Shown: piece by piece, positions 1 through 64,000 of the stretch
Layout: each line of letters opens with the position of its first letter
Position numbering within the stretch: position 1 is the stretch's first letter
Source of the DNA: Chlorella sorokiniana
Taxonomy: Eukaryota > Chlorophyta > Trebouxiophyceae > Chlorellales > Chlorellaceae
Direction: 5' to 3'
Length of the DNA stretch: 64,000 nucleotides
Assembly: GCA_025917655.1 (NCBI GenBank)
Contig: CP084619.1
Span: forward strand, 496,001 to 560,000
Made by a program: the position numbers and the translations under genes
Notes under the pieces: generated by a model
Seen by the model: the letters and a program-made list of their open reading frames with translations, nothing else
What the model was told of the DNA's origin: nothing
Databases searched by the model: none

Positions 1-394
1 CGTGGGAAGATGAAAGCCAGAACAGGGTAAAAAACGTGGTGCGGGGCACGGCAGCCCAGGCGGCGACAGCGGCGAGGCGGAGAGGGAATCATCTGTTCTG
101 GAAGGGGGCCAGGCAGCAAGCAAGGGTACCTGCTGGCACGGCGGCAGCTCTCATCAAGGGGGTGGGGCTCAAAAATCTGCCTAGTATGCCGCGGGAAAAC
201 CACCGGAAGGGGGCCGGAAAACGGGGAGTATGTTGGGTTTGCAGGTGCGGGACGGTACAGCAGGGGAGTGGTGATGAGTAAAGTTGGGGACGCCAAGGGT
301 GTTCAGCTGCTAACGGGTGATGGGCACGAGAGGAGTGGTCTCACTTTCACACGTGGAAGGGGTGCGGGGGCCAGACGCAGCCTCCCGCGCCGCC
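1..394. other. 3' flank of hexose transporter, no gene seen
   Basis: This stretch lies downstream of the minus-strand hexose transporter stop. Short open frames occur on both strands, as expected for GC-rich DNA, but none shows a family motif or convincing splice sites. No TGTAA signal (TTACA on the plus strand) was found here for the transporter, so its 3' end is not placed. Confidence 0.5.
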
Positions 395-1735
395 CTACTG
401 GGCAGCCTCCAGCTTGGAGTCCAGGGAGGCGGCACTCTTGGAGTTCTCGTTCTCAAGGAACTGCGGCAGGTGGTGAAGTGGCATGGAAGAGCGGTGAGCA
501 GGCCAGATGTAGGAGCAGGGCCCTGGCTGGCTAGCCTGCTGGCTTGCAGACGCTGCTGGCCCACTGGCCCAGCCAGCAGCTCGGGGCAGCTGCTGTGGAG
601 CGGCGGCGAGCGGCGGCTGGGTGGGCCCACCTCGTCGGCGTGCTCCCGCATGATGCGGCGCCAGAACCAGTGGCGGGCGAAGAGGGCGGGCACAGACTCC
701 ACGGGCACGCCCTTGGTCTCGGGCAGGAAAAAGAACACGGCCAGGGTCATGAGGATCACAAAGGCCTGCGTTCGGGAGGGAAAGGCAAGTAGAGGAAGGC
801 GTGGTAAGTTAAAAGAGGCTCAGGGGGGGAGGGGGGCAGGGGCCGCGACAGACGGGGCTGCTGGCTGGGAAACGCCAGGTGGCAGGGCGCGCGCGGCTCA
901 CCCCGAAGAAGAAGAAGGTGCCGAACTCCATCGCGCAAAGCATCGACAAAAAGCACTGTCCTATAATGAAGGAGAAGAGGAAGTTGACCGACACGGCGGC
1001 GCTCATGCCGGCGGGGCGCGTCTCCAGGGTCTGGATCTCAGAAGGCACCAGCCAGCCCAGGGGGCCCCAGGACCAGGCGAAGGCGGCGACGTACACGCTG
1101 CAGGCAGGGCGGAAAGGGGGTGGGGGGCAGCGCGAGGTCAGCCTCGGCTCCGGGCGAACGGCATGGGAGGGCGCGGGGCATGCCGAGCGCTGCGCCCTGC
1201 GGGCGCATGGCCACTCAAAGGAGCAGGCGCGGCAGTGTGCATCGCTCAACCCAGCCCACCCCAACCCACCAGATGACCACCAGCAGGCCGATGGCGACGT
1301 TGGTGGGCAGATCGGCGGCGGTGTGGCTCTTGAACTCGACGGCCAAGATGCCGCCCGTGGCAAACAGGCCCACAATCATCTGCACGCCGCCCTCAATGAA
1401 CAGCGGGCGGCGGCCAAAGCGGTCAACTGCAGCACAGGGAGGGGTGCGGGGAAGGGAGGGGGAGGTTTCAGCACTGGCGGCCAGGCCCTGCAACAGAACC
1501 CCTCCCTGCTGCCCGGCGCTCCTGGCGCATCAGCATCAGTACCCTGCCCCCCGCCCCCAACAAAAATAAAACTCACACACACACACACTCAAAACCACAA
1601 CACCGGGTGCCTCACCCGAGAAGATGGAGACAAAGGTGGCCACCACGTTGACGGCGCCGATGATGACGGTGTTGAGCAGGGCGGCGGACTGGCCGGAGCC
1701 CAGCGAGGAGAAGATGACGGGGACCTGCGGGGGTG

Positions 1736-1784
<49 letters not shown>

Positions 1785-3915
1785 GGGAAGTGCGTCCCGC
1801 CTGATGGGGAACAGCTCGTTGATGGAGCAGCACGAGTGAGTGCACCCGCCGTGCCACGGCTCAGCAGCCGGACGCTGGGACGCAAGCCCCGCGGCGGCGC
1901 GCGAGCTCACGTAGAACATGATTGCGTTGATGCCGGTCAGCTGCTGCAGCATGGCGATGGCGGCGGTGACGATGAGCATGGGCGAGTACTTGCGGGTGGC
2001 CATGGCGCGCCACGACTGCAGCATGCTGATCTTGTTGGCCTGCTCCGCAGCTGCAGCAGGGGGAGGGGGAGGAGGTTGGGGGCGGTGGCAGGGGTTAATG
2101 TGGCAAAGGAGCGGCAGCAGGGGGAGGGAGGAGGGGAGAGCAGGAGGTAAGGCGGGGGATAAGGCAAAGGGGTAGGCGTGTGCTGATGAGGAGAGGAGGG
2201 ACGAGGAGGGTTGGCCGTGCTTGCACACGGCAGCTGGGCATCCTTCCGCAGCCACTGGGCATCCTCCCGCAGCCAGCACCCACCGGCGACGATGTCGGCC
2301 ATCTCCACCTCCACGTCCTGGGTGCCCCGCAGGCGCTGCAGCACGGCCTTGGCCTCGGCGGTGCGCCCGCGCTCAGCCAGCGAGTTGGGGGTCTCGGGCA
2401 GCACCAGGCCGCCGACGAAGAGCAGCACAGCAGGCACGCCGGCCAGGCCCAGCGACAGGCGCCAGCCCCAGGTCAGGTCCTGAGCGCCGTAGTTGATCAG
2501 CTGGGCAGCCAGGATGCCTGGAGGGAGAGGGGGTGGGTGGGGGTGGGGGCAGGGGTGAGTATGTGTGTATGTGTATGGCGGAGGGGCCGCCAGGGATGGA
2601 GGGGATGGGGAGGGAGTGCGGGCAGGGCTTGCAGGCAAGCACAAGCAGGCAGCTGCCCAGCTGCCCCTCGCTGATTGGCAGTGGCTGCGGAGCAGCAGGG
2701 GCGCCCAGAGCAGCGCAGCCAGCAGGCTCACCGATGGTCACCGCCAGCTGGAAGAGCATGTTGAGGCCGCCGCGGTGCTTGTGGGGCGCTGCCTCAGAGA
2801 GGTACAGGGGACGCTGCGCACAGAAGCAGGGGGAGGCGGGGTGCGTGTCAGCATTTCAGGGCCAGCGTGCTATCCCAGTGCCCTGCACCTGCCGCGCCCC
2901 CTGCTGTCCTGTCGGCAACAAGCAGGTGCAGCGCCTGCACTCTCCCGACCCCTGCCCCCGCACCTGGTGTTGGCGGCGCCAATGCCGAAGCCCAGTAGGA
3001 TGCGGCCAACGACCAGCATGGCGAGGTTGACGGCGCCGGCGTTGAGGCCGGTGCCGGCCATGAAGCAGATGGACGCAAAGACGAGGGAGACCTTGCGGCC
3101 GTAGGCGCGGGTCATGCTGGCGGCGAAGAAGCTCATGAAGAGGCCTGCGGGGCGGTGAGAGGAAAGGGGGCAGGGACTGATGAGGTCCGGGGCGGGGGGG
3201 GCTTGGGAGGCGGCATGATGCTGGAGGGGGCGGTGCCATCATCCAGCCAGCCGGCACGGCGGGAGCTGGTTGCACCGTGTGGCAAGCCCCCGACGCGGCC
3301 GCTCACCAGCCAGGAAGAGGGAGCTGGTGAACAGGGTGAGCAACTGGTTGTCGTAGGAGCAGTAGGGGAGGCCTCGGGCTCCGGGTTCTGCGTCTGCTCG
3401 TAAACGTCAGGGAAAAACTTTTGCAGGAAGGGGGCATCGAGGTGACGCCGCCAGTCACGCCAATGTCGTAACCGAACAGCAGCCCTGAATCAAGAGGGGG
3501 GTCGGGAGAGGGCAGGCATTGTCAGGGCGTAGTGACTGGGCAGATACCGAGCTGCATGCTGGCAACCAATGCGAGATTTGGAGGCTGCCCCAGAGTAACT
3601 CTCAACCGTTGCCTGCAGCAACTTACCGCCACTTGCAGCCTGCGTAGAGGGTGGGGGGGGTGGGAGATGGAGGGAAAAGCGGAGGTGAGAGGAGGTATTA
3701 GGAGAGCGCCCTCTGTCGGCGCCTGTCGCATGGCGCCGCCCGGCTGTCGGGCGCGCCATGCAGGCGCCCAGGGCTGTCCGGTCGCGGGCCACGGCGCAGC
3801 GATTGGACTCCGCAACACTCACCATGAGAGTGACCATGAGGAGGAAGGCATTGAATTTGCCGGTGTACAGGTCAGCCCTGCTGGAGGACTGGGAGATGAC
3901 GGCTCCGCCTGCCAT
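395..3915 (-). CDS. HUP: Hexose/H+ symporter, Chlorella HUP type
   Basis: Plasma-membrane sugar/proton symporter of the major facilitator superfamily. Twelve exons (minus strand): 3823-3915, 3627-3639, 3307-3484, 2964-3144, 2732-2813, 2284-2517, 1911-2050, 1616-1724, 1270-1426, 902-1097, 631-765, 395-460. The joined protein follows Chlorella HUP1 throughout: MAGG start, [14 protein letters not shown] in helix 1, [12 protein letters not shown] in helix 7, [10 protein letters not shown] in the central loop, [13 protein letters not shown] in helix 10, and the C-terminal [10 protein letters not shown] and ARHWFW motifs. Exon 2 is a 13-nt microexon whose phase fits exactly. Exon 3 carries two one-base slips (near 3437 and 3368) in the extracellular loop; adding a base at each restores the HUP sequence, so I read them as sequence errors. 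HUP1 of Chlorella is glucose-inducible, but no regulatory site is visible here. HUP1, 2 or 3 cannot be told apart. Confidence 0.93.
1739..1783. repeat. (TG)n microsatellite in transporter intron
   Basis: A perfect TG/GT run of about 44 bases lies in the intron between exons 1616-1724 and 1911-2050 of the hexose transporter. On the sense (minus) strand it is a CA run just upstream of the 3' splice site. Confidence 0.95.
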
Positions 3916-5277
3916 GGTTTCGGATTTTGTGGATTCGGAAGGCCTGCAGTAGTTCAACACATTAAAGAAATGAGCGCGCAACAGGGGGTAATGAGCGTGG
4001 AGCTTGGGTGTCGGTGATGGGAGGGCATGCGGCTTGCAGGCTGCTTTCGGGGTAGCCCAAGACCCAAATACCTGAGAGTAGGCAAGCGGGGAGCCGACCA
4101 GGGAGAAACAGTGGGAAATGGTGAAGATGCGGCGCTCGGAGGTGCCTCTTGTACGAGGGCTGCAAGGCCGCCAGATGGCGCGCAGGGAGCTGACCTCCCT
4201 GCCGAGCTTAGCAATTGTGGTTTAGACCATCAGCTCCCGGGGCTCTTGCCTGCTTGCATGGGCCTACTGGAGTTCTTCGAGCGCTTAAGCCTGGCATATC
4301 AGGCCTTGCAAGCCAGCACAAACTCCGAAACTCGTTGGCTTGCACCTGCGGCTGCCCTGAAGCAGCTTCCGGCTCCTGCCTGCTATCCATTACTTATCCA
4401 GAATTACGAGAATGGGAGGCATTGGGGCACTGCTTTGCCGCCACTCACAAAGGGCCTGCAGTCAAGGGCACAACTTTTACTTGAACAACATTATTTGACG
4501 GGCAGGCCAAGCCTTCTCGACGACTGCAGCAGATCTTGCACATGATGGTGACCCGTGCGCACCTTGTGTGCTTGTCAGCCCAGGACGAGCCCCCCAACAG
4601 TCTGCCTTGCACCAGTAATGATCCACTGGCTGCCACAGCACCGCCGTTCTGATCCACGCCTGTTTGGCCCTTGTCCTTCTCTTCAGAGCAGCTGTGCAGC
4701 ATGAGCACTGGTCTGACCCAGCAACAATGTTTGAGACGGGGCTCTTACAGCGGAGGTCTGTACACAAATTCGAACCCCCAGCAAGACGTGACAAGCGAGG
4801 CAAAGAAATGCAGCGAGGTGGGTTGGTGCCCACACGATGCACTTACGAGAAGAATCCTTAGAAATCCAATGTGTGGAATCAGCAGGGCAGGCTAGATATC
4901 GCCGAAGTATGGAGGGAAGGTGCAAGTTCAACGCAGCCGGCAGCGAGGACAGGGAGACGAGGGGGCTGCACGGCCATGCGACCGGATGAGGCGGGCCAGT
5001 GTGGGGCGCCCGCCGCCCCGGTGCGCAGTGATGCTTTGTTCATTGAGGGGGTGAGTCAGCACAGAGAGGTAGCGAGCGAGTTGTTGGGATTCGTCACGGG
5101 CCCCAGGCCAGGGGGCCGCGCCGTCAGAGTGCGGTCCAACGGCGCGGCCGCGGGGGGAGGGGGTCACGAGCCCGCGGACCGCTCAGTCCTACACCGGGGG
5201 CGCGGGATGGGGAGACGGCGCGGCCGCGGCAAACACGGCCGCGCCGCCCCTCGTCACCGCCGCCCAGCCGGCGCAGC
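3916..5277. other. Intergenic region, no gene supported
   Basis: About 1.36 kb between the start of the hexose transporter and the end of the YYGGH-repeat gene, both on the minus strand. It must hold the transporter's promoter and 5' UTR and the YYGGH gene's 3' UTR. The part from about 4020 to 4860 is visibly less GC-rich than its surroundings. Open frames such as 4027-4545 have no recognisable motif and no supporting splice pattern. No TATA element or repeat stands out. Confidence 0.5.
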
Positions 5278-6402
5278 TCAGTGGCCGCCATAGTAGGAGC
5301 TGGTCATCAGGCGGCGGTGGCTGGTGGCGCCGCCATAGTAGCCGCCGTCGGTGGACAGGCGGCGGGAGTGGCCACCATAGTAGCCGGAGTGGGCAGTCTG
5401 GAGCTGGCGGTTGAAGAAGTGCGGGACGGGGATGTCAGGCGGCGCCGCTCTGCGCGGCGGGCATGAACGACTCGCCAAACAGCGACCGCACGTGCAGGGG
5501 GCATCCGAGTGCAGGCGCCGGTGGCTGCCTGCGGGAGGCGGCAGCGTGGAGGGCGAGGATTAGGGAAACCGGGGGCCAGCTGGGGCGCGGCTCCCTCACA
5601 GTGCACCGCCGCAAAATATCCGCGACAGCGGCACGGCAGCAAGCGGCCAGGGACGCCCCCTCCGTGCCTTTGCCCCCCAGCTCACCGTGATAGTACGAGC
5701 TGGACAATCGGCGGTGGCCGCCATAGTAGGAGCTGGTCTGCAGCAAGGGGGCAGGGGATGGATGGCAAAAAATGATGATGATGGCAAAAATTCAAGTAAG
5801 CAGCTGCTCGGGCACTCCGATGGGTGCTGCTGGCCACCCTTTCCTCAGCCATTGTCGCTGGCACAGTGTTCCTCGCCCCTTCCCTCCCTGCCACACATGG
5901 GCCGTTCAGAGGCGCCACACACTGTGCGCTGAAGGAAGTGATGTCCGGCCGTTGGGATCAGCCGCCGCTGCTGGCGCTCACCAGCAGCTCGCGGCCGTTA
6001 GCCTGGCTAAGCCGCCGGTGTCCACCATAGTAATGTCCGCTGGTGGCAGAGGCGCAGAGGACGAGCGCCAGGAGGGCGAGGACGGTCGCCTGCGGAAGGG
6101 CACGCAAAATTTTGAAGGCTACCCAAGGTCTGTGTCGGCAAGAAGGGTAAAGGGTGGCTGCCGGAAGCCGAAAAGCGGGGGTCGGGGGCGGCGAACAGCC
6201 CATGGACATGCCCGCCATGCGAGGTGCAGGGCAGGAAGCGGCAGAGAAGCGCGCACTGGCTTGGCTGGGCACTGCCCACCAACTCGTTCACAAACAGAGG
6301 CAGGAATATGGAGATGGGCAACGCGTCAGCGCTCTGGGGGCGGCTTTCTCAGCCCGTCGCCGATTCTGCATCAGCTCTCACCTGCAGCCTGAGTGCCGCC
6401 AT
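5278..6402 (-). CDS. Secreted YYGGH-repeat protein, unknown function
   Basis: Small gene not recognised from any family. Exons: 6382-6402 (MAALRLQ, 21 nt), 5982-6089, 5686-5737 and a last exon from about 5450 to the stop at 5278-5280. Exons 1 and 2 join in phase into a signal peptide: positively charged start, hydrophobic core ATVLALLALVLCASA, likely cleavage near residues 22-25. The mature part is about 100 residues and is built on a Tyr/Gly/His/Arg repeat: HYYGGHRRLS, SYYGGHRRLS, SSYYH, GYYGGHSRRLS, GYYGGATSHRRLM and a C-terminal SSYYGGH. The exact start of the last exon is unsure (an AG near 5452 would fit the phase). The repeat frame, signal peptide and splice phases agree across exons. 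Role unknown: an extracellular or cell-wall protein is plausible (Tyr-rich repeats can be cross-linked, His can bind metal), but this is inference. Confidence 0.7.
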
Positions 6403-7169
6403 TGTTCTCTTATGGACTATGAAGGGCTGTATGCGACCGCCTTTGTTGGATGAGCGCGTTGGGTGCGCTCGAACCAGCGGGTGTCTGCCGTGGACCTAAG
6501 AAGAGCTTGCACCCGAGGGCCTCAACCCGGTCTGTCTGTGCTTGTTATAAGTTGGGTAGTTGAGCTAGGGGGTGTTAGTAGGGTGCCCGTGGCTAAAGTG
6601 GCATGGGGACGACGGTGGAAGCCTGCGAAGCTGTGCCCCTGGGTCGCACTGACAGTGAAGCTAGATGTGTGATATGCCCCCTGCGTCCGTTCTTTAATGT
6701 CACAAACAGTATTAAATCGCTAGGGTGCAGCGATGGGATGTTTGCGGCTGGGGGTCTCACGTCTGCCAGTGCGTCAGCAGCGGCCGCCACTGTGCCAGAC
6801 AGCGTGCATTGCTGGCGTGCCGTCAAGAGCCCCCGCTGCCCAGACATGTCAACATCACACACCATCGCAGACGCCACAGGAAGCGTTCTAAGACTGCAAG
6901 GTTGAGCACTCTGGCTCAGGCGTCGTGCATGCGTAGTCACCGGCCACGCAGGAGAGGCTCCAGCGGCTGGACTGACAGCAATCATGGAGACGGTCATTCA
7001 CAACGCAGTCATGTTTGAGGTTGTGTCAGGTGCAGAGCTGACGACCACCACAGTATAGACCGTATTTCGTGTCAAAGTTGGATGCATTTAAGTCTGAGAG
7101 CGGTTGTTGCGGTTGGGGAAGGCGTAACATGTTCAGCGCACTGCACAGGGAGCACCAGGAGCATGTAGG
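6403..7169. other. Intergenic region upstream of YYGGH gene
   Basis: About 770 bp containing the upstream region of the YYGGH-repeat gene and the 3' flank of the coiled-coil gene. Nothing coding is supported. A GGTTCGA-type stretch near 6468-6476 (minus strand) recalls a tRNA T-arm, but no tRNA fold can be built around it. Confidence 0.45.
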
Positions 7170-8545
7170 CTACCAGTCAAGCTGCTCATCGCTGTCCAGC
7201 GCAGGTGCAGCTCCAGCCTGCTGTGCACGACGTCCATCAGAGGGCGCACTCCACCGCTGCAACGGCGGGGCTGCTGGGTCTGGCGCTGGTATGGGTACCG
7301 CCCCCTGAAGTCCACCCCGCCCGGCAGCTGCCATGCCGCTCTCACCCGCGCCGTCGCTGCTTATGGTGGCACCCCGCTGTACACGCGTCACGCCCAGCTG
7401 CTCCTCCCAGCTGGCTGAGGCCTGCTGTGGCGGCAGGCTGCTGGGGTGTGCCACGGTTGGGGCCTCCACAGAACCCTCCTGCCGACCCCAGCTCACGATC
7501 GCCCCCGCTCCTGCTGCGCCCGTCGCAGCGAGTTCACAGTCTCTGCAAAGCGAGAGATCTTGCGCTGCATTCCACCACGTGCAAAGGCACCCAGGGGTGG
7601 GCTGCCTGCAGGCTCCTCCATCTGCTGCCAGCCCCGCTCCCGCTGCAGCGGCGGTACCTGCAGCTGCTGCTGCGGCTGCGGAGACTGCTCCAGCGGCTGT
7701 AGCTGCTCACCCAGCCACCATGGCCGTACTGTCTGCTGCGTCTGCTGCTGCACAGGAGCTTGTCGAGGAGCGGGGTCGGCGTTTAACCAGCGGCCGCTGC
7801 GTCGCCGTCGCTCCGCTATGCGTCGCTCCATGCCGGCCTGCACTCAGTCCGACGACAACGGCAATCAATGAACCAGGGAATGCACACAGCAGTCAGCTGG
7901 CGGCAGGGTCCATGTGCATGAGCAACCCTGTCTGCTGATGACGGGCTGGGCATGGCAGCATACGCGCGCGGCAAGCACAGGCACGGACCAAGCCACCCAC
8001 CCGCACTTCTGCCAGCTGCTGTTCCTGCGCCCGCTGAGCCTGCTCTGCCTGCTCGTTGGCAGCGGCAAACTGCTGCTGCTGCTGCTGTCGTGACTGCTGC
8101 CCTCCGGGCAGGGCTGGGGCAGTTGCTCCCGCGTCGTTTGGCGCAATCGCTGCAGGTGTCTCGCGCCCTCGCCACGGCTGAGGCGGCTGCAGGCCAGGCG
8201 GGGCCGGGGCACACCCTGCTCTTGCCGCTGCATTTCTTCAAACTCCACCTGTTCCTCCCAATTTTCCCACTCCTGTCGTTGTTTGTCCAACCGGCTGCGA
8301 TATGCGGCCTGCAACACGTGGCAGAGCGGTGGGGAGAGCGGTCTGCCAACTACAGCCCAGGAAGGGTGGCTTTGACGCGGTGTGAGAGCAGCTGGATGCA
8401 TTGCCAGGACGTAGTAAGATCTCAATGGCCTACCTCTTGCCGCTGCCGCAACGCATTCCGCAGTTGCGGATTGTATGCGCGGCAAGGATGGGAAGAGCGG
8501 GGCCCCGAACGGCGACGAAGGACATGCTGCTATTCTTCATGGCAG
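7170..8545 (-). CDS. Gln/Glu-rich coiled-coil protein, 5' end unresolved
   Basis: Not recognised as a family. Exons on the minus strand: about 8434-8540, 8215-8308, 8001-8149, 7497-7837 and 7170-7421, with stop TAG at 7170-7172. The first three junctions are in phase. The protein is highly charged and helix-prone: RSRLDKQRQEWENWEEQVEF, then a poly-Gln run followed by FAAANEQAEQAQRAQEQQL, then MERRIAERRRRSGRW and a Gln/Pro-rich segment, ending in DSDEQLDW. The junction after 7497 is off by one base, next to a run of five G, matching the one-base losses elsewhere in the window. No initiating ATG in the right frame was found, so one or more 5' exons are missing. It could be a cytoskeletal or ciliary-type coiled-coil protein; that is only a guess from composition. 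Confidence 0.5.
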
Positions 8546-9081
8546 AGGAATGCTTGAACCCGCGAGGATTGGCGTCTCGGCATGCAAGTTGCCTGGCTGT
8601 ACTTCTCTGAGAAAGAGTTGCAGCGCCTCAGAGGCATTGGCTCAATTGCATGTTTTAAAAGCAGCTCGAATTGCATACTTTGGCGCACCGCTGCGCTGCA
8701 GGACGCTATGGCAAGTCTTTTTGTCTCCCCTGTCGGCAGCGCACTGCAGGTCAGCCGTGGAATCACGCCAGCATGTCTACAGCCTAGGGCTACTCGGACT
8801 AGGCCCCGGCCTGCAGCGAACCGTGTGCAAGGTGAGTTCACGACCCTCTGCCCACCCGTGACGCCAGAGCTGACGTGAGCTTGCTGGAGTGGCTGTGTTG
8901 CCAGCTTTTAGTGGCGTTCATGGCCGGCCGAGGCGGCTGCGACCCTGCTGCACAGAAGAGCCCCTGCCGCCGCCACTGCTGAACCTTGACAGCTTTAGTG
9001 CTGACGGCTTGCGCTTTGCCGCCCTGCTGACGGCATGCGCTTTGCCGCCCACTTACGCTCCTCTGCGAGCCTCACGTGTGC
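8546..9081. other. Divergent upstream region, coiled-coil gene / SAT
   Basis: Roughly 530 bp between the 5' side of the coiled-coil gene (minus) and the serine acetyltransferase start (plus). The missing first exon of the coiled-coil gene and any upstream transit-peptide exon of SAT would lie here. An open plus frame from 8889 (MAVLPAFSGVHGRPRR) could encode a targeting peptide, but I could not join it in phase with confidence. Confidence 0.4.
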
Positions 9082-11974
9082 ATGTTTCGACTCGTATACG
9101 CAGCAGCCGGGCCCGGCTCGCAGAACGGTGTGGCGCCGCCGCCGCCGCCGCCTTCCGACGACGGCGTGGTGTGGGAGACGAGCAGCATCCCAGAGTACAT
9201 GCAGGACCCCGGGGCTGAAAACGACGAGTTCTGCGACAGCTGGGAGGCCTCCCTGCGCAGCGGCGCCGCGCAGCGTGCGGCGGCCGCCGACGGCGGCCCT
9301 GCTGCCCGCATCTGGCAAGCGATCCGGTGCGCCGCCTGCCCAGCCCAACCTGGCCCCCCCCGCCGCCGCACACAGCCACACTGCTGCCCCTCAGCTGAAC
9401 AAGCCCCGACGTCTCCGGGTGCCCGCCGACGCGCTGCTGGCCCCCTGCCGCCGTGGTGCAGGCGCGAGGCGCAGGCCGATGCCGCCTCGGAGCCCCTGCT
9501 CTCCTCCTTCCTCTACGCCTCCATCCTCTCGCACGACTCCTTCCAGCGCGCCCTCGCCTTTGTCCTCTCCAACCGCCTCTCCGACACCACCCTCCTCTCC
9601 ACCGAGCTGTTTGAGCTCTTCTACTCCATCCTGAAGGCCAAGCCCGGCATCACAGAGGCGGCGCTCGCCGACCTGGCCGCCGTTCGCGGCGGGTGCGTCG
9701 CCCGCGGCGCCGGCAGCGCGACGGGCGGGGAGGGCTGCTCAAGGGATGCAAGGGGCTGCCCAGGGGCGGTGCGCATGCGCGGGGCGCGCTGCTTGTGGCC
9801 GCCGCTCAGAACGCCGCCCTCCTTCCCCCTCTCTGCCTGGCATGCCCGGCGCTCGACCAGCCCCAACCAGAAATCCTTAACCCTACTTTCCCCCTCCCCT
9901 ACTCACACACACACACACACACCGGGCCTCCTTGCAGGACCCTGCGTGCCTCTCATACAGCCAGGCCCTGCTGCACTTCAAGGGCTATCACGCAATCCAG
10001 GTGCGCGTGTGCCCGGTCGGGTCGGGGTCGGGGCCGGTCGGTGCTGCGCTTTGTAGCATAGCAGGGGGACCTGGCGGCATCCTGGTGTGTGCACGTGGCC
10101 ACACACGCACACGCACATACTCAGCGCCCCCCGTCGTCCCCCTTCAACCCCCCTTCCCTCCCGCCCGCAGTCCCACCGCATAGCACACGAGCTGTGGGGG
10201 CAGGGCCGCCGCGTGATGGCCGCCGCGCTGCAATCGCGCATGAGCGAGGTGTTTGCGGTGGACATCCACCCCGCCGCTCGCTTCGGCCGGGGCATCCTGC
10301 TGGATCACGGCACCGGGGTGGTCATCGGGGAGACGGCGGTGGTGGGTGCGTGGCGGCGCTGCTTGCGCTGCGCGGCAGCCGGCTGGCTGGGCCCGCGCTG
10401 CGCGTCCCGCGCGTGCACCTGCTGCTGCAACGGCTGCGCCCACTGCCGTTTGTGGCCTGCTGCATTCACCCCCTTGCACACTGCATGCGTGTGTGTGCAG
10501 GGTCGAATGTTTCCATCCTGCAGAACGTCACGCTGGGAGGTGCGCCCAGCTGATGGGGGGTCCTGGGGAGTGGGGGAGAGAAGAGAACTACGGGGGAGTC
10601 TGCTGCTGGGGTTGGCAGGGCAGCATGCGGTGCGGCGGCAGCATGCCAGACAGCATGGCTTGTGAAGGCCTGTGCATTGAAGCGCCGCAAACCAGGAAGA
10701 CGCGTGCTGTCTGTGACAAGACAGCTGGGCTGCAGCAAGTCCCGGAGCTGTGTCGCCACGCCGCCCCGTGCCTCCTAAGCTCCTGACCCCCATGCTGACC
10801 CCTGCCTGCCTGGCCCTCCCCTCCCACCTTCGCCCCTCCCATCAGGCACTGGAAAGGTGCACGGCGATCGCCATCCCAAGATCAGCGACAATGTGCTGAT
10901 AGGCGCCTCGGCCTCCATCCTGGGCAACATCCGCGTGGGCAAGGGCGCGCAGGTGGGTGCATGCAGGGCGCGTTAGGGGGAGGGGGCTGGCGCTGGCTCG
11001 GCAATGCAGCAGCCAGGACGGGGCCAGGTGCTGCGGAAGCAGCCGGTCGGCGCTGGCAGCTAGCTGGGGCAAGCGGTCGTGCTACGGCTTGGTAGGCGGT
11101 GGCCGCGTCTGACGCCTGCCGAGCCGTGGTGCTGCCCCGCCCCCTGCCGCAGGTGGCGGCGGGGTCCCTGGTGCTCAAGCCGGTGCCGCGCGCACCTTGG
11201 TGGCGGGGTCGCCAGCCAAGGAGATTGGGACCATCAAGGGTGCGCCCTCGCCCCGCGTGGGGCAGCGCTGCAGCGGCCGCGCTGCGCGCGCGTGCTTTGC
11301 CGCTGCTGGGAGCGCTGCTATGCCTGATCCTGGGGCAACCATGCTGCCCGCCGTCGTCCTGTTGGCTGCCGCGGGGCTCCCGTTGCCCCTCCATGAAATA
11401 ACAATCAAAGCAGTTTCAATCAAAAAAGTAAACCTAGACTGCTCTCCCTGCCCAACACACACGCATGCAAACGCCCCCACGGCTCGCTCCGCTGCCCTGG
11501 CTCCGCAGGCAACCCCGCCCTCAAGATGGACCACTGCTGCGTCGACAACCGGGAGCTGCTCAAGGCTCACCTGGATCGAGACCCCTTTGCCGCCCCTCCC
11601 CCGGCGGCGGCGCCGATGTGCAACAGCAGCAGCAGCAGCAGCAGCAACAGCAGGATGTTGGGCCAGGCGCGCAGCAGCAGGCGGCGCAGGCGGTGGGCGC
11701 TGCTGCGGCACCGGACGCCAGCGGCACAGACGCGACGAGCGCTCAGCAGGAGCAGGGGGAGCAGCAGGCGAGCCAGCAGCTAGACGCCGCGCAGCCGCCG
11801 CAGCCGCCCTCGCCGGAGGCCCAGGCCGGCGCGGCGCCCCCAGCTGCAGCCAGCCAGCAGCGGCGGGGGCGAGGAGGAGCAGCGGGGGAGCGGGTGGATG
11901 CCGTGACGAGCGACCTTGTGGCGCAGCAGAAGTGGCCGCCCAAGAAGAGCACGCCGCCAGAATACTTCATTTGA
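9082..11974 (+). CDS. SAT: Serine O-acetyltransferase
   Basis: Transfers acetyl from acetyl-CoA to serine, the first step of cysteine synthesis (EC 2.3.1.30). Eight exons: 9082-9326, 9462-9692, 9938-10000, 10171-10345, 10501-10539, 10846-10952, 11153-11239, 11509-11974. The order matches plant SAT: helical domain EPLLSSFLYASILSHDSF, then DPACLSYSQALLHFKGYHA, then the left-handed beta-helix. The catalytic Asp and His (DIHPAARFG, LLDHGTG), VVIGETAVVGSNVSILQNV and GDRHPKI are all present. The C-terminal region continues through a Gln/Ala/Pro-rich linker of about 120 residues and ends in PPEYFI. That end recalls the plant SAT tail (YVI) whose last Ile docks into O-acetylserine thiol-lyase. One-base slips near 9690, 11193 and 11607 are read as sequence errors. 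The ATG at 9082 is the first in frame; a plastid transit peptide is not obvious and an upstream exon is possible. Confidence 0.94.
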
Positions 11975-12581
11975 GATCAGCCCGGCAGCCCTGGACAGTC
12001 ACGACCTGAACCCTCCTCTGCCGTTTTTGCTGGCTCTGGCGCTGGCGCTGGCAGCATACAGACCCCCTGGCTGACTAATCAACTGCACACGTTGGTTATT
12101 GCGTGGTTTGCAATACGCATTGCTTGTCATCAGTTTTGGATCAAAGTTGGCATAGCAAAGGGCAAAGGATGGCCCATGCTGGCGGGTGGGCGGGCTCATG
12201 CAGCGGCAGCACCGTAGTTGCATGCCGTTGCACCGCGCCGCAGCAATGAAGTGGGTGTGCCAGCGATTGAGGCCCTCTCTCAGGCCACAGCTCGCCGTGG
12301 CCTCATGCCAGCTTCTTCGTGGCCTTCATCATGCCGTACTGCACAACACAGACGGGGCGTTGGCGGCGAAATGAGAGAGCGCGGCGGCGCCACAACCGCA
12401 GCCTGCAAGCCCTCTGCTGCCCGGGCCCCCCTGCCCCAGCCCTGCCTGCGCCCAAGCACCCCGACCTACCTCATGCCTGCCCTGTGAACAGGCGACAGGC
12501 ATACCTGGCTGCAGATTTGGCCCGCCCTCATGCACATTGAACAGGCCCCCTCTGCAGCTCCCCATCAGTGCTCACAGGCCC
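11975..12581. other. Convergent 3' region of SAT and methyltransferase
   Basis: Shared 3' flank of 607 bp between two genes pointing at each other. No gene is supported. No TGTAA signal was found on either strand, so neither poly(A) site is placed. Confidence 0.5.
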
Positions 12582-13125
12582 CTACGGGGCTTCTGAGGTC
12601 AGCTGTGCCCCAGGCAGCAGCTTGACGCGGTGCGGCGCCTCCTTGCCCGCCACCCTCCCCCGTCGCCGCACCTCCATCAGCCCATCGTCAAAGGCGCGGT
12701 GCATGCGCTCCAGCGTGACGATCTCCCGCGTCGTTTTGTACCACACCCACGGCTTGCGCACCACGATCCAGGGGTCCCACACCCCCACCCAGATGGAGTG
12801 GCGCCAGGAGGGGATGGTGGGCGCCGTCCAGTCCGCCAACTCCACGCCCGCCAGCTGCCCGCTGGCCTGCACGCGTGGGGCCGTGGGGCAGCGGCGGCGG
12901 CAGTGAGGCAGGGACCGGGAGGGCCCCCACGAGTGCTAATTACAGAGTGGCGTGCGCTGGGGCCAACGCATTGATCACACACGCATCGCCCACTCCACCC
13001 CAAGGGCCCCCATACGAGCAGGGCAGTCATTGGTCCCGAACCCATTGCACCCACCTGTCCCCCCCCAACCTTTCCCGCGTTCTCCCCCTCCACACACAAG
13101 GAAAAGCAGAAGGCTCCCCCACCCC

Positions 13126-13172
<47 letters not shown>

Positions 13173-15138
13173 ACCACCACCACACATACACAAAGAAAAG
13201 CGAAAGAAGGCAGGGCAGCGGCGCACCTCCATGATGCGCCCGTACTCCTCCTTGGACACAAAGTAGGGGTGCGCCCACTCCTCGTACAGGAACTGCAGCC
13301 GCTCGCGGTCGCGCGCGCTGCGCGAGAATGGCAGGGAGGGCTGGCTTACAAAAAAGCAAAACGGCGTGGACGGGGGGAGAGCTGGGGAGCAGGGAGAGCC
13401 GGGGCTGAGCGTGCGGAAGGGGGCACGCCGCAGACGCGGCACGGTGGGGCAGCGCGGGCGAGCGGCGGGGGCCGGCAGGCCGGCGGCGGCACCTGAAGGG
13501 CGCGTCGGGCCTCTCCTCGCGCTGGCACCAGGTGGCGATGACCAGGGTGCCGCCCGGCTTCAGCACGCGCACCATCTCGTCCACGTACGCCTTCTTGTCA
13601 GGCATGTGCTCCCCGACTCGCAGGCCCACACCAGGTCGAAGGAGTTGTCGGGGAAGCCCATGTTGAGCGCATCCATGACCTGCGTGGACGGCCCGATCAC
13701 TGCTTTGTTATGGGATGGTCCACCACTGTGGTCGTGAATGAGGCGAAGTGTGGGGCGGACGAGGCGGGTGCATGCGTTGCGGGTGGGTGGGTGCGAGGTT
13801 CGCCCTTCGGGGCGTGACGGGGTCGTGGGGGCGGCGGTGTGAGGGGCCAGCACGGCTTGTGGTGGGGGTGGTGCAAGGAGCAGATTGAGGGCTAGAGGCT
13901 GCTGCTGGCACGGGGTGAAGCTTCTGGTTGGAGCACGCGCAGCATGCTCAGCTGGCACGAGCACATGGGGAGGCCTGCGGCAAGCTCTTCAGCAGATGCT
14001 GCGCCCGCTGTGGTCGCCGCTCTCCTTTGCCACTGCTTCACCTTGGCTTGACACCCCGAACCCCCCTCCCCCTCCTCCTTCCAGCAAACACACCTGGAAC
14101 TGAACGTTGGGCAGCCCCCGCTCCGCGGCCAGCTCCGTGCCGCGCTTCACTTGGTTGGGGGACAGCGTGATGCCTGCAGGAGGGAGGCGACGCCGCGACG
14201 GCGGGTGAGCAAACGGCGGCTGGAGAGCGCGCAGCAGGGGGGGCATCCTGGCTGTCTTTTGAGGGCCGCCCTCCGCTCGCCGCCCACCTTTCACGGCGGC
14301 CGTGGGGAACTTGGCGGCCAGGTAGCGCGAGGTGCCGCCGATGCCGCAGCCGACGTCGAGGATGGTGGCGGGCGTGCCGTTGGCCTGCGCGCCGCTCCAC
14401 TTCAGCATCTCCTCCACGAAATCGTACTTGGCCTGGATAAAGTCCTTTTTCTTGTAGCCGCGCTGCCGCTCCTGCGCGGCAGGGGGAGGGGGAGGCTGGC
14501 TCGGCGTGTGAGGAGGCGGCGCAGCACCCACCAAACAAAGGCCATGTACAAGCTGCCCGCCTTCCTCAGCGAGCAGCAATCAAGCCGAGGATCAACTCGA
14601 AACGCACACACTCGCACAGAGGCTGGAGCTCAGTGAGGCGGTTGAAGAAGATCGAACAAAAAAACAGGCGCTTGCCTCCTCTGTGTAGTAACCCAAGTGG
14701 ATGTGCTCTCCCCAATAGTACTCCAGCACACCCTCCTCGGTCCAAGCATCATACTCCTGGCCCACATTCTGGTCGTAGGAGCGAGAGGGGGTGTCGTACA
14801 GCTTCTTGAGGCCGTAGCCTGCCAGCACCGCGCCGCCCAGCAGTGCGGCGGTCAAGGGGAGGCGCCGCCAAGCAGCGGCGCCGCCGACGCGGTGTCGGCC
14901 TGCGGGCCTGGGGCGGCTACCGCGGCGCGGGCGGCGATGTCGGCTATGGGCTGCGCCACAGCTGCGGCTGCATCGGCGGTCTGGCTGGCGCTGCAGGCTG
15001 CAAGCTCGCTCTCCTGACCCCCGCTGTTGCCGCACAATGCCGCTGTTGCCGCGCAGCGCTGCCACACCGTGGTAGTCTATTGGAAATGCGCCACTGCTGG
15101 CAGCCAGACGATGGCTGCAGCTGCACCCTTGTCGCCAT
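12582..15138 (-). CDS. VTE4: Tocopherol/MPBQ-type methyltransferase, plastid
   Basis: S-adenosylmethionine-dependent methyltransferase of vitamin E and quinone synthesis. Exons: 14676 to about 15138, 14288-14471, 14094-14173, 13493-13679, 13227-13317, 12582-12866. Visible parts: hydrophobic stretch TAALLGGAVLAGYGLKKLYD, then YDAWTEEGVLEYYWGEHIHL, SAM motif I ILDVGCGIGGTSRYLAAKFP, GITLSPNQVKRGTELA, GEHMPDKKAYVDEMVRVLKP and EEWAHPYFVSKEEY. The YYWGEHIHLGYY region and the membrane-anchor-like N-terminus resemble cyanobacterial MPBQ/MSBQ methyltransferase (Sll0418) more than land-plant gamma-tocopherol methyltransferase, so gamma-TMT and MPBQ methyltransferase cannot be separated here; the symbol is tentative. 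The first intron is GC-AG. One-base slips near 14858 and 13617 are read as sequence errors. The N-terminal 90 or so residues look like a transit peptide, but their frame is unsettled. Confidence 0.86.
13134..13170. repeat. (CA)n microsatellite in methyltransferase intron
   Basis: A CA run of about 37 bases lies in the last intron of the methyltransferase. On the sense strand it reads TG and sits shortly after the 5' splice site. Confidence 0.95.
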
Positions 15139-15456
15139 GTGTTGCTGCACTCCCTCACTCCACCGGAACGGGATGGGGTAGGATTAAGGTGAATATATCG
15201 AGAATGTGAGGAAGTAACGAGCGTGTACACCGGCGATGGCAGGCGCTCGGGCCTAAAAGGCAACCTGGGCGCCCACCTGTCGGCAGCATGCCACGCTTGT
15301 TGTGCGCTTGCTTGTGCATGCTGCCTGTGCATCACATGACCGTAGCTGCAGCACTTGTGCACCGGTGGAAGGCAAATGCATGGCAGGTTGATTGCACCAT
15401 GGATGGAAAACTGTGGCGCAGCTGTCGCACAACGCGGTAATGTACAGGCACCAACT
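15139..15456. other. Intergenic region upstream of methyltransferase
   Basis: This 318-bp gap separates the methyltransferase start from the stomatin-like gene stop, both on the minus strand. It serves as promoter/5' UTR of the former and 3' UTR of the latter. Nothing else is seen. Confidence 0.45.
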
Positions 15457-18400
15457 CTACTCCAGCACGCGCTGCAGCGTGAAGCGGGGACCTCCAGCAG
15501 CGTAGTGCCCTGCTGGCGCCGCGGCAGCTGCGGGCGCCTCGCGCTGTGGGTTCGGCGGCACGGGCCGCGGCGCGGGGCCGCGGCGCGGTGCGGCGCCCGC
15601 CGGCGGGGGCGGCGCCGCACCGCTGCTTCCCGACACCTGCTTGTAGATGCTGAGCGCAGAGGCGACCATGGAGGCCGGGTCATGCGTGGCCGCGGGCAGC
15701 AGCATGGTGGTGCCGCGCTTGGCGATCTCCCAAAGCTGTCGAGGTACTGTTCCGCCACGCGCAGCGACACCGCCTCGCTGCCGCCCTGCTGGCGAATCGC
15801 GTCGGCCAGCAGCTGCAGCCCCTTGGCGTTCGCCTCGGCGCGCTTGAAGATGGCGGAAGCCTCGCCTGCACGGCGTGCGGCGCGGCGGAGGAGACGCTTT
15901 GTGAGCTGGGAGGGTGAAGGAAGAGCTGGAGCGCAGGCCTCCGCTGCCGACAGACCGGAACCGCGGCTGTCCAGCTTGGGAGAGCAGCGCAGGCTGGCAC
16001 AGGCGAGCCCGGGTGGGGTGGGGGCTGGCAAAGGCGGCTCGGTCCAGCCCCGAGGCAGGCGCACATATGTGGCAATGCGACAGATGCCCAGGCAGGCGTC
16101 AGCTCTTTGCAAGCCTCGGTGAAAGCGAGCCCCCCGCACCCCCAGCCCCTGCCCCTGCCCCTGCCCCACCCTCGGCGCAAGCAAGCCCGCCCCCAGACCC
16201 CCCCCCACCAACACACACACACCCAGCCCCTGCCCCACCCTCGGCGCGGTTGATGGCGTCCTGGCGCGCCGCCTCCGAGGCCAGGATGACCTCGCTCTTG
16301 GCGGCTTCAGCCACGTTGATCTTGGACTGGCGCTGCCCCTCAGACTCCAGAATCTGTTCGGGGGCGGGCGCAGGGTGGGGAGGGCTTGCCTGAGCTGGCG
16401 CACCGGGGTTGGGCGGCGCTGACGCTGAAGAGGGCCGAGGCAGCGGCGGAGGCTAACGCTGGCCGAGGCCCAAAGCGTGGTGCAACGCGCTTGTTCACTG
16501 GCGCGCCATTAAAATGCCGCGTGCACTGTGGCTATCCCGCGACGCCACACAGCGGCAGCTCCATGACGTTCCTTATGCCCCCCCCCCCCCCCAAAAAACA
16601 CCGCCAAGAGGTCGCACACCCTGGCACGCCTGCTCCCGTCAGCCGCCCACGCAGCCCCACCTGCGCGCGCTTGCGCCGCTCCGCCTCCGCCTGCAGCTCC
16701 ATGGCGTTGCGTACCGCCGAGGGGGCATGATGTCCCGGATCTCGCACCGTAGCACCTCCAGCCCCCACACCGTGGCCGCCGCCTGGATGGAGGCCTGCAG
16801 GCAAGACGGGAGGGCACGGGGTCAGCGGAGCAGAGCGCGGCGTGAGCAGCAGCAGCAGCACGAGGGGCGGGGATGCGCGCACCGCTGCTGCTGGCAGCCG
16901 CCTGCCCAGCGCTTGGCCTGGCCCCCTGCACGGCGCAGCACAGCGCTGAGCTGCGGCCCCCACCCTGCACACATGTATCAGCCGGAGCTGGCGTCCCCGC
17001 TCACCCACCCACCCACCCACCCACCACTATGTTCTGGTTGAGCGTGTCTCGTTCGCTGAACACCGAGTCCAGCGAGATCTTGCCCAGCTCGGATCGCATG
17101 GTGGTCTGCGGCGCGGCGACGGGAGTGTGGAAAAGTGGTGGGGATGGCAGGCGGGTATGGGGGCAGCGTGTGGGGAGGTGTGCCCGGCGCTGGGGTGCCA
17201 CGGTGCACGGAAAGGGACAGACGGTGCAAGAGTGCACACGCGCAAAGTCACAATGCAAGGGGCAGGGACTGAAAACGTGCAGGGGGCACGTGATTTTGCT
17301 GGCTGGACCGCGCCGACAGGGGCTTGGCAGGGGTGGTTGACACATGTACTGAGCGAGGGGGCGGGCACGAGGCGCTACACGCGCTGGGCACAAAGGTAGC
17401 AGCGCGCACCTGCGCCAGCTGCGTCACGGCATACAGCGCGTTCTCCACGCCGCACGAAGCCCGGAAGGCGTCGACCACCTGCGTCAGCCGCGAGCGGTGG
17501 ACCGGCGAGGGGTGGAAAGGCCGGCACCTCGGCCCCGCAGCCGCGCGACTGCTGCGGTGGGCATCCCCTGCTCCCGAGCAGGGCCATCTGCGCAGCTGTG
17601 CCTGACCACTCGCGCTGCGGCAAGCGCGCCCAGCCACCAATGCGCGCTTGCCGCCCCCTGCAGGCCAGCAATCAACCGAAGCGAAGCCAAGCAAGCGTGC
17701 CCGCCCGCTGCCGGCTGACCTTGACGTACAGCACTCCATCTATTGTCAGCGAGACGTTGTCCTTGGTGATTGCGGTCTGGTTGGGCACAGGGATGGTGGT
17801 CTCCTTGAGTGAGTGCGCGTACGCAATGCGGTCCACCTGCGGCAGGGTGCGCGGGGGCGGGGTGGGGGCGGCAAGCTCAGAGAAGATCGTTGAAAAGATA
17901 GAGCGGTGGGGGCAGACGGTTGTGTGGGGCAGCGCGCGTGAGGATTGGGGGCAAGGGCGCGCGGCTGGGCGGCGGGAACGCAGGGCGGTGGGGGCTCTTG
18001 CACCATTTCCAGCAGGCCGCGGCCAGGGAGCACCAGGCAAAGCCGGGCGGCAAGACAACAGCCGAAGTTGCTGGCAATGGCAGCACGCTGGGCAGGTGCA
18101 GGCAGCAAGGGGGCGGCAGGAGCGCACGACGGGGATAAGGACGTGGAGCCCCGGGGTCAGGGTGCGGCTGTACTTGCCGAACCGCTCCACAACATATGCT
18201 GCGAAAGCGGAGGGGTGGCAAGTCGCAGGCCGCAAACGAGGTCAAGCGGCAGGCCGCGAGCGGCTACGCGCGCAGCCATCGGTACTGGGTGGCAATCACA
18301 ATGACGCCCGGCTGGTTCAGGAGGCACGTGGGTGGTGGCAGCAGGCACCCCCAGGCAACGTGCTAGGCTACAGACACCTCACCCATCTGCTGAGGGACGA

Positions 18401-18627
18401 TGCGGATGATGGTGTTGGCAGGGGTGGAGCGCGGCGCAAAGGGTGAGGTGGGGTCGAAGCCCATCACGGCCCGTGCGACAGCTGAGGACGTGAATGGGCG
18501 GGGGCCGGGTGCAATGCCCAACCCACCAGCTGCAGGGGAGCGACCCGAGCAGCGAGCGGCACAGTCAGCGGCAGGGCGCCAGCCAGCCAGGCGCCGGGTG
18601 TGCGGTTTCAAGGTCGACAGCACTCAT
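15457..18627 (-). CDS. SLP2: Stomatin-like protein 2, mitochondrial SPFH/PHB
   Basis: SPFH-domain scaffold of the inner mitochondrial membrane in the STOML2 family. Exons: 18383 to about 18627, 18128-18198, 17720-17836, 17410-17478, 17035-17105, 16661-16794, 16239-16353, 15457-15865. The Arg-rich N-terminus ([19 protein letters not shown]) looks like a mitochondrial presequence. Then come [128 protein letters not shown] and [10 protein letters not shown], all in family order. The C-terminus adds a Pro/Ala-rich tail of about 60 residues. Slips near 16728 (C run) and 15729 (G run) each need one base. The start is uncertain: the ATG at 18625-18627 is one frame away from the presequence frame. 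Confidence 0.93.
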
Positions 18628-19248
18628 GTAAAGGACCACGTGCGATCGTTCCTCTCGATATTGCGACCGAGCGGGCTGCTGGCCTTGACCAGAGTCTCGG
18701 CTCCGCCTGCAGAGTGCCCACCTGAGATCCGAGATGCTGCTGCACTCGAGGATACATCTTTAAGAGTTGATGACGCCTCCTGAAGCAGCAAGCGGCCCCC
18801 AACAGTGATCGCACGCCGCATTTCCTCACAACCCTGGTCCTGAGTCCCCGACAGGCTATCTGGTGACCAATGAAGTGAAAGACGAGACCCTCGTCGGCTG
18901 CTATACCGCAACCATGGAGTTGTTGCTGCAGGCAGTACGATGCCCGTGCTGCTCGACCATTCGCAGTTCGTAGGCTTGACAATACACGGTCTCTGAATCC
19001 GGTGGGGTTGTCTCCGCGCATGTGCGCGATGATTGAAAGCGACGTTGGCATCCTGACAGCCCGGTGCAGCTGAGCAGAGGGACAGCCGGCACTTGCAGGT
19101 CTCGTGTGTTGCGTAGAAGACAGTGTCAGTGAGAAGCTCCAACTTGGGATTGCCGGCCTGTCCCAGCCATGGAGCCCCTGCTTCTGGACAGCGGCACTCG
19201 CCGGCCGCTGGCAGCCGCCAACCAGCCCCGGAGCAGACCTCAGCGGGC
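18628..19248. promoter_or_regulatory. Divergent upstream region of SLP2 and ASPM
   Basis: About 620 bp shared by two genes transcribed away from each other. It is less GC-rich than its flanks. No defined promoter element could be picked out. A long open minus frame (18624-19436) crosses it but has no family motif and overlaps the ASPM first exon. Confidence 0.4.
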
Positions 19249-22200
19249 ATGAAGCCTGCGGCCGATCCCCTGAGCTTCACCCAGTACCACACAAGGTGTG
19301 GCTTGCAACCATTGCACTGCTGATGTTGCTGCTTCTCTGGCACCGCACTCACACTGCCCTCGCTTGCAACTGGCCTGTTGTCATCTGTCGGCTGCCTGTT
19401 CTGACCTCCCCCTGGCCCAGCTGGATGGACAAGCAAGAGGCAGCCTTCAAGGGCTGGCTCAACACCGTGCTCGCCCCCTCGGCCGAGGCCGAGGCCGAGG
19501 CCGGCGCAAACGGCGGCGGCGATGCTGGGCAGCCCGCCGCGCTGGCCTCGCGCCGGCTGGTTGCGCGCCTGCGCGGCCTGCTGTGGCAGCTGTACAGCCA
19601 GGACCAGCAGCTCATCAGGTGCGCAGTCTGAGTTGTTTCAATTCCCTGGATTGCCATGTTGCGTGCGCTCTGGCATCAGGCAAAAGCGAATTGTGTGTTG
19701 AATCTACTTTCAAGTGTCACCGCCCAGCATTGCATGGTGAACCGCCCCGCTCAGCCCGCCCCCTCGCTTGTTCGCCTGCGCAGCGTGATGCTCAAAGTGG
19801 AGCAGCGCATCGACAGCGGGCAGCTGCGCATGCGGGACGAGGTGCGCCATGCCGTTCCCAGCCACACCTGCCCCTGGCTGGGTGCAGCTGAGCTCGGGCA
19901 TGTGTTGCTGCGGACTGTCCGGGCCGGGGCATGCATGCAACTCGCACGGAAACTCGCTGGTCTGGGTTTCCGGCCTGCAGGAGTCCACCCTGAAGAACGT
20001 GAAGCTGGCGGCGCAAGCGCGGGGGTACTGGCGTCGTACCACCCGCTGTGGCTGCGCCTGGGGGCTGAGGTGGTGGTGGGCCGTACGATGGCAGGTGGGC
20101 TGCCCCCACCCTTCCCCCTTCATATCTGGGCATCAGCCGCCCCCGCCACTCATGACACTATTGGGTGCTGAGTCCCAGAGCTGTCACACAGAGGGGTGAT
20201 GGGCCCGCTTGCCGGCGCCGCTGCTGCGCCTGCAGGCGACGACGGCCCCGTGCAGCCAGCCCAGCTGGCGGCCTTTCTACGGGACCACCTCCTGGCGGAG
20301 CCGCAGCTGGCGCGGCAGCACCCGCCTAGCAGCAAGGCTTACTGGGTGTGCGGCTGGTTGGGGCGGGCCGGTGCAAGGGAGAGCGATTTGAGTCTGCTGA
20401 GGAAGCGGGAGGCGGCCCCTGCATTGGAGGCCCGCTGAGGTGTTGCTGTGCGGTGTGCCTGACCTCCAACACAATGCATCTGCCCCCATGCAACAACATG
20501 CCGCCCCAATGGCCAGGTTGCGCTGGCAAAGCTCGTCCTGAAGCGCGTGCTGCTGCTGGCGGCGCTGTTGGACCGCGCGCTGGCGGCGCCCTCCCGCCCG
20601 CCTGGCGCCCCCTGCTCTTCCGTCGAGACTCCAAGCTGAAGGCCTCTTCCCAGGTGGGTGCCTAGACCATTTGACAGGTGGCATGCTCTCGCTTGCTAGC
20701 CCAAACGCTGCCAGTATAATATGCTCAATCGTGTCGTTATTCCGTGACTGAATGAGGAGCGCCGCCCCGCTCCCGGGCGCTCCAGGTGATGTTGGAGTTC
20801 CTGCAGCCGCGGCTGGCGGGGGAGGGTGACCTGGCGCGGACGCTGGGCCGCCTCGGTTACCGGCTGACTCACCAGCAAGATCCGCGCTGGGAGCTGGACT
20901 TTGTAGGTGGGTGCAGGGAAAGGCGGAGGGCTTGGGGGTGGAAAGGGATGTGGGATTTTGAAGGGTGAGATGATGAAGGGTGGGAACCACCTGTTGGGAA
21001 AGCCAGCCGGCGCACAGGGAGGCGGTTGTTTCGATGAGGTACTTGGGCAGAGCGGCGGCAGCTGATTGTCGCCCAGGAGGGGCTCCCTGCACAGTGCTGG
21101 CACCACAGGGCGTGCCACCGACCCGGGTGGTCCCGGCCTGGCTTCCGCCCGGCTTTTCCTCCCCTCCATCTGCCTGCCGCAGTCTCCAACCTGGCCACAG
21201 ACCTGCGGGATGGGCTGCGCCTGTGCAAGCTTGCGGAGCTGCTGACAGGCAGGCGCCTGGCCGGCATGCATGCTGGCAGCCCGTTCTGGGTGCATTGCAG
21301 GGGCTGCAGCAGCAGCCTGGTGCCCGTGCCAGCAGCATGCGCAGCAGCCGTTCCCGAAACCGCGGGGGATGCCTGAGCGTGGATTGGCCTGGCACCCTGC
21401 TCCTCCGCCATGGGCGGATGGTGGTAGCAGCTACCGCTCACCCGCCCTCCAAGCGCCCCGCCGCGCGCGCGCCCCCCTCCCCCGCCTGTTCTTTCCACCT
21501 GCAGCCCAGCCGGGCTTCTTCGACGGCGTGCGCTACCCCAGCGACCGCCGCCCCGTACGCCTGGCCAACCTGCAGCTGGCGCTGGATGCGTTTGCGGCGG
21601 CGGGGCTGCGCCCGGGGGCCGCGCCGGCCCGGCAGGGGCCGCCCGCCGCCGCCGCCGCCCGCCCGGCCACCGCCGCTGAGCTGGCAGACGGCGACCGCGA
21701 GCGCACGCTGCACCTGCTGTGGCGCCTCCTGCTGCGCTTCCAGCTGCCACAGGTGCCGCCTTTCTGTGCCGGGCAGCCGTGCCGCTGCGTGAGCATCGTG
21801 CTTGCGTGGCGGCCACATGTGTGCTCTCTGCCTCTGACCCGTCTCGCCGCTCAGCCCACTCTCCCTCCCACCCTGTGCCCGCCCTCCCTGCTTGCTGCAG
21901 CTCATCAGCCTGCCGGCCATCCGGGCAGAGACAGAGCTGGTGCGGTCCAAAGCGGCGACGGCAGCGGCCGGCGGCGACGCTGCCGCCCCGCAGCCCTCCG
22001 CGCCGCCGCCGCCCGGCAGGGCGCTCCGACGGCTTGGCCGCCGAGAGCCCCTACCTTGCGGCGCTGCTGGACTGGTGTGCTGCCGTGTGCGCCCGCCACG
22101 GCCTGCCGGTGCGCGGCTTTGGCGCCTGCTTTGCCGACGGGGCCGTCTTCTGCACCCTGGTGGGTGGGTGGGGGCGGTTAGGGCCGCCGCTTCTCCCCAC

Positions 22201-22831
22201 AGCGTGGTTCCCGCTGGTGGCGGGCTGGTGCCAACCTGCTTCGTTCCGCGGGTGGCATGCTGCCACGAGGGGCACCCCTGCTGCGATGGGTCCCTGCGTC
22301 AGCTGTGATGGTCTCGGAGTTACTTGCGTCAGTCCCTGGATCAGTGGTGACAGTCCCGGAACTACTTGTGTTGGTCCCTTCATCAGCTGTGTTGGTCCGT
22401 CCCTGCATCAGTTTTGAGCGGGTCCACCTGGCGCCCGTGCCGGCCTCCTGCCGCAGGTCCACCACTACCTTGGCCACGCGTACGTGCCGCTGCGGGACGT
22501 GTACCGCTCAGTACCGCAGCCTGGAGAAGCCGGCCAGGCACCTGCAGGTGCGACCGCCTACTGTTGCTCGCCGCCGTGTGTGCTCAAAAGCCGGGCCTGC
22601 GCTGCAAGGGGCTGTTGAATCAGTGCATTGGGCTGCTGCGCTCTGAAAGTCAGTCTGCTTCTCGCCACTCCTCACCACGCATGCGCGTGCACGGAATTTT
22701 TCAGACCCTGCAGGCTCGGCGGTCGGCGCCGCTGTGCGTGCAGAGCGGGCGGCGGGGGCGCGCCGCAACTTCCAGCTGGTGGCGGGCGTGGTGGCCTCCC
22801 TGGGCGGCATCCCGCCCATCGTGTCTGGTGT

Positions 22832-22864
<33 letters not shown>

Positions 22865-25800
22865 TTGGTGTGTGTAAGGGATGTAATGTGAAATGGAGGG
22901 GTGGGGGTTGGGGGAAGCCGTAGCGAACCACTTGGTTTGCCCCACCGCCGTCCCCCCGCCTGCCTGCGGAGCCCACCCCCTCTGCTGGGCCGGGACCGAC
23001 CGCCGGTGCGCAAAAAGGCTGCCGCCCACGCGGCACCCGCCGGGTGCCAGCTCGCCTGCGCTTCCCGCTGCCACCCCTGGCCGGTGCTTTGGCGCCAGCA
23101 GTGCCGCTGTCCCACCCTTGTCACCCCAACACCGCCCCACACACACCCCACACACCCCGTCCCCACGCATGCCATCTTCACCCCCCCCGTCCCCCGCCCC
23201 GCTTGGGGCCAACCTCCCCCACCTCCACCCTCCACCACCACCCCCAACGCGCCGTGCCGCAGCCGAGGACTTTGCGCGGCACGGCCACGACGAGCGCGCC
23301 TGCGTGCTCTTCACCGCCTTCCTGTGCGCCCGCCTGCTGGAGGTCAGCCGGGAGGAGCGCGCCGCCATGGTGGTGCAGCGCCAGTGGCGGCGGCGGCGCG
23401 ACGACAGGCCAGGTGGGCCTGAGAGGGGGCTTTGCATTGAATAGAGGGGAGGGTGGGGAGAAGGTGGGGAATGGGGGGGGGGGTCTGCACCGGCTGCGAT
23501 TTGCGGCAGTGTGGCTGTCGCAGAGGCATGCTTCCCTCTCCGCTGATCTCGGCTCGTTTTCTTGTTCCCTGGCTGCCTGCCTGGCAGGCTCGGCCCGCGA
23601 GCACCTGCACCGTTGGATTGCGGCGGCGGCGACGGTGCAGCGCGCGGTGCGCGCCTGGCTGCTGCGCCGCGGGCTGGCGCGCTTTGCAGAGGCGCGCGGC
23701 GCGCGCGCGGCGGCCGTCGTGCGCCTGCAGGCGCTGTGGCGGGGCGGGCGGCGCGGCGGCAGTACCAGCGGCAGCGCCAGGCCGCCATCTGCTTCCAGGT
23801 GCGGGGTGCTGGGAGGGCGGCGCGTGTGCTTACCTGACCGGCTTCCCGCTGCCTCAGGGATAGGCCGTGCTCGCAGCTTGGACGCCTTGCTGCTGTGTAA
23901 GCTGGCGGCCGGCTGCAGGGGGATCCATAGCCCGGGCTCTGCTCTCCCCTCGCTTTGATCCTGCAGGCGGCGTGGCGCGGGCTGCAGGGGCGGCGGGCCG
24001 CCTTCCACGAGCGGGTGCTGCCGCGCATGCTGGCCGCGGGGCTGGCGCAGAAGCGGCGCCTTGAGGGGCGCAGGTGGGCGGCGGCGGCGGCGGCAGGCTG
24101 GGTGGCGGCCGCAACGGGTCGTCGACGCCAGATGGCAGCATCAATCTTGTCATGCCTGGTGCAGCGCAGCTCGCTGCAGGTAGGGGGTGGCTGCAGGCCG
24201 CAGGCGCTGCCGTGCAATTATGCAGCCTGCTTGCTGTGCAGGTATGAGGCTCGCCTGGGCCGGGCGGCCGTGCTGGCCCAAGCGCGGTGGCGGGGCATGC
24301 AGCAGCGCCGCGCCTTCCTGGCTCAGCGTGCCGCGGCGGTGGCCATCCAGGCGGCGGCGCGGCGCTGGCTGGCGCGCGCGCGTACCTGCAGCAGCGCTGC
24401 GCAGCGCTGGCGCTGCAGAAGCACTGGGGGGTTTGCGGTGCGGCGGTGCGTCGCGCGGCAGCAGAAAGCGGCATTGGCGCTGCAGGCTGCGTGGCGCCGC
24501 TGCCGCTCCCGCCGTGCCTACCTGCGGCAGCGGGCGGCGGCGGTTGCGGTGCAGTCTGCCTGGCGCGGCGCGCAGGCACGGCGGTTGCTGGGCCGGCACA
24601 GGGGGCCGCGCGGCGGCTGCAGGCAGCATGGCGGGCGCCGCCGCTCGGTTGAGGCTGGCGCGGGAAGCAGAGGCGGCGACGCGGATCCAAGCGGCCTGGC
24701 GCTGCCACGCCGCACGCGCCGCGTTCCGCCGGCAACGAGCGGCAGCGGTTGCCGTGCAGGCGGCGTGGCGCGGCGCTGCGGCACGTGCGGCGTACTCGGG
24801 GCAGCGGCGCGCGGCGGTGGCGTTACAGGCCGCGTGGCGCGGCTTCAGCACGCGTCGGGCGCTGCAGCGCCACCGCGCCGCCACGCTGCTCCAGAGGTGC
24901 GTTGCCGCTTCCGCCTCGCCATCGTACGCTCCATCCCATCCATGGGAGGGAGGCTGGGGCTGCGGGGAGCAGTGGCAACGTTTGGATGTATCCCGCTCTG
25001 AGGTGAACGCTCCTCACTCGCTCAAGGCGTGCCCCCAGAACTTTCTTCACACCCACGCTCCCTCCCCTACCACCCGCTCTGCACCCCCACCCCCTGGCTA
25101 CAGCCACGCCCGTGGATTCCTGGCCCGTCGCCGCCTCGCTCGCCGCGCCGCCGCCGCCGCCGCCATCCAGGCGGCCGTGCGGCGCTGGCTGGCGGCGCGG
25201 CGTGCCGCCGCCGTGGCCGCCGTGAAGCGCCAGATGGCGGAGATGGCCAGCCTGCTGCGCGAGTACCAGCGTCGCACGGCGGCGGCGCTGCGCATCCAGG
25301 TGGGCGGGCGTGCCAGTGTGCATTGTACTGGCGGCAGGCAGTACAACCGTACCGCACGTGTGGAATTTGTGGCCTGCCGAGCGGGCCTTCTGTGCTGATG
25401 TCACCTCACGAAGCACCCGCCTGGCGCCCGACCGCGTTTTCCTGGCCCACAGGCGGCGTACCGCGGCCACCGCGGCCGCTGCGAGTTCCGGAGGCGGCTG
25501 GCGGCGCGGCGAGAAGCTGAGCGGGCGCAGGCTGAGCGCGAGGCGGCTGCCCTCGCCGCCATCGCCCCCTACGCCCGCCTCTTCCGCGAGCGGCTCTGGT
25601 TCCTGAGGGCCAAGCGAGCGGCGGCGCTGCTCCAAGCCTGGTGGCGGGCGCAGCACGCTCGCCGCGCCGCCGCCGCCACCGCACTCCAGGCCGCCGCCCG
25701 CGGCTGGCTGGCGGCGCGGCGCTTCCGGCGCGCCCGCGCCGCCGCGCTGCTGCTGCAGCGGGTGTGGCGCGGCGCCGCGGTGCGCGGGGGCACCCCCGCC

Positions 25801-27440
25801 GCAAGCAGCTGGCGGAGATCCGGCTGCGCCTGGCGGCGGCGACGGCCAGCGCGGGTGAGCTCACCACGGCCCCATTTTCAGCGCCCTCCTGCAGCTGTGC
25901 CGCCATGCGTGCCTGCGGCGACGCCCTGGGCTGTTCCTGTCCCTGTTCCTGCTGCCGCTGCTGCCGCTGCGGCGCATCAGCCCCTGCGCCGTCGCTGGCT
26001 GCCCACGAGCCGCCGCTGCTGCCGCCGCTTGCAGCCGGCGCGCCGCACCGGTCCCTGGGGGCCCGCACTCGAGCCCACTTGGACGCCCTGCTGGCCAGCA
26101 AGCACCCTCATCTGGTGGGTAACTGTCCCTCCTCCCCTCTCTGCATGCACCTTGGCGGCGGCGCGTGCCGCCTGCTGTGTGCTGTCCTGCTGCGGGTCGG
26201 CGCCTGCTGTGTGCTGGCAGGAGCTGCCGGCCCCACGCACTGCCTCCGGCTGCCCCCTGAAACCGCCGGCTGCCGTGGGGGCGCTTCTGGGCCCCACTCA
26301 GTCGCACCGCTTCGCTGCACTGGCACCAACAGATGCTCACTTCTTCATCTCTTGCGCCCCCCCTTGTCGCTGCGTTCTGCTCGGCAGGCTGTGGCGGCGC
26401 TGGAGGGCCTGGCGCTGTGCACCGCCGCCGTGCCCGCCTGCGGCGACATCCTGGTGGCGGGGGCGGGCTGCCGCCGCTGCTGGGCGTGGCGCGGGGCGCG
26501 TGCCGCTCTCGGGAGGCGGCAGACGCGCTGCGCCCGGCGCTGGCCTGCCTGGCCAACCTCTGCCGCACGCGGTGGGTGGGTTGGGGGTGTTGCGTTGCTG
26601 CTGCAGGCCTACGGTGTGTTGCTGCTACAGAGGCCTGCAGGACTGTACACACGCAAAGAGCGGCGGCTTTGATGGCTGGGCTGGGCGCTCGACCCCTGGG
26701 CGCCGTCCGTCCATCGCCAGCATGCCCCCACCGAGCCCCAGCCCACCACGCACACACACCCCTCCCCCCCACAGGCGCCACGCGGACGCCATCTTTGGTG
26801 CCGAGGGCCTGCTGCCCGCCCTGGCGGACCACCTGCAGCAGCTGCGCGACAAGGAGGTGGGCACTGGGGTGGGGGGGGGCGCGGGGGGGGGGTAGTAAGG
26901 AGGCGCTGAGTGTGGGTGGATGTGTGTGGGTGAGGAGGGGCCGGACCTTCGGCTGTACGCTCAGCTTTGCATCCTCAACACTCCCGACCCCTGCCTGCTT
27001 GACTGTCCGCCTCCCCTTCTTGCCCTCCACTCCCCCATCAACCGCCCGCCCGGCAGGAGCTGTTTATGGCGGCCGTGGCCCTCTGGCAGCGCCTGGTGTG
27101 CGCGCCGTCGCCCGGCGCCGCCGCCCGCGCGCAGGCGCTCGCTCGCCAGCCGCCGCTGCTGGCCAAGCTGGAGGGGGTTGCTCGGGTGCTAGCATTGAAG
27201 CTGGGCGCCGACCAAAAGTATCTGACCAAGCTGGAGCGGGAGAAGGGGTCGGACGTGTCGGCGCGGCAGGCCACGCGGGCGCTGCTGGCCACCAGCCGCA
27301 TGCTGCGCGCGCTGCGCGCCGTGCTGGCGGCCACCGGCGCCAGCTCGGCGGGCGGCGCCGCCGGCCAGGGCGAAGGGAGCGGGGAGCTGCGGCTGGGGCG
27401 CAACACGCTGGTGCGAGAGGCGTTGCGAGAGGCAAAGTGA
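19249..27440 (+). CDS. ASPM: ASPM (abnormal spindle) homologue
   Basis: Spindle-pole and microtubule minus-end protein needed for mitosis. Twenty-two exons: 19249-19295, 19421-19618, 19784-19841, 19981-20094, 20236-20345, 20517-20653, 20786-20906, 21183-21248, 21505-21752, 21901-22159, 22457-22547, 22705-22827, 23263-23412, 23588-23798, 23967-24073, 24242-24896, 25104-25299, 25453-25854, 25981-26114, 26388-26571, 26775-26856, 27057-27440. ASPM landmarks appear in order: KQEAAFKGWLNTVL, ASYHPLWLRLGAEVV, GEGDLARTLGRLGY, SNLATDLRDGLRLCKL, TLHLLWRLLLRFQLP, SPYLAALLDWCAAVCARHGL, VHHYLGHAYVPLRDVYR, FQLVAGVVASLGGIP and LFTAFLCARLLEVSREER. About 19 IQ motifs follow from 23360 to 25800 (for example AAVALQAAWRGFSTRRAL), then an ARM-like C-terminal domain. 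At least seven one-base slips interrupt the frame. Exon 1 joins exon 2 in phase. A TGTAA lies 22 nt after the stop. Confidence 0.92.
22280..22425 (+). repeat. Degenerate tandem repeat in ASPM intron
   Basis: A loose tandem repeat of about 25-35 bp (variants of TCAGC-TGTG-TTGGTCC/TCCC) fills the intron between ASPM exons 21901-22159 and 22457-22547. It is open in one frame only by chance. Confidence 0.5.
22828..22876 (+). repeat. (TG)n run at ASPM intron 5' end
   Basis: A TG-rich run starts directly at the 5' splice site after 22827. The same intron has CA-rich sequence near 23135-23157, before the 3' splice site at 23263. Confidence 0.9.
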
Positions 27441-27461
27441 AGAGGCATTGGCGGCAGCGGA

Positions 27462-27466
27462 TGTAA
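27462..27466 (+). terminator. TGTAA poly(A) signal of ASPM
   Basis: TGTAA is the usual green-algal polyadenylation signal. This copy lies 22 nt after the ASPM stop codon on the sense strand, which is rather close, so another site further on may be used. Confidence 0.55.
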
Positions 27467-27678
27467 GATGTCGTTGATGTCGTTGCAGCGTGGCTGCCAA
27501 GCAGGCAGCAGGGCGGCGGCAAAATAGGGCCACCAGGGCAGGCAGCCGTCCCGTCCTGTCGTGGCCTCACACTGTCGGTGCAACGCAAGGCGGCCCCTTG
27601 ATGGCGGCACCCCTCCCCCTGCTGCCTTGCGCTGCCGTTGTTGCAAGTTGGGCGCCCACAGTGCGCGTTGTGAGCGCT

Positions 27679-27683
27679 TTACA
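27679..27683 (-). terminator. TGTAA poly(A) signal of WDR48
   Basis: TTACA on the plus strand gives TGTAA on the sense strand of the WDR48 gene, about 170-220 nt beyond its last recognisable coding residues. Confidence 0.55.
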
Positions 27684-27845
27684 CATTGATCCATCGCCGT
27701 ACAGAAAGCCACAGGGAAGGGAATGTGTGTGCGGGAATGCTTGTATTGTGTGTGTGTATGTGTGAGGCAGGGGGAGGCGACCCCAAAGGCTGGAACACCA
27801 GCAAGCGCGCGTGCAAGCGGGGAGCATGCCCCTGCGGCTGCCCTC

Positions 27846-30800
27846 TCAGCAGGGCGGCTGGATGGCGGGCAGGCGCAGGGGGTGGCGTGGTCGCGCACCG
27901 AGTAGTGCAGCACCAAATCGTCCGAGCGGCGCCAGATCCACTGCCGCACCGCAGCCAGGCTGAAGTCCCAAGGCACGGTGTGGCCCGCGCAGGTGATCAG
28001 CACGGCGCCGGGGGCAGGGGCGCCCCCGCTGCCGCCCACCGGCAGCAGCTGGCGCACGGGGGGGGCGGCGGCGGCGGCGGCGCCGCCGCCGCCCGGCGAT
28101 GCCGTCGCCCGGGCGGCGCGCCCGCCGCGGCCGCGGCGGCCACCTCGGCGCGCCAGCGCTCCGCCTTGCTGGCGTCCCAGAAGAGCGGCTCCTCGCGCAG
28201 CGAGATGCCCTGCTCCTCCATCTTGCGCCGCACGTAGTCGGCCACCTTGTTCACACGCAGCACCCGCGGCGCGTTCAGCTTGCTCTGCAACAGCGACGGC
28301 AGCGCGGAGCCCTGCGCAGCGCGCGGGAAGAAAGGGCGGGGGGGGGGGAGGAGGCACCGGTGGGCGTGACAGCGTGCCGTGCCGCATGAGGGGGTGGGAG
28401 GCGCGAAGGGGAACAGCGGCGCAGGCAAGCAGCGGCCCGGGCAGCTGGCCTGCTTGCCGCTGGCCTGCCGCTCGCGTCGGCGCAGGCGCTCGGCAGCTTG
28501 TTGCCGACACCAGCTGCGAAGCCATGCACCGCGGGGGCACCCACCGGCAGCGGTACCAGCTGGAAAGCCATCTTCAGGTCTCGAGAGAGCGGGAACTCGC
28601 CACGCAGGACGCAGTCGGCCACCCACTGAAAGGGCGGAGGAGCGGTGGTGTGTGTGTGTTATTGCATGATGATTAAAGCAAGCGCCGGGTCGGCGGGGCC
28701 GAGGCCAGCGGCGGTTTGTGCTGGTTTGTACTGCCGAGAGTGCGAGCTGGCGTCGGCGTCGCCGCAGGGCCAGCGCAGGCAGCCGCTCGGCGGGGATGGG
28801 CGGGCGGCGGCGCGAGCGAGCGAGTTGGCGGCGGCGGCGCACCCGCGGCAGGTCTTCGTCGCCCCTGAATGCGTCCACGGGGCACCGCCACGGCACATGC
28901 TCCCTGCCGCCGCCGCCGCCGCCGCCGCCGCCGCTGCCGCAGACCGTCACCACGGGGGCGAGAGGGCCCTGAAAGGCGAAGCGAGTGGATGGTACTGCGG
29001 GCCTGCAGGGCAGCAGGGGGGGGCGGCGCATGGCGGCAAGCAGGGCTGGCCTCAGCGGAAGGGGGTTGGCGGGAGCCGGGCAGGCGGCCACATGCAATTG
29101 AGCCAGCCCCAGCCTTGCACAGGGGAGGGCAGCAGGGCGGGGTCTGGGCCGCCAGCTGGCAAGGAATCGGGCTGGGCGTGCGCAGGAACAGCAGCACACG
29201 CAGCGGCAGTGACAGCGGCGCAGGCTTCGCCCCCCCCGCCGCCAGCCCCAGCCCACCCGCCGCCCGCGTCCGCCATCGCCGCGTCGCCGCCGCCGCCGGC
29301 ACCGTCGCCGCCGCCGCCGGTCACCGGGCCGTTGGCGGCGCCGCCGCCCGCCGCGCGCGGCTGCAGGGCGGCCCAACCGCTGAAGAGCGCCACCAGCATT
29401 TGCTCCCCAAAGTTGACCTTGAGGTCTGCAGGAGCCTCCTCATCTCCCAAATCCTGCAGAATGCAAAGGAGTGCACAAAGGGAGGAGCGTTGGTGTATTG
29501 AGGGAGTTCAAGGGTGGGCGCTGTGAGGGATGGGCGCGGGGGTGGGCAGGTTGGGAGATGGGCACGCTGCTTGGCGTGTGGAGGTGCTACAGCGCAGCAG
29601 GGACCAGTTAATTGGCAGGGATCCGGCGCGGCGACAGCAGGCGTGGCGCCTCGAGCCACGACCGTGACCTGGCGCCTGCCAGCTCCGCCATTCCCCGATA
29701 TTCTACCGTTCCTCGCCTCAAACAATCGCTGCAAGCAAATCCCCCCCCCCCACCACCACCGCAAAAAAAAAAACGCACAGATACAAAACGAAAAAGAAAC
29801 AAAACTGACACAGCCCCCACCCACCCACCTGCGCATACACCTCGGCGCCGAAGCACTGCGGCGGCTCCATCGCGCCCCCAGGCTGCCCAGCCGCACCTCG
29901 GGCTGGCACCAGGCCGAAACGGAGTGGGAGGGCTGGAACAGCGACGCCTCCACCTCCCTCAGCTCAGCCCGCCCGTGGTCAGCCACCACGCAGCCTGAGC
30001 ATCGGGGGTGAGGGGTGTGTGTGTGTGGTGGTGTGTGTGTGTGTGTGTGTTCGTGTGAGTGGGTGGGGCGGCTAAGGGCCTCGGCTGGTGGGGCGGGAGG
30101 CTGGTGCTGGCGAGCAGTTGGCGGCGGCCAGAAGGTGTGGGGGCGGTCGTCATGGTCGGGAAAGGGAGTGAAATTTGGTTGGTTGAAAGGGTTGGCAGCG
30201 GGGAGGGGCCGTTGGGGGTCCAGGCGGGAGAGGGCGGGCCGACATGCAGCGTTGGCTGCTAGGCACAGGCCCTCCAAGCCGGTCCCACTCAACCCCGCCC
30301 GCCGCAGGGTGGTCGGCTGCAGGGACGTGCCCCACGCGTACTGAAACCCCATACGGTCCTCCTTTTCTGCTTGCGCCCCCCCCACCCCACCCCACTCAGC
30401 ATACTCAGCATAGGCCCTGGGGTTCCCTGCCCACGTGCTGCCCCCCCGCTCCGCCGCCGCAGCCCACCCGAGGTGAGGTCCCAGCACAGCACGGTGCCCT
30501 CCGAGTCCTGGGTCAGCACGTGGCGCCGGTCAGTCAGCACAGCTGCACGCTGGATGGGGGCAGGCCCGGCGTGGAGGCTGCGGGGGCGGGCTGCTGCGGC
30601 GCGGGGTGCGGGCCTGCGGGGTCAGGAGGATGGGAGAGAAGGGAGGGGGGGGCGCGTGGGACGATGTTGAAGAGCTCTTGCTTCCCCAGTGAGGCTGGTT
30701 GTGGAGTTCCCCGGCCGCTGCTTGGGCCGGAAGCGGTGCAGGCGAGCACGGCCGGGGTCCAGGGACCACCCAAAGGGTCCACCCTCACCGTTGGGGAAGG

Positions 30801-33583
30801 CCAGCGCGCGCGGGCCGCCGGGGAGGGGCTCGCCACAAACGCGGCTCCGCCCAGCGCGGCGGCGGCCGCCGCGCCCAGCGGCGAACGCGGCGTGGAGGGC
30901 AGGGCGGGCGGCGTGGCGGCGCCAGCGCCGCCGCCGCCGCCACCCGCCGCCGCCTCTGCCACCTCCACCTCCCAAAGGTGCACCGAGGGAGAGGCGGTGG
31001 CGGCCCACAGCCGCCGCTCGTCCGCCGCCACCGCCAGCCGCTGCACCGGCAGTTCCTCCCGCGCCAGCAGCTCGCTGACCCTCGTGGCCAGCCGCGTCCT
31101 GCGGCCGAGCAAGCGCAGGGTGCGTGGGCGGGGCCGGGATGGAGGCGCGGTTGGAGTGGCGGCCAAATGCGTGGGGATGGTCAGCGTTGCTGTCGCAGCC
31201 CGGGATGGATGCCGCCGTGACAGCGCCAGCCTCTTCTGCCTGGCTAGGCCCATGCGGGGACTGCTGGGCAGCTGCCCTGCAGCTGCAGCCCCATGCAGGG
31301 CCTGGCCAGCAAGCACGTTCCCCCTCCCCCCCGCACACACACACACACAGTCAAAAAGAAAACGCCGGCAGGACCATTGAAAACTACTACAAAACCCCCA
31401 CCCCCTCTCCCCCTCACACCTGTAGATGCAGCCGTCGCGGCCGCCGCTGACCACCGTCGCAAAGGCGGGGCTGGCGGCCAGGGCCCACACGGAGTCGGTG
31501 TGCGCGGCCAGGGTGGCCACGCAGCGCTGCTGGCCCAGATCCCACAGCCGCATGGTGTGGTCGGCGGAGCCGCTCAGCAGCAGGCGGCCCTCACCCTCCA
31601 GTTGCAGCGCCCTGCGCGGAGCGCGGGGGGGAGACGCAGCCGGGAAGAGGGTGAGCGGCAAGACAGCTCGCTGGAGGCGGCTTGTGAGTGCTTCGCTTCT
31701 TGTGCGGGTGAGGGGCCAGCTGGTTCAGCCCCACAGGCAGCAGAGGCCTGTCCAGGATGGCGGTAGGGCCGGCGGGCGGGCGGGCAGCAGGCGAAGGTAG
31801 CCGCCACGGACTGACAACCTGATGTTGTCGGTGTGGCCCTTCAGCTGCATCACGCTGCGCCCGCTGCGCGTGTCCACCACAGTCGTCACACCCTGCGCGG
31901 CGGGCGGTGGGGCCAGGGGCGCCCGGGGGGTTTCAGCGCACGCATGATGACAGAAGCAGGCTGCGCGCGGGCGTGCTGTAGAGGAAGGCAGAGGAAGCTG
32001 ACATGAGGGCGGGCAACGAGGAAAGAGAGGGGGCGGCGTCACCTGCGTCGAGCCAGCCGCCACCAGAGCGCCAGAGGCGCTCATGGCCAGAGCGTAGATG
32101 GAGCCTCGGGCGCCTCCGCTGTGGATGCCCCGTAGGGCTGCTCCTGGAAGGGGGCCAAGAAGGGGGTCCAGTTGAGAGGGTGCGCAGTTCGCGGCGGGCG
32201 AGGGAGCGGCGCAGAAACTCCTGCTGCTGGACGGCAGGCCGAGGCGGCGGCAGCGAGCCGTGGATGGCTGCCTTTGCGGGCGCAGCGTGGAGCAGCAGGA
32301 TGCATTGGGCAGGGCGCAGGCAGGCCCAGGGGAGCACGACGGCAGACAGTAAGAAGCACCGCGAGCGGCGGCCGCCTGCCTGCGCGGCGCCCGCCATCAC
32401 GGCCCGCAGGCGGGCCAGGTCCCAAAGAAGCACCTCGCCCGAAGGCCGCCGCTGGCCAGGCGGGCGCCGTCGTTGGAGGCCGCCACGCTGGTCACAAAGT
32501 CGCTGTGCCCGCTGAGGCAGCCCAGCGCCGGCTCTGTAGACCAAACACAAGACAGGGGTTGGGCAAGGGGAGCGTAGGGCGGCGCAGGGGTTGGGCAGGG
32601 GTGCCAAGCCAGGCAGCACAAGCCGGGCAGCCACCGGGCCGGGCTGAGCGCCAGCCTGCCCGCCGAGCCCCATCCCACCCAACGGCAGCGTGGCGGCGGG
32701 CCGACGCACGGCCGGGCGCTGGCGGGGGTAGCTGTGTTGCGGCGACGCTGCTGACCTGGCGAGTCGGGCTGCCACACGCGCAGGGTCCTGTCGGAGGAGC
32801 AGGACACCAGCACGTCGCCAGCCAGCGCCAGGTCATTCACCTGCGGGACCGGGGTGGGGAAGGGGCACCCGCCACGTCGCTGCAGACGCGGCGGCGGCAG
32901 CGGCAGGCGCTGCTGCTGCTGCAGGGGTGCACCACCAGCCGGTTGGCATCCGCACAGCGTCGGCCAGGCAGCGCGAGAGCAGCTGCCGAGGCAGCAAGCA
33001 CGCGGCACACGCCAGCGGCGGCTCACCCAGTCTATGTGCCCCGAGTGCTCATGCAGCAGAGCTGGCTGTGGCTTCTGTGAGGCGTCCCAACTGCAGCAGG
33101 TGCAAAGGTAACGGTCGGGCGATGGAGAAGGGGCAGCGGGGGTGCAGAGAGCTGGGCGTGGCAGGCCAGGCAGGCGGCTGGCTATGCAGGCTGCCTGGCC
33201 CGGTGGCAGCGGCATCGCCTAGCAGCCGCCGCGCCGCCGCTGCAGCGCACCAGGTGATGATTGAGTCCCGGGAGCCCGTCCACAGCCGCGTGCCGTCGGC
33301 AGACAGTGCAAGGGCGTTGACGCCCGCGCAGTGCTGCTTGGTGAGCAGGAGGGGGGGGCAGCTTGAAGAGAGGGATCGGGGCCGTGGTGCTGTTGTGAGG
33401 CAATGCAGCAAGGCCGCGCCAGCAGCAACATCGAGTTGCCCCTGTTAGCATCATATGAAACACAGCGTGCGCGACCCTTTGTCAGGGCAGGAGCCTCACC
33501 CCTGCGGCCACGCTGCGCCGAAATAGGAAGGACACCCGCCGCGTGTCGCTGCGGAGCGGTGCGGTGCCCGCCACAGAGGCCAT
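27846..33583 (-). CDS. WDR48: WDR48/UAF1 homologue, WD40 activator of deubiquitinases
   Basis: In animals this protein binds and activates USP1, USP12 and USP46; plants have a DUF3337 homologue. Exons: 33500-33583, 33251-33333, 33027-33090, 32756-32840, about 32390-32533, 32043-32143, 31819-31892, 31420-31611, 30789-31098, 30468 to about 30590, 29829-29994, about 29160-29453, about 28855-28968, 28541-28625, about 27846-28311. WD40 repeats run from the N-terminus: GVNALALSADGTRLWTGSRD, SGHIDWVNDLALAGDVLVSC, SSDRTLRVW, SGHSDFVTSVAASNDGARLA, GSIYALAMSASGALVAAGST, GHTDNIRALQ and SGSADHTMRLWDLGQQR. The C-terminal half matches the family domain: TDRRHVLTQDSEGTVLCWDL, FGEQMLVALFSGW, VADCVLRGEFPLSRDLKMAF and the closing RQWIWRRSDDLVLHYSVR. 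Gly/Ala-rich insertions separate these blocks. Several one-base slips occur; the exact stop is unsure (a TGA at 27846-27848 fits one reading). Confidence 0.9.
30019..30050. repeat. (TG)n microsatellite in WDR48 intron
   Basis: A TG-rich run on the plus strand. On the sense strand it is a CA run just before the 3' splice site at 29995. Confidence 0.9.
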
Positions 33584-34074
33584 GGCGGCCCGCTTGTCCA
33601 ACTTCGTACCCCGTCGCCTATCAATTTGCAGTGCTGACCCTTCCGAGCCTGTCCCTTCCTGTCATTACCAAGAGTGATCGCTCGGAGGGCACCCTTGCTA
33701 GCTTGACGTTGTCTATGATCACCCACGAAACGGAACTCACTCGGCAGGCAGTGCTCAAGCTGCTCCATGCAGAGAAACACCGCAATTTGCCACGTTCTTG
33801 CCTGAAATGACTGCTGCGCTGTAGCGATGGTGCGTTGTTCGTGGCCTTCAGGTCCCCACTTGTGCATCGTGACCATCTCTTATTGCAGGCGACACTCCTA
33901 GCTGGTCTGGTTGCCGCCGTTGGCCGGCCCAGTCCCAACCTGCTCGTTTTGGCGGCTTTGCCTGTTGACACATCATTTTTGCGTTGTTGACGGCAACCGC
34001 ACCTTGCGAAGTGCGCCCACCCACCACCCAGGCCCAGCAACGGAGTTGCCTGGCGCGACAGGGCCCCTGTCCCA
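33584..34074. promoter_or_regulatory. Divergent upstream region of WDR48 and PP6 subunit
   Basis: A 491-bp region between two start codons pointing outward. It is less GC-rich than the genes. It should hold both promoters and 5' UTRs. No specific element is identified. Confidence 0.45.
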
Positions 34075-37000
34075 ATGTTTTGGAGGGTAAGCTGCTCTTG
34101 TGATGCGTGAAGTGGCCTTAGCCCCGACAGCTCTTCCCTGATCACCCCACCCTCTGCTGCCCTTGCCACATCTCCGCGCCTGCAGGTCAGCGGGCTGAAC
34201 ACAGGTGTGTTTTCTGGGTGCACCGCGATGCTTCAGGAGTGTGTGCGGCGCGGGCTGGGCCCGCCACTGAGGCAGCCGCCCGCGCACAGGGCGCCCGACT
34301 CGCTGCCGCCGCTGAGCTGCGCACGCGTCGTCCGGTTGTCCCTGCGCAGCCAGCCCCGTGGACAGCATACTGGACAAGGAGTCGTACAGCCTAGAGGAGC
34401 TGCTGGACGAGGATGAGCTGATTCAGGAGTGCAAGTCGCTCAATGCGCGCCTCACCGCCTACCTCAAGCAGCGGGACACCGTGGAAAAGCTGGTGCGCGC
34501 CTGCTTGGAGGGCACAGAGGAACAGCAGAGCGCGCGATCTCGCAGGCTGGCCTGGGCCGGCGGCAGGACAATGGGCCTGCTGGCTTGGCAGAGGGAGCCC
34601 CTCGCACAGCGGAGGTGGCGCACCCTCTGCCGCCCGGCTCCTGCGGCCTGCCTGAACCCCTCCTCCTGTCCCAGCTGCCCCCCCCCCCCCGTGAAGCTGC
34701 ACAGCATGCTCACCACAGTCTGTACCGCTGCCGCTTCCTGGCAGGTGCGGTACCTCGTGGAGGAGCCGCCCCCAAACGCCGACCCCAAGCGCTCCTTCAA
34801 GTACCCCTTCACCGCGTGCGAGGTCTTCTGCTGCGAGGTGGAGGGCATCTTCAACACGCTGCTGGAGCACGAGGAGCTGCTGGGCCGCCTGTTCTCGCTG
34901 CTGGAGGTGCGACGAGAGATCGGAGCGGCGGCGGGGCGGCAGGGGCCGCCGACGTGGCAGCAGGGCCAACTCGCGTGGCAGCCCTGCCCGCACTGGGCTG
35001 CAGCGCCGCCGCCGCCTCGCTGGTGCCGTGCACCCAGGCGCACAACAGCTCGAAGCCCTCCCAACCTCCACACCCACCCTGTCCAAGGATGCGTTTGTCC
35101 AAGGTCGGCCCGGGAGCTGACGCTTCCCGCGTGCCCCCCGCCCGCAGGCCCCCGCCCCCTCAACTGCATGCTGGCCGGCTACTTCTCGCGCGTGATGGGC
35201 TCCCTGCTGCTGCGCCGCACCCAGGAGGTGATGCAGTACCTGCAGCGCCACCAGGACCTGCTGCCCCGCCTCGTCCACCACTGCGACACGACGTCGGTGG
35301 CGGAGGTGCTGGTGCGGCTGGTGGGCGCCGACGAGCAGCGCACCTTCCTGCCCACCAACCACCTGCAGTGGCTGTCAGGTGGGGGCGGGTGGGCGCCGGC
35401 TTCTTGTGGGTGGTTGGGGGTGCTGTGGGGCGGATGCATGGTTGGTGGAGGGGGAAAGGATGCAGCGATTGCTGGACGTGCGGAAGGAGGAGCGAGTGCA
35501 GCAGGGCCTGCGGTGAATGGCAGGTAGCGCTCGAGGCAGCGTGCTGTGCCGCTCAGCTCGTTTGACCTCCCTTGTTTCGCATGCTGTACTGCCCGTACCG
35601 CAGACACCGACCTGCTGTACCAGCTGCTGGACCGCCTGCAGCCGGGGCAGCCCATCGAGGCGCAGGGCAACGCGGCCGAGGTGCTGGCGGCGCTGGCCCA
35701 GTCGCAGTCGTCCCCCTCACCAAGAATTTGGCGGACCCCGCTTTCTTGGAGCTGCTGGTGCAGCGGGCGCTGCGCAGGCCTGCGGCGCATGCTGCCGCCG
35801 CGGCTGAGGAGAGCGGCGAAGCGGGCGCTGCGGGGCATGCAGAGGCGGCAGAGAGCGATGCTGCAGCGGCGGAGGAGGCCAGCTGCGAAGCCGAGGCGGA
35901 TGGGGACGCTGGGGACGGCGGCGAGGCAGCAGCGGCGGCGGCAGCGACAGCGAGCGAGGGAGCGAAAGCGGGCGGCGGCGCCGACGACGCTGCCACGCCG
36001 CCCAGCGGAGCGGCGGGCCCCAGCGGCGACGAAGATTCTGCTGCCAGCAGCGCCGCCATGGTCCACGCGCTCAATGTATGCATCGCTCTGGTCGAGCCGC
36101 TGCCTCCCTCGCCCGCCGAGGCGCAGGCGGCGGCGGGGGCATGGGCATGGGCTCGCCGCTGGTCCAGGGCGTGGACGCCGCCGCCGCCGAGGTGCACGCC
36201 GTCATGCGGGCCCAGGCCACTCGCTGCATAGCCGCCTCCATCGACGCGCTGGTGGCGCTGCTGGAGGCGCCAGACCCTGCGCGCGTGCTGCCCACCTCAT
36301 ACGGCCTGCTGCGGCCCCGGTCGGCTTGGCCCGCCTCAAAGCGGTGGAGCTGCTGGCGGCGCTGCTGCACAGCGGCGACGAGGCGGCGGGTGGGTGGCGC
36401 GGCGGCGATGAGTGTGCCTGGCGCCTTGCGACCTGGCCGCCTGGCAGCAGCCGGGCTGTGCGCAACCCAAGCTGCGGCCTCCCCTGCGCTGGCCAGAGTT
36501 GCTGCACCGTCCGCCACGCTGCTCTCCTCTCTCTGCCCCCTCTCCCCCTGTGCCACGTTTTCCCCGCACACACTCACTGCCACCCTCTGGCCACTTCTTC
36601 CCTGCACACACTTACTCTCTCCTCTCCCTTCCCCCTCTCCCCCTGAGCCGCTTCTTCCTCGCACACATTGACTGCTGCACACACTAACTGCCGCCCCCTC
36701 GCCCCTCCCACACACCCACCCAATCAGAAGCGGCGGTGATGGGCACCCGCGGCGTGCAGCGCTGCCTGGAGCTCTTCCTGGCGGCCCCCTTCAACAACGT
36801 GCTGCACCGGCATGTGGCGGTGCTGCTGGGCGCGCTGGGGGGCTCCCGGGGCTCGCCCGCTTCCTGCTGGAGGACTGCCGCCTGCTGGGGTGGCTTGTGG
36901 AGGCGCCGCTGGAGGTGAATGGGCGGGTGTGGGGCAGCATCTGAGTTGTGTATCGATTGCTGCAAGTGATGAGATGAGTCCCAGGGAAGGGGGCCGTGGT

Positions 37001-39268
37001 GATCATGACTCTTTCAACCGGTTGCTACACGCACTCAGAACGAGGGAGGCCTGGCCGCAGCAGCATCGGTTTGCATTGTTTCCGCGACAGGCAGCCGTGG
37101 CTGCTGCTGCCCTCTCGGGCACCTGTGGTGCCGCCCTCGTGACGGCGCCCTGGCCAGCAGGGTGGTGGCGGATTCGTCCTCCACTCGTTCTCTCAGCACA
37201 GCGGCGGGGGAGGCAGTTGTCTTCTCACACCGCCGCCGGCTCCACCGCCCCCCCCCCCCCACCCCCCACCCCACACAGATCACGCCGCCCCGTCGGCCTG
37301 ACGGCGGCGACGCGCGCGCGCGGCGGCCGCTGCGCGCGGGCTATGCGGGGCACATCACCCAAGTATGCAACCGCTTGTTACAACTGGCTGCAGAGGGCCA
37401 CCCGCAGGTGGGGGAAGGGGGTGGCTGGCCGCCGCCGCTGTGCAGGGACCCCAGGGTCCTTCTTTTGCTCGTGCGTGAGCTTTCGAGTTTGCAGGGCGAA
37501 TTGTGCCTGGCATGCCCTGCGCCCCGCCCAGCCGCCCAGCCCCTGGGATCTTGCAGCACTGCCAGCACCCGCACACCCCGCTCGCTTGCCGACCCATGGC
37601 CTCTGCATCTTGGCGCTACTGTGTGCCACCCCCACCCCACCTTCTCACCCCACCAACACACCAACACACACACACACATGCATCCATCTGCCCCTCCTCC
37701 CTGTCCTGTCAGCTGCGCGCCGCCATGGATGCCGACCCGGCGTGGCAGACGTACGTGCACGAGCAGCTGCAGCCCCGCAACGCCCGCGAGGACGTCAACG
37801 CCTGGCAGTGCGGTCGGCCCACAGCGCATGAGCCAGGTGGGGTTGGGGGGTGGAGGTGGGGAGGGAAGGGTCCGTGCTGTGGCTGTCAGACAGCCAGGCA
37901 GCGCACGCCTGCCGAGCGACGTCCCCGCGAGGTTGGCTTGCGGAGTGGGTGGTGCGAGTGGGGTGCTCTCGACCCTGCCTGCGTTGCTTCAGCCACCGCA
38001 TGCCTGCTGGCACCCTCGCACCACCCGCCTCCAGCCGCGCCTCCCCCTCATTGCATCCCCCGCAACACACCCACACACCCAGCCAACTTAACCAAACACC
38101 CGCTCTCACGCTGCAGTGACCGACCCCGAGGGCGAGCTGTTCCAGGCTGAGCTGGACTTTGGGGCGGGGGAGGGGGAGGCCTTCACGCGGGACGTGTACC
38201 AGCGGTGCGCCGCTGCTGTACCGCCCTGTATCGCCGCTGCACCGCGGCGCCGCCCAGCCCCCGCACCCAGGAGCTGCCGCCGGGAGGGCCTGTCGTCCAC
38301 AGCAGCAACCCTCCCGGAGCCCTCGCTCCTCTCGCACCCACCCACCCGCATGCTGCTGCTGTCCTTGCCTGCGCCCCCAGGTACGGCGTCTTCTCCTCGC
38401 ACGAAGAGGAGGAGGTGGACGCCGAGCAGCCGCAGTGGGCGCTGGAGCTGGCCAGCGCAGCGAGCGCGGCAGGGGCGGCGCCGCCTGGCGGCGGCGGCGG
38501 CGCCGCCGCCGCCGCGCCGCCGCCCGGCAAGCTGCCTGTGCCGGGGCGGACGGGCCGCAGCCCTTCCCCGTCTACGACTCCTCCTCATCCTCTGGCAGCA
38601 GCAGCGGGGAGGAGAGCGACGAGGAGAACGTGCCGCGGCGGGGAGGTGAGCGCGTGCGGCGGCGCTGCCCGCCGGCCGCCGCCTGGCAGCCAGCCGCTGC
38701 CTGCCGCCGTTGGTGCCGCCCGGCGCTGGGCTGGGTCCGCCTGGCCGCCGCACTGATGCCCCCACACAAGCCTCAGCACACACACGCACACCCTGCCACC
38801 CGCCCGCAGGCTCCAGCAGTAACAGCGAGGAGGGTGAGGTGAGCGTGACGCCTGCCCCAGAGGCTGACGGCGGCGCGGTGGCGGCGCAGGGCAGCGGTGG
38901 CGGCGCCCCGCGCGCCTGCCGCTGGGCAGCGACGATGCTGACATGGCGGACGACGCCGTGATGCTCGAGTATGATGCTGCCGAGCAGCTGGTGTCCCTGG
39001 GGCAGCTGTCCCTGGAGGAGCGCGGCGGCGGCGGCGACAACGACGACGACGGCGGCGCCGCGGGCACGGCGCGGCGGCGGCGGCAGACGCGCACGGCGAG
39101 CAGCGCGGTGGCGACGCAGGGGAGCCGCTGGAGGGCGATGCGGCGGCGCCAGCGGGGATGGCTCCCCAAAAAATGCGGACGAGCCGGCGGGCTCGCCTCT
39201 CAAGGGCGGCGCGGGGCAGCGGGGGCGACGCGGCACGCGAGCGCCCTGCCGCCGCGGTGGGCACTTGA
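34075..39268 (+). CDS. PPP6R: SAPS-domain regulatory subunit of protein phosphatase 6
   Basis: Binds the PP6/Sit4 catalytic subunit and directs it to substrates. Twelve exons: 34075-34086, 34186-34204, 34350-34492, 34745-34906, 35147-35378, 35604-36389, 36728-36914, 37279-37407, 37713-37836, 38117-38204, 38381-38645, 38810-39268. Two microexons (12 and 19 nt) restore the family start MFWRVSGLNTASPVDSILDK, close to the human MFWKFDLNT start. Next come LEELLDEDELI, SFKYPFTACEVFCCEVEGIF, LNCMLAGYFSRVMGSLLLRR, VAEVLVRLVGADEQRTFLPT, LARLKAVELLAALLHSGDEA, RCLELFLAAPFNNVLHRHVA, RAGYAGHITQVCNRLLQLAA and DPAWQTYVHEQLQPRNARED. The C-terminus is acidic and Ser-rich (VYDSSSSSGSSSGEESDEEN). At least eight one-base slips interrupt the frame, all at G/C runs. 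The stop at 39266-39268 suits the likeliest frame; one at 39310-39312 is the alternative. Confidence 0.92.
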
Positions 39269-39328
39269 GCCTGCTCCCTGCGTGCCGCGCATCCCCGGCT
39301 GCAGGCATCTGACTCTTCCTCAACGTTG

Positions 39329-39333
39329 TGTAA
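39329..39333 (+). terminator. TGTAA poly(A) signal of PP6 subunit gene
   Basis: TGTAA on the sense strand, about 60 nt after the preferred stop codon of the PP6 regulatory subunit gene and before the converging sulfotransferase stop. Confidence 0.6.
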
Positions 39334-39534
39334 CAGAACTGGCAGAGGTTGGCAACATGGCATGAAGCAGGGACAAGCAGAGAAAGAGCAAGAAGACCAG
39401 TAGCACTGCCTTATGAGATACAAGTTTGGTCAGCATGGCAAGTGTTGAGTGCAGCCCCCGGTCTCCGCAGAGGGCAGCCGTGCAGCGGGCCGGCCGGCGG
39501 TGCGGCCGCAGGCTGGCCGCGGCAACGAGCCCGC

Positions 39535-42419
39535 TCAGCTTCCCAGCCCATGTGAGCGAGCAGGCGCTTCACGGGGCGCGGCCGTGCACTGCGGCAGGCC
39601 GAACAGCGCGACGTCGTGCGAATAGTACGCCCGCAGTGCATCGAAGCAGGCGCCGTGCGGGCCAAGGTAGTACTGCGCCTCGTTGCAGTAACTCTCGGGC
39701 GCCTCCAGCCAGGCGGGAGGCTCCTTGGCGGCGCCGCCGTCGGACGCCATCCGCCGCGCGCTGCGGGGGGGGAGGGGCAGGCAGGGCTGCTGAGGCCACC
39801 CAAGCTGCTGCATGCCCGTGGCACCGTGCAGTGCAAGTGATTGTCCGCTGAGCAACGCCCTGCTCAGTCGCCGAGCGCCGCGCTGCTGCCACTGCAGGGG
39901 CAGCCAGCGGCGGTCCCCAGCCGTGCACGAGCTGCGCAGTGGCACCGGTGCAGCCCACAAGCACCAACAAGAAGACCTCCTGCTGCTGCAAGCCCTGCAC
40001 CTGGCCGCCGCTACGCTCGCAACAGGGTCGGTGACCAGGCCGCCCGACACGCCACATGCAGGCCATTCACGTTGGTCAGCTTTGCCAGCAGCGCCTCGAC
40101 GTCCAGGGGCGGCGCCTCGCCGCTGCGCCGCCCGTCCATCTGCTGCAGCACCTGCACGGCGGCAACAGCCCGCGATGGCGGCAACAGAAGGCTGTTGGTC
40201 GCATGCCACCGCCGGCACCCGCGCGCCACGACAGCAAGCGGTGCGTGCGCAAGCCTGCTCGATAGCCGCTGGTTCTGCTGCCCCAGCAGCAGAGGGGTGC
40301 TGCTCCCGTGCGCGCACACACGGCTGCATTCCCCTTCATGCACATTTAACAACCCCCCGCGTACAACTCGCGGACCCCCGCCGCACCCCCCCCCCCGCAC
40401 CCACCTCCCGCATGTCCTCCTGCATGTGCTCCATGCGCACGACGTAGTCGGCCGCCCCTCCCCCCTCCGTCACCAGGCAGGGAGCCTGAGGGATGAGGTG
40501 GTGCATCGCAAAGCCCTCCCCCTGCTGCCTGCGGGCGGCAGCGGGGCGTGGGCGGGGCGGCTCCAGTGGGCGGGGAGGCGGGAGCGTGGCGGCGGCGATA
40601 GCGCGCGCTCGGGCATGGGGGAGCTCGGCAGCGGTTCAGCCGAGGTTTCAGGAGCGCAGCAGCACTGCAGCCGGCCAAACCTTGAACGCACACGCAAAAC
40701 AGATACCTCCCGGCAACGGTCCCAGGCCAGCCCCAGCGCCATCACGCAGAGCCGCTCCCGGCACCCCTCAGCAACCATCCCCCTTAAACCCCCTCACTTG
40801 TGCAGCGTGCACTCGGGGTGGCGGTAGTGCAGGCGTCCCAGGTGGTTGAGGTCGGAGCACACGCGGCTCCAGCCGCCCATCAGGTCGCCGCACTGGCGCC
40901 GCGTGTACCGCGCCAGCATGCGGTACGACGACACCGCGCGCTTCCAGGGGTTGCGCACCACCGCAAACACAAAGTAGTCGCGGTACAGGGCCTCGTACTG
41001 CTCCTTGCTCGCCAGCGGCTGGGGGCGAGATTGGACGGGGGCAAGAACCGGGGCGGGCACATCTGGTGTGGGTGCAGGTTCTCAGGTGGCGCCTCCCAGG
41101 TCCCACCCTGCTGGCACGGATCGCGCTGTGCACTGCGCCTGCGGCTGGCGCATGTGCGATGGGTGCCGCCCCCACGCCCCGCTACGGCTGCCTCGCTGGA
41201 GCACAGGAACATCCACAGTGCCGGCCCGCTTCCCTCCCACATGTGAGGCTCAGGCACGTGCAGCGGGATTTGGGACCTGGCGCGGCTCGGCTACCCCCCA
41301 CCCACTCCCCACCCCCCCACCCCCCGCGCATCCCACCCACCCACACAGAACACACCTTGAGCGGCTCGAAGCAGGTGGCCTTGTCGCCGCCGCCGCCGCC
41401 GCAGGTGCCCAGCAGCGTGAGCAGGCTGGTGCTGCCGGTCTTGGGGGCCTTGAGGTACATCGTGCGGTACGCATGATTGACCAGGATGCGGCAGTACGGG
41501 AACAGCGGCGGCGCGCGGGCCACGCGAGCTGCGGCCGGGGAGGGAGGGCCAGGGTGCAGGGGTGGGTGGGTGGGTAAACATGGGGAGTTGCAGCGGCAGG
41601 CAGCAGTCCGGCAGCGTTGCGCCTCATGTTGAAAGACACAGCGACACTGTTGAAGGACCTACGACAACCAGCTGACACCCAACAGGCTTGCCATAGCCCT
41701 CTGGCTTGCCAGAGGGCATGGCACCGCGGAGGCAAACAGAATAAAGCAGAGAGCTCCCACGAAGCGAACAGGAAAACGTAGAAAGCGCCCTCTCGGAAGA
41801 ACCTGCCCCTGTCGCAAGGCTGTTGGGCGCAGCAGCAACACACACCTGGCTGGCCATTTACTAGGGCTTCCTGTGTCAGGAGGGTGAGGTTGCCAGAGTC
41901 GCGCCATCGGAAGTACGTCTGGTGCCGCGCCGCCGTTTGAGGGCCATCCAGGTGCCGCATCGGCAGCACACCCGCCTTCTTCACCCAGCCGTGGACGGGC
42001 GGCGGCATGCTGGTGGCCTCTGCTATGCAGGCTGCACGTCCCTCCAGCTTTGGCTGGTCTAGATCCTCTTCGCTGCCCAAGCCATCGCTGCCGCTGCTGC
42101 TGCTGCTGGACGCGTGCGCGTCCGCCGTGACGCCTGCGCCACCGTGGAGCTGCGCGTCTGCTGCTGCCGTGCTTGCGGTGACCCCTCGAGCGCCTCCAGA
42201 GCTGCGAGGGTCTGCAGAGCTGCTACCCGTCGCGCCTAAGCCACCACTCCGACTCCCCGGTAGCAAGTCGCCCTCCACCAGCCCCCTCCCTCGTCTTTCA
42301 ATGCTAATGTGCGGCTGACGCGTAATCAAGAATGCCAATGCCACAGCAGAGAGCATGGTCAGCGCCCAGCGCAACCGGCCGGCACTTCGCGACCTGTTCG
42401 GCAGCTTTGGGGGCGGCAT
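39535..42419 (-). CDS. Golgi-type carbohydrate sulfotransferase, type II membrane
   Basis: Likely moves sulfate from PAPS to a glycan in the Golgi. Exons: 41846-42419, 41356-41528, 40798-41018, 40405-40521, about 40055-40151, 39535-39760. The N-terminus has a short basic cytosolic part and one membrane span (LRWALTMLSAVALAFLI, residues about 15-32), then a Ser/Ala/Gly-rich stem of about 100 residues, typical of type II Golgi enzymes. The PAPS 5'-phosphosulfate loop is YLKAPKTGSTSLLTLLGTC and the 3'-phosphate site is FAVVRNPWKRAVSSYRML. The C-terminal LRAYYSHDVALFGL is common in these enzymes. The ATG at 42419 gives the membrane anchor. The 40405-40521 junction is off by one base, and the 3' edge of the exon near 40055 is not fixed. 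The substrate is unknown; the fold places it with the Sulfotransfer_2/carbohydrate sulfotransferase group by motif only. Confidence 0.8.
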
Positions 42420-42929
42420 TTTGAGCACAGTTGCATTTCAAATCAACATTTCAAGACATTTTCAGGCTCCGCCGCCCTGTCCGATCAGGTACTCGCAGCT
42501 TGGAGGCACTTGAAAGCACCAAGCAGTACGCCGCCTGGCGGCTGTACAATGGCGACACTTGGTGGCTGGGGCCACCTTTCTGGAGCATGTTCCGTTCTCG
42601 CTGGTTAAACCATCAGAAGCTGAGCGATTGTTGCAAGGCATGCTGCTGTTGTGTTTGCGATAGCAATCAGTTGAGAACAGTTGTGCATGTCACCTCCGTC
42701 GCCAGGCATGGAATGCAGCACAACTGGTGGGAACCAATGTGAAATCGATTGCATGATATGTGAATGACGCAACAAAATGAAGGTGGGATGAAAGGAGCAG
42801 AGCAGGCGGCAGCAGCCTGGGTTAGGAGCTGAGGGGCTGGCCTTCCGATGGGACGTGTCGTTTGGAGCATGTAGTATACATTGCTTGTGTTGTGGCGGCC
42901 CGGGCTGTGTGGGCATGCCGATCGCAGCT
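42420..42929. other. Intergenic region upstream of sulfotransferase
   Basis: About 510 bp of lower-GC DNA between the sulfotransferase start and the phosphatase stop, both minus strand. No gene, repeat or TGTAA signal was recognised. Confidence 0.45.
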
Positions 42930-44471
42930 TCACGTGCTGGCCCCGGCGTTGAGCTGCTCGATAAAGGAGCGCACAAAGGCGTGCTGCTCGTCGGTCTCTG
43001 GGGAGCGGCGGCCGCCTGCGCGGGCAAGGCAGGAGCATGCGTCGTCAGCTCACACGGCTGCCAGCCCACCAGCCCAGCAGCAACGGAGGCAAGCAGCCGT
43101 AACAGCCTGGGCCAGGCTGGACGACGGCGCGCGCTTGCTCGCTCACCGTCCTTGCGCGTGTCGAAGGAACGCTGCACGCGCTCCAGCGCCTCCTCGGCGC
43201 CCAGCCCGTACAGCTGAGCGAGCAGGCAGGCGCCCACCAGGCCCGCGCGCCCGCGCCCGCCCCAGCAGTGCACGTACAGGCACTCGCCGGCGTCCAGCCG
43301 CTGCTGCAGCTCGCCCAGCAGCTGCTGCAGCCTGCGGGAAAGGGGAGGCGGCAATGGTTGGCATCATACACATGGCATCATACAAATCTGTGGCCCCAAA
43401 AACTGGAGGCGCGTGCCACTCCACCACATGCTGACGCAGGCGAGAGTGGCTGCTCTCAACCAGGCCGGGCCTACAGGAAACTGCCAGCGCCTGCTGCCGC
43501 CAACTCACTGCTCCGGCTGCGGCAGGCCCAGGTCCACGATGGGGCAGTGCGCAAAGTCAAGCTCGATGCGACGGCGCTGCTGCCACGCGGCCGGGCGGCG
43601 GCGCGGCGGCAGGAACCGGTCCAGCTCGGGCGTGCGCAGCGCGGAGACCTCCTCGATGGAGGGCGGCGGGGACATGGCGGTGGCCAGCAGGGTGGCGGGG
43701 GCGCGGTACGGCACAAAGCCGTCCACGCCGCCGATGCGCATGGCGGCCTGCTCCGGGATCTCTGCCTGACAGGGGGAGAAAGGAAGAAAGAACGAATGCT
43801 GGGGGCAGGTGTGCGGCTAATGCTGTGGGCAGCGCTTGCAGGTTGGGTTCAGGTGCCAAATGGCAGTCAGAGCGGCAGGCAAGAAGCGGCTTGCGGGCAG
43901 GCAGGCAGGCAGCACCTGCAGGCAGACAAAGGTGGTGACGCCCGCGGCCAGAAGGCGGCGCAGCTGCTCCTCTCCCACGTCGCGCGAGCGGCAGCGGCTG
44001 GGCTCCACAAAGGGGTAGCGGCCCAGCATGACGCGCCCGGGATCAGCCAGTTGGAAAAGTCGGCAAGGCGCAGGCCGCCTCATAGCTGGCTGCAGAATGG
44101 GGAGACCAAGAAGGCAAAGAAACATGGAGGATCCACGAGATGAAGCCTGAGTTGGTCAAGCGACGGGCGCTGCTGGGCGCATGGCGGGGAGCGGCACACG
44201 TCGAACTGGCAGCAGCTAGTGCGGGGCTCACCATCGAGCGGCGGAAGCTCTGGCAGGGGTGCGGCCAATGCCGTGGCTGCTGCCGCGGGAGGCGCCTCAG
44301 TCATGGCAGCAGCCTGGCAGAAGCTGCGCCGCCGCTGCCTGCACTGAGTGCTGGTGTGTGCAGAGGGTGCCGCACTGAGGGACACGGCGGCGCACCCCCT
44401 GCTGTGGTTGGGGCGGCTGTGCACGAGGGAGCGGGTGCTAAGAGCAGCCGCAAATGCTGTGGTGGCTGCCA
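42930..44471 (-). CDS. CDKN3-like tyrosine/dual-specificity phosphatase, probably plastid
   Basis: Cysteine-dependent phosphatase. Exons: 44232-44471, 43916 to about 44095, 43509-43765, 43147-43331, 42930-42998. The N-terminus (MAATTAFAAALSTRSLVHSR, then Ala/Ser/Thr/Arg-rich, few acids for about 55 residues) looks like a chloroplast transit peptide. Next are NWLIPGRVMLGRYP, LRRLLAAGVTTFVCLQ, LDFAHCPIVDLGLPQPEQ and the catalytic P-loop YVHCWGGRGRAGLVGACLLA, which fits HC-X5-R and resembles the CDKN3 loop HCYGGLGR. The end DEQHAFVRSFIEQLNAGAST parallels the CDKN3 C-terminal helix. One base is missing near 44038 in the NWLIPGRV segment. The edge of exon 2 at its 5' side is uncertain. Substrate unknown; bacterial and algal relatives of this type exist, so a cell-cycle role should not be assumed. 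Confidence 0.77.
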
Positions 44472-44758
44472 TTTGGACTTGAGTGCTACAGAAAGGCGGC
44501 GACCCGCGGAGGTCGATCTCCGCTTTCAGCTGCCCAGGGCTTGCAGTGTGAACCCTATTGAGTGCAGGTAAACGGCACCATAACACGATGTAAACGAGCC
44601 CCGTCGCAGTTGGTGAACATCAAGATGGGGGAGCAGGTTTTTCCCAGGCTCTGCCACGCTGGGAAATCCTCCGCCGGCTTCTTGCCCAGGCGCTGGATCG
44701 CTCATTTGGACTTTCTCCTCCTCTCCACGCACTCTAAACGGAGCCAAATCCAGCCAGC
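44472..44758. promoter_or_regulatory. Short bidirectional promoter, phosphatase / psaE
   Basis: Only 287 bp separate the phosphatase ATG (minus) from the psaE ATG (plus). Both promoters and both 5' UTRs must fit here, so a shared control region is likely. No TATA box is evident. Both products look plastid-targeted. Confidence 0.5.
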
Positions 44759-46095
44759 ATGCAGTCGCTCGCTTTCAAGAGCTCCGTGGCGGTCGTGAGG
44801 AGTGAGTCTGGCGCTTATCCAGCGGCCGAGGCTCAACCCGTGCGCATTGGGGGATGTAAAGAATCATCAGGGGGCAGGGCTCGCCGTTTCGCCTGCCGGC
44901 CCAAGCAGTAGCCTACCCCACCCTCATTTGCAGGCCAGAGGCCCCGCACGGTGTCCGTGCGCGCCGAGGAGGCGGCCGCTGCAGCCCCGCTCCGGCAGCA
45001 GCCCCCAAGCCCCAGATCGGCCCTAAGCGCGGCAGCAAGGTGAGGAGGTGCTGGGCAAGGGTGAGGTGGCGGCAGCCCAGAGCGGCGGCGGCTAGTGGGC
45101 TAGCCTTTGCTTTGAGCAAAGGACTAACTTGCAGTTTGATTGCTTTCTACTCGGCAGCAGCTGTGAAACGCACTTGGGCTAGCCAATCACCACGTCTTGG
45201 TTCGGCCACACCCGACAGACAGCCGCTGCTCTGCTCCCGCCCCGTCTCTCTTGATCCCTTGCAGGTGCGCGTCCTGCGCCCGAGTCCTACTGGTGAGTGC
45301 AGAGCAGCTGCGGAGTTTGCATAAACCGGGGGGCTTGGGTAACGCGCAGCTGTTTTTGGATGCCGAGGGACCAGCCTGTGAGTGGCCAGCCCGTCTCGGC
45401 GTGCCGCAGGTACCGCGAGGTCGGCAAGGTCGTGTCTGTGGACCAGAGCGGCATCCGCTACCCCGTGGTGGTTCGCTTCGACAAGGTGGGCAGCGCGGCG
45501 GGCATGCATGCCGGGAGGCAACAACACCGCTGCTCCGAGTTGCCAAATTGCCCTGCCCACCTCCTACGCTGCTCAATCAACCACCTTTCCACCTTGCTTA
45601 CGCGCAGGTCAACTACGCGGGTGAGGATTGGTTGCGGGTGGATTTGCAGCTGCGGGAGCAGCCCAGTCAAGGATTGGGGGCGGGGTGTGCGACTGCGTTT
45701 GTGCAAGGGCAGCGGCGCGGCATCTGGCTACATGGGATGGGTTGTGGTGCTGATCCTGGCATGCAACCCCAGCTGCCTGCCGATGCCTTAGCCACGGGCA
45801 AGGCCCCACCCGCACCAGCTGGCAGTGGATGCGCTGCCGCACGCTCTGCTGCTGCCTTTCCAGCCTTTCAGCACCTTGTTCACCTTGACCTGCTTCTGCC
45901 CCTTCCCACCCTGAAACACGCAGGAACGAGCACCAACAACTATGCCCGTGAGTGATCTTTGTACACGAACCACCTGCCTTGCCGCTTGTTGCCCCGTTGC
46001 CGCCTCCTGCCAGGCTGGCATGGACGAGCATTGGCGCCGACACCTTGTCCCACCCTTTCCACCATGCAGTCGACGAGGTGGAGGAGCTCAAGTGA
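44759..46095 (+). CDS. psaE: Photosystem I subunit IV (PsaE), nuclear-encoded
   Basis: Stromal subunit of photosystem I that helps dock ferredoxin and supports cyclic electron flow. Seven exons: 44759-44801, 44934-45039, 45265-45292, 45410-45485, 45608-45620, 45924-45947, 46070-46095. Exons 1-2 give a transit peptide (MQSLAFKSSVAVVRSQRPRT, cleaved perhaps near VRAEEAA). The mature SH3-like domain reads APKPQIGPKRGSKVRVLRPE, SYWYREVGKVVSVDQSGIRY, PVVVRFDKVNYAGTSTNNYA and LDEVEELK. This is full family length, with four of the seven exons shorter than 30 nt. Two one-base slips (near 44985 and 45283) break the literal frame of an indispensable-looking gene. That is the best single argument that such slips in this window are sequence errors. 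Confidence 0.96.
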
Positions 46096-46236
46096 ACAAG
46101 AGGATGAGGCCAAGACCGACTTGGCGCGTTTTGCTTGTGGATGCGCAGCCACTCCCGAGTAATGGCGCTTGTCCCCCGGCCATCGGCCAACCTGAGAAGA
46201 ACAACCCACCGTCTCTTTGTCGTGTACACCTAGAAT

Positions 46237-46241
46237 GTAAC
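46237..46241 (+). terminator. TGTAA poly(A) signal of psaE
   Basis: TGTAA on the sense strand, 142 nt after the psaE stop codon, a usual distance for green-algal 3' UTRs. Confidence 0.6.
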
Positions 46242-46247
46242 CAGCCT

Positions 46248-46252
46248 TACAG
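46248..46252 (-). terminator. TGTAA poly(A) signal of MetAP copy A
   Basis: TTACA on the plus strand is TGTAA on the sense strand of MetAP copy A, about 390 nt after its stop. The matching place in copy B (near 50605-50612) reads TTACC, so the signal is not conserved there. Confidence 0.5.
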
Positions 46253-46645
46253 AATGCTGGCGGAGCTGCAAGCCTCCACAACCGCAGAGAGCTGCAATAG
46301 AGCGCTGTCCTGCAGCTAGACAAGACACCGCCCTGGCACGCAGCCCGCCTGCCGCAAGACCACACGGATTGCCCCGGAGGCAACAACACCATGCTGCCGC
46401 CTCCCATGCTTTGGTTAGCAGCGGCTGCGGCAGTGAGCCGTCTGCAGTGCAATGCAGCGACATTCAGCCCTGTCCCAAGCGAGGGTGGATGTGCCGGCAT
46501 GCTGCTGCCGATATCTCTCTTGCAAGCACATTGATTGCTTGTCACAACACAGCACTCAAGGCAGCTTTTGCGCAGCCAACCGTCGCACGCAGCGAGCAAA
46601 CAGCCTGAGCCACGTTTTGCCAGACTTGCTGCCCCCGCGCCGCTG

Positions 46646-49600
46646 CTACTGCCCGTTCTGCGGCTGCTGATGCCCGTTCTGCGGCTGCTGGTGCCCGTTC
46701 TCTTGCTGCTGCGCGCCGTTCCCTCCGTCTCCGCCTCCGCCTCCCACCACAGCGGCGGCGAGGAGGGCAGCCGCGCGGTGAGCACCTCGCATCCGTCGGG
46801 GTGATGACCAGGGTGTGCTCAAACTGGGCCGAGCGACGGCCGTCCTCGGTGACCGAGGTCCAGCCGTCGGGCCAGGTCTTCTCGCGGTGGGTGCCCTGGT
46901 TAATCATGGGCTCTGCGGGTGGGTGTGGGTGTGGGTGGTGGTGGGGGGGGGGTTGGGGGGGGTATCACAGGCAGCTCAGGCAGCCACCGAAGCGTTCACG
47001 ATAAAGCACCAAGGCAGGCAACCGCAACAGCAGCCCGCCCACCTATAGTGAACACCTCCCCCACTTTCATGGTGCCCTTGGCCTTGTTCTTTGCGTAGTG
47101 CGGCACGTTGGGGGCGCAGTGGAAGAGGTCGCCAATGCCGTGGCCGCAGTACGCACGCACCACGCTCAGGCTGGGGTGGAGGAGGGATGCATGCGCATGC
47201 GTGAGAGGCGGAGCTTCAGCTGAACTGTGCGCAAGCTAACATCAGCAGTCACCCGTGCAAAGGGAGGTCACGGAATCCCCCAGCCTTCTGTGAAACCCGG
47301 CGGGTGCTGCAGCGAAGGCCCATGCTTGCGCAACTGCTCGTCTGCCACAGGCTGAAAGCCTGAGCCGCGCGGCGGCAGCCGGCACACACCACCCTCACAC
47401 CACCAGTTTCAAAGGCATGCCAGCGCACCCGTGCGCCTTGGCCAGCTTGGAGATGACTTCCCGATCTCGCGGTACGGCACGCCCGGCTTGCAGATGGCGA
47501 TAGCCTTGTGTAGGCACTGCGAGGGGAGGGCAGCAGCGCAGCCCGCTCATCAACCGCAGGGCCCTGCCAGCAAGATAGAACGCTGCGCATGGCGGCAAGC
47601 ATGGGCATGGAGGCACGCAGGCTCAGCGCAGCACAGCATGGCTAGCGCAGCACAGAGCAGCGCAGCGGTGCCGCACGTCGTGAGTGACCCGGAGCAGCTT
47701 CTTGGACTCCTCATCCACCTCCCCCACCACAAACGTCTCGTTGAGGTCGCCTGCAGTGCACGAAGTACAACCCAGGCGATGCAGGTCGCAAAGAACAGCA
47801 GGAGAGGTTGAAGCACGGGCAAGCGGGTCGGCGCCATTGCAGCGGCGGCCACACGCGGCCTTGGCTCTGCGCGCTACCCAGCCGGCATGGCCCACACAGC
47901 AGCCAGCGCGGCTTGTACAGGTAGTTGTACCGCTGTGTCCCGCCCACCATGGTACCCCTTGTAGTACACCGACACGTCGACGTTGACGATGTCGCCCTCC
48001 TCGAGCGGGCGGCGGTCGGGGATGCCGTGGCAGATGACCTCGTTGATGGAGGTGCAGACGGACCTGAAGCATTGCAGGCGGTGCGGCCGCACGCAAGTCA
48101 GTTGCTGACCACTCAGCCGCCTTCCGATGCTTGGGACGCACTGTTCCGGTGCTGGGATGGGGTGCAAGGTGAAGCACCGCAGCGGGATCAAGGGACAGAT
48201 GCTCGAGGGAGCCACGGCTGGGCTGCCTCCCACGACGGGCACGCCAGCGCCTGCACCGCAGCTGGATCAAGACAAGCCGCGGCACCCCCAGCCTCACTTG
48301 GGGAAGGTGTAGTAGTTATAGGGGGAGGGTAGGCGCCCGCAGCCAGCGTCGCCTCATGAACCTACAGCAGCGGCGGGGGGCAGCCGTGGCGGCGGAGGCC
48401 TGCGGCGTGGGCACGTGCTGGCATGCCCGCAGGGTAGCGGGGGAGGCGTGGAGGGCCCGCTGCACGATTGACGCAGCCGTGCCTTGAAAGCAGCCCCCCA
48501 TCTGTTACCCACCCAGCGGGGCAGAACGGACAGGGCCGCTGCCCTTGGGCCCACGGCCACCGTGCCAGGGTAGCTGACAACCATGCTGGCAGGCTTGCTG
48601 CCCACTCAGGAGAAAAAAAAAAAAAAAAACACCTCTCCTGCAGCACAGGGTGAGGGGAGGAGTTGCAACCGGCAGCAGGGGCTCACGATGCGGTCGATCT
48701 CGTCCGTGGTGATGCCCGGCCGCACCGCCGCATGCGCCGCGTCCAGCACCTGGCGCCCGATGCGGCACGCCTCGCGGATGCCGGCTATGTCGCGCTCGCT
48801 GCGGATCTTGACTGCGCGTGAGGAGGGCCACGTGTGTATGGGTGGTGAGGACAAAGATAGTCGAGTCAGAGGGAGGGTTGGTGGTGGTGGTGGTGGAAGG
48901 GCGGGGGGTTGGGGGTAGGGTGGGAGGAGGCAGGTGCCTCGGAGTGGGAGCAGCGTGTGCATGGGCCGGGTGCTGAGCTGCAGATGCAGGCAGTGAGGTT
49001 GCAGATGCAGGCAGTTACGCCGTGGTGTGGGTGCGGACAGCGGCGCAGCTGCCTCCACCGAAGTGAGGGCCGTGCTGGTGCCCAGCAAGCACGGCAGCGC
49101 GAGGGCAACATTGACCCTGGTTGCCCCCGCACACCCGCAGTTTGCTGCCGGCTCGCAACCTCTATGGCGGGGTAGCCACTCGCGTAGTAGTCTGGCTTGG
49201 GGATGTGGTCAGGAATCTGCGGGGGACAAAGGGGGGATGAGAAAGGTCAGATGGCCCGCCAGCTGGCCGGGTGCGAGCGTCGGTACCGCCCCGCCTGCTG
49301 CCTCAGCGCTGCGACAAAATAGCGGCGAGCCTAGGACTTTGACGCTAGGTGGCATCAGGGGTCGTGTGGGGTCTTCCCCTCCCGAGTGAGTGTCCAACTG
49401 GCTCCAGCGTCCAGGCCGTTCATCGCCGCTCGCTGCCGCTTTGCCCCCCTCCCCCGCCCCGGCCTCCCGCTGAGATCACTCACATGGCGCATGGGTCCGA
49501 TGCGCGCCGGCCGCAGGTCCCCCGTCCACTTGAACTCCGGCATGTTCAAGGAGCGCCCCTGGCCTCGCCGCGTGCAGTAGTGCCAGCCCTCACTCGTGCT

Positions 49601-49873
49601 CGGCTTGTGCAGCTTCTTGTGCTCTGCCCAGGAAGCCTTGAAGCAATCTTGGGAACAGAAGGCTGCCAGGTCGCGCTCCAGGTTCAACTCCAGGCTGTGG
49701 AAAAGGGAATCGGTAGAGTGCAGGAAGTGGGTGAAGGGCTGGGCTGAACGACCTCCTTTTGGGTGGCTGGCGGCGGCGGCGGCTCACCAACGTGGGCACT
49801 GCAGCTTAGCGGGCTGCCGACACGTTGCGCAGGCGAGCTGCTCCACGTCCTCCTGTTTCTGTTCCTGTACCAT
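46646..49873 (-). CDS. MAP1: Methionine aminopeptidase 1 with zinc finger, copy A
   Basis: Removes the initiator Met from new proteins (EC 3.4.11.18), cytosolic/ribosome-linked. Ten exons: 49788-49873, 49484-49694, 49135-49216, 48687-48811, 48299-48361, 47948-48063, 47677-47750, 47429-47516, 47043-47170, 46646-46912. The N-terminal zinc finger of eukaryotic MetAP1 is complete across the first splice: [17 protein letters not shown], then [19 protein letters not shown]. The catalytic domain has [20 protein letters not shown], both Asp ligands ([26 protein letters not shown]), the His ([12 protein letters not shown]) and both Glu ligands ([24 protein letters not shown]), so all five metal ligands are present. 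The C-terminus is Gln/Asn-rich (HQQPQNG units). One-base slips at the YPSPYNYY segment, after PYREIG and at the last Pro/Gly segment also occur in copy B. The stop at 46646-46648 depends on the frame chosen. Confidence 0.94.
48611..48629. repeat. Poly(A) tract in MetAP copy A intron
   Basis: A run of about 17 A lies in the intron between exons 48299-48361 and 48687-48811. The matching intron of copy B has only AAGAAAGAA there, so the tract grew, or was lost, after the duplication. Confidence 0.9.
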
Positions 49874-51031
49874 GCTGCTGCGGTGACGTCCGACTACTTC
49901 AGTTGGCGAATTACATGCAGCCCTGGGGAGCAAGCGACTTGCTTCCAACGGTGCAGTCCACTCTGCGGTGTCTGGCAAGCTGAACAATGCACCCAACGTG
50001 TCGAAAGAGCCCCTCCTGCCTCGCCAGGCTGTCATGCTGTGCGTGGCATGGTTTCTGGGCGCCTCCTCCTGCATCGACCCTGCATATAGACTGGTCCTGG
50101 ATTCTTGTGTGGTCGATCCGTAACCTTTATAAGTCTGCTGCAGGGAGGGGCAGAGGCAGGGGCAGGCCCGAGGCAGAGGCTCGACTGCCCCCACGCCAAA
50201 TGACGGCACTCCCTTCCCCACGAGCAAACGGCGCTGGCGTGTGTATCTTTGGACTCTGTGCCGGACCGCCCCTACCGTGAGCAGCAGCAGATAACTGCTA
50301 TATGTTACAGCACAGCTGCAACTGCTGGTATCTGCAGCAGCGAGCGGCATCATGCAGCTCCGCAGTACAGTAGTACGCAGCATCGGCGGTTCGAAGGCGG
50401 CTGCCGCTACTGGCCCGCTGTTCTGTGCGGTCTTATTCCGATCTGCTGCCTAGACAGCCAACCTCTCCTTTCTTTCGTCGTCATGAAAGCCTGTCTGTCA
50501 TGATCTCCAATGCAACCGTGGCATTGTACCGATTCCGTCATGCGCCCGCCACAATGTAACATGGGCAGGGCACCGACACTTGGCCGGACTGCCCCTGTGG
50601 TAGCCATCCTTACCAAGCCGGCGGAGGTGCAAGCCTCCTCGACCGCAATGCGCTGCAATAGAGCGCTGTCCTGCAGCTAGACAAGACATCGCCCTGGCAC
50701 GCAGCCCGCCTGCTGCAAGACCACACGGATTGCCCCAAAGGCAACAAAACCATGCTGCCGCCTCCCATGCTTCGGTCAGCAGCGGCTGCGGCTGTCTGAA
50801 ATGCATGCAGCGGCATTGAGCGGGTACTCTATGGGCAGCCACTTCAGCCCTGTGCCAAGCGAGCAAGGAACATGTGGGTGTGCTCGCCGGCAGCTGCCCA
50901 GATCTCTCTTGCAAGCACATTGATTGCTTGTCACAATACAGCACTCAAGGCAGCTTCCGCGCAGCCAACTGTCGCATGCAGCGAGCAAACAGCCTGAGCC
51001 ACGTTTTGCCAGACTGGCTGCCGCCCCGCTG
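49874..51031. other. Intergenic region between the two MetAP copies
   Basis: Holds the upstream region of copy A (to about 50121, shared with copy B), about 480 bp of unique sequence, and the 3' flank of copy B (from about 50600, shared with copy A). The unique part has no supported gene. A plus-strand TGTAA occurs at 50555-50559, but no plus-strand gene is known to use it. Confidence 0.5.
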
Positions 51032-54000
51032 CTACTGCCCGTTCTGCGGCTGCTGATGCCCGTTCTCTTGCTGCTCCTGTGCAGGCCCCTCCGTCTCCGC
51101 CTCCGCCTCCCACCACAACGGCGGCGAGGAGGGCAGCCGCGCGGTGAGCACCTCGCACCCGTCGGGGTGATGACCAGGGTGTGCTCAAACTGGGCCGAGC
51201 GACGGCCGTCCTCGGTGACCGAGGTCCAGCCATCGGGCCAGATCTTCTCGCGGTGGGTGCCCTGGTTGATCATGGGCTCTGCGGGTGTGTGTGGGTGGTG
51301 GTGTGTGTGTGTGGGGGGGGGGGGGGGGGGGGGGACAAGGGTTCAAAGGTAAGCAGCAGGAAGTGGGTGGGGAGGGGCGGGGGTGACGGGGTGGGTGTCG
51401 TCGGCTGGCCAGGGCAGCGGCTGGCCGGGCTGGTGTGTTGATATGGCGGATTTGGTGGCTTGCATCAAGCGGGCAGCGTGTTGACCAGCAGCTCAGCAGG
51501 GCACAGCAACCGTGCAGAAGGGGCCGCTGACTGCCACCCCTGCATTCACGACGAAGCACCAAGGCAGCCCACCCCGGCAGCAGCCCCCCACCTATGGTGA
51601 ACACCTCCCCCACTTTCATGGTGCCCTTGGCCTTGTTCTTTGCGTAGTGCAACACGTCGGGGGCGCAGTGGAAGAGGTCGCCGATGCCGTGGCCGCAGTA
51701 CGCACGCACCACGCTCAGGCTGGGGTGGAGGAGGGATGCATGTGCATGAGAGGCGGAGCTTCAGCTGCCCTGTGTGCGAGCTAACATCAGCAGTCACCCG
51801 TGCAAAGGGAGGTTACAACATCCCCCGTGCCCCAGCCCTGCTGCGGAACACAGCGGTTGTTGCCGCAAAGGCCCATGCTTGCGCAACTGGTCCTCTGCCG
51901 CAGGCTCAAAGCCTGAGCTGCGCGGCGGCAGCCAGCACACACCACTCTCACACCACCAGTTGCAAAGGCATGCCAGCGCACCCGTGCGCCTTGGCCAGCT
52001 TGGAGATGACTTCCCGATCTCGCGGTACGGCACGCCCGGCTTGCAGATGGCGATGGCGTTGTGAAGGCACTGCGAGGGGAGGGCAGCAGCGCAGCCCGCT
52101 CATCAATCGCACAGCCCTGCCAGCAAGATAGAACGCTGCGCATGGCGGCAAGCATGGGCATGGAGGCACGCAGGCTCAGCGCAGGACAGCAAGCGCAGCG
52201 CAGCGCAGCGCCAGCGGTGCCGCACGTCGTGAGTGACCCGAAGCAGCTTCTTGGACTCCTCGTCCACTTCCCCCACCACAAACGTCTCGTTGAGGTCGCC
52301 TGCAGCGCACGCAGTACAACCCAGGCAATACAGGTTGCAAAGCGCAGCAGGAGAGCTGCAGCACGGGCAAAGGGGTGGCGCCATTGCAGCGGCGGCCACA
52401 CGTGGCCTTGGCTGCGCGCTCCGCAGCTGGCACGGCCTGCACAGCAGCCAGCGCGGTTTGTACAGGTAGCTGCACCGCTGTGTCCCGCCCACCATGGTAC
52501 CCCTTGTAGTACACCGACACGTCGACGTTGACGATGTCGCCCTCCTCGAGCGGGCGGCGGTCGGGGATACCGTGGCAGATGACCTCGTTGATGGAGATGC
52601 AGCAGGACCTGCAGCATTGCGGGCGGTGCAGCCGCACGCAAGTCGGTTGCTGACCACTCAGCCGCCTACCGATGCTTGGGACGCGCTGTTCCGGTGCTGG
52701 GATGGCGTGCAAGGTGAAGCACCGCAACGGGATCAAGGGACAAGGGACAGATGCTCGAGGGAGCCACGGCTTGGCGCATTCCAGGACGGGCACGCCAGCG
52801 CCTGCACTGCCGCTGGATCAAGACAAACCGTGGCACCCCCAGCCTCACTTGGGAAAGGTGTAGTAATTATAGGGGAGGGGTAGGCGCCCGCAGCCAGCGT
52901 CGCCTCATGAACCTACACAGCGGCGGGGGGGCAGCCGTGGCAGCGGAGGCCTGCGGCGTGGGCACGTGCTGGCATGCCCGCGGGCAGCGGGGGAGGCGTG
53001 GAGGGCCCGCCGCACGATTGGCGTAGCCGTGCCGTGAAAGCAGCCCACCCCCAGCTGTCACCCACCCAGCGGGGCAGATCGGACAGGGCCGCTGCCATTG
53101 GGCCCATCGCCACCATGCCAGGTAGCTGACAATGATGCTGGCAGGCTGGCTGTTCATTCAAGAAAGAACCTCTCCTGCAGCACAGGGTGAGGGGAGGAGT
53201 TGCAACCGGCAGCAGGGGCTCACAATGCGGTCGATCTCGTCCGTGGTGATGCCCGGCCGCACCGCCGCGTGCGCCGCGTCCAGCACCTGGCGCCCGATGA
53301 GGCACGCCTCGCGGATGCCGGCTATGTCGCGCTCGCTGTGGATCTTGGCTGCGCGGGAGGGGGGCCCAGGGTGTGTGGGTGGTGAGGATGTTCGGGTGAG
53401 AGGGAGGGGTGGTGGTGGTGGTGGTGGAAGGGCGGTGGTTGGGGGTGGGGTGGGAGGAGGCAGATGCGTCTGAGTGGGAGCAGCGTGTGCATGGGCCGGG
53501 TGCCGAGCTGCAGATGCAGGCAGCGATGTTGCAGATGCAGGCAGTGATGCCGTGGTGTGGGTGCGGACAGCGGCGCAGCTCCCTCCACCGAAGAGCGGCC
53601 GCACTGGAACCCAGCGTGGCAGCGCCGTTGCAACACCAACCCTGACCGTCCTCTGCACACCCGTAATCTGCTGCCGGCTCGCAATCTCTATGGCGGGGTA
53701 GCCAATCGAGTAGTAGTCTGGCTTGGGGATGTGGTCAGGAATCTGCGGGGGAACGGGGGCCCGTGTGCGCGCGCGCGCGGGGCAATGAGAAAGGTCAGAG
53801 GACCCGCCAGCTGGGCGGGTGCGAGCTACAAGACCACCCGGCCTGCTGCCTGGGTGCTGCGGCAGCGACAGCTGCGAGCCTGGGCCTTTGACGATAGGTG
53901 GCAGCAGGGATCGTGCGAGGTGTTCTCACCTGCTCCAGCCTTTCATCACCGCTCGCTGCCGCTAGCCCCCACGGCCACGCCCCAACCCCGGCCTCCCGCT

Positions 54001-54401
54001 GAGATCACTCACATGGCGCATGGGTCCGATGCGCGCCGGCCGCAGGTCCCCGTCCACTTGAACTCCGGTATGTTCAAGGAGCGCCCCTGGCCACGCCGCG
54101 TGCAGTAGTGCCAGCCCTCACTCGTGCTCGGCTTGTGCAGCTTCTTGTGCTCTGCCCAGGAAGCCTTGAAGCAATCTTGGGAACAGAAGGCTGCCAGGTC
54201 GCGCTCCAGGTTCAACTCTAGGCTGCGGAAAAGGGATTCGGTAATGTGGAGGAAGTGGAGGAAGGGCTGGGCTGAACGACCTCCTTTTGGGTGGCTGGCG
54301 GCAGCGGCGGCTTACCAACGTGGGCACTGCAGCTTGGCAGGCTGCCGACACGTCGCGCAGGCGAGCTGCTCCACGCCCTCCTGTTTCTGTTCCTGCACCA
54401 T
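51032..54401 (-). CDS. MAP1: Methionine aminopeptidase 1 with zinc finger, copy B
   Basis: Second copy of the gene at 46646-49873, same strand and same ten-exon layout. First exon 54316-54401 begins [18 protein letters not shown] (Asp to Gly against copy A). The last coding exon runs from 51278 down to the stop near 51032. The zinc-finger cysteines and the five metal-ligand segments of the catalytic domain are kept. Differences seen: KIHSERD for [16 protein letters not shown] for [18 protein letters not shown] for [18 protein letters not shown] for HREKTWPDG, and one fewer HQQPQNG unit in the C-terminal tail. The same frame slips as in copy A occur, at equal or neighbouring bases. Its 5' end is only 384 bp from the phosphorylase start, so its promoter context differs from that of copy A. 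Confidence 0.94.
51295..51335. repeat. TG/G-run in MetAP copy B intron
   Basis: GT repeats followed by about 21 G in a row on the plus strand. On the sense strand this is a C-run and CA-rich tract just before the 3' splice site of the last exon (51278). Copy A has a shorter G-rich tract at 46920-46962. Confidence 0.9.
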
Positions 54402-54785
54402 GCTGCTGCGGTGACGTATGACTGCTTCTAGTTGGCGAATGCCATGCAGCCCTGGGGAGCAACGACTTGCTTCCAACGGTGCAGTCCACTCTGCGGTGTC
54501 TGGCAAGCTGAACAATGCACCCAACGTGTCGAAGGAGCCCCTCCTGCCTCGCCAGGCTGTCATGCTGTGCGTGGCATGGTTTCTGGGCGCCTCCTCCTGC
54601 ATCGACCCTGCATATAGGCTGGTCCTGGCTTCTTGTGTGGTCGATCCATAGTCTAAACAACTCACACCCTATATTTTTCTGCCCTCGGTGACGCCTGAAG
54701 TGCCCTAGCCGTGAATCAAAGGCGTCTCGATCGCTGATCTGTGACCGAGTCGTGGTTACCAGGATCTTGATCAAAGTTCGGAGGC
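54402..54785. promoter_or_regulatory. Divergent upstream region, MetAP B / phosphorylase
   Basis: A 384-bp region between outward-facing start codons. The left 250 bp are part of duplicated unit B and therefore also lie upstream of copy A. The right 130 bp (from about 54652) are unique, with moderate GC. No defined element is recognised. Confidence 0.45.
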
Positions 54786-57700
54786 ATGCAGCTCTGCTTC
54801 ACTGCCCGGACGGGCCTCCCCACACGCTCTTCGAGCCGACCTGTGCGGCAGCAGCAGCCCCGCCGCGCCCTGCTTGTGCGCTCGGTTCTGGACATCCCCA
54901 AGCAGACCTCTGGCGAAAGCAACGGCGCCACCAAGCTGGACGTGACCGCACTGGAATCGGACATTGAGCACGAGCTCAAATATCGTCTGGCTGCCAAGAC
55001 CACCGACGATGAGAAGCTCTATCAGTCAGGTGAGAGCTTCTCAGATTGGGGCGGCGGCCCCAGACGTCACGGCCAGCAAGTTCACCAACTCCGCCTTGCG
55101 GCCACCGCTGCCTTGGTGCCTGCTGCCAACCGCCACGCCCCTGCCCTCTCTGCTTCTCACAGTGGCCTGGAGCGTGCACAACCGCCTTGTGGATGCCTTT
55201 GACAAAACTCAGGCATACTGGAAGTGAGCAGCAGTGTCAGCGGCAATGCGCAGCGGGCGTCCGTTGCGGATGATTCTGGCAATCCGTTTGAACTGCTGTG
55301 CGGTGTTTTGGCAGCTGCTGCTGCTGAGCCTTGCCATCAGCACACCCAACCCAGCACAGCTTGCTCTTTCAGCCTTTAGCTGTGCATTCCCCAGCTGCAG
55401 CCTGCCGCAAGAATGGCAAAGTGTGCGGGCTTGCACTGCGCTCCCAACCGCCGCTTGATGCCAACCGCCCGCTGCTGCCACGCCCTGCGCCCCCTCCGCC
55501 CCCTGCTTGTTTGCCCGCAGGGAGACGGACCCCAAGCACGTCTACTACCTGTCTGCAGAGTTCCTGATGGGCCGCACGCTGACCAACGCTGTGAACAACT
55601 TGGGCCTGAAGGGCGAATATGCTGAGGTGGGTGCTGCTCCCCTGCCACACTTCAGCTTGTGGGTGCTGCGCTCTCGCCCGCAGCCGATGGCACCGCGCCG
55701 CAGGAGCAGCAGCATGCCACTCTGGCGGAAAGGCGCCGATGCCTGGCATGGCAGCCAGCGAGCGGCGGCGGCAGCTGCCATGGCAGCTGCCACGGCTGGT
55801 GCCGGGTAGCTGCCGCCGCCCTGCACAGCCCGCGGCTCAGCTGACCAGCCAACGACCTGCTGCCGGCAGGCTTTTCCGGCCATGGGACGGCCGCCAGCTC
55901 CTGTTGATGCCATGCCTGTGGAGATGCCAGTGAAGGAGCACGCATGCAGCCCAGGCTGCCGATCCCTCTTGCAGATTTGCCCGCCATGCCCCGCCCTGGC
56001 CGTCTCCACCAATGTCTTTCGCTCGTGCTGCAGGCCATCAAGAAGTTCGGCACCAGCCTGGAGGCTGTGGCAGGCGCGGAGTATGACGCCGCGCTGGGCA
56101 ACGGCGGCCTGGGCCGCCTCGCCGCCTGCTTCCTCGACTCCATTGCCACCCTGGACCTGCCCGGCTGGGGCTACGGCATCCGCTACCGCTACGGCATGTT
56201 CAAGCAGGCGGTGCAGGATGGGTTGCAGGTGAAAAAGAGGGGCACCTGCATGGCTGCAGCTGGGGTAAATCGGCGGGGATGGGGGTTGTGGTGGACGCTG
56301 CCACGCCTTGTGTATGCAGCAAGGTCCTGATCCTTGGGGCAGATTAGTCGCGGCATTCGCATGGGGCATCGCCCTTGCATCCCCCGGTTTGCCTGCTGCC
56401 TGGCAGAGGACCAGCGCAGCCCGCCACCACTGCTTGCCCTGCACCGCGTCCCGCAATGCCCCCATCATTCGTGCGTGCCGCAGGTGGAGCTGCCCGACTA
56501 CTGGCTGGACTCGGGCAACCCTTGGGAGATCCGCCGCCCCGAGACGCAGTTCAAGTAGGCCGCATCGGGGCCGGGGCGGGCGGGACCCGCGTGCAGCCCG
56601 GGATGGCCATCCCCCTTCCCACCCTCATATTCGCTTGTGCCACGACAGCACCCTGCGCTCCGGCTCCCAGCCATCTGCTCCGCCCGCGGTCTTCACTGCC
56701 CCGCTTTCTTTCCCGGTGCCTCATCCCTGCAGGGTTGGGTTCTACGGCGAGCTCAAGGACGGCAAGTGGGTGCCCGGCGAGGAGGTGGTGGCCGAGGCCT
56801 ACGATGTGCCCATCCCTGGCTACGGCACCAAGACTTGCAGGCAAGCCCCTGCTTTCGCGCTCTATTGTTAGCCTGCTGTCGTTCTTTGCGGCAGCAGCGG
56901 GGTGTCTGATGCAGAGCGGCGGCAGCACAAGCAGCTGGCAAGAGGCGCAGGAATCCCACAAATCCCGCTCTCTGCACGCGGCCTGTTGCACGCCCGGCTT
57001 GCAAACTTCCCGTGATGGTCCATCCCCTCCCTTGCAGCAACCTGCGGCTGTGGGATGCACTGCCCTCCAGCGAGTTTGACCTGACCGCCTTCAACGCCGG
57101 AGACTACACCAAGGTGGGCACACTGTGCAGTGGCGCTGGGGGCGCTGGTCACAAGCGCTGCTCTGCATGCCGGCCTGCGCACCGCAGTCTGGACCAGGCA
57201 GCGCACCTCGGAGCTGCAGGCGCGGTGGCCCATGGTCACCCCGCCGCCGCCTGCCCGGTGTGCGCCTCCTTCAACCCTTTTGATACCGACCTTCCCTGTG
57301 CCGCCCTCCCGCGCCGCTTGCGCAGGCTGTGGAGCAGAAGCGGCGTGCGGACGACATCACTGCAGTGCTTTACCCCAACGACGCGACGGAGGAGGGCAAG
57401 GAGCTGCGCCTGAAGCAGCAGTTCTTCTTCGTCTCCGCCTCGCTGCAGGACACCATTGCGCGGTACCTGGTGCGCGCGGCTGCCCGGCGGGGGCGGAGGG
57501 CGGGGGCCAGCGGGCATTGGTGCCCTCGGGGCTTCCCTGGCGCGCAGAGCCGGCACGCTTGGTGCATGTGCGACCTCGCCACCGTGGCTGCCGCCTGGTC
57601 AGCGCCCCCGCTGGACCAGCCGTGGCTGGCCCCAGCAAGCACCTCAGCCTGCTGCTCTTGACCTCTTCCCCTCCTTCCCCCCCAAAACGGGACACCCTCC

Positions 57701-60700
57701 CGCAGGAGAAGCACGACGACCTCTCGGGCCTCCCGACAAGGCGTGCTTCCAGATGAACGACACGCACCCCACGATCGCGGTGGCGGAGCTCATGCGCCTG
57801 CTGATCGACGAGCACGGCCTGGGCTTTGAGCAGGCCTGGGCCATCACCACCAAATGCGTGGCCTACACCAACCACACGTGAGTCTGGCGGCCTCCACGCC
57901 TGGCACCTCGCTGCCCACGCTGCTGCGTGCAAGAGGGGTGGTTGGGGAAGCTGCCCCGCTGGTCCCTCTGGTAGAGAGAGTGATTTGGAAGGACAGGGCC
58001 CCTGCCACACCTCGTGGCATGTCGTTTGTTTCAGGGGAGCTAGGGTGCAGGTCAGGTTGCGCCTGGGTGCTCCGTTGCACCTGCCCACCGTGCACATGTT
58101 CCCCCTCCACGCGCGTGCCCCCCCCCCACACACACACACACCGCCACCACCTCTGTCTGCGCTCCTGCAGCGTGATGCCGGAGGCGCTGGAGAAGTGGCC
58201 TGTGCGTGTGCTGGGCAAGCTGCTGCCCCGCCACATGCAGCTGATTGAGCAGATCAACGACTCCTGGCTGGCCTCCATCAAGGTGCGCTGGTGGTGCACC
58301 AGCTTCCTGCTGTGCTGTTGAGACCAGGGGGCTGCGCTGAGGTGGGGAGAAACGCAGACCTGAACCATCCTTGTCTCGGCTTCGGTGCCAGAAGCTGCCT
58401 CTGCGAGGGTGGGAGCTTCCCAAGTTGGTTATCGGATGCGTTGCCGTCCGCGCAGGGCCACGTCACCGCCAAGGTGGAGTCCGCTGCTGCCGCTGAGGCC
58501 GCGGCGGCGGAGGAGGCGGAGAAGGCGGCTGCTGAGGCGCGTGCCGCTGCCATCGCCACGGCTGAGGCTGAGGGCCCGGAGGCGGCGGCCAAGGCAAAGG
58601 AGGCTGCTGCGGCCGAGGAGGCGGCTGCGGCCGAGGCCAAGAAGAAGAAGGCGGAGGAGGCGTCGCAGGTGGGTCTATACGGCGGCGAGAGGACCCATCG
58701 TTTGCCAGAGCGCTCACCGCAGACCTGCCCCTGCCGCTCCTAGATGTCTCCCTTCGCTCTTGCCTCGCCTCACCAATGTTTGCTGCCGTTGCTGCTCCCT
58801 GCCGGCCTTTCTGCTTACATGCCCCCATGCCCTCGTTTCGCTAACCGCTGCAGAAGGATGCCGCTGCGGAGCTGCTGACCACCTACTCCATCATCCAGGA
58901 GAACCCCTGGAACAAGGGCGAGATGTGAGTGGAGGCGGGCCCACCAACCCTCCAGGGGCCTCTGCAAGGCTGCCGTGCCCACTATCTGCATCTGCATGCT
59001 GGCGTGCACACGCGCTGTCTGCAGCCTTCCAGCTGCGCCCCCCACCCCATCCAACCCCCACACACGTACACACACCAACGACCATTCGCTGCCCACCTTC
59101 CCGCCCACCCTTCGCAACCCCCAGGCTCGTCAACATGGCGTACCTGGCTGTGGTGGGCTCGTTCGCCGTCAACGGCGTGGCCGCCATCCACTCCGAGATC
59201 ATCAAGACCGACATCTTCCCGGTGAGGGCTGGCTGGCAGCAGGGCTGCAGGGATAGAGCGGTGCCAGTGAGGGGTTGAAGGTGGGCCAGGGCAGCGTAAG
59301 GGAACCTTGAAGTGCCCTCCACTCCGGTGTTGCGGACGCCTGCTTCACATGCTCACATGCACACCACACACACACCGCCGCAGCACTTTGTGGAGCTGTT
59401 CCCCGAGCGCTTCCAGAACAAGACCAACGGCGTCACGCTGCGCCGCTGGCTGGCCTACTGCAACCCCGAGCTCTCCGGCCTCATCACCGAGGTGCGATGG
59501 GGGTGACTTGAGGGCGCCCCGCGCCCCCCCGCTCAGCCATGCTTTGCTTGCGTCAAGGGTAGGGGTTCATTGGGCAGCAGAGCGGAAGCGTGGTTGCCTG
59601 GTTGCGGGCTCCTCAAAAACAGCCCTGGCACCGGCACCATCATCGCGCGCCTGGCTGCCGCCGCTTCCTTCGCTTGCTGCCACGCCGCGCAGCCCTCTGC
59701 CTGCTGCTGGGCCTTTCCCTTGCGTCGGCCGACGCCCTCCCCCTCCCGGTCGGCCGTTGGCAGGCTCTGGGCACCGACGGGTGGGTGCGCGACGCCACGC
59801 TGCTGGCCCAGCTCAAGCCCAAGGCGGAGGACCCTGAGTTCCGGCGCGCTGGCGGGCGATCAAGACGGCCAAGAAGGAGGCGCTGGCGGGGCACATCAAG
59901 GAGGTGACGGGCATCACCGTCCCCACCAACGCGCTGTACGACGTGCACGTGAGTGGCGCCCCGCCAGCTGAACCGTCTTTGGTGTCCTTCCGCTGCCCGG
60001 TCTCATGTGCCTGCGAAGGGCAGGGCAGCCGGCAGAGGGCCAGACCACCGCTCCTGCCGCTGCGGCGCTCCTGCCTGCATGTGTGCCTGCCCTCCCCCGC
60101 TGGTGACAGCCACCCGTGAGCCCCTCCCTTCACGCCTGCCTGTGCCCCTCTCCCCCCCCTCCCTGCCTCAGATCAAGCGCATCCACGAGTACAAGCGCCA
60201 GTTCATGAACGCCATCTCCCTCATCTACCGCTACAAGCGCATCAAGGAGATGAGCCCCGAGGAGCGCAAGCAGGTGGTGCCACGCGTGTGCGTGTTTGGC
60301 GGCAAGGCCGCCTCCGCTACTACATGGCCAAGAAGATCGTGGGCCTCATCCTGTCGCTCGGCGACACCATCAACAACGATCCCGACGTGGGAGACCTGCT
60401 CAAGGCGAGCTGGCAGCGGCTGCGTGGTGGCGCCGAGGGTGCCAGCGGCTGCCGCTGGCTGCCCGCCACCGCCCCGCACGCCCCGTGCGGCCCCATTTCT
60501 GCCCCTGCTCTCTCCCATTTCATGTCCTGAGGAAAGCGTTAACATCAGGTGCCTCCCCGCCTCCCTCCAGGTCGTGTTCCTGCCCAACTACAACGTCACC
60601 GCAGCCGAGATGATCATCCCCGCCGCAGAGCTCAGGTGCGCTCACCCACAGGCGGCCCGTGGCCGGACAAAGGGCAGGGCCACACGCGCAAGGCTGCACC

Positions 60701-61902
60701 GCTGCGCAAGACGCGGCTGAACACACCCTGCCGCTGCTTGGGCGCATGCCCCGACGCGCAGTCTGCGGGGCGCTGCGCCGAGAAGCGCTGCCGCCGACCG
60801 CTGCCTCCCCATCAGCAGCCCCCAACTGCGCCTCCCTCTGTTCTATCCCCGACCGGTGCCTCCCCTCTTCCACCCCCGGGCCTCCCTTGCAGCCAGCACA
60901 TCTCCACCGCGGGCACGGAAGCGAGCGGCACGAGCAACATGAAGTTTGCGCTCAACGGCTCGCTCATCATCGGCACCATGGACGGCGCCAACATCGAGAT
61001 CGGCGACAACACTGGTGCGCCTTGCTGGCTGGGGGAGGGTGGGGCCAGGCGCATGCGTGTGCCGCCCGCGCCGCCGCCGTGGGTTGCAGCTTATCCTGGC
61101 GCTGGCGAGACCCTGCTCCACCCTCCCTCCCTCCCCCACGAACGCGCGGCAACCCGCAGGCTTTGAGAACCTGTTCATCTTTGGCGTGCGCGCCGAGGAG
61201 ATCAACCGCCTTCGCCAGGTGGGGGCTGGGCAGCGCAGCCCGCCCTGCTGCTCCTGCTTTGCGTCAACTCCCTCGCCCCCTCCCAACCCTCCCGCCTGCC
61301 CTGCTCCCTCCCTGCCAACCCGCAGGAGCGCAAGGACTTCAAGGACTACGACCCGCGCTGGACCGAGGCCCTGGACATGCTGAAGAGCGGCGCCTTTGGC
61401 CGCCCGACTACTTTGACGACCTGGTGGCCTCTGTGAACGACATGAACCGCGGCAACGACTGGTTCCTGCTGGGTGAGCCGCGGGTGCTGGGTGAGCCGCG
61501 GGTGCTGGGTGAGCCGCGGGGGCGACGAGCTGGGACGAAGAAGGGGTTTGGGCCGGCGGCCGGCCAGGACGACGCCCTGCTCGCTGCGCTCCCTGCGCGC
61601 TGCCCTGCCCTGGGGCACCTGCCTCGCTCCCCAGCCGCCGCCCTGAGTTTTGGGCGTCTTTCCCTTGCTTTCTTCCCATCCTGACTATCCCCCCCCCCAC
61701 CCCCCCACACACGCGCGCAGCCAACGACTTTGCCTCCTACATGGCGGCCCAGGAGGAGGTGGACGCGCTGTACCGCGACCAGGAGGAGTGGACCCGCCGC
61801 TCCATCCTCTACACCGCCTCCAACGGCTTCTTCTCCTCGGACCGCACCATCGACCAGTACGCGCGCGAGATCTGGGGCGTGCAGCCCACCCCGCTGCCCT
61901 GA
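54786..61902 (+). CDS. PHO1: Starch (alpha-glucan) phosphorylase, plastidial
   Basis: Reversibly releases glucose-1-phosphate from alpha-1,4-glucan ends (EC 2.4.1.1). Twenty-one exons: 54786-55029, 55163-55223, 55521-55626, 56034-56228, 56484-56554, 56733-56840, 57038-57113, 57326-57469, 57706-57877, 58171-58282, 58456-58668, 58854-58924, 59125-59221, 59384-59491, 59764-59948, 60172-60404, 60571-60635, 60893-61014, 61160-61218, 61326-61472, 61721-61902. The start [20 protein letters not shown] is a transit peptide. Family marks: [82 protein letters not shown] and [14 protein letters not shown] with the pyridoxal-phosphate lysine. Exon 11 encodes an Ala/Glu/Lys-rich insertion of 71 residues, at the place of the land-plant Pho1 (L78/L80) insertion. 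Introns after 56840 and 60404 are GC-AG. Four one-base slips (near 57736, 59853, 60312, 61403). Confidence 0.97.
61471..61521 (+). repeat. Triplicated 18-bp splice-donor repeat
   Basis: Three tandem copies of about 18 bp, each containing GGTGAGCCGCGGGTGCT, start at the donor of phosphorylase intron 20 (exon end 61472). Each copy carries a good GTGAGC donor. Confidence 0.85.
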
Positions 61903-62449
61903 GGGGCGCGGGCAGGCGGAGGGGCGCCCGAGCCGCCGCCTCGCTGCGCTGGCGGGGAGCCAGCAGCCGCGGCTGGAGGCTGAGCCTGTTGCGCTGCGCT
62001 GCGGACCACACCACGCGGCGCCAATCCAAGCAGCCCGCATGGCACTGTATGTTGGGGAGCCCCAACCTGATGGCATGACAGCGGCTCAGGGGTGACGCTG
62101 CCGCCTGCCACCCTTTTGCCCGCCTCCCGTGTTTGTACCCTGTTGCCTGTCTGCCTGCATTTCTCCTTGCTTCAGCTTCTCTTGAGTAGTTTTGTTCAGA
62201 AGCCTCCCCGCAGCGCATGCCTCGGAACAGCATGCGCTCGCAGTGTGCACTAAGCCCCTAGGACATATTCCGCCGGTCAAAGCTTCCATTTGGCCAGAAC
62301 TGTCTGTGTTAGACAAGCAGGCAGGCGAGCGCAAGCAACGGTTACTGGTGTGGCGCGCAAAGGGCAAGGATGCTGACACATGGGCTGCTGCTGGGTTGGG
62401 GCCGCGCAGCTGGCAGGCTCGGCGCTGCGGGGCTGTCGTGTCGCTCCCC
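61903..62449. other. Convergent 3' region, phosphorylase / O-fucosyltransferase
   Basis: About 550 bp between two converging stops. No gene is supported. TGTAC-like but no exact TGTAA signals were found on either strand, so the poly(A) sites are not placed. Confidence 0.5.
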
Positions 62450-63853
62450 TCACGCCGTGCTGTCCTTGCCTGCCTCCGCCGCCGCCGCCGCGCCGCCGCC
62501 GCCCAGGGCGGGCAGGCGCCGCGAGGCCACCAGGGCCGACCGCGCAAACATGGCGTCGGTGCCGATGCGAGAGGCGTTGACGAGGAGGGAGCGGGCGGGG
62601 GGGGTGCCGTGCAGGGTGCGGTGCTCGCGCAGGTAAGTGGAGAAGGTGGAGGGCCCAAACCCCACAAACTTGTGCGAGCGGGCCAGGATCAGGAAGTCCA
62701 GCAGCGCCAGCTGCTCGCTGTTCAGCCCTGCGAGCGGCGGCGGGGGAGGGCAGGGTGGGCGGCGGCGAGCAAGCAAGCCTGCTTGGAGGGCAGGCAAGGA
62801 CCCCACCAGCAAGGCAGCACCATGGCCGGTTGCTGCCATGCCACTGCCCGCTGCTGAAGATTTCCACGGAATGCGGCGCCCCCAAAGCCACGCAATCCAC
62901 CGCCCTCGCCAGCGCTGGTGGCCCGCCTGCGGCTGCCCCGCCTGCATCCGTGACCTAGCCACTGCCCCGGACGACGGTCTGCGCCCAGCCGCTGCCGCCC
63001 TCCGCACAAGCGACTCACGCTGCAGCTCAAACGGCGGCACGTACTCCTCCTTGTACAGCACCTCGGAGCACAGGCGCTCCCCATCAGCAGCGCTACGCCG
63101 GTCTGGCAGGGAGGCAGGGCGGGCGGAGGGGAGGTTGAACGAGGGGGAAGAGAGACGGCGTTGGGTGTGCCCGGGGGTGGGGGCATGGGGGAAGCCGATT
63201 GCGGAGCAGCTCTGAACGCAAGAGCCTGCGTAGCAGAGCGTCCGCCGCAGCAGGGCAGCGCTGTGGCAGGCAGCCGCGACACCAGGCCGTCAACTTAGAG
63301 CAACGGCAAGCAGCCGGGCCGGGCCCCACCTTGAACTCTATCTCCGCGCCGTACGAGAGCAGCCCGGTGGCCACAAAGAGCGGCGTGGCGGCGTCAAAGC
63401 CCGCCGCCGCCATGGCGTCCATGTACATGCCCCACACCACCGCGGGCCCCCCAGGATGGATATCCACTCCTCCGCGTCCTTCTCCACACGCAGGTGCGCG
63501 CCTGCACGGCGGCGGCGGCGGCGGACAGCGGCGGCGGCGTGGATGGCGGCGGCGGCGGCGGGCAGCGGCGGCGGGAAGCCGCTGTTGAGGCGGTGATGGG
63601 CGCGGGGGCAGGCATGCAGGCATCATGCAGTCAAAGAGGGGGCATGGACAGGGGCAGGGAGCTGCGATGCCGCCCGCCGCGAGCCGCCAGGCTGCCCGGT
63701 TGCTGAGCTGGCGCGGCGGGGCGCTGAGCTGGCGCACCGTTGAAGGTGCGGCGGCCGTCCCGCGTCATGAGCGCCACCACCCGGTCAGCCAGGTACTCCA
63801 GGGAGGGGTTGAAGTGCAGGGTGGCCGCCACCTGGCTCACAGCCGGCAGGATG
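62450..63853 (-). CDS. Putative GDP-fucose O-fucosyltransferase, 3' part
   Basis: Incomplete: the gene runs off the right edge. Exons seen: 63738-63853, 63330-63502, 63019-63102, 62450-62727. The segments follow the plant O-FucT (DUF246) order: ILPAVSQVAATLHFNPSLEY, RTFNGAHLRVEKDAEEW (the HLR motif holds the conserved nucleotide-sugar-binding Arg), FDAATPLFVATGLLSYGAE, SEVLYKEEYVPPFELQRLNS and QLALLDFLILARSHKFVGFG followed by PSTFSTYLREHRTLHGTP. That last block resembles the O-FucT C-terminal region, where a protein or sugar-nucleotide site meets the terminal helix. One base is missing near 63452. The tail after HGTP is Ala-rich and ends in GKDSTA. Without the N-terminal half the membrane anchor cannot be seen, and the assignment rests on motifs remembered, not aligned. 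Confidence 0.72.
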
Positions 63854-64000
63854 CTGCAAGTGCGGGGGGAGGAGGGCGGCCGGTCGGCCGCCGCATTCTC
63901 ACAGGGGAGTGGCTGGGCGCATGGAGCGGACAGAGAACAAGGGGGAGGTGCGGGGCAGGGCAGTGGAGGCGGCAGAGGCGGCCAGCTGAGGGGTGTGTGC
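63854..64000. other. Intron of O-fucosyltransferase gene at window edge
   Basis: Upstream of the CTTGCAG acceptor before exon 63738-63853 (minus strand) the sequence is G/A-rich on the plus strand, typical of intron here. No further exon is identified before the edge. Confidence 0.4.

Follow-up and report, generated by a model that had tools for sequence, protein, structure and literature searches.

The locus examined here lies on contig CP084619.1 of Chlorella sorokiniana and would encode a small secreted-looking chain in which YYGGH-like cores alternate with RRL motifs. The question it raises is whether such a chain is a precursor that is cut between its repeats, a structural protein of the cell wall that stays whole, a source of metal-binding or antimicrobial peptides, or simply a young or decaying reading frame. 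Within the window, by which we mean the whole stretch of 64,000 nucleotides that was analysed, the gene runs from 6402 to 5278 on the minus strand and comprises four exons with a predicted product of 143 residues. A first-pass annotation made from the sequence alone had given the coordinates exactly and was silent on the strand. As far as sequence can tell, the candidate gene is real and well built, and its repeat is distinctive.

Gene model and repeat units

Exon 1 (6382..6402) holds the ATG, which stands in the context GAACAATGGCG, and encodes MAALRLQ, the predicted start of a signal peptide. Exon 2 (5982..6089) carries the remainder of the hydrophobic signal sequence (ATVLALLALVLCASA) together with the first repeat unit, and exon 3 (5686..5737), which is 52 nt long and ends in phase 1, encodes the second unit and the first half of the third. 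The end of the third unit, a 42-residue spacer, the last three units and the TGA stop at 5280-5278 are all found in exon 4 (5278..5528). The intervening introns of 292 nt (6090..6381, GTGAGA...CCGCAG), 244 nt (5738..5981, GTGAGC...CTGCAG) and 157 nt (5529..5685, GTGAGC...CCGCAG) all start with GTGAG and end with GCAG, and the joined exons amount to 432 bases with one stop, which is terminal. All of these features, and the repeat units described below, are on the minus strand.

We enumerated the splice parses from ATG to stop using GTRAG donors (4), YAG acceptors (34) and introns of at least 50 nt, which gave 114 splice chains with one open frame. A single chain retains all 11 motifs and corresponds to the four-exon model. 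Two others retain 10 of 11; these alternative parses, which we rejected, read through the donor at 5685 and use one at 5599 instead with the loss of the SHRRLH half of unit 3, and they bypass most of the stretch of exon 4 in which a frame conflict is described below. The best evidence that the exons belong together is that the splicing of intron 3, which lies inside unit 3, rebuilds that unit (YYHG/SHRRLH). Beyond the stop a possible polyadenylation signal, TGTAA, is located at 4745..4749 and is the sole TGTAA on the minus strand between 6450 and 3900, an interval in which that strand has neither AATAAA nor ATTAAA; TGTAA is used in this role in green algae.

Hydrophobicity at the N-terminus peaks in the 15-mer formed by residues 8-22 (mean Kyte-Doolittle value 2.49), which ends in ASA, an ending that presumably suits signal peptidase under the -3,-1 rule. 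The rest of the chain is basic and polar, with a pI of 10.15, a charge of +12.7 and a GRAVY of -0.95 for residues 22-143. The earlier description of a secreted-looking repeat protein, in which a hydrophobic start across exons 1 and 2 is followed by a repeat chain, is consistent with the predicted product.

The repeat chain contains six YY(G/H)G cores and five RRL motifs in strict alternation, with the final core running to the stop. Unit 1 (YYGGHRRLS, 6006..6032) is encoded in exon 2 and unit 2 (YYGGHRRLS, 5702..5728) in exon 3, unit 3 (YYHGSHRRLH, 5509..5695, a span that includes intron 3) crosses the junction of exons 3 and 4, and exon 4 holds unit 4 (YYGGHSRRLS, 5353..5382), unit 5 (YYGGATSHRRLM, 5305..5340) and unit 6 (YYGGH, 5281..5295), the last immediately 5' of the stop. 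In order, the five RRLx motifs read RRLS, RRLS, RRLH, RRLS and RRLM. The cores differ (YYHGS and YYGGATS, for example), GGH is kept in only four of the six units and forms no long runs, and the part conserved among the units is YY(G/H)G rather than the His. Spacing from core to core is uneven, with units 3 and 4 set 42 residues apart. The formula YYGGH(R/S)RRLS offered in the first-pass annotation fits unit 4 letter by letter and units 1 and 2 only if (R/S) is treated as optional, and it does not describe the others. The unit does occur in three exons, as had been observed, but the phases of these exons differ and the consistency claimed for them applies to the joined frame, which is continuous.

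None of 20,000 random orders of residues 22-143 contained six YY(G/H)G cores (maximum 2) or five RRL motifs (maximum 3). The pattern TACTATGGHGGHCAC, which was written from the repeat units themselves, has four matches in the window, all of them inside the gene, with 0.00 expected from 100 shuffles. The window was scanned in six frames for RRL-like motifs and for Y(Y/F/H/N)G(G/A) with H, A, Y or S as the next residue, and YYGG units turned up nowhere but in this gene; a single YFGAA was seen at 33525. In a relaxed self-comparison of the window the gene region matches only itself.

With 12 Tyr, 11 His, 17 Arg and no Lys among its 143 residues, and with the basic and polar character given above, the product can also be read as an uncut structural protein of the wall or matrix whose YY pairs would be oxidised and cross-linked and whose arginines would bind acidic polysaccharide. 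This was the main reading of the first-pass annotation and is the main rival of the one that we favour, namely a precursor cut at its RRLx motifs; we regard it as possible if somewhat doubtful. It leaves unexplained why RRL and a variable residue should stand between the cores and why a unit should lie at the stop, and there was no peroxidase or oxidase match in 40 Pfam frame queries from the window, though such an enzyme need not adjoin the gene. The nearest precedent that we found for a wall protein of this type, matched by description, is AC3362 of the diatom Amphora coffeaeformis, which is likewise a secreted and Tyr-rich algal wall protein (PMC4220933); it was found by a high content of both Tyr and Lys and has KG repeats, and the main text of that paper contains neither RRL nor RXL. 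If the protein does remain uncut, it would count as a new Tyr-rich constituent of the host's cell wall.

Apparent recent copying, a likely frame conflict and the search for relatives

The first-pass annotation had concluded that the repeat frame is under selection, and our comparison of the units does not bear this out. The overall pN/pS between units is 0.74 over the aligned codons, and the ungapped core gives 0.59 in frame as against 1.12 and 0.72 in the other two frames, which is a weak signal. Units 2 and 6 share 24 identical bases, including the codons just before them, an identity that appears to point to recent duplication, and all six units use TAT for their second Tyr whereas the training codons include no TAT and seven TAC. 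On the strength of the shared codon and the 24-base identity the units look recently copied, and so the likeness between them is on its own no proof of selection.

In exon 4 the coding signal is divided between frames. A codon model built on 390 codons from five Pfam-anchored stretches (GC3 0.90) backs the expected frame at the start of the exon and from about 5454 to the stop, and over a stretch at 5443..5502 on the minus strand it finds the signal mainly in another frame (f1). The 12-codon windows starting at 5514-5472 score higher in f1 than in the expected frame, with f0 slightly ahead in windows 5466 and 5460, and in the worst 20-codon window of the exon the off-frame lead is 20.8; among 290 overlapping 20-codon control windows an off frame is ahead in 19, with a lead of at most 14.2. 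Over 22 codons of the conflict stretch GC3 is 0.91 in f1 compared with 0.68 in the joined frame. These scores are to be read with the weaknesses of the model in mind, as unit 1, which is clearly real, scores lower in its own frame than in f1 (one 12-codon window, for instance, gives -8.7 and 1.7 respectively), exon 3 falls slightly below zero in most windows with its own frame still the best, and Tyr and His codons count against the repeat. A frame conflict in exon 4 is likely on this evidence, the likely cause being changes of length that offset each other, either in the assembled sequence or in the gene itself, and the Cys-rich reading CTCGRCLASRSC that the joined frame gives for 5443-5502 is doubtful.

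In order to place the protein we turned to family collections, contigs and the literature. There was no significant match in Pfam (the best was IBIN with E 0.11 and 12.8 bits, where the cut-off is 27, over residues 10-32), no match in NCBIfam and no significant match among PDB sequences (the best, with E 0.2, was an antibody chain), and the earlier statement that the protein has no known family holds for all three. Searches of contigs with the joined protein gave 19 stretches in viral and 273 in prokaryotic contigs that fitted a pattern, and the C-terminal part of exon 4 gave 34 in viral contigs; none of these stretches was confirmed. DNA patterns of the unit found 8 loci in prokaryotic contigs and 0 and 0 in viral contigs. 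Each of the eight has one unit (up to about 71 residues were read) and RR follows YYGGH in one, the pattern having admitted serine too; two of the loci represent a single bacterial protein that is present in two copies from Spirosoma. We took all eight for chance matches, of which about 30 would be expected for the DNA pattern on a rough estimate that supposes even base composition. As the collections searched for relatives were viral and prokaryotic they say little about algae; the gene is known here as one sequence, with no relative among the viral and prokaryotic contigs. Among the papers listed for the string YYGGH none was relevant as judged by title, and no green-algal repeat precursor of such a kind appeared among the titles and abstract openings retrieved.

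These observations bear on the possibility that the frame is young, orphan or decaying, with repeats that arose by recent local duplication in a gene that is unconserved or non-working. The uniform TAT codon, the 24 bases common to units 2 and 6, the weak pN/pS, the frame conflict in exon 4 and the lack of relatives in viral and prokaryotic contigs would all suit such an origin. Against it stand three GTGAG...GCAG introns whose removal restores both the frame and the unit, the hydrophobic start and the absence of any internal stop, and we consider it rather improbable.

Predicted cutting at the RRLx motifs

The reading that we favour, at a probability of roughly 0.4, is that of a repeat precursor which is cut at RRLx into six peptides. 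In this scheme a nuclear gene would give rise to a small and very basic secreted precursor that enters the secretory pathway by means of its signal peptide, and the five RRLx motifs would be cut by a site-1-protease/SBT-type subtilase or by a dibasic convertase. Cutting would free six short peptides with one YY(G/H)G core each, the last of which would end at the natural C-terminus; this final core needs no cut of its own since it ends at the stop. A cut after the x of RRLx would yield six pieces with TSSYYGGH as the final one, and a dibasic convertase that cuts after RR would yield the same number at the five sites. One extra RR, without L after it, occurs within CPPRRAAP in the part of exon 4 whose reading is doubtful. 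Once released, the Tyr/His-rich peptides may act outside the cell, either as Tyr-cross-linkable peptides of the wall or matrix or as other secreted peptides.

Plant peptide precursors in general have one or two cleavage sites before one mature peptide. The plant subtilases SBT6.1 and SBT3.5 cleave RxxL/RxLx sites, with CLEL6 cut by SBT6.1 after RRLR and PROSCOOP12 by SBT3.5 after RRLM (PMC13082318). All five RRLx motifs of the repeat protein conform to this RxLx subtilase motif, one of them being RRLM as in PROSCOOP12, and the first-pass suggestion that RRLS marks processing is strengthened by their fit to published RxLx/RXL sites. The precursors PROSCOOP12, CLEL6/GOLVEN1 and RALF23 are similar in that they are secreted proteins of the green lineage with sites of the RRLM/RRLR/RRIL type (PMC13082318), a likeness of site motif only in which we saw no sequence similarity. 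In contrast to the general layout given above, the five sites of the repeat protein divide six repeats. With regard to the enzymes, a SKI-1/S1P-like subtilase is present in Chlamydomonas (PMC6313938) and the ciliary ectosomes of this alga contain convertases and propeptides (PMC6919629).

Repeats that end in a comparable site are known from diatoms. Silaffin-1 has a signal peptide and basic repeats, a layout that the hydrophobic start and basic repeats of our protein may share; its repeats end in RRIL or RRNL, which are absent from the mature peptides, and RXL has been proposed as a general processing site (PMC4557024), the RXL wall proteins of diatoms including frustulins, cingulins and silacidins alongside silaffin-1. 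Silicanin-1 likewise has an N-terminal RXL domain with RRL at its end, and for silaffins the removal of such a domain has been ascribed to an as yet unknown protease (PMC5525289). Silaffin repeats rely on modified lysines, whereas the repeat protein is without Lys, has no link to silica and belongs to another lineage. By analogy with silaffins, which are both cut and found in the wall, the precursor and wall readings may be combined.

The layout of the gene resembles that of the fungal KEPs, among them the ustiloxin precursors and alpha-factor, which have been mined by an ER signal peptide and repeats between Kex2 sites (PMC7329392) and which likewise have a recurring protease-like site between their repeats. 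A DUF3328 gene lies near 22% of fungal KEPs, and Tyr is commoner in the repeats of KEPs that have a gene for cyclisation close by (65.6%, as opposed to 38.2%; PMC7329392). The repeat protein differs from them in being algal, in having L after RR at five of five motifs and in that no DUF3328 was found in the scanned frames. With no match to DUF3328 or tyrosinase in 40 frame queries, membership of the cyclised RiPP group (dikaritin/ustiloxin) is not supported. A further comparison is with the GATI-amide precursor of Chlamydomonas, another green-algal secreted precursor with paired basic sites (PMC6919629); its amidated product is derived from a 94-kDa protein, whereas none of the units of the repeat protein has Gly directly before the basic pair.

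A precursor could also give Gly/His-rich peptides that bind metal or are antimicrobial in the manner of shepherins, which are themselves released from a precursor. The repetition of GGH and the strong positive charge would agree with this. However, GGH is found in only four of six units and never in long runs, and it is YY(G/H)G that is conserved and not the His. GGH forms the usual N-terminal copper/nickel site only when Gly-Gly-His is the free N-terminus, and nothing in the sequence suggests a cut that would leave it so. Shepherin I is a Gly/His-rich antimicrobial peptide that has been examined with Zn(II) and Cu(II) (PMC10698721). We consider peptides of this sort an improbable product of the gene.

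Several points tell against the favoured precursor reading as well. The spacing is uneven and includes a 42-residue gap, the cores are not identical, pN/pS is weak, the viral and prokaryotic contigs yielded no relative, and owing to the frame conflict the sequence encoded by part of exon 4 is itself in doubt. The 40 frame queries matched no protease and none of DUF3328, tyrosinase and BURP, and the RRL motifs could be mere cationic ballast of a wall protein. It is unlikely, in our estimation, that the gene is the first known representative of a family of algal precursors from which a site-1-protease-like subtilase, acting at RRLx, frees several YYGG peptides; such a family would combine a repeat logic seen in fungal KEPs and diatom silaffins with the RxLx processing known from plant peptide hormones. 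Should the RRLx motifs of this one protein be cut, RxLx processing of repeat precursors would extend to unicellular green algae, which bears on the origin of plant peptide hormones and of algal wall peptides.

Surroundings of the gene

The Pfam scan of the window consisted of 40 frame queries from 39 different frames (one was given in two lengths), of which 29 lie in the first 24.3 kb, 1 at 55.5-56.5 kb and 10 between 26 and 62 kb. As the window has 423 stop-free stretches of at least 100 residues the scan took in a minority of them; G+C ranges from 63 to 76% in 2-kb steps. A multi-exon sugar transporter lies downstream of the repeat gene (313-2855, minus strand; Sugar_tr in five frames, one below cut-off) and the N-terminal domain of a serine acetyltransferase on its other flank (9076-10053, plus strand; E 2.2e-20). 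Past the latter frame there are weak methyltransferase matches, all below the curated cut-offs, and a match to Band_7_C, with a SAPS domain farther along the window. The 40 frame queries gave no match to DUF3328, tyrosinase, BURP, protease, peroxidase or oxidase families, and the only possible modifying enzyme that they place nearby is the methyltransferase-like gene with its matches below cut-off. Nothing in the scanned frames suggests a biosynthetic cluster around the repeat gene. The spliced genes and the SAPS domain indicate eukaryotic DNA, and on these grounds a bacterial or viral origin was rejected; G+C content, the style of the introns and the set of genes would agree with a green alga.

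A stretch at 7169-8349 is rich in CTG/CAG triplets and open in several frames, three minus-strand frames of which had no Pfam match. The window also contains a large direct duplication (51533-54647 against 46983-50119 at 88.9%, and 50600-51332 against 46237-46962 at 85.8%), and the two copies, at 46237-50119 and 50600-54647, are probably the result of tandem gene duplication. Each copy includes one tandem array of 21-base units (GCTGCTGATGCCCGTTCTGCG and a close variant of it), with 2.9 units at 46642-46721 and 2.3 units at 51028-51075.
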